A stretch of DNA of 21,275 nucleotides. Origin: a virus. The translations under genes were made by a program, and so were the position numbers. Each line of letters opens with the position of its first letter. Within the stretch, counting starts at the first letter, position 1. The DNA is taken from IMG/VR virus record IMGVR_UViG_3300021335_001447, positions 1 to 21,275 of that record; one strand, written 5' to 3'. The notes below the pieces were generated by a model. That model worked only from the letters and a program-made list of their open reading frames with translations. It was not told where the DNA came from and searched no databases. Shown here piece by piece: positions 1-21,275 of this stretch.

Positions 1-591
1 CCCATTCTTTACAACCATTATCGATGTCCATTGTATGGATTCGAACCCCACCCACAATTGTGGTCTAATGTAGCTCACCAATTTAGAACCTACCCCGAAG
101 TAAAAATTCTCCAGTATGCCATTGGTCTCAGTAATGACACCGTAGAGTTTCATCTCTCTCCGGATACTGGATGCAGCTCCCTCTACGAATTCACCGACAA
201 TATCACCGAACTATGGAACGCAGAACTCGAAAAGAATGCTCCATGGGAAGGTAAACGAAAATTTGAAATGACTAATCGTGTTACTGTTAAATCAATTCGT
301 ATGGACACGTTCTTAGACATGATCAAGTTTGATGGTGTTGTCGACTTTATGCACTGTGATGCACAAGGTAATGATCTAAACGTTCTCAAAAGTTTTGGGA
401 ATAAACTCCATATGTTGAAAGCTGGAGTGATCGAGACTACACGTAAAAATAGTGTAAACCTATATAAGAATAACGAAAATTTTACTGAGGACGCCGTAGA
501 GTTCCTTGAGTCTAACGGTTTCTATATCAAAGACATCACACTCAATGATCGTGCGAACTCAGAAGATAATATCTTATTTGAGAAAAAATAA
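1..591 (+). CDS. FkbM-family methyltransferase, 5' end outside window
   Basis: C-terminal part of a SAM-dependent methyltransferase of the FkbM family, enzymes that usually O-methylate sugars or polyketides. The frame is open from base 1, so the start is upstream; the TTG at 31 is only an in-frame codon. Visible family marks are a GFEPHP motif (about 37-54), an AIGLSNDTVEF stretch, a TGCSSLY segment, and a VDFMHCDAQGNDLNVLK segment (about 340-390), which matches the family's D-x-x-K-x-D-x-Q-G-x-E core. Here His-Cys replaces the usual Lys-Ile before the Asp, and Asn-Asp replaces Gly-Glu after it. The stop overlaps the next start (TAATG). Sugar methylation would fit the glycan block 4 kb downstream, but the substrate is unknown. 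The family call is fairly sure. Confidence 0.8.
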   Translation, partial: PILYNHYRCPLYGFEPHPQLWSNVAHQFRTYPEVKILQYAIGLSNDTVEFHLSPDTGCSSLYEFTDNITELWNAELEKNAPWEGKRKFEMTNRVTVKSIRMDTFLDMIKFDGVVDFMHCDAQGNDLNVLKSFGNKLHMLKAGVIETTRKNSVNLYKNNENFTEDAVEFLESNGFYIKDITLNDRANSEDNILFEKK

Positions 592-731
592 TGGAAGATG
601 AATACGAATACGATTTATACTGCGAAGTATGTGAATCTGATCTAACCCTAATCGTAAAAGACGGATCTTCGGAACCACCCGAATACTGTCCTATGTGCGG
701 AACTCCGATGGCTAATGGAGAGTGGGGTTGA
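591..731 (+). CDS. Small zinc-ribbon protein (46 aa)
   Basis: A 46-residue acidic protein with two CxxC knuckles, CEVC at residues 11-14 and CPMC at 33-36. Their spacing fits one zinc ribbon of the rubredoxin or zinc-beta-ribbon sort. The N-terminus (MEDEYEYDLY) is strongly acidic. The ATG overlaps the upstream stop (TAATG) and the stop overlaps the next start (TGATG), so it is translationally locked between its neighbours, which supports it being real despite its size. I do not recognise a specific family. Small CxxC/CxxC proteins are common in T4-like phages and may act as adaptors or nucleic-acid binders, but no function can be read here. Confidence 0.75.
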   Translation: MEDEYEYDLYCEVCESDLTLIVKDGSSEPPEYCPMCGTPMANGEWG

Positions 732-1132
732 TGTGGCATTACGAAGACAAGCCATTTGAACCTACCGAAGAATTTCTTAAACAGTATCATGGATTCGTCT
801 ATGAGGTCACTGAGCTGGACACCGGTAAAAAATATATCGGAAAGAAAGGGTTCTGGTCTACTCGCAGACTTCCCCCACTCAAGGGCAAAACTCGTAAACG
901 TCTCACAATCAAAGAGTCAGACTGGAAAGACTACTATGGGTCGTCAGAAGAAGTTAAACGCCTTGTAGAGGACGGTGGCGCCTTCAGGCGGGACATTCTG
1001 CGTCTATGTAAGACAAAGGGAGAGTGTTCGTACTACGAGGCGAAGGCACAGTTCGACAAGGATGTGTTGTTTGATGATACATATTATAATGAATTTATTG
1101 GTTGTAAAATCCATTCGAAGCATCTAAAATGA
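731..1132 (+). CDS. GIY-YIG endonuclease-like protein, SegE type
   Basis: A 133-residue protein whose N-terminal half carries a divergent GIY-YIG nuclease core: GFVYEVTELDTGKKYIGKK at about residues 20-38, where FVY and YIG stand for the two signature strands. A conserved Trp-Lys-x-Tyr-Tyr-Gly-Ser segment (DWKDYYGSS) follows at about 65-73, and a Tyr-Glu-Ala-Lys patch lies near the C-terminus. This order matches the SegE-like GIY-YIG domain of T4-type phages. I start it at ATG 731, which overlaps the upstream TGA, rather than at the in-frame GTG 722 inside the previous gene. It could be a free-standing homing endonuclease or a domesticated nuclease; no intron or split gene is visible nearby. 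Family confidence is moderate to good, role confidence low. Confidence 0.72.
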   Translation: MWHYEDKPFEPTEEFLKQYHGFVYEVTELDTGKKYIGKKGFWSTRRLPPLKGKTRKRLTIKESDWKDYYGSSEEVKRLVEDGGAFRRDILRLCKTKGECSYYEAKAQFDKDVLFDDTYYNEFIGCKIHSKHLK

Positions 1133-1138
1133 TAAATA
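1131..1138 (+). promoter_or_regulatory. T4-type late promoter-like box GATAAATA
   Basis: GATAAATA differs from the T4 late-promoter core TATAAATA at the first base only and fits the looser NATAAATA form described for T4-like cyanophages. It overlaps the end of the GIY-YIG gene. Transcription would start near 1144, about 24 bases before the GTG of the capsid-targeted P-loop protein. It lies in one of the few gaps between genes in the window, which favours a real site. Confidence 0.55.
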
Positions 1139-1156
1139 ACTCTATACATTCAATTT

Positions 1157-1160
1157 GAGG
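1157..1160 (+). promoter_or_regulatory. Ribosome binding site supporting GTG start at 1168
   Basis: GAGG, seven bases before the GTG at 1168. It decides the start of the P-loop protein, which has no nearby ATG in frame. Confidence 0.6.
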
Positions 1161-1167
1161 TCTGACA

Positions 1168-1911
1168 GTGTTACGGTTTGAACAATTTCTAAACGAGGGT
1201 GTCGATGATCCCGCAATCTTCAAGGCAGTATTCCTTGCAGGTGGGCCTGGGTCTGGTAAGTCTTTCATCGTAGGTAGAACTGGTCTCCCAGCATTGGGTT
1301 ATCGAGTAATCAACTCTGACGACGCATTTGAAGCAGGTCTTAGAAAAGCAAAAATGGATATGACCCCCGATAACATCTTCTCTCCGCAGGGTCAAGAGAT
1401 TCGCGGCCGTGCCAAAAGAATTACCAGCCTAAAAAATCTTCGTTCTATGTGGGGTCGTCTTGGTCTTGTCATCGACGGTACTGGTAAGGACACCGACAAA
1501 GTCGCATCGAAGGTGAATTCACTCAAAGCATTAGGTTATGATTGTGCAATGATTTTTGTCAACACTGATCTTGATACCGCATTGAAACGTAATCGTATGA
1601 GAGCACGTACACTCCCCGACGCAGAAGTAGAAAAGTATTGGAAAGAAGTTCAACGCAACATCGGTAAGTTCCAACAGATGTTCGGTAAGGAAAACTTCAT
1701 TGTCGCTGATAACAGTGAAGGCAAAGACTATAAGCAAGAAACTCTTCGTGCATACAAAGACATTCGTAAGTTTACTGAGAAACCACCAAAGTCGGAAAAG
1801 GCAAAGAAGTGGATCGAAAAGATGCGTGACATCAAAAAGTCTGGTGGCCAGACTGATAAACGTAAGAGTAAGATGAAGAGATTTTCAAAGTACAGACCAA
1901 AGTACAAATAA
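1168..1911 (+). CDS. P-loop kinase / zeta-toxin-like NTPase with capsid-targeting N-terminus
   Basis: A 247-residue P-loop protein. Walker A is GGPGSGKS at residues 25-32, followed by an INSDD segment like the acidic motif of zeta toxins and polynucleotide-kinase-type folds, a VIDGTGKD strand, and an Arg/Leu-rich lid (RMRARTLPDAEV). The C-terminus is a Lys/Arg-rich tail ending KYRPKYK. The first eleven residues, MLRFEQFLNEG, match the capsid-targeting peptide of T4 internal head proteins (IPII and IPIII start MKTYQEFIAEA), with a prohead-protease type L-x-E cleavage point after Glu10. I infer that it is packed in the head, cut after E10 and injected. A late promoter-like GATAAATA lies 30 bases upstream. 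The GTG start has a GAGG site. It may phosphorylate a host nucleotide, RNA or metabolite; the substrate is unknown. Confidence 0.78.
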   Translation: MLRFEQFLNEGVDDPAIFKAVFLAGGPGSGKSFIVGRTGLPALGYRVINSDDAFEAGLRKAKMDMTPDNIFSPQGQEIRGRAKRITSLKNLRSMWGRLGLVIDGTGKDTDKVASKVNSLKALGYDCAMIFVNTDLDTALKRNRMRARTLPDAEVEKYWKEVQRNIGKFQQMFGKENFIVADNSEGKDYKQETLRAYKDIRKFTEKPPKSEKAKKWIEKMRDIKKSGGQTDKRKSKMKRFSKYRPKYK

Positions 1912-1914
1912 TAC

Positions 1915-1943
1915 TTGACACTGTGACTAGATAACTGTATAAT
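1915..1943 (+). promoter_or_regulatory. Consensus sigma70 promoter
   Basis: TTGACA at 1915-1920, a 17-base spacer, and TATAAT at 1938-1943: all twelve consensus bases with the ideal spacing. It lies in the 61-base gap before the 145-residue gene, and the start would fall near 1950. This is what a host-polymerase-driven early phage promoter looks like. The transcript would run through two small genes to the terminator at 2624-2648. Confidence 0.93.
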
Positions 1944-1972
1944 GAGCTACAACGCGACAAAGGGAATTAATT

Positions 1973-2410
1973 ATGGCGTTATCAAACAACCTAGCAGTAT
2001 TTGAGATTTTAGAATTAGCATCTAAGAAGCGTGCTAAGAATGATAAAATCCAAGAATTGAGGAAACACGAAAACAATATGGCTTTGAGAGATGTTCTACA
2101 AGGCACATTTGATTCTAGAATTCAGTGGAACCTACCCACTGGGCCAGTACCCTATACACCCTCATCCGCAGAAACTCCCCCGAGCACCCTATCGAAATCG
2201 CACATGCAATTCAAATACTTTGTAAAAGGATTGCGTGATAGCGAGAAACTTCTGGGTGTCAAACGAGAAAGAATGTTTATTGACATGCTTGAGTCAATAC
2301 ATCCTCGCGATGCCGAGGTAGTCGTTGCTATGATAAACAAAAAACCGCCCATGAAGGGCATAACAGCAAAACTGGTAAAGGAGGCATTTCCAGATTTAAT
2401 CGTTGAATAA
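1973..2410 (+). CDS. Conserved T4-like phage protein, DUF6433-like (145 aa)
   Basis: A 145-residue protein of unknown function. It has a helical, charged N-terminal part (residues 1-45, with KKRAKNDKIQELRKHE), a middle part rich in Pro (LPTGPVPYTP and SSAETPPS, about 52-72), and a helical C-terminal part ending GITAKLVKEAFPDLIVE. The layout resembles DUF6433 proteins, which I recall from T4-like cyanophages and other marine phages; this is from memory and unverified. The ATG at 1973 follows an AAAGGGA site about eight bases upstream. It is the first gene after a consensus early promoter, so early, high expression is likely. Nothing suggests an enzyme; a regulatory or nucleic-acid-related role is possible. 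Confidence 0.78.
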   Translation: MALSNNLAVFEILELASKKRAKNDKIQELRKHENNMALRDVLQGTFDSRIQWNLPTGPVPYTPSSAETPPSTLSKSHMQFKYFVKGLRDSEKLLGVKRERMFIDMLESIHPRDAEVVVAMINKKPPMKGITAKLVKEAFPDLIVE

Positions 2411-2439
2411 TATCCCATGTAAAACAATAAGGAGAGTAT

Positions 2440-2607
2440 ATGGCAGAAAGCCAGTTAGAAAGACTTAGAAAAGACTCGCGAGAGTTGGGACATTACATTC
2501 ATAAATTACAAAAAAGGGGGAAGGTAGATATTGCATATAAAGTCGCAAAACGTCAATCGTTTTTAGACACCGCAATATCACAAGCCGAAACTCGACTAAG
2601 GGGGTGA
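2440..2607 (+). CDS. Small basic helical protein (55 aa), unknown
   Basis: A 55-residue, mostly charged and probably all-helical protein (starts MAESQLERLRKDSRELG). It has an AAGGAGAG ribosome binding site right before its ATG, one of the best in the window. It has its own 29-base gap after the DUF6433-like gene and ends 16 bases before an intrinsic terminator, so it is the second and last gene of the short early unit. No motif, Cys pair or membrane segment is present and I do not recognise the family. A short two-helix fold, perhaps a host-protein binder, would fit its size and early position. Confidence 0.75.
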   Translation: MAESQLERLRKDSRELGHYIHKLQKRGKVDIAYKVAKRQSFLDTAISQAETRLRG

Positions 2608-2615
2608 TCCTTTAT

Positions 2616-2662
2616 CTGGAACTGGCCCTCTAGATTGAGGGCCTTTTTCATTTACTGGAACT
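2616..2662 (+). repeat. 8-bp direct repeat CTGGAACT flanking the terminator
   Basis: CTGGAACT occurs at 2616-2623 and 2655-2662, either side of the terminator hairpin, each preceded by TTTA (TTTATCTGGAACT and TTTACTGGAACT). The right copy supplies the weak GGAA that may serve as ribosome binding site for the gene at 2669. Confidence 0.6.
2624..2648 (+). terminator. Intrinsic terminator
   Basis: A perfect 7-bp GC-rich stem, GGCCCTC (2624-2630) with GAGGGCC (2637-2643), a six-base loop TAGATT, and then five T (2644-2648). It ends the unit started at 1915 and lies only 20 bases before the next ATG. It is the only clear intrinsic terminator in the window. Confidence 0.93.
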
Positions 2663-2668
2663 ACATTT

Positions 2669-2947
2669 ATGCCTACATACGATTTAAGAAACAAATCAAC
2701 TGGAGAGGTCAAAGAAATGATTCTCTCTATCTCAAAGAAAGAAGAAATGGTGGAATCGGGAGAATGGGAACAAGTGCATCTTGGTGTTGCAGAACTTGTT
2801 ACTCATACCGGTTCTGTACTGGGTAAAACATCTGGTGATTGGAAAAACAAACTCGACCAAATCAAGAAACAAGCTGGTGGTAACTCTGGTCTTTCCGCTG
2901 AAAAGAAAAAGAAGTGGGGATTCGTAGACAATACGATTCATAATTGA
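2669..2947 (+). CDS. FmdB-like protein lacking zinc cysteines (92 aa)
   Basis: A 92-residue protein starting MPTYDLRNKSTGE. This matches the opening strand of FmdB-type zinc-ribbon regulatory proteins (MPTYDYRCxxCG), but the protein contains no Cys at all, so it cannot hold zinc in the usual way. The middle (SISKKEEMVESGEW) is helical and the C-terminal third is Lys-rich (DWKNKLDQIKKQAGG, then EKKKKWGF). Proteins of this build occur in marine T4-like phages as far as I recall. The ATG is right after the terminator with only a weak GGAA upstream. Its TGA overlaps the PhoH start (TGATG), so the two are co-translated. Function unknown. Confidence 0.75.
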   Translation: MPTYDLRNKSTGEVKEMILSISKKEEMVESGEWEQVHLGVAELVTHTGSVLGKTSGDWKNKLDQIKKQAGGNSGLSAEKKKKWGFVDNTIHN

Positions 2948-3642
2948 TGAAGACCAAACAACAACATTCCGAATCGATGAACATTCGCATCGAAGATCTT
3001 CGCACAATTGAACCGGTAACCGGCGCACAGAAATATGCATGGCAGTCATGGCGCGAGGGAGACAACCTCGCCATGGTCGGTACTGCGGGTACCGGAAAAA
3101 CTTTCCTTGCCATGTATCTCGCACTCGAAGAAATCATGGATAAAAGTACGCCTTATGATTCTCTTCGTATCATTCGCAGTGCAGTACCTACAAGAGAGGT
3201 TGGATTTCTGCCCGGCACCATCGACGAAAAACTCGATGCATTTACAGGGCCTTATCGCGCTGCAACCTCAGATTTATTTGAGGATGAACGTGCGTATGAA
3301 AAACTGGTTCATAATAAATACATACAGTTTGAATCTACCTCATATATACGAGGTGTGACATTCGATAATAGCATTGTTCTGGTTGATGAGATGCAGAATC
3401 TCAACTTCCACGAACTGGACTCTGTGATTACACGTATCGGACATTGTTCTAAAATCATTTTCTGTGGTGATGGAAGACAATCTGATTTTAAACAACAGTC
3501 TGATAAGAATGGAATCAATACCTTCTTGGAAGTGCTTGAACAACTGAAACACTTTACAGTCGTCGAGTTCTCGTGGGAGGATATCGTCCGCAGTGGTCTT
3601 GTAAGAGACTACATAATGACAAAGGAGTGGATGGGACTATGA
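2947..3642 (+). CDS. phoH: PhoH-like P-loop ATPase
   Basis: A 231-residue PhoH-family ATPase. Walker A is GTAGTGKT at residues 45-52. The family signature RSAVPTREVGFLPGT lies at 77-91 with IDEKLDAF after it, Walker B is IVLVDEMQN at 143-151 (Asp147, Glu148), and a sensor-type CGDGRQSD is at 173-180. Length fits the short phage form. PhoH genes are widespread in marine phages, with and without host phosphate regulation; RNA-linked ATPase/helicase roles have been suggested, but the phage function is not settled. The ATG at 2947 overlaps the previous TGA; the in-frame TTG at 2944 is less likely. The stop overlaps the next ATG (ATGA). No Pho-box-like repeat is visible nearby. Confidence 0.95.
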   Translation: MKTKQQHSESMNIRIEDLRTIEPVTGAQKYAWQSWREGDNLAMVGTAGTGKTFLAMYLALEEIMDKSTPYDSLRIIRSAVPTREVGFLPGTIDEKLDAFTGPYRAATSDLFEDERAYEKLVHNKYIQFESTSYIRGVTFDNSIVLVDEMQNLNFHELDSVITRIGHCSKIIFCGDGRQSDFKQQSDKNGINTFLEVLEQLKHFTVVEFSWEDIVRSGLVRDYIMTKEWMGL

Positions 3643-3884
3643 GTGACCTATTCGATTTTGGTTTTACTGCCGTCACCGAAGACGAACTCGAAGTAGTACA
3701 GTCTACGACCAAAGCAGTAGAGACAACAACAGACACACTAGATAAGTTGTACAACGCAATTGTTCCGTTGCTCAACAATCTAAAACTTAATCCGGAAAAG
3801 GACTACATCTATTGGCCCAACCGGTTAGACAAGGTAGAAGCATTTGAAGATCTTCTACAGAAAATTTATAGGGGAGAGTCATGA
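3639..3884 (+). CDS. Conserved small T4-like phage protein (81 aa)
   Basis: An 81-residue acidic protein: MSDLFDFGFTAVTEDELE at the N-terminus, a helical middle (TTDTLDKLYNAIVPLLNNL, about residues 31-49), then KDYIYWPNR and a final helix. The DFGFTAV opening and the YIYWPNR segment are features I recall from small proteins of T4-like cyanophages; this is memory, not a search. I start it at ATG 3639, overlapping the PhoH stop by four bases, not at 3573 inside phoH. Its stop overlaps the lysozyme ATG. Unknown function; its fixed place between phoH and lysozyme may be a feature of this phage group. Confidence 0.8.
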   Translation: MSDLFDFGFTAVTEDELEVVQSTTKAVETTTDTLDKLYNAIVPLLNNLKLNPEKDYIYWPNRLDKVEAFEDLLQKIYRGES

Positions 3885-4327
3885 ATCGTGACGCAGTATT
3901 TGAACAGTTAAAGATCGACGAAGGAGTCGAACATGAAATTTATTTGGATCATCTGGGGTATCCTACGTTCGGAGTCGGTCATCTCGTGCTTGAGTCAGAT
4001 CCAGAACACGGAATGCCCGCCGGTACCGTCGTCTCAGACGAGCGCGTTGCAGAGTGCTTTGACAGAGATCTCGATCTGGCTATAAGTGAGTGCGTTGCGC
4101 TTTACGGTGCAGACATCTGGGAAGGATTTCCTGGCGAGGTACAAGAGATTCTTGTGAACATGATGTTTAACATGGGTCGTACCCGTCTGAGTAAGTTCAA
4201 AAAATTCAATGCCGCATTAGTAGACGGCGATTGGAGTGAAGCGGCTGTTGAAGGTCGCGACAGTTTATGGTATCGTCAAGTGACGAACCGTGCAGAACGT
4301 TTAATGGAGAGAATGGAGAAAGTTTGA
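3881..4327 (+). CDS. T4-type lysozyme (GH24 muramidase)
   Basis: A 148-residue phage lysozyme that cuts the MurNAc-GlcNAc bond of peptidoglycan. The catalytic site is complete: Glu14, Asp23 and Thr29 in IDEGVEHEIYLDHLGYPTFGVGH have exactly the spacing of T4 Glu11, Asp20 and Thr26. The C-terminal lobe has the NMMFNMG segment typical of the fold and ends with an Arg/Glu-rich helix (TNRAERLMERMEKV). There is no signal peptide or SAR anchor, so release would need a holin; none is visible within the window. The alternative is a non-lysis role such as a virion-associated lysozyme. ATGA overlap with the previous gene. Family call is firm. Confidence 0.95.
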   Translation: MNRDAVFEQLKIDEGVEHEIYLDHLGYPTFGVGHLVLESDPEHGMPAGTVVSDERVAECFDRDLDLAISECVALYGADIWEGFPGEVQEILVNMMFNMGRTRLSKFKKFNAALVDGDWSEAAVEGRDSLWYRQVTNRAERLMERMEKV

Positions 4328-4330
4328 ATC

Positions 4331-4486
4331 ATGGCGAAGTACAGCCGTTTTGATCCTCGTAATCGAAAGAAAAACCGACACAAAAATCAATATCTAGGTC
4401 GAACACAAAAACCAGTTCGTAGAGAATTGACTCAGGACGATCAAGACTTACAACAGTATTACGAGTCGTTTAGAGCAACAAAATAA
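4331..4486 (+). CDS. Small basic protein (51 aa)
   Basis: A 51-residue, strongly basic N-terminal two-thirds (FDPRNRKKNRHKNQYLGRTQKPVRRE) followed by an acidic, Gln-rich end (QDDQDLQQYYESF). It starts three bases after the lysozyme stop and ends flush against the next ATG at 4487, so it sits in a coding-dense run. The FDPRN-(R/K)-rich opening recalls small proteins of marine T4-like phages, from memory. The basic part could bind nucleic acid. It is not a convincing substrate peptide for the downstream radical SAM enzymes, having no Cys or repeated core. Confidence 0.72.
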   Translation: MAKYSRFDPRNRKKNRHKNQYLGRTQKPVRRELTQDDQDLQQYYESFRATK

Positions 4487-5341
4487 ATGAACAATTGGTT
4501 CCGCGAACCAATCTCAGGGCAACCTATTTACGTTAATGAAGATTATGAAATAGATTGGCGCGGGACGATTGGAGTTGGTGATATCTTATATGGTTTAAAT
4601 GCTGCACACCAGTTGTCGCATTTGTTTAAGCATCCTATTAAGATGAACGTATTCTGGACTCATGGTGAGGACTACAACTACCACTATGAAGATCCAGAGA
4701 CGATCATTGAACGCAGTGATTATCTCCACCGCCACTATCATCGATGTGACGATGTAACTGTAAATCACATCTTTAATTCCACCGACAAAGACATCGAAAA
4801 GAAACGATGGCGAGGATTTGGTCACATTCGCGATCCTCAAAGAGTCTTGTCTTTTCATCACTGGATGTTTCGAAAAGAATTGTGGCATGAAGGAATACCC
4901 AAAAAGGTTGTATTCTGGAGACCCACTTTCAATCGTGAGATACCTGCCGGTGGCAAACAATGGAAGATGACTTTTTCTGTCAAGGAATGGGAACGCATCA
5001 TTCACTTCCTTGAACTCAAGGGTTACAATCTAGTAGAACTTGGTTATCGAACGCCTGTCAACGAAGCGTTGTATCATATTCGTACTGCAAGTTTCTGTGT
5101 GTTCTATGACGGAATGTGGCAATACCTTGCAAGAAATCTTTGCAAACCAGTGATCACATTAGGCGGCAGTTCAATATGCATGACTCACAGTCCACAGGGA
5201 GTCTGGTTCAAGAAACCACATGATCCAAACAATGACTTCTGGGACTACCTATATAAATTACCAACAAACGAAGATCACCTGAGAAGTCGGGCAGATCGTT
5301 ACAAAAACAAATTATGGGAATCGTTAAATGTTTCAGATTGA
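4487..5341 (+). CDS. Putative GT-B glycosyltransferase, GT9-like
   Basis: A 284-residue protein, first of the glycan block. Residues 26-40 (GTIGVGDILYGLNAA) look like the glycine-rich first loop of ADP-heptose-type GT9 transferases. A strand VVFWRPTF (141-148) would open the C-terminal domain, and residues 198-230 (IRTASFCVFYDG, then LARNLCKPVITLGGSS) match the region that binds the sugar nucleotide in GT-B enzymes. No single catalytic residue can be assigned by eye. The 5' part is Tyr/His-rich. It overlaps the next gene by 14 bases. GT-B is inferred from fold-like patterns only; other two-Rossmann proteins are possible. Confidence 0.5.
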   Translation: MNNWFREPISGQPIYVNEDYEIDWRGTIGVGDILYGLNAAHQLSHLFKHPIKMNVFWTHGEDYNYHYEDPETIIERSDYLHRHYHRCDDVTVNHIFNSTDKDIEKKRWRGFGHIRDPQRVLSFHHWMFRKELWHEGIPKKVVFWRPTFNREIPAGGKQWKMTFSVKEWERIIHFLELKGYNLVELGYRTPVNEALYHIRTASFCVFYDGMWQYLARNLCKPVITLGGSSICMTHSPQGVWFKKPHDPNNDFWDYLYKLPTNEDHLRSRADRYKNKLWESLNVSD

Positions 5342-6296
5342 CCGTGCAGTGATTGAAGTCAATGGAGGTTGCAACTATTCGTGTTCTATGTGTCCGCAGG
5401 ATATGCGTACCGGTGGACGGCACAAAGGTTTTCTCAAGAAGATGTCGTTGCAAGAGTTCGAAGATAACGTTGCGGACTGTGCACAACATGGATTGAGAGT
5501 CGTTAACCTTGACGGATCTGGAGAGGCAACACTGAATCGTGACTTGCCCAAGTACATTGAGATTTGTAAAAAGTATAACGCAAAGGCATTTATCTTTTCG
5601 AACGGTCACAACATGGAAGGTCAGTTCATGATGGACTGTGTCGATGCGGGTCTGGACTTCTATCGATTCTCTTGGATAGGATCAAACCCTGAGAAGTACA
5701 ATGAGTGGATGTACAATCGTATCGGGGGTGACTACGGTTCTACATGGGACAAAGTGCGTGCCATGAAAGAGTACGTCGATCTTGTTGAGTCAGACTGTGT
5801 CGTCGCCACATATCATCTCATGACCGAAACTGATCCAGAGAAACGAGAGAAAGAATTACAAGCATATCAGAACATTGTCAACACACTAGGTGTCAAGACA
5901 GAGATATGGACGATGCACAATTGGTCGGGTGTATACAAACCCGTCGAAGATAGAAAAGGAGCAAAGAAAACCTGTGGAAGACCTTTCAGTCCAGATCTTG
6001 TTATTCGCGCTGGTGGTCTTGATGGCAAGCGTGGTGCTGTTCATCCCTGTTGTCAAGTACTTGGAAGAGATGAGGAAGGAATCCTCGGCTACACTAGCGA
6101 AAACACCGTGGAAGAAATCTGGTTCGGTGAAGAATACGAGAAACTCCGACAACAACACAGAGATGGAGATTATCCGTCATTCTGCCGCAATTGTGACTTC
6201 CTTGTCGATGATCCAGAGGTTCTAGTCTGGACGAATCACGAACGTGATCTACACAAGATGCACGGCACAGAATTCGATCTGGAAGACTACAGATGA
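5328..6296 (+). CDS. Radical SAM protein with SPASM-type C-terminus (322 aa)
   Basis: A 322-residue radical SAM enzyme. The [4Fe-4S] motif C-x3-C-x2-C is at Cys15, Cys19 and Cys22 (NGGCNYSCSMCPQD). The usual GE-type strand appears as LDGSGEATLN (about 61-70). The C-terminal part carries Cys216, the pair Cys241-Cys242 (HPCC), and Cys286/Cys289 (FCRNC), the layout of a SPASM/twitch domain that binds extra iron-sulfur clusters. Such enzymes modify peptides or carry out dehydrogenation, epimerisation or C-C chemistry. Inside a glycan block, a sugar or aminosugar substrate is plausible but unproved; no precursor peptide is evident. It overlaps both neighbours. Confidence 0.88.
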   Translation: MFQIDRAVIEVNGGCNYSCSMCPQDMRTGGRHKGFLKKMSLQEFEDNVADCAQHGLRVVNLDGSGEATLNRDLPKYIEICKKYNAKAFIFSNGHNMEGQFMMDCVDAGLDFYRFSWIGSNPEKYNEWMYNRIGGDYGSTWDKVRAMKEYVDLVESDCVVATYHLMTETDPEKREKELQAYQNIVNTLGVKTEIWTMHNWSGVYKPVEDRKGAKKTCGRPFSPDLVIRAGGLDGKRGAVHPCCQVLGRDEEGILGYTSENTVEEIWFGEEYEKLRQQHRDGDYPSFCRNCDFLVDDPEVLVWTNHERDLHKMHGTEFDLEDYR

Positions 6297-6847
6297 AACC
6301 CGAAGTATGGATGATACAGATTCCGGACAATCCGATATCAATGTATTATCGTGGTCGTGTCGAAGAGTCTTGGAAAGACTATAATCTCAAATTTTTCAAT
6401 GCTATCACTCCAGAAAATAATACCAAGGATTACTTGAACTTTGGAAAGAAACGTGATAAGATAGAGTTTACACCGACTGAAAAAGCAGTTTGGTATAGTC
6501 ACGTTGAGTTATGGGCAAAGGCAAGAACCAAACCTATTCTAATTATAGAACATGACGCAATGTTATATGAACCAATACCAGATGGCATATGGGAATCTGA
6601 CATGGCATGTATTGGACACTGTTACAGAGACGGTGAAAGAAAGACTTTGGCAGGTCTATCTTATTATCTTACTCCGAAGGTTGCACGATATATGGTCGCG
6701 GGTGTTAAACAAACAAAGAACATTACGTGGAACTCTGACGCCACCATATATAGAACGTGCAAACAAAGAGGCATCTTTAGTCGCGATTTGGTAGGACAAA
6801 TCAAAAACGACACTATCGGAACAACAATTGAGCATCTATATCAATGA
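6293..6847 (+). CDS. GT25-type glycosyltransferase (LPS-biosynthesis like), copy 1
   Basis: A 184-residue short relative of the GT25 / LgtB-Lex2 family, which adds sugars such as galactose to lipooligosaccharide. Visible marks are an N-terminal strand with NAITPEN (36-42), YSHVELW at 68-74, and ILIIEHDA at 82-89. The EHD (86-88) stands where classical members have EDD or a DxD-like metal site. It is the first of four such genes in the window (others at 15081, 15767 and 17184) and the shortest. ATGA-type overlaps on both sides. Donor and acceptor are unknown. Confidence 0.75.
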   Translation: MKPEVWMIQIPDNPISMYYRGRVEESWKDYNLKFFNAITPENNTKDYLNFGKKRDKIEFTPTEKAVWYSHVELWAKARTKPILIIEHDAMLYEPIPDGIWESDMACIGHCYRDGERKTLAGLSYYLTPKVARYMVAGVKQTKNITWNSDATIYRTCKQRGIFSRDLVGQIKNDTIGTTIEHLYQ

Positions 6848-7635
6848 AAAGATTAATTTATCAGGTTTGTCTTGGTGAAGCAAAGGACTCCAAACTGTAT
6901 AAACATTGTATAAACAGTGTTACGGAGTATTGCAAAAGACATAACATCAACCACGTAGTTCAACGACAACCTCTTCTGCGGGTCAATCCCGATCCTTTCA
7001 TGTCGAATCGCAGTGATGCATCGTGGAGAAAACATGGCGGGTTTCTCCCTATCTATGAGAAAGAAAATGCATTCGACCTTTTAGATGACTACGATCAGAT
7101 TGCCATAATCGATGCAGATATCTTTATTCGTGAGGACGCACCGAATATCTTCGAAGACTTTGGTGATACTCATGCATTTGGTGCAGTGTGTGAACGTGAG
7201 ATGCCTATTACCGAAGCATACAAAGGTAAGATTACCAATTACTCTATGATGCAGTATGGTCAACTACAGTCCAACCGTACAGACTTCAAACCCAACAATC
7301 TTGGATTCGAATTCTTTAACATGGGATTGATACTTCTCAATAGTAAAAGATTCAAGGAGTATTTAAGAGGACAGACTGCTGAACAGTTCATTCGACGTGG
7401 GGAATTCATGGATTTTGTAAATGGGAAAGGCCCGTGGAAATGGAGTACTGATCAGACTCTCTTAAATTTCTTTTTGAAAAAGTATAAGGTTCCCACTAAA
7501 CACCTTGATTGGAAATGGAACGGATTGTATACTGCCAACACAAAAATAGAAGAGTGTCATTTTGTGCATTTCTTCTTAAAAGATTTATTACCTTCTCGTG
7601 GTGAAAACGTCGAGGAGTTGATGAAACTAATATGA
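6844..7635 (+). CDS. GT8-like glycosyltransferase (263 aa)
   Basis: A 263-residue GT-A-fold transferase. QIAIIDADIFI at residues 85-95 holds the metal-binding DxD (Asp90-Ala-Asp92). FFNMGLILLNSKRF follows mid-protein, like the F-N-x-G-x-x-x-x-N segment of GT8 enzymes. TDQTLLN comes next, and HFVHFF near the C-terminus supplies the third metal-binding His position. These four blocks in this order are typical of GT8 family retaining transferases using UDP-sugars. No membrane segment is seen, so it works in the host cytoplasm. It overlaps the neighbours by four bases each side. Confidence 0.78.
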   Translation: MKRLIYQVCLGEAKDSKLYKHCINSVTEYCKRHNINHVVQRQPLLRVNPDPFMSNRSDASWRKHGGFLPIYEKENAFDLLDDYDQIAIIDADIFIREDAPNIFEDFGDTHAFGAVCEREMPITEAYKGKITNYSMMQYGQLQSNRTDFKPNNLGFEFFNMGLILLNSKRFKEYLRGQTAEQFIRRGEFMDFVNGKGPWKWSTDQTLLNFFLKKYKVPTKHLDWKWNGLYTANTKIEECHFVHFFLKDLLPSRGENVEELMKLI

Positions 7636-8738
7636 ATTACGAAGAAAAAACACAAAGGTATGCTACGTGGGGAGACAAGTATCTTCAACACACCGATGTC
7701 TTGTATTCCATACAGTATGAGGACACGTTTAAACCTATAAACGTTCAATTGTGTTTGTGTGAAGTTTGTGATAGCGACTGTCCGTTCTGTTCTGTTGCTG
7801 CACGACCACTCAAGAGTTATATCCCTTGGGAAAAACTCAAGAAGATGTTGGTTGACTTTCGTGAGTTGGGTGCAAAGGCGTTAGAGATTACGGGTGGAGG
7901 TAATCCGTTATTGTACCGCGATCGTGAAGCAAAAAAAGACATCAACGATGTGATCATGTTTGCCTCTGCATTGGGTTACGACATCGGCATCATCACTAAC
8001 ACAGAGAAACTTGAACGACACCTTTTGCCTATAGTGTATCCTCGCATTAACTGGATTCGTGTGTCTCTGATTAAACTGGATGAGGGTAAGACTCCGCAAG
8101 ATTACGACTTTGGATCATTCCCCCGCGAGAGACTCGCTCTTAGTTACATCATCTACGATGGCACCGGTGATGCACCGGACGAACTGTCTCGCACTAATAA
8201 AATCTATGAAGGTACAACACCCGAATCGATTGAGAAGATTGCGGAGTTAATCAAACTCAACCCTGAACTCAAGTTCTGTCGTATTGGTGGCAATGCATTG
8301 GTAGAAAACTATCAGATTGAAGTTCAGAAGAGGTGGCGCGAAACAATTCAACGTCTCGACGCATTCGACAAGTTTTTTATAAAGGACGTATGGGACAACT
8401 GCAAACCTTATGACGAAGGGTGTTATGTTGGGTTGACACGTCCATACATTGCGCCACATCCAGATGGTGGTGATTATCAGGTCTATGTCTGCACAAGTCA
8501 TGTACTGGAGAAAAGAACCTATGACATGGATTTTTCTCTTGGAAGTATTGACAATGTGAAAAAGATATGGGATAATGCTAATCTAAACTATGCCAAAACT
8601 GGCGTACCTTATGAGATTCGTGGTGCGGGAGATGGTGGTTGGAAAGATGCCTGTCCAAGTTGTTTCTATTTCAACAACAACAAACTCCTACACACGGTCG
8701 CCCAACAAATGGATATTGATGACCGGAACTTTGCATGA
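7632..8738 (+). CDS. Radical SAM protein with extra C-terminal cysteines (368 aa)
   Basis: A second, unrelated-looking radical SAM protein of 368 residues. The cluster motif is Cys46, Cys50 and Cys53 (CEVCDSDCPFC; Cys41 and Cys43 lie just before). ITGGGNPLLY (about 85-94) is the GGE-type SAM-binding strand, here with GGG. Further Cys in CYVG, YVCTSH and the final CPSC (Cys341, Cys344), together with SLGSIDNVKKIWD, match a SPASM-like auxiliary domain. The first 35 residues form a separate charged lead segment. Function is unknown; a sugar or amino-sugar substrate would fit the block. A strong promoter-like element lies inside its 3' part (8548-8576). Confidence 0.86.
   Translation: MNYEEKTQRYATWGDKYLQHTDVLYSIQYEDTFKPINVQLCLCEVCDSDCPFCSVAARPLKSYIPWEKLKKMLVDFRELGAKALEITGGGNPLLYRDREAKKDINDVIMFASALGYDIGIITNTEKLERHLLPIVYPRINWIRVSLIKLDEGKTPQDYDFGSFPRERLALSYIIYDGTGDAPDELSRTNKIYEGTTPESIEKIAELIKLNPELKFCRIGGNALVENYQIEVQKRWRETIQRLDAFDKFFIKDVWDNCKPYDEGCYVGLTRPYIAPHPDGGDYQVYVCTSHVLEKRTYDMDFSLGSIDNVKKIWDNANLNYAKTGVPYEIRGAGDGGWKDACPSCFYFNNNKLLHTVAQQMDIDDRNFA
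8548..8576 (+). promoter_or_regulatory. Possible internal sigma70-like promoter
   Basis: TTGACA at 8548-8553, a 17-base spacer, then GATAAT at 8571-8576: eleven of twelve consensus bases. It lies within the radical SAM gene, about 160 bases before the methyltransferase gene at 8735. The -10 is identical to that of the promoter at 21152. Because it falls in coding sequence (SIDNVKKIWDNA) it may be chance. Confidence 0.4.
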
Positions 8739-9310
8739 CAGAATATGATGAGAGTTACTACACGACAGGTAATTACGAAGACTACTTAGACCGCAGACCG
8801 GAGTTCGATGAACTCGCTTCAGAGTTGTACAGTCTGTTAACAAGTCTAGACCACATGGATGGCCCTATTCTCGACTTTGGATGTGCGGTCGGTATGCTCC
8901 TTGATGCATTCCGTGATCTAGGTATCGATGGTGAGGGTGTGGAGATCTCTGAGTGGGCCCGACAAGAGGCACAAGACAGGGGTCATACCGTACATGAAGA
9001 GTTACCAGATAGTCACTACTACCCTGTCACGTTCGCACTTGATGTACTGGAACACATGGAAGAGGATCAACTTGAAGAGTTTCTCTACAGTCTAAACACC
9101 AAGGTTCTGGTATTTCGTGTTCCCACTGTGGTCGATGGTGATGACTACCATATTGAACAGGCACGACTTGATCCAACCCACAAGATTCGTTGGACAGAAG
9201 AAGAGTGGAATTACGAGATTGAACAACACTGTTATTTTGTTTTACCGTTGATGTTGCCTAATATCTACTGTGCAGACGGAGCATATTGCGGTCTCGCATT
9301 TAAGTTATGA
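8735..9310 (+). CDS. Class I SAM-dependent methyltransferase (191 aa)
   Basis: A 191-residue small methyltransferase. Motif I is ILDFGCAVG (residues 45-53), followed by the acidic end of strand 2 at GVEIS (Glu70), and a motif-IV-like ALDVLEHM (101-108) typical of the Methyltransf_23/11 group. Its N-terminus (MTEYDESYYTTGNYEDYLDR) resembles the Y-Y lead of sugar- or surface-glycan-linked methyltransferases. The C-terminal part is Asp/Glu/His-rich. It sits between a radical SAM gene and an acyltransferase, with ATGA overlaps, so methylation of a sugar precursor or glycan is a fair guess. Acceptor atom unknown. Confidence 0.82.
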   Translation: MTEYDESYYTTGNYEDYLDRRPEFDELASELYSLLTSLDHMDGPILDFGCAVGMLLDAFRDLGIDGEGVEISEWARQEAQDRGHTVHEELPDSHYYPVTFALDVLEHMEEDQLEEFLYSLNTKVLVFRVPTVVDGDDYHIEQARLDPTHKIRWTEEEWNYEIEQHCYFVLPLMLPNIYCADGAYCGLAFKL

Positions 9311-10107
9311 TACATCCTAGTGCAATTATAGAATGTGAGGTTTTTGAGTTAGGGGAAAACTGTTACATCGGCCCCAACTGCAAGATCACCTGTAAAGAAT
9401 TTAGGGCAGGAGATTATCTCTGGATGCCCGCAGACGTGGAGATAGGACGTGGAGGTTGCAATGGCCCTGACAGTATTGTGCACATTGGCAATTCTGTGGG
9501 CATCTTTGAAGGGACTGTCATTAATCCTTCAAGTAGGGTCACGATTGGTGATTGTGTTGGTATCGGTGCTGATTGTCTGTTATGGACTCATGGCGCTTGG
9601 TGTAATCCTCTCGATGGTTTTCCCTTCAGTTTTGCCCCTGTTACCATAGGGAGTAACGTCTGGTTACCCGCAAGATCCATCATGTTGCCTGGCACCAATG
9701 TCGGTGACAACTGTGTGATTGGTACAGGATCAGTTATCACCAAAGATATTCCGTCTGGATCACTCGCAATGGGTTCTCCATGTAAGGTAGTCAAAGAAAA
9801 CGAATATCCCAAGAATCTAACCATCGAGGAAAAGAAAAGAATACTTCAGGACATTGCCAACCGATGGAAAGAACAATTGCCCCACAAAGGGGTGTCTGCA
9901 AATGTTTGGGTTGGTGAGGGCACTGTTGTGGTGAATGGTAAGACAACGTTTGACTGCTTGAACTACGAGATCAGTGGAGATCAAAACGAACTTACCGAAG
10001 ATCTACGAGACTTTCTACGTCGACACGGCATACGCATATATAACGGACAACCATTTAAATCATTGAAACCAAATTATGAATCTAGTATTGAGTCCCCACC
10101 CCGATGA
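9307..10107 (+). CDS. Left-handed beta-helix acyl/acetyltransferase (266 aa)
   Basis: A 266-residue hexapeptide-repeat transferase. Imperfect repeats begin at residue 1 and run to about 165. WTHGAW (93-98) puts His95 in the position of the catalytic His of LacA/WbbJ-type acetyltransferases, and VTIGSNVWLPARSIMLPG and VGDNCVIGTGSVIT form the classic closing coils before GSPCKVV. Acetyl-CoA-dependent O- or N-acetylation of a sugar is the likely reaction. About 85 residues after the helix (SANVWVGEGTVVVNGKTTFD onward) form an extra domain I cannot assign, possibly acceptor binding. The 3' end overlaps the PIG-L gene by 32 bases, one of the longest overlaps in the window. Confidence 0.83.
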   Translation: MIHPSAIIECEVFELGENCYIGPNCKITCKEFRAGDYLWMPADVEIGRGGCNGPDSIVHIGNSVGIFEGTVINPSSRVTIGDCVGIGADCLLWTHGAWCNPLDGFPFSFAPVTIGSNVWLPARSIMLPGTNVGDNCVIGTGSVITKDIPSGSLAMGSPCKVVKENEYPKNLTIEEKKRILQDIANRWKEQLPHKGVSANVWVGEGTVVVNGKTTFDCLNYEISGDQNELTEDLRDFLRRHGIRIYNGQPFKSLKPNYESSIESPPR

Positions 10108-10672
10108 TGCAGAATACTCTGTCTCAGGCACAATTCTAAAGAGTAACGATTACTGGAAGGTGGTTACTCTGTCGTCTGGTGGAGATAACGACGATACAAC
10201 TAGTCATTCGCGATTAGACGAAAGTGAAGAGTTCTGGTCTGACATGGGCAATGTCTGCCACATTGGCATGAACTCTAAAACAATTGATCAATACCGTGAC
10301 TATGAGTTGGTCGCAATCATTGACGATCTATTGGACAATGTTGACACAATCTATGTGCCACCACTTGAAGACAATCATTTCGAACATCGTCGAATCAGTG
10401 AAGCGGCACGTGCCGCAACACGGGGTAAACCAATAACCCTCATTGAATACTACACCCCGTCTACACGGTCGACATGGGTGCCTAATCTATTTGTCGATAT
10501 CGATGAGTACATGTATGAGAAGGATTATAACCTTCATTTGTACTTCAGGTCACAGAACGATCGGTTCTATTTTCGTGAAGAGAATATCGAGATCTTTCAT
10601 GAAGATTACTTCTGCCGTTTGCGTGGACTAGATAAGGTCGAGAAATTTAGAGTGGAGTATCAATTCAAGTGA
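10076..10672 (+). CDS. PIG-L family deacetylase (198 aa)
   Basis: A 198-residue LmbE/PIG-L zinc deacetylase that removes acetyl groups from GlcNAc-type substrates. The zinc site is plain: SPHPDDAE at residues 6-13 (His8, Asp11) and the second ligand in NHFEHRR at 100-106 (His101/His104). A TLSSGG strand lies between them. It is a little shorter than most PIG-L proteins. ATG 10076 lies 32 bases inside the acyltransferase gene and puts the first motif at the usual distance from the N-terminus. Deacetylase and acyltransferase side by side would allow an N-acetyl sugar to be opened and given a different acyl group; that is inference. Confidence 0.9.
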   Translation: MNLVLSPHPDDAEYSVSGTILKSNDYWKVVTLSSGGDNDDTTSHSRLDESEEFWSDMGNVCHIGMNSKTIDQYRDYELVAIIDDLLDNVDTIYVPPLEDNHFEHRRISEAARAATRGKPITLIEYYTPSTRSTWVPNLFVDIDEYMYEKDYNLHLYFRSQNDRFYFREENIEIFHEDYFCRLRGLDKVEKFRVEYQFK

Positions 10673-11115
10673 AAATCATTTGTCATCGTGGCAATCTAAA
10701 CGGCCCGAATCCCATGACCGAAAACCATCCGATGCAGATCGATAAGTGCATCGAGAAGGGGTATGACGTAGAGATAGATTTGTGGGCTGGTGATGGTCTG
10801 TGGTTAGGACACGACGGCCCGGAGTATCCTATAACCAAGGAGTGGTTGACCTTTCGCCAACGCAATTTGTGGGTTCATTGTAAAAACATCGAGGCGGTGA
10901 TGTTTCTACGTGAACGTGCACCACACATACACTGGTTCTGGCATCAAGAGGATGACTACACGTTGACATCACATGGTTGGGTTTGGGCATACCCAAACAA
11001 ACCGGTACCCGAATCATCGTCTCGTTCGGTGTGTGTTATGCCTGAGATATATAACTCTGACGCGAGTAACTTCCAAGCAGTATGTACAGATTATCCAGAG
11101 AGATATAATGATTAA
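10669..11115 (+). CDS. Short GDPD-like phosphodiesterase (148 aa)
   Basis: A 148-residue protein with the metal and catalytic residues of glycerophosphodiester phosphodiesterases: ICHRGN (His6-Arg7), TENHP (Glu18-Asn19), VEIDLW (Glu35, Asp37), and LGHD (His48). The end, CTDYPERY, matches the closing TDyP segment of the family. GDPD barrels are usually about 230-250 residues, so 80-100 residues from the middle and end of the barrel are missing, though both ends of the motif order are kept. It starts at GTG 10669, overlapping the previous stop. It could trim glycerol phosphate from a glycan or lipid, or act on a cyclic or sugar phosphodiester. Nearby HAD-nucleotidyltransferase suggests a phosphorylated precursor. 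Confidence 0.75.
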   Translation: MKIICHRGNLNGPNPMTENHPMQIDKCIEKGYDVEIDLWAGDGLWLGHDGPEYPITKEWLTFRQRNLWVHCKNIEAVMFLRERAPHIHWFWHQEDDYTLTSHGWVWAYPNKPVPESSSRSVCVMPEIYNSDASNFQAVCTDYPERYND

Positions 11116-12454
11116 ACTCATTCTATTTGATCTTGATGGGGTTCTGGTCGACGCGAAAGATATTCATTATCAAGCACTCAACCGTGCGCTGGGCAAACAC
11201 TTTGCAATAACACCAGAACAACATCGAAATCTGTATGATGGTCGTAAAACTCGTGAGAAACTACAGATGTTGACCGCAGACAAGGGTCTTCCCGTAGAAC
11301 TACACGATGAGATCTTTGATAAGAAACAATCCATCACCGTACAAATGATGCACGAACTGCCTCTCAACACAAACGCATTGGAGTTATTTGAGGAACTAGA
11401 GAATCAGGGGTACATGATCGGAGTTTGTTCGAACAGTATACGACGTACTGTTTTAACTGCACTGGCAAAATCTGGACTCATTGAATACTGTTCTGTTATT
11501 CTTTCTAACGAAGATGTCAAAAACTCCAAACCACATCCAGAGATTTACTGGAAGGCAATGTCAATGATGGGATGTCTACCAGACGAAACCATCATCATCG
11601 AAGACTCACCCCCCGGCCTACTCGCTGCAGAACGTTCACGAGCATCCTATATACGAGTGCAGAGTCCAAGTGAAGTGACTAAAGAAACGATCATGCCTAA
11701 ACTGGAGACAACAAAAATAATGAACAAGTGGAAAGACGACAAACTCAATGTATTAATTCCGATGGCAGGTGCGGGATCACGATTCGCACAGGCAGGATAC
11801 ACATTCCCCAAACCGTTGATCGATGTAAACGGTAAACCCATGATTCAGGTTGTGGTAGAAAACATAGGTCTTGATGCCAACTTTATCTTTGTGGTACAAA
11901 AGGAACATCGTGAACGTTTCAAACTAGACAACATGTTACCTCTCATTGCACCCAATTGCAGGATCGTAGAAGTTGATGGAATAACCGAAGGTGCAGCTTG
12001 TACTGCGCTTCTCGCAAAAGAATACATCGATAACGACGCACCATTGTTCTTTGCAAACTCCGATCAGTATGTCGAGTGGGAACCTGTGCAGTTCATGTAT
12101 GATATGCAAGAGACACAGGCGGATGGTGGTATCGTTACATTTAAGGCGACACATCCCAAGTGGTCATTTGCAAAGATTGATGAGAACGGATTGGTGACCG
12201 AAGTCGCAGAGAAGAATCCTATCAGTGACAATGCAACTGTGGGATATTACTACTGGAAGAAAGGCAGTGACTTTGTTAAGTATGCAGAACAGATGATTGA
12301 TCGAGATATTCGAGTCAATGGGGAGTTCTATGTGTGTCCCGTGTTTAATCAGGCAATCGAAGACTGTAAAGAGATTCGAGTGCATGAAGCGTCTGCGATG
12401 TGGGGTCTAGGAACACCCGAAGATCTAGAATACTATATCAAGGAAAGAAAATGA
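11108..12454 (+). CDS. Fusion of HAD phosphatase and sugar-1-phosphate nucleotidyltransferase-like domain (448 aa)
   Basis: A 448-residue two-domain protein. Residues 1-200 are a HAD hydrolase: FDLDGVLVD with nucleophile Asp8 and Asp10, CSNS (107-110), Lys141 in NSKPHPEIY, and IIEDSPPG (163-170). Residues 213-448 are a nucleotidyltransferase: LNVLIPMAGAGSRF (213-226), FPKPLIDVNGKP (233-244), and FFANSDQ with Asp319 as likely metal ligand. The pair could dephosphorylate a bis-phosphorylated intermediate and then activate the remaining monophosphate with NTP, as done separately by GmhB and HldE/HddC in heptose synthesis; which substrate is open. ATG 11108 overlaps the GDPD stop by eight bases. 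The longer frame from 10973 lies over the GDPD gene and is not used. Confidence 0.86.
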   Translation: MIKLILFDLDGVLVDAKDIHYQALNRALGKHFAITPEQHRNLYDGRKTREKLQMLTADKGLPVELHDEIFDKKQSITVQMMHELPLNTNALELFEELENQGYMIGVCSNSIRRTVLTALAKSGLIEYCSVILSNEDVKNSKPHPEIYWKAMSMMGCLPDETIIIEDSPPGLLAAERSRASYIRVQSPSEVTKETIMPKLETTKIMNKWKDDKLNVLIPMAGAGSRFAQAGYTFPKPLIDVNGKPMIQVVVENIGLDANFIFVVQKEHRERFKLDNMLPLIAPNCRIVEVDGITEGAACTALLAKEYIDNDAPLFFANSDQYVEWEPVQFMYDMQETQADGGIVTFKATHPKWSFAKIDENGLVTEVAEKNPISDNATVGYYYWKKGSDFVKYAEQMIDRDIRVNGEFYVCPVFNQAIEDCKEIRVHEASAMWGLGTPEDLEYYIKERK

Positions 12455-13032
12455 TATGTCATTGCACTTATTGCCGTGCAATGGGAAGTCAACCTTGGTT
12501 GTGGAAACTAGGAGATAACTATTGGTTCGAGATTCCCAAGAATGCTTCATATGCAATTAAAACGAAGTATAATCTTCAAAAAAACTATGTTCAGGGTATA
12601 AAACCGGTCTCTTCGTTCGATCCAAATATAGAGAAAGTGTATTACGTATGGAGAGATCCCGTCGAACGATTCTCTTCTCTGTTCGCACATTATTTTGTGA
12701 GAGGAAATACTCGAACACGCCACGCAACTTCATTTCTTCAACGACTAAATTATGATACAAATAAACTGAGTCTTGAAGAGAAGTTAGAAATTTGCATATC
12801 CAATATAGACAAATTTACTAGCAAAGAAGAAAGACATCATTGGTTCCCTCAACACACATTTTTAGATTTTCGATATAACCTACACAAACTGACTATGGAA
12901 AATCTAAATGAGTCCCCGTTTGGGCCCTTAGAGATAGAGAATGCGACTAAACGACGCAATATTGTGTTGCCTGCATTAGAAAAATACGTTGATGAAATAA
13001 AGATGATATATGCAGAAGACTATAACCTATGA
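12451..13032 (+). CDS. Sulfotransferase-family protein (193 aa)
   Basis: A 193-residue relative of Sulfotransfer_2 enzymes, which move sulfate from PAPS to a sugar. WFEIPKNASYAI (residues 25-36) matches the 5'-phosphosulfate loop (PKNAS/PKTGG), and YYVWRDPVERFSSLFAHYF (64-82) is the 3'-phosphate binding motif (RDPxERF). The order and distance of the two are right. The end lacks the longer C-terminal part of larger members. The N-terminus is odd: MICHCTYCRAMG has three Cys in CxCxxC form. If active, it would sulfate the glycan made by the neighbours; PAPS would come from the host, as no PAPS synthase is in the window. Confidence 0.72.
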   Translation: MICHCTYCRAMGSQPWLWKLGDNYWFEIPKNASYAIKTKYNLQKNYVQGIKPVSSFDPNIEKVYYVWRDPVERFSSLFAHYFVRGNTRTRHATSFLQRLNYDTNKLSLEEKLEICISNIDKFTSKEERHHWFPQHTFLDFRYNLHKLTMENLNESPFGPLEIENATKRRNIVLPALEKYVDEIKMIYAEDYNL

Positions 13033-13832
13033 TTAAGATATTCATACTGACATATAAAGCACCCGAAGAACTTAATGCCAACCTCAGTTCTCTTTTCGAA
13101 ACAAATGGTGATTATGAAGTACATATCATTAACAACCATTCTAAAGTGTTTGATGTAAACGAAGAGTTTCGTGACAAGGTTACGGTGCACCATCAAACCA
13201 CACGGTTGAATGACGGAACAGGACACCCCGCAAGGGATTGGAATCAGGCATTGATATTGGGATTCAAAGATTTGATGAACCCCGAATGTGAACAGGTCAT
13301 TCTGTGTCAAGACGATGTGATATGGTATGATAACTGGATCGAGGCTCTTGATAGAATTCATATCAAGTATACATTCTATACGTGTGGATGGGGTGATTGC
13401 TTTATGAGTTTCAAACCCGAAGCGGTAAGGAATATCGGTTTATTTGATGAACGATTCTCGATTGTGGGTTATCAAGACGGTGACTATTTTCTACGTGCAT
13501 TTCTCTACAATAAAGAGAACAGTTCAATCAACGATTCTTGGCATAAACGAGTCTTAAACCCAACCGTTCCTGTTGCAGAGAGGTACACCAATATACCAGC
13601 GTCACGTTCATCTGCCTATCAGAAAACTTTAGGAAAGGCATTATGGAAACATAAGTGGGGTAACCAAGATGAACGATGGACGGGTAAGATCAAAGTCACC
13701 GAACCTTTGTGTGATTCCTATATAACATATCCTTACTTTGAAAAAGACATAAAGACTCTCAGAGAACAAAGATTCATATACGATGAATTTGATGAGAATA
13801 TGAGACCAGAATTAACGGAGTTTCGAAAATGA
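13029..13832 (+). CDS. GT2-like glycosyltransferase (267 aa)
   Basis: A 267-residue GT-A-fold transferase. It opens MIKIFILTYKAPEELNANLSSL, the usual strand-helix of GT2 enzymes, has an INN strand (34-36), and the metal-binding acidic pair in ILCQDDVIWYDNW (Asp95-Asp96). Later come NIGLFDERFSIVGYQDGDYFLRA, the G-x-F-D-E-x-F and E/D-D acceptor-side motifs of the family with Gln-Asp replacing the classical Glu-Asp. The last 70 residues are Lys/Trp-rich with no match that I know. Four-base overlaps with both neighbours. Sugar donor unknown. Confidence 0.83.
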   Translation: MIKIFILTYKAPEELNANLSSLFETNGDYEVHIINNHSKVFDVNEEFRDKVTVHHQTTRLNDGTGHPARDWNQALILGFKDLMNPECEQVILCQDDVIWYDNWIEALDRIHIKYTFYTCGWGDCFMSFKPEAVRNIGLFDERFSIVGYQDGDYFLRAFLYNKENSSINDSWHKRVLNPTVPVAERYTNIPASRSSAYQKTLGKALWKHKWGNQDERWTGKIKVTEPLCDSYITYPYFEKDIKTLREQRFIYDEFDENMRPELTEFRK

Positions 13833-14407
13833 AATTATACAAGTATGAATCTTACCAAGAATACGTCGACGCACAGATTGCTGCAAACGTAAGGAAGATT
13901 AACAATGTATGGGTCAGACCATCGACAATCACGAAGATTAAAGCCGCCGCAGGGGGCAACATTCAGACCATAATGTGTCATGGAACTCGAAACGCGACAG
14001 AACAAAAATACTTTCGTGATGCGTATCCGTTTGCAATGATTGTTGGTACGGAAATATCACACACCGCAGACCAGTTTCCTATGACCGTTCAGTGGGATTT
14101 TCATGAAGAGAAAGAAGGGTGGATTAATCGATTTGATCTAATTTATTCCAACTCATTCGATCATAGTTATGATCCAGACAAATGTTTGACGACATGGGTA
14201 GGTCAACTGGCCTCCGGAGGAAAACTGTTTTTAGAACACGCACTCGCAGAGAGCGACAATCGTTCACGTGTGTCAGATCCGCTTGAAATCTCCATCGAAG
14301 AACTGGTAGAATTACTAGAGTCTAAAGGATTGCGTATCACTACCAGACTACAACAGAACGACTTTAAAAATCATCCGTCCGTAATACTTGTTTGTGAGAA
14401 ACTATGA
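13829..14407 (+). CDS. Divergent class I methyltransferase (192 aa)
   Basis: A 192-residue protein with the order of a Rossmann methyltransferase: motif I written as IMCHGTRNATE (48-58), Glu75 at the end of the next strand in VGTEIS, an acidic WDFHE turn (89-93), then FDLIYSNSFDHSYDP (102-116) and an ASGGKLFLEH strand (128-137) typical of motifs IV-VI. Motif I has C-H-G-T instead of the normal D-x-G-x-G, so SAM binding is likely but unproved; it may be a degenerate or altered site. It lies between two GT2-like genes, which suggests methylation of the growing glycan. Confidence 0.65.
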   Translation: MKLYKYESYQEYVDAQIAANVRKINNVWVRPSTITKIKAAAGGNIQTIMCHGTRNATEQKYFRDAYPFAMIVGTEISHTADQFPMTVQWDFHEEKEGWINRFDLIYSNSFDHSYDPDKCLTTWVGQLASGGKLFLEHALAESDNRSRVSDPLEISIEELVELLESKGLRITTRLQQNDFKNHPSVILVCEKL

Positions 14408-15084
14408 AAGAAGGCGTTACACTTGTTATCACGTCTATGGATAGAATGGACTTGTTGGAAAAGACCGTCGAGTCTTTCTTTCGGAAAAATACGTATCCGA
14501 TTGCCAAGACACTGATTATCGAAGACAGTGGCAAAGAACTGGATTTCTCTAATGTAGAACGACACATTGTTGGTGACTACGAAATCATTCAGAACGAAAC
14601 CAATCTTGGTCAGTTTGCATCACTGGACAAAGTCTATTCGAAAGTCGAGACTGAGTGGATTTTTCACTGTGAAGAAGATTGGGAGTTTATCGACAGTGGA
14701 TTTATCGAAGACTCACTGGAGGTTTTTGAGTCTTATAAAGGCAAGTTGTTTACTGTGTGGGTATGTGCAAGTAAAATACACAAGAACCCAGGCCGAGTCC
14801 TAATAGGCGACCACGAAACAAAAAGTGGTAAGACGTTTCGAATACTGTCGCCTACCGATGCAATGGGAGGATATACCCTAAACCCCGGCTTGCGACGAAC
14901 CGAAGATGTGATGAAACCTCATCCATATAGAGAATTGTCTATGAACGGTCAGAGTAATCGAGAGTGGGTTCTTGCCAGACTTTATATTCAGCAATGGGGT
15001 TATCGTGCCGCATGGATCGTCGATTCTCATTACTGTCAACACCTTGGTTATGGAAGACACATTCCTAGAGATTTGGCATTATGA
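14404..15084 (+). CDS. GT2-like glycosyltransferase (226 aa)
   Basis: A 226-residue GT-A transferase. The N-terminal strand VTLVITSMDRMDLLEKTVESF and LIIEDSG (37-43) match GT2 nucleotide binding, and WIFHCEEDWEF (85-95) gives the acidic metal site with Glu90, Glu91 and Asp92. NETNLGQ (64-70) is the family's N-x-G-x loop. The C-terminal part (GGYTLNPGLRR, later NREWVLARLY) resembles small phage and bacterial GT2 proteins annotated as glycosyltransferases. No transmembrane segment, so it is soluble, unlike many polysaccharide synthases of the family. Overlaps both neighbours by four bases. Confidence 0.78.
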   Translation: MKEGVTLVITSMDRMDLLEKTVESFFRKNTYPIAKTLIIEDSGKELDFSNVERHIVGDYEIIQNETNLGQFASLDKVYSKVETEWIFHCEEDWEFIDSGFIEDSLEVFESYKGKLFTVWVCASKIHKNPGRVLIGDHETKSGKTFRILSPTDAMGGYTLNPGLRRTEDVMKPHPYRELSMNGQSNREWVLARLYIQQWGYRAAWIVDSHYCQHLGYGRHIPRDLAL

Positions 15085-15770
15085 AGGGACAGATTGTTTA
15101 TGTCAAGGGACATAAAGATTCAGAGAAACAGGCACAGTTTTCTCTTGACTCTTTTCTGAAATATGGTTGGGATGTTGAGTTGGTAGAGGGCATTACACCA
15201 GATACCCTTGACGAATCTGAGTTTGATTATCCGAATCAAAAAGAGGGTAGACTAGATTCTTTTCAGAAAGAAAACTCTCCAGCGTACAAAATCAAGAAAA
15301 GTTGTTTATTCAATCACCTTCGATTTTTTCAGCGAGTAATCGAAGAGAACACGCCCATGGCATTTTTAGAACACGACACAGTGTGTCAGTCTGAGTGGAC
15401 ATCTCAAATCTTTGATGAACTTTTGATTTTAAATCTCGACCATGCATTTAAACCACCAACAACGTTTGGTAATAAGCCAGGATTTGCAGGATGGGAACCA
15501 CCATACACCATGACACCGGTCAACGATCTGCCGTCTAATTATCCTTTAAAATATTATAAAAACAATCAGTATAAGGGTTGTAACATGATCGCGGGAACTG
15601 CTGCCTATATAATTTCTCCGAAGGGTGCAAAGAAATTGTTGAATGCGTTGAGTCAAGGATTAGACCAATCTGACTTCTTTATCAACGAAAAGAATGTTCG
15701 GTTGCAGTATCTTTCACCAAGTCCGGTAAGGTTTCAAAAAATTAATTTAAACACGTCGCATAAACTATGA
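15081..15770 (+). CDS. GT25-type glycosyltransferase, copy 2
   Basis: A 229-residue GT25-like protein. VEGITPDT (35-42) sits where the family has its variable sugar-binding loop, SCLFNHLRFFQRV (74-86) stands for the S-H-x-x-L-W helix in altered form, and MAFLEHDTV (93-101) gives the EHD motif. GTAAYIISPKGAKKLL is the conserved A-Y-x-I-x-x-x-x-A segment, present here and in the next gene. It lacks the canonical SHxxLW sequence, so it is the most diverged of the four at its acceptor helix. It probably came from the same duplication series as the copy at 15767. Confidence 0.73.
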   Translation: MKGQIVYVKGHKDSEKQAQFSLDSFLKYGWDVELVEGITPDTLDESEFDYPNQKEGRLDSFQKENSPAYKIKKSCLFNHLRFFQRVIEENTPMAFLEHDTVCQSEWTSQIFDELLILNLDHAFKPPTTFGNKPGFAGWEPPYTMTPVNDLPSNYPLKYYKNNQYKGCNMIAGTAAYIISPKGAKKLLNALSQGLDQSDFFINEKNVRLQYLSPSPVRFQKINLNTSHKL

Positions 15771-16465
15771 AAGCATATATCATCACATTAACCGAAAAGA
15801 AAGAGTCAACTGACGCCACAGAGATTGCAATACAGTCCAGTACTGCTGTCGGAAATAATTTTGGTATCGAAATATTTGACGCAGTGACACCAGAACGTGC
15901 AGATCAAGAGATGGAGTTGTACGGATTGAAATGGAATTGGCCTTGGAAATGGCCGGAAAGGGACATACAATCTGGTCTAATGAAAACGCCCTATCTAACC
16001 GCATACCCTAAGAAAAGAATTGCCTGTTTTCTATCGCATTATCGATTGTGGAAACACTGTGTAGAACGAGATGAAGATCTTCTCATTCTCGAACATGATG
16101 CGTATTTTAAATCGAAAGTACCATTGCAGATTATAGAAGAAAGTAAGTACTCTGTTATTGGACTCAATGACCCTCGCAAGGCAACACGAAAATCTGAAAT
16201 GTATCATGAAGAAGTCCAGAAACATACGGGGCCTATAACACCCTGTCCAAAGATTGATATGGAAGATATTGCACAAGGTCTTGCTGGAAACTCCGCATAC
16301 TACATTAAACCCAAGGGCGCAATGAAACTAATTTCATTAGTTGCTGAGTTTGGTGCATGGCCTAACGATGCGATTATGTGTCGACAGATGATGCCGGGTC
16401 AATTGGGACAACTTCGCAAGTATTGCACCACAGTTCAACATATGGTATCGTCGACGAAGACATGA
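15767..16465 (+). CDS. GT25-type glycosyltransferase, copy 3
   Basis: A 232-residue protein and the most typical GT25 member here: MKAYIITLTEK opening, FDAVTPE (37-43), ACFLSHYRLW (86-95), LLILEHDAYF (105-114), and GNSAYYIKPKGAMKLI further on. WPNDAIM near the C-terminus resembles the P-x-D of the family. The Trp-rich insert WNWPWKWPERD (57-66 and on) is unusual and could line the acceptor site. EHD replaces the more common EDD. Co-translated with both neighbours by four-base overlaps. Confidence 0.82.
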   Translation: MKAYIITLTEKKESTDATEIAIQSSTAVGNNFGIEIFDAVTPERADQEMELYGLKWNWPWKWPERDIQSGLMKTPYLTAYPKKRIACFLSHYRLWKHCVERDEDLLILEHDAYFKSKVPLQIIEESKYSVIGLNDPRKATRKSEMYHEEVQKHTGPITPCPKIDMEDIAQGLAGNSAYYIKPKGAMKLISLVAEFGAWPNDAIMCRQMMPGQLGQLRKYCTTVQHMVSSTKT

Positions 16466-17187
16466 AAATTGCCGTGTGTTCGGGTGGTCAGTTACGTATG
16501 ACTGACGACGTTTTGTTATTGACAGACAATCTATTAAAGGATGCTTTTCCTACTGCTGATTTCTTTTACCCTGTATGGAAAGAAGATTATGAGACTCGAC
16601 ATGTCACAGATTTGTTGAATGGTACAGTAGAGGTTATCGAGGAGTACGATATTCATTATCACCCATACGATGATAATCCAGATGTCAATGATACGTGGGA
16701 TTATCAAAAAAAGATTAAGCATCCCAATCCAGATAGACACCTACACCAGACAAAACAGATACTCAATCACAATCATATGATGAGAAAACATTTGCAAGAT
16801 TACGACGTGATAGTACGCACAAGATACGACTCACTGATCAGTCCCGTTCAGGGATTCACAAAGGGAATAGAACTGGCATTGGAAGGTAGTGTGGTCGCCT
16901 ATCAGGCAGGTGACCCTGATCAATTTCTGCATTATCAAAAACTTCATCATGGGTCGGAATCTAAGATGATATCAGATGGAGGATTGATATTTCACTCTCC
17001 GAAGATTTGGGATTGCGACTTAGTAGATCGACTACATAAAGAAAAGAAACTACTTGCGGCAGAGTTTGGTTGGTATCAAGTGTTAATGAAAAACGCAAAG
17101 AGTTATGTTAGGTTCATTGGTGGTGCACATTTGACACGATGTGTGATTAAGAAATACAGGAAACAAATTGAAGAGATGTTGATATGA
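16462..17187 (+). CDS. Putative glycosyltransferase-like protein with RTRYD motif (241 aa)
   Basis: A 241-residue protein I cannot place in a named family with certainty. It opens MKIAVCSGGQLRMTDD, has HQTKQILNHNHMMR (95-108), then DYDVIVRTRYDSL (113-125), where RTRYD acts like the R-x-R-x-D motif of certain capsule and LPS glycosyltransferase-like proteins. Next come VVAYQAGD and a short ISDGGLIFHSPK strand with the G-G-L pattern of GT-A acceptor loops. Context, flanked by two GT25 genes, favours glycan synthesis. ATG 16462 overlaps the previous stop; the in-frame start at 16378 lies inside that gene. Confidence 0.55.
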   Translation: MKIAVCSGGQLRMTDDVLLLTDNLLKDAFPTADFFYPVWKEDYETRHVTDLLNGTVEVIEEYDIHYHPYDDNPDVNDTWDYQKKIKHPNPDRHLHQTKQILNHNHMMRKHLQDYDVIVRTRYDSLISPVQGFTKGIELALEGSVVAYQAGDPDQFLHYQKLHHGSESKMISDGGLIFHSPKIWDCDLVDRLHKEKKLLAAEFGWYQVLMKNAKSYVRFIGGAHLTRCVIKKYRKQIEEMLI

Positions 17188-17846
17188 AATCATATGTTAT
17201 CACAATAATGGATATGCCCGAATCCGTCGATGCTGCAAAGAGATGTATTGCATCGATGCCAGAATTCGATGTTCAGATGTTTCCTGCCATTACTCCAATC
17301 AATAATCGATTGACACCGGACAAACTTGCACGAGAGAAAGGAATCGATCTTACGTGGTTTCATCAATTGGACGGCGCTAAATATTCCCGTATGAATCGAT
17401 GTGTTGCTGCATTTTTGTCTCACCATACCTTGTGGGAAATGTGTGTTCGTGACAATGAAGAATATCAGATTTTCGAACATGATGCGGTACGTGTTGGTAA
17501 TTTACCTATGCACATCGAACACAAGGGTACGATTACGATAGGTGCGCCCAGTTATGGAAAGTTCGAAACCCCTCGTATGCTTGGTGTCAACCCTTTGACT
17601 CAGAAAGACTACTTTGGGGGCGCACACGCATATAGAATGAAACCTTCCGCGGCAGAAATCATTATTAATCAAGCGAAGTTATATGCTGCAGCAACTGATG
17701 TTTTCTTATCGAAACATTTCTTTCCGTGGTTAGAAGAATACTATCCGTGGCCCGTGATTGTAAAAGATACATTTTCTACCATACAAAATAATGGTGGTTG
17801 TCAGGCAAAACATGGTTACGATAAGGAAACCTATAAAATACTATGA
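17184..17846 (+). CDS. GT25-type glycosyltransferase, copy 4
   Basis: A 220-residue GT25-like protein. MKSYVITIMDMPESVDAAKRC is the classic opening (strand, then the helix that follows the sugar-nucleotide loop), with PAITPIN (34-40), VAAFLSHHTLW (74-84), and EYQIFEHDAV (93-102) carrying EHD at 98-100. GGAHAYRMKPSAAEIII matches the A-Y-x-x-x-P segment of copies 2 and 3. In these blocks it is closest to copy 3. Its end (PWPVIVKDTFSTIQNNGG) resembles the C-terminal P-x-x-V-x-x segment of LgtB-like enzymes. Confidence 0.8.
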   Translation: MKSYVITIMDMPESVDAAKRCIASMPEFDVQMFPAITPINNRLTPDKLAREKGIDLTWFHQLDGAKYSRMNRCVAAFLSHHTLWEMCVRDNEEYQIFEHDAVRVGNLPMHIEHKGTITIGAPSYGKFETPRMLGVNPLTQKDYFGGAHAYRMKPSAAEIIINQAKLYAAATDVFLSKHFFPWLEEYYPWPVIVKDTFSTIQNNGGCQAKHGYDKETYKIL

Positions 17847-18523
17847 GTGTTACCGTATGTTGTGTATTATGGGGAAATAAGTTCTCCGAAGATTATGTGC
17901 ATAATCTCAAAGCGTCAGTGGCAAGAAATGCCACTGTGCCGCATGAGTTTGTGTGTTTGAGTGATCGTAAAATTGAGGGAGTAAAAACAAAACTACTCAA
18001 GCCCGGAATGTCTGGTTGGTGGAATAAACTTCAGTTGTTTGATGGTGAGATAAAAGGAAGAATTGTCTATCTGGATCTTGACACACTGATCACATCCAAC
18101 ATAGATTGGTTGATGAAGTACAGCGGCACATTTGCAGGCATCGAGGATTTGGGTGTTGCTAATCAACACCAACAACACTTAAAAGGTGTGTTACAGTCAG
18201 GCGTGATGGCGTGGAGAAGTGAGTCAATGGATTGGGTCTACGTAGAATTCTCATTCACTCGTGCCGCAGTGATGAAACAGTTTCGAGGTGATGGTGAATA
18301 TCTGAACTCGATCATTAAGAGTAGAGACTTGTTACAACACTTATATCCAAATAAAATACAGTCATATAAGTATCAGGTGTATCCAGCAAAGACTGAAAAC
18401 ACGAGTATTATTTGTTTTCATGGTAGACCTAGTATTATAGAAGCGATGAATGAATCGGTGACTACTCCCATGAGAACGTATTGGCCGCAAGAATGGATTG
18501 GAGATTATTGGAATGCCAACTAA
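17843..18523 (+). CDS. GT8-like glycosyltransferase (226 aa)
   Basis: A 226-residue GT-A-fold protein. SGWWNKLQLF (57-66) and RIVYLDLDTLI (73-83) carry the metal-binding D-x-D (Asp78-Leu-Asp80), VLQSGVMAWRSESM matches the N-x-G-V-M segment, and ICFHGRP near the C-terminus gives the last His. This is the order found in GT8-like proteins of bacterial surface loci and cyanophages. Shorter than the first GT8-like gene (263 residues) and not closely similar to it. It ends inside the start of the next gene (11-base overlap). Confidence 0.75.
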   Translation: MSVTVCCVLWGNKFSEDYVHNLKASVARNATVPHEFVCLSDRKIEGVKTKLLKPGMSGWWNKLQLFDGEIKGRIVYLDLDTLITSNIDWLMKYSGTFAGIEDLGVANQHQQHLKGVLQSGVMAWRSESMDWVYVEFSFTRAAVMKQFRGDGEYLNSIIKSRDLLQHLYPNKIQSYKYQVYPAKTENTSIICFHGRPSIIEAMNESVTTPMRTYWPQEWIGDYWNAN

Positions 18524-19298
18524 AGTTATTCATGTACTTGGTAATGGTGACAAGGCACATTATTACAAGGAAGAACCCCGAAAGGGAATGAAACTTCTGT
18601 GCAATATGCCACCGTTTGATGTGCCCACAAATGAAGTGTTCGCAACCTGTATGGTCGATTTCAAAATGATGATGGCGTTAACCGAAGGTTCGATTGGTCT
18701 TGATCAATACCAATGGGTGTTGGGAACACGACCACGTATCTGGATGTACGAACGATCTGCATTCTACATGAAGTATGCCGCAAACATTCGTGAGTTCTAT
18801 ACACATGTTCCCAAATATGCGGGTAACGCAACCAACTTCAACTGTGGTCACATGGCAGTTCACTATGCCGCCTCACGACACAAAGCAGATGAAGTTCACC
18901 TGTATGGTTTTGATACTATTTTTGATTTTAACATGAGAAGTTATACTGACGTGGTATTGTCGAGTGATCGTTCTACCAATAATAACTATCGTTTGTTGAA
19001 CAACTGGAGACCGATCTGGCGAGACATCTTTCGCGAACATCCTAATACTAAGTTTGTTTTACACCATAATCACGATAGTTTAAAAATACCAAAACTTGAC
19101 AACATAGAAGTAAAAGTGTATAGTGATAAAGGTAAAACAAAAGTACAGATGAAAGAAGACCCGTCTGATATTAGTGATGGGAGAGGTAGTGAGGTGCCAA
19201 TCGACACGGCACCCCTGCCACCCAATCGTAAACAACGAAGGATTTTAGAGTCCCTAGCGAGAAGAGGTATAGATCGCAAAGGGCCGAGTGTATTGTAA
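18513..19298 (+). CDS. Glycosyltransferase-like protein of uncertain family (261 aa)
   Basis: A 261-residue protein. HVLGNGD (7-13) and a FATCMVDFKMMM segment form an opening Rossmann-like unit. NCGHMAVHYAASRHKADEV and HLYGFD (129-134) match the N-x-G-x-x-A and l-x-G-f-D segments seen in DUF115/MptE-like and some sialyltransferase-like proteins. The C-terminal 60 residues are disordered and basic, with PPNRKQRR near the end (NRKQRR at 238-243), a tail motif I have seen in T4-like marine phage proteins. I choose ATG 18513 rather than the TTG at 18498. Family uncertain; the glycan context favours a transferase. A promoter-like element lies in its 3' part. Confidence 0.5.
   Translation: MPTKVIHVLGNGDKAHYYKEEPRKGMKLLCNMPPFDVPTNEVFATCMVDFKMMMALTEGSIGLDQYQWVLGTRPRIWMYERSAFYMKYAANIREFYTHVPKYAGNATNFNCGHMAVHYAASRHKADEVHLYGFDTIFDFNMRSYTDVVLSSDRSTNNNYRLLNNWRPIWRDIFREHPNTKFVLHHNHDSLKIPKLDNIEVKVYSDKGKTKVQMKEDPSDISDGRGSEVPIDTAPLPPNRKQRRILESLARRGIDRKGPSVL
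19096..19124 (+). promoter_or_regulatory. Possible internal sigma70-like promoter before exonuclease-heme oxygenase-bilin reductase
   Basis: TTGACA at 19096-19101, a 17-base spacer and TATAGT at 19119-19124, eleven of twelve consensus bases. It lies inside the previous gene, about 170 bases before the exonuclease ATG at 19298, and would give the exonuclease, heme oxygenase and bilin reductase their own early transcript. Confidence 0.45.
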
Positions 19299-19975
19299 TG
19301 TTTGAACATATGGAGATTGATCTAGGTTATGAAGATCTAGAGGCAATCACAACAGAGAAAGGTCGCCGTTATGTAATGCCTAACGGTGGACATTACCCAT
19401 CAATCACCACAGTTCTATCGATACTGAGTGAAGATGGTATCGCGGCATGGCGTAAGAGAGTTGGGAATGAAGAAGCAGACAAGATCTCATACAGAGCATC
19501 TCAACGAGGAACTGCTGTTCACGAAATCATTGAGAAGTATATCGACAACAAAGAAGATTATTATGACGGGTATATGCCTAATGTCATTAGTGATTTTCAG
19601 TCCATCAAACCAATATTGGATAAACGGATTGGTAAGGTGTACGCACAAGAAGTCCCTTTATACTCTGATTATCTAGGTGTCGCTGGTCGCGTAGACTGCA
19701 TTGCAGAGTTCGACGGTAAACTATCTGTCATTGATTTTAAGACAAGTCGCCGGTTTAAGAGTGCAGACAAAATAAATAACTATTTCCAACAGGAGGCGTT
19801 TTATGCAATTGCTTGGGAGGAACGAACCGGAATCCCAATTACACAACTGGTCACACTCATTGTGGTAGACGACGGATCGACACAAGTGTTTGTCGAACAC
19901 CGTGATGATTGGGCTAATGAATTGCAGGAAACGATTGAAAAATACAATGAACGAAAATATCCGAAAGATTCATGA
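19298..19975 (+). CDS. PD-(D/E)XK exonuclease, RecB/MGME1-like (225 aa)
   Basis: A 225-residue nuclease of the Cas4/RecB-like PD-(D/E)XK fold. SITTVL (35-40) and RGTAVHEIIEKY (70-81) form the first helix block, Glu118 lies in AQEVPLYS, and the core is GRVDCIAEF (130-138, Asp133) with SVIDFKTSRR (143-152, Asp146 and Lys148). NYFQQEAFYAIAWEE (161-175) gives the Q-x-x-x-Y helix. This matches single-strand exonucleases such as MGME1 and proteins annotated as exonuclease in T4-like cyanophages. It may process recombination or replication ends. ATG 19298 overlaps the prior stop (TAATG). Confidence 0.88.
   Translation: MFEHMEIDLGYEDLEAITTEKGRRYVMPNGGHYPSITTVLSILSEDGIAAWRKRVGNEEADKISYRASQRGTAVHEIIEKYIDNKEDYYDGYMPNVISDFQSIKPILDKRIGKVYAQEVPLYSDYLGVAGRVDCIAEFDGKLSVIDFKTSRRFKSADKINNYFQQEAFYAIAWEERTGIPITQLVTLIVVDDGSTQVFVEHRDDWANELQETIEKYNERKYPKDS
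19771..19778 (+). promoter_or_regulatory. Weak late promoter-like AATAAATA within the exonuclease gene
   Basis: AATAAATA followed by ACT, sharing ten bases (ATAAATAACT) with the late-type box at 1132-1141. It is about 170 bases before the heme oxygenase ATG. In coding sequence (KINNY) and likely to arise by chance. Confidence 0.2.
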
Positions 19976-20456
19976 TGAAGTAGAGAACATGCCGTTCTCA
20001 CAAGCATTGTTCAAAGGTGAACTAACACATCATCAAATGGTCGCCTACATGAATAATCAGTACTTCATTTTTCAGGCGATGGAAGACTCTTTAAATCAAC
20101 TTCCACATCCAGAACTATATCGATGTCTAAAAATAAAAGAGTGCCTTGCAGAATTAGGTGAAGAACTCGACGGTAAGTGGATGGCGAGAGCTACACAGGA
20201 TTATATCAACTACATCATTGGTGCAGAAGACTATCGTGAGAAGTGGATGTCGCACGTTTACCTTAACTACATGGCGATGTTATTTGGTGGGTCGATCATT
20301 TCAGAAAAGAATCCAGAGATGACATGGATGTGGTTCTTCGAGGATCGCCAAGACTGTATCAAGGCAATTCGAGAAGAAGAGATTGATTTCGATCAAGTGC
20401 ATGAAGGATTTAAGTATCACCGCAGGTTGTTGGAGGAATTAAATAATGTGGGATGA
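19947..20456 (+). CDS. ho: Heme oxygenase, minimal phage form (169 aa)
   Basis: A 169-residue heme oxygenase that opens heme to biliverdin, CO and iron using O2 and electrons from the host. The proximal heme ligand is His9 in RKIHDEVEN, matching T-K-x-x-H-x-x-x-E-N of known enzymes. YFIFQAMEDSL (39-49) fits the helix after it, and HVYLNYMAMLFGGSIISE (103-120) is the distal helix, where LFGG stands in place of LSGG. It is much shorter than cyanobacterial HO1 (about 240). I start at ATG 19947, which overlaps the exonuclease by 29 bases; the ATG at 19989 would cut off His9. Its stop lies inside the next gene, so it is coupled to the bilin reductase that would use its product. Confidence 0.88.
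   Translation: MNENIRKIHDEVENMPFSQALFKGELTHHQMVAYMNNQYFIFQAMEDSLNQLPHPELYRCLKIKECLAELGEELDGKWMARATQDYINYIIGAEDYREKWMSHVYLNYMAMLFGGSIISEKNPEMTWMWFFEDRQDCIKAIREEEIDFDQVHEGFKYHRRLLEELNNVG
20432..20436 (+). promoter_or_regulatory. Strong ribosome binding site for the bilin reductase
   Basis: GGAGG, nine bases before ATG 20446 and inside the heme oxygenase end. It is one of the best Shine-Dalgarno sites in the window and supports the ATG start. Confidence 0.65.
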
Positions 20457-21084
20457 CTTCATTGAGTTGAAGAAAGAATTAACCGGCATATTCACATTCT
20501 ATTGTGAAGGTGGTCGTCCCGATCATTATGAAGAATACAACCACTATAACTGGTATTGGAAGAGCAAGAAACTAGAACTTGGTCATATCAGTGTGGTCGA
20601 TAAAAGAGAATCTCATGGTATCTGGATGATGCACGTCAACGCATATGCAAAGACACATTATCCGATGCCCATCTATGGTTTCGATGTTGTGTGTGGTAAG
20701 AAAAAGGTCACAGGTTGTTTTCATGATCTGTCACCCACTGGATACAACGATGCCGAGATGGTACGCAAAGAGGTAAAACGTGAAAGAGAATTGCCTGATT
20801 GGGCGAAAGAAATCTTCTCACCAAACATGCTTGCTGCAGGAAACATCACTGAAAAAGATGAGATCCTTGAGTATGCGACAATGGGTATTGATAACCTTGA
20901 ATGGTGGTTCAGTACAGTCGAACGTTCAAAACCCATGATTCCCCAAGTGCCCTTCATGGCGGCACGATCAAAATACTGCCACAACCAGTTGCAGAATCCT
21001 CACAGTTTTAATGTGATGAAGAGTCTGGGGTTTCCCGAAGACTATCTGACTGAGTTCAAAACTTCTAAGCAGTTTCCTTTTTAG
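20446..21084 (+). CDS. pcyX: Ferredoxin-dependent bilin reductase, PcyX/PcyA-like (212 aa)
   Basis: A 212-residue member of the bilin reductase family. Aligned by eye with Synechocystis PcyA, MMHVNAYAK gives His63 and PMPIYGFD gives Asp80. These match PcyA His88 and Asp105 with the same 17-residue spacing. FHDLSP (92-97) is the conserved strand after it. SKYCHNQLQN gives Asn184 in the PcyA-like form rather than the Asp (PebS Asp206) of PebA/PebS enzymes. No Glu lies between residues 45 and 54, where PcyA Glu76 would fall. This pattern, with the phage context and adjacent heme oxygenase, points to PcyX, reported from oceanic phages to turn biliverdin into phycoerythrobilin by four-electron reduction. 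PcyA, PebS or a new type cannot be excluded. Electrons must come from host ferredoxin. Confidence 0.87.
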   Translation: MWDDFIELKKELTGIFTFYCEGGRPDHYEEYNHYNWYWKSKKLELGHISVVDKRESHGIWMMHVNAYAKTHYPMPIYGFDVVCGKKKVTGCFHDLSPTGYNDAEMVRKEVKRERELPDWAKEIFSPNMLAAGNITEKDEILEYATMGIDNLEWWFSTVERSKPMIPQVPFMAARSKYCHNQLQNPHSFNVMKSLGFPEDYLTEFKTSKQFPF

Positions 21085-21108
21085 AACAAAATAATCTAAA
21101 AAAACTTC

Positions 21109-21123
21109 AATTTGTGACAAATT
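21109..21123 (+). promoter_or_regulatory. Perfect dyad, possible operator
   Basis: AATTTGT-G-ACAAATT, a perfect 7-bp inverted repeat around one base. Its centre is 13 bases before the -35 of the promoter at 21129, a usual place for an activator or repressor site. Confidence 0.5.
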
Positions 21124-21127
21124 ACCT

Positions 21128-21145
21128 ATTGACGGGAGTGTCAAT
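21128..21145 (+). promoter_or_regulatory. Dyad overlapping -35, possible operator
   Basis: ATTGAC (21128-21133) and GTCAAT (21140-21145), a perfect 6-bp inverted repeat with a six-base gap, includes five of the six -35 bases. A protein bound here would block RNA polymerase. It could also be chance from the TTGAC sequence. Confidence 0.35.
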
Positions 21146-21157
21146 TCGTGAGATAAT
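21129..21157 (+). promoter_or_regulatory. Strong sigma70 promoter before the last gene
   Basis: TTGACG at 21129-21134, a 17-base spacer, and GATAAT at 21152-21157; ten of twelve consensus bases with ideal spacing, in a real intergenic gap. The start would lie near 21164, giving a leader of about 25 bases with a GAGGA site (21176-21180) before ATG 21189. Confidence 0.82.
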
Positions 21158-21169
21158 TACTACGTAATT
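21155..21169 (+). promoter_or_regulatory. Dyad at -10/+1, possible operator
   Basis: AATTAC-TAC-GTAATT, a perfect 6-bp inverted repeat across the end of the -10 element and the likely start site; the position fits a repressor site. Confidence 0.45.
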
Positions 21170-21188
21170 TGAGATGAGGAATTGAGAC

Positions 21189-21275
21189 ATGGCACGAATT
21201 ATCTACCAAACTGAGTACGAAATCGCAGAGATGCAGACTGCGGGTATTGACTTCAACCAAGCCCTTCGAATCATC
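21189..21275 (+). CDS. Start of a gene cut by the window end
   Basis: The first 29 codons of a gene starting MARIIYQTEYEIAEMQTAG, with GAGGA eight bases upstream of the ATG and a strong promoter about 30 bases before that. The frame is open to the last base. There is too little to name a family. Its own promoter and possible operators suggest that it is regulated apart from the pigment genes. Confidence 0.7.
   Translation, partial: MARIIYQTEYEIAEMQTAGIDFNQALRII

What the first reader, a model, noticed from the sequence alone, without database searches (positions are those of the whole stretch)
1131..1911. P-loop kinase with a capsid-targeting peptide and a late promoter: likely injected effector
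The N-terminus MLRFEQFLNEG has the pattern of the T4 IPII/IPIII targeting peptide (aromatic at 4, F at 7, hydrophobic at 8, E at 10, small residue at 11) with a prohead-protease L-x-E site. The gene is preceded by GATAAATA, a late-promoter-like box. An enzyme made late, packed in the head and cut on maturation would enter the next host with the DNA. The fold resembles zeta toxins or polynucleotide kinases, suited to host takeover or defence evasion.
Basis: partly seen in the sequence, partly recalled or inferred. Interest (0 to 1): 0.78.

Follow-up and report, generated by a model that had tools for sequence, protein, structure and literature searches.

The report
Capsid-addressed kinase of marine T4-like phages
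A marine T4-like phage gene makes a kinase that carries the short address label and cutting site used to load proteins into T4-type phage heads, so it is probably delivered into the next bacterium together with the phage DNA, along with a set of partner enzymes that carry the same label.

Summary
Window 1168-1911 encodes a 247-aa P-loop kinase (AAA_33/zeta-toxin kind). Its N-terminus, MLRFEQFLNEG, fits the T4 capsid-targeting sequence: among 16 relatives exactly F4, L8, E10 and G11 are invariant and position 7 is F, Y or H; in T4 IPIII positions 4 and 7 direct targeting, 8 and 10 cleavage. All 84 non-redundant relatives have [LIVMF]-x-E|G there. The same peptide stands on unrelated proteins of these phages: DUF6267 (ligase-like) and a nucleotidyltransferase whose cyanophage relatives (MKKFSAFLNEA, MKSFLQFLKEA) were found in virions by mass spectrometry. 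The kinase occurs fused to both, and one 1265-aa polyprotein repeats the peptide internally. Relatives encode a gp21 protease. Distant kinases of RB43-type phages begin MKSFKDF..LDE|A. GATAAATA alone could be chance, but such boxes precede 28% of relatives against 6% of other genes, and a perfect early promoter follows the gene. Packaging, cleavage and injection remain inferred; the substrate is unknown. Best guess: RNA-end or nucleotide kinase acting early against host defence. A new variant of a known kind (T4 internal head proteins).

The parts
1131..1138 (+). GATAAATA late-promoter-like box (T4 late consensus TATAAATA)
   Evidence: Sequence. TATAAATA at the same place in the 98% identical relative L002; [TGA]ATAAATA 15-65 nt upstream in 21/75 relatives against 5.6% of other genes. 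GATAAATA at -32 also precedes S-SM1_191 and Syn9 gp185.
1157..1160 (+). GAGG ribosome-binding site, 7 nt before the GTG start
   Evidence: Sequence; the stretch GAGGTCTGACAGTG is also in L003 and L010.
1168..1911 (+). P-loop kinase gene, 247 aa, AAA_33 / zeta-toxin-like
1168..1197 (+). Capsid-targeting-like peptide MLRFEQFLNE; predicted prohead-protease cut after Glu10 (mature N-terminus Gly11)
   Evidence: F4, L8, E10, G11 invariant, position 7 F/Y/H; [LIVMF]-x-E|G in 84/84 relatives; positions 4/7 target and 8/10 process in T4 IPIII (PMC9026906).
1240..1263 (+). Walker A GGPGSGKS (residues 25-32)
   Evidence: GGPGSGK invariant in 12 diverse relatives; the last residue is S or T.
1318..1320 (+). 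Asp51 of the NSD motif, candidate catalytic base
   Evidence: Invariant; catalytic role inferred from the kinase superfamily, not tested.
1468..1491 (+). VIDGTGKD motif (residues 101-108), the zeta-toxin-like half
   Evidence: D103, T105, G106 invariant; the Pfam Zeta_toxin match covers 96-186.
1588..1608 (+). Lid arginines R141, R145, R147
   Evidence: Invariant; lid role inferred.
1915..1943 (+). Perfect sigma-70 (early) promoter TTGACA-17-TATAAT of the next gene; marks the kinase gene as a separate late unit
   Evidence: 12 of 12 matches; found just downstream of the kinase in L002, L003, L009, L010, L028 and L029, and about 70 nt downstream in L014.

Best explanation
The gene encodes cargo of the phage head. 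Made late, the kinase is drawn into the prohead core by its ten-residue N-terminal address (F4 and F7), is cut after Glu10 by the gp21-type prohead protease during maturation, stays inside the head with the DNA and enters the next cell with it. There it acts at once, before any phage gene is expressed, as a P-loop kinase of the zeta / polynucleotide-kinase superfamily. It belongs to a co-packaged set: DUF6267 (a probable nucleic-acid-ligase-like protein), an NMN-adenylyltransferase-like protein and small basic proteins, each with the same address, or joined with it into polyproteins. Shown by sequence: peptide, conservation, shared address, fusions, protease gene in relatives, promoter layout. 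Inferred: packaging, cleavage, injection, activity. Substrate: my first choice is RNA ends or a nucleotide, repaired or modified together with the partner enzymes to blunt host defence (about 0.3 for RNA-end repair). The stated confidence is for packaging and delivery of an active kinase.
For: Only F4, L8, E10 and G11 of the peptide are invariant among 16 relatives, position 7 aromatic/His, matching T4 IPIII positions 4/7 for targeting and 8/10 for cleavage (PMC9026906). [LIVMF]-x-E|G in 84/84 non-redundant relatives. In L034/L035 six residues separate the two halves, as expected for two independent functions. Same pattern on an unrelated family, DUF6267: in 38 hand-picked canonical N-termini F4 36/38, E10 38/38, F/Y/H7 31/38 (wider list). 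In the 151-kb relative 7 of 198 genes carry it, expectation 0.35-1.0. Virion-detected NTases start MKKFSAFLNEA (S-SM1) and MKSFLQFLKEA (S-SCSM1). NTase-kinase (L106, L110, L138, L121) and kinase-DUF6267 (L122, L130) fusions; the L121 polyprotein has 5 internal F-x-x-[FYH]-[LI]-x-[ED] linkers, expected 0.13. Gene order DUF6267 - gp128 - kinase - NTase in HTVC008M. gp21 genes. Late-type boxes and an early promoter right after the gene. Distant zeta-like kinases of RB43, Klebsiella and Aeromonas phages: MKSFKDFVSLDE|A and the like, with AATAAATA upstream in RB43 and P-KP2 and hoc genes nearby.
Against: No virion data for this protein or a close relative. The 21-kb window holds no head genes or protease (fragment). 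The gene lies among DNA-metabolism genes. HTVC008M (MIPFILKEG) and Melnitz (MKTFAELQEG) have a shortened address. E and G could be conserved for the fold, as they stay in fusions. The S-SCSM1 authors themselves allow that virion-detected NMNAT is carry-over (PMC9602691). In S-SCSM1 only one of the two canonical MK[ST]F proteins is labelled virion protein. Late-type boxes were not found in 54 of 75 relatives. The canonical PNK Asp-x-x-Arg is not present (NSDDAFE).
Confidence: 0.8

Rival explanations
1. Ordinary cytoplasmic nucleotide or polynucleotide kinase of phage metabolism; the N-terminal peptide is just the first helix of the fold and not a capsid address.
For: Located among nrd, phoH and replication genes; AF2 makes residues 4-11 a helix; folds match adenylate and guanylate kinases too.
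Against: The same constrained peptide stands on unrelated folds and on virion-detected NTases; the helix has low confidence (pLDDT 51); residues other than 4, 7, 8, 10 and 11 drift while the kinase core is fixed; a 6-aa insertion is tolerated inside it; late-type promoter.
Confidence: 0.1
2. RNA-repair kit (a version of the best explanation with a named substrate): the packaged kinase heals 5'-OH ends and the co-packaged DUF6267 protein seals them, so that tRNAs cut by host anticodon nucleases or toxins are mended on entry.
For: Kinase-DUF6267 fusions L122, L130; DUF6267 has invariant KWDG, EG-V and K-V motifs and its model aligns to RNA ligases (Naegleria RNA ligase Z 7.4, T4 Rnl2 6.6-6.7, T4 Rnl1 6.4); the kinase model matches C. 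thermocellum Pnkp (Foldseek 2.7e-6, Z 13.8) and PSTK (Z 14).
Against: Z below 8 for DUF6267 is weak and Foldseek gave no significant hit; no PDB sequence hit; the kinase lacks the PNK Asp-x-x-Arg; no phosphatase domain; most DUF6267 loci lack a kinase nearby (4 of 73 have one).
Confidence: 0.3
3. NAD or nucleotide restoration: kinase plus NMN-adenylyltransferase-like protein act like the two halves of NadR to rebuild NAD+ against NAD-depleting defence.
For: NTase-kinase fusions; adjacent overlapping genes in HTVC008M; weak NadR/NMNAT-family matches of the HTVC008M NTase; NMNAT-like proteins in cyanophage virions; in NadR the nucleotidyltransferase is fused to a P-loop kinase (PMC9503650).
Against: NTase similarity to NMNAT is only superfamily level (E 0.001-0.002; no PDB sequence hit at E 0.01); the kinase matches AAA_33/zeta rather than a NadR kinase family; the kinase is also fused to other partners.
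Confidence: 0.2
4. Zeta-type toxin delivered to poison the host (phosphorylation of UDP-N-acetylglucosamine or another nucleotide sugar).
For: Pfam Zeta_toxin above cut-off for the window, Atu_ph07, S13 and RB43 proteins; VIDGTGKD motif; zeta toxin structures among the top fold matches.
Against: No antitoxin gene noticed nearby (not searched exhaustively); no obvious gain from poisoning a host needed for growth; substrate residues not verified; the superfamily is broad.
Confidence: 0.12
5. Packaged, but only as a structural or core component (as IPIII helps T4 head assembly); catalysis is not used in the new host.
For: T4 IPIII affects assembly (PMC9026906).
Against: The catalytic motifs are the most conserved part; C48C1, with an 84% identical DUF6267, lacks the kinase, so it is dispensable for the head.
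Confidence: 0.08

Closest known systems
Phage T4 internal head proteins IPI, IPII, IPIII (capsid-targeting sequence, cut by gp21)
   Same: Ten-residue N-terminal address with aromatic 4 and 7, hydrophobic 8, Glu 10, then a small residue; late-type promoter; gp21 present in relatives; the address is reused on unrelated proteins.
   Different: The cargo is a P-loop kinase instead of a small basic protein; in relatives the address also occurs as internal linkers of a polyprotein; virion presence unproven.
Phage T4 Alt (packaged ADP-ribosyltransferase)
   Same: An enzyme carried in the head and injected to act before gene expression (proposed here).
   Different: Other enzyme class and other propeptide. 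A distant relative (Atu_ph07 gp053) joins the kinase to an ART-like domain, seen by eye only.
Virion-associated NMNAT/cytidylyltransferase of cyanophages (T4-GC190)
   Same: Same address peptide; fused to or beside the kinase in relatives.
   Different: Different fold. It has been detected in virions; the kinase has not been examined.
Polyvalent proteins (Iyer et al. 2017, PMC5512222)
   Same: Multi-enzyme polypeptides thought to be injected with DNA; L121, L122, L106 and L138 look like this.
   Different: Here the kinase module follows a prohead-protease-type site and, in L121, CTS-like linkers; a term search of that survey finds no 'zeta toxin' and no 'cyanophage'.
Zeta toxin / Clostridium thermocellum Pnkp kinase domain / PSTK
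   Same: P-loop kinase fold (Foldseek 2.7e-6 to 2.1e-5; Z 12-14).
   Different: About 21% identity or less; substrate residues only partly shared; no antitoxin, ligase or phosphatase domain in the window's protein.

Membership tests
T4-type internal head proteins (CTS cargo) | N-terminal CTS with critical positions 4, 7 (targeting) and 8, 10 (cleavage) | tested here: met
T4-type internal head proteins (CTS cargo) | [LI]-x-E|small cleavage site | tested here: met
   LNE|G; [LIVMF]-x-E|G in 84/84.
T4-type internal head proteins (CTS cargo) | Phage encodes a gp21 prohead protease | tested here: inconclusive
   Present in relatives; the window is a 21-kb fragment without head genes.
T4-type internal head proteins (CTS cargo) | Late expression | tested here: inconclusive
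   Late-type box in 28% of relatives; no expression data.
T4-type internal head proteins (CTS cargo) | Presence in the virion in cleaved form and injection | not testable with these tools
   Needs virion mass spectrometry.
Zeta toxin family (PF06414) | Score above the Pfam gathering cut-off | tested here: met
   29.8 bits against 22.3, although no single stretch passes alone.
Zeta toxin family (PF06414) | Toxic phosphorylation of UDP-GlcNAc and a paired antitoxin | not testable with these tools
   Activity not testable; no antitoxin gene noticed next to it, not searched exhaustively.
Polynucleotide kinase (T4 Pnkp / Cth Pnkp type) | P-loop kinase fold | tested here: met
   Cth Pnkp 2.7e-6, Z 13.8; T4 Pnk Z 11.8.
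Polynucleotide kinase (T4 Pnkp / Cth Pnkp type) | Asp-x-x-Arg catalytic motif after the P-loop (from general knowledge of the family) | tested here: not met
   NSDDAFE: F or E where Arg is expected; no Arg there in any of 16 relatives.
Polyvalent injected proteins | Two or more disparate domains in one polypeptide | tested here: not met
   The window protein has a single domain; relatives L106, L121, L122, L138 meet it.

The most novel reading that the evidence does not exclude
Marine T4-like phages carry an exchangeable arsenal of enzymes (zeta-like kinase, ligase-like DUF6267, NMNAT-like transferase, basic proteins) addressed to the head by one peptide, either as single genes or as polyproteins in which repeated internal copies of the address serve as cutting linkers for the prohead protease, so that one precursor gives several injected enzymes that repair RNA or restore nucleotides against host defence.
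Probability: 0.35. Interest if true: 0.85.

Novelty: new variant of a known kind. Interest (0 to 1): 0.66.

Why it matters
Why NMNAT-like enzymes keep turning up in cyanophage virions has been left open, with carry-over as one explanation. The shared address offers a mechanism and predicts exact mature N-termini. It extends the T4 capsid-targeting system to abundant marine phages, gives a sequence handle for finding injected enzymes among hypothetical proteins, and points to an RB43 protein that can be tested in E. coli.

Tried and rejected
GATAAATA as stand-alone evidence: rejected, expected 0.88 per strand of the window. The window itself for other labelled proteins: none of the other 33 called genes matches the strict pattern. 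HTVC008M as a source of strict matches: none, its kinase has a shortened address. Virion labels of S-SCSM1 as a measure of how well the peptide predicts packaging: too few cases. Internal linkers in the other fusions: no excess, only L121, so the polyprotein reading rests on one precursor plus conserved xxE|G sites. Sequence search of PDB for DUF6267 and for the NTase: nothing useful. PADLOC: no defence-system match for the window protein; only a weak VakA match for the Atu_ph07 relative. C48C1, with the most similar DUF6267 among named phages (84%), has no kinase. ART domain in Atu_ph07 paralogs: motif seen by eye, no Pfam match. Bacterial homologues: the 23 genome-collection hits are mostly MAG contigs and give no evidence of a cellular family.

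Full report
What is there. The window is a 21,275-base virus fragment with gene content of a marine T4-like phage (PhoH, DUF6433, SegE-type GIY-YIG, a PD-(D/E)XK exonuclease, a bilin reductase). The finding lies at 1168-1911, a 247-aa ORF with a GTG start and a GAGG ribosome site; GATAAATA is at 1131-1138.

Is it more than chance? The strict pattern (aromatic, two residues, aromatic or hydrophobic, hydrophobic, any, Glu, near the start) occurs at 8 of 5054 internal start codons. A hit on one chosen gene is therefore unlikely but not decisive. The decisive test is conservation. In 16 relatives, exactly F4, L8, E10 and G11 of the peptide are invariant, position 7 is F, Y or H, and the remaining positions drift. 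In T4 IPIII, residues 4 and 7 govern targeting, and 8 and 10 govern processing (PMC9026906). In 84 non-redundant relatives the site reads [LIVMF]-x-E|G without exception: L 47, I 19, V 8, M 7, F 3. In L034 and L035 six extra residues separate the targeting half from the cleavage half.

The same label on other proteins. In the 151-kb relative G003, 7 of 198 genes have the strict pattern, expectation 0.35-1.0; six of them sit together at 27.5-33 kb and the seventh is the kinase. They include DUF6267, a cytidylyltransferase-like protein and a basic protein. DUF6267 relatives show the same constrained N-terminus on an unrelated domain: among 38 canonical N-termini that I picked by hand from the list, F4 in 36, F/Y/H7 in 31, I/L8 in 36, E10 in 38. 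This selection was mine, so the counts show the pattern rather than its frequency; one search gives the full list, which includes shortened and extended versions.

Link to virions. The transferase family (T4-GC190) was detected in virions of S-SM1 (PMC3037559), and related proteins in S-SCSM1, S-CREM2, S-CBWM1 and S-SZBM1 (PMC9602691, PMC10665884). Its N-terminus is MKKFSAFLNEA in S-SM1 and MKSFLQFLKEA in S-SCSM1, and the neighbours gp089, gp282, gp280 and gp279 in S-SCSM1 are labelled virion proteins too. The kinase is joined to this family in L106, L110, L138 and L121, to DUF6267 in L122 and L130, and in HTVC008M its gene (gp129) lies between DUF6267 (gp127) and the transferase (gp130). The 1265-aa L121 protein contains FEMFLEE, FEAYLNE, FEAFITE, FESYLEE and FESFLED, several of them at module borders; 0.13 such strict motifs are expected in shuffled sequence. 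The other fusions show no such excess, but each keeps a hydrophobic-x-E|G in front of the kinase. gp21 genes are present in HTVC008M and in the records behind L029 and L014.

Distant kinases agree. Agrobacterium phage Atu_ph07 gp053 carries the kinase domain behind an ART-like region, starts MKWNDLNEA, and belongs to an array of about ten or more paralogs starting M[RK]W..L.E. It lies in CDS 31-76, where 29 proteins were found in virions (PMC6102473); whether gp053 is one of them could not be read. A further branch in 206 phage records (RB43, RB16, Klebsiella, Cronobacter, Aeromonas phages) starts MKSFKDFVSLDE|A, MNFKEFCQLDE|A, MKKFSEFIKLEE|K and the like, has AATAAATA or CATAAATA upstream in RB43, P-KP2 and S13, lies near hoc genes in RB43, P-KP2 and the Aeromonas phages, and scores above the Zeta_toxin cut-off in S13 and RB43.

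Expression. The box alone is not significant in the window. In relatives 21 of 75 have [TGA]ATAAATA 15-65 nt upstream, 18 of them TATAAATA, against 86 of 1544 other genes. Directly after the stop codon comes TTGACA-17-TATAAT, conserved in the close relatives. The kinase thus looks like a separate unit between early genes. In L009 a second small gene starting MKSFKSYIVEY has been inserted between the box and the kinase, while the close relative L010 has the kinase directly, which looks like exchange of cargo.

What it does. The model (pLDDT 81) is a P-loop kinase. Best matches are C. thermocellum Pnkp, zeta toxin and adenylate kinases by Foldseek, and PSTK, Pnkp and guanylate kinases by Z. Z values of 12-14 are close together, so the substrate cannot be read from the fold. 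Asp51, the VIDGTGKD motif and the lid arginines are kept. The Arg expected in polynucleotide kinases after the Asp is missing. DUF6267 has KWDG, EG-V and K-V motifs and aligns weakly with RNA ligases (Z 6-7.4), which makes RNA-end repair the leading guess; the partner NMNAT-like protein makes NAD or nucleotide restoration the second.

Verdict. Interpretation supported for packaging and delivery (0.8), open for substrate. It is not a new kind of system: it is T4's internal-protein pathway with an enzyme cargo that the papers searched do not describe as CTS cargo. That library excludes most subscription journals, so priority is not established. What is new is the breadth (at least 584 kinase relatives; at least 595 DUF6267 relatives), the shared label across unrelated enzymes, and the polyprotein form.

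Noticed in passing
L121:3475-7269 (+): 1265-aa polyprotein: transferase, basic module, DUF5824, kinase and a further module, with five CTS-like internal motifs, several at module borders.
   Followed up: partly
L040:6567-16590 (Atu_ph07 gp062 to gp053): Tandem array of ~250-aa paralogs (plus the larger gp054 and gp053) starting M[RK]W..L.E with YRGM and STS-like motifs, ART-like by eye, in a region rich in virion-detected proteins.
   Followed up: partly
L179:2501-3718 (+) and DUF6267 family: DUF6267 looks like a nucleic-acid ligase with a helical insertion (KWDG, EG-V, K-V motifs; RNA ligase matches Z 6-7.4).
   Followed up: partly
L169:2495-3328 (+) (RB43 ORF241c) and 206 phage records: Zeta-toxin-like kinase with a CTS-like N-terminus near hoc genes in phages that grow on laboratory hosts.
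   Followed up: partly
L009:7737-8001 (+): Small gene starting MKSFKSYIVEY inserted between the late box and the kinase; absent in the close relative L010.
   Followed up: partly
window 19890-21084 (+): Heme-oxygenase-like ORF (by eye) followed by a ferredoxin-dependent bilin reductase (Pfam 6e-12): phycobilin genes as in cyanophages.
   Followed up: no
window 4487-19298 (+): Long run of glycosyltransferase-, radical-SAM-, sugar-nucleotidyltransferase- and methyltransferase-like genes, a probable surface-glycan cassette (read by eye).
   Followed up: no
L174:44215-44535 (+) (S-SCSM1 gp030): MKTFKQFMSES protein between two virion-detected proteins, itself labelled hypothetical: a candidate missed head protein.
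   Followed up: no
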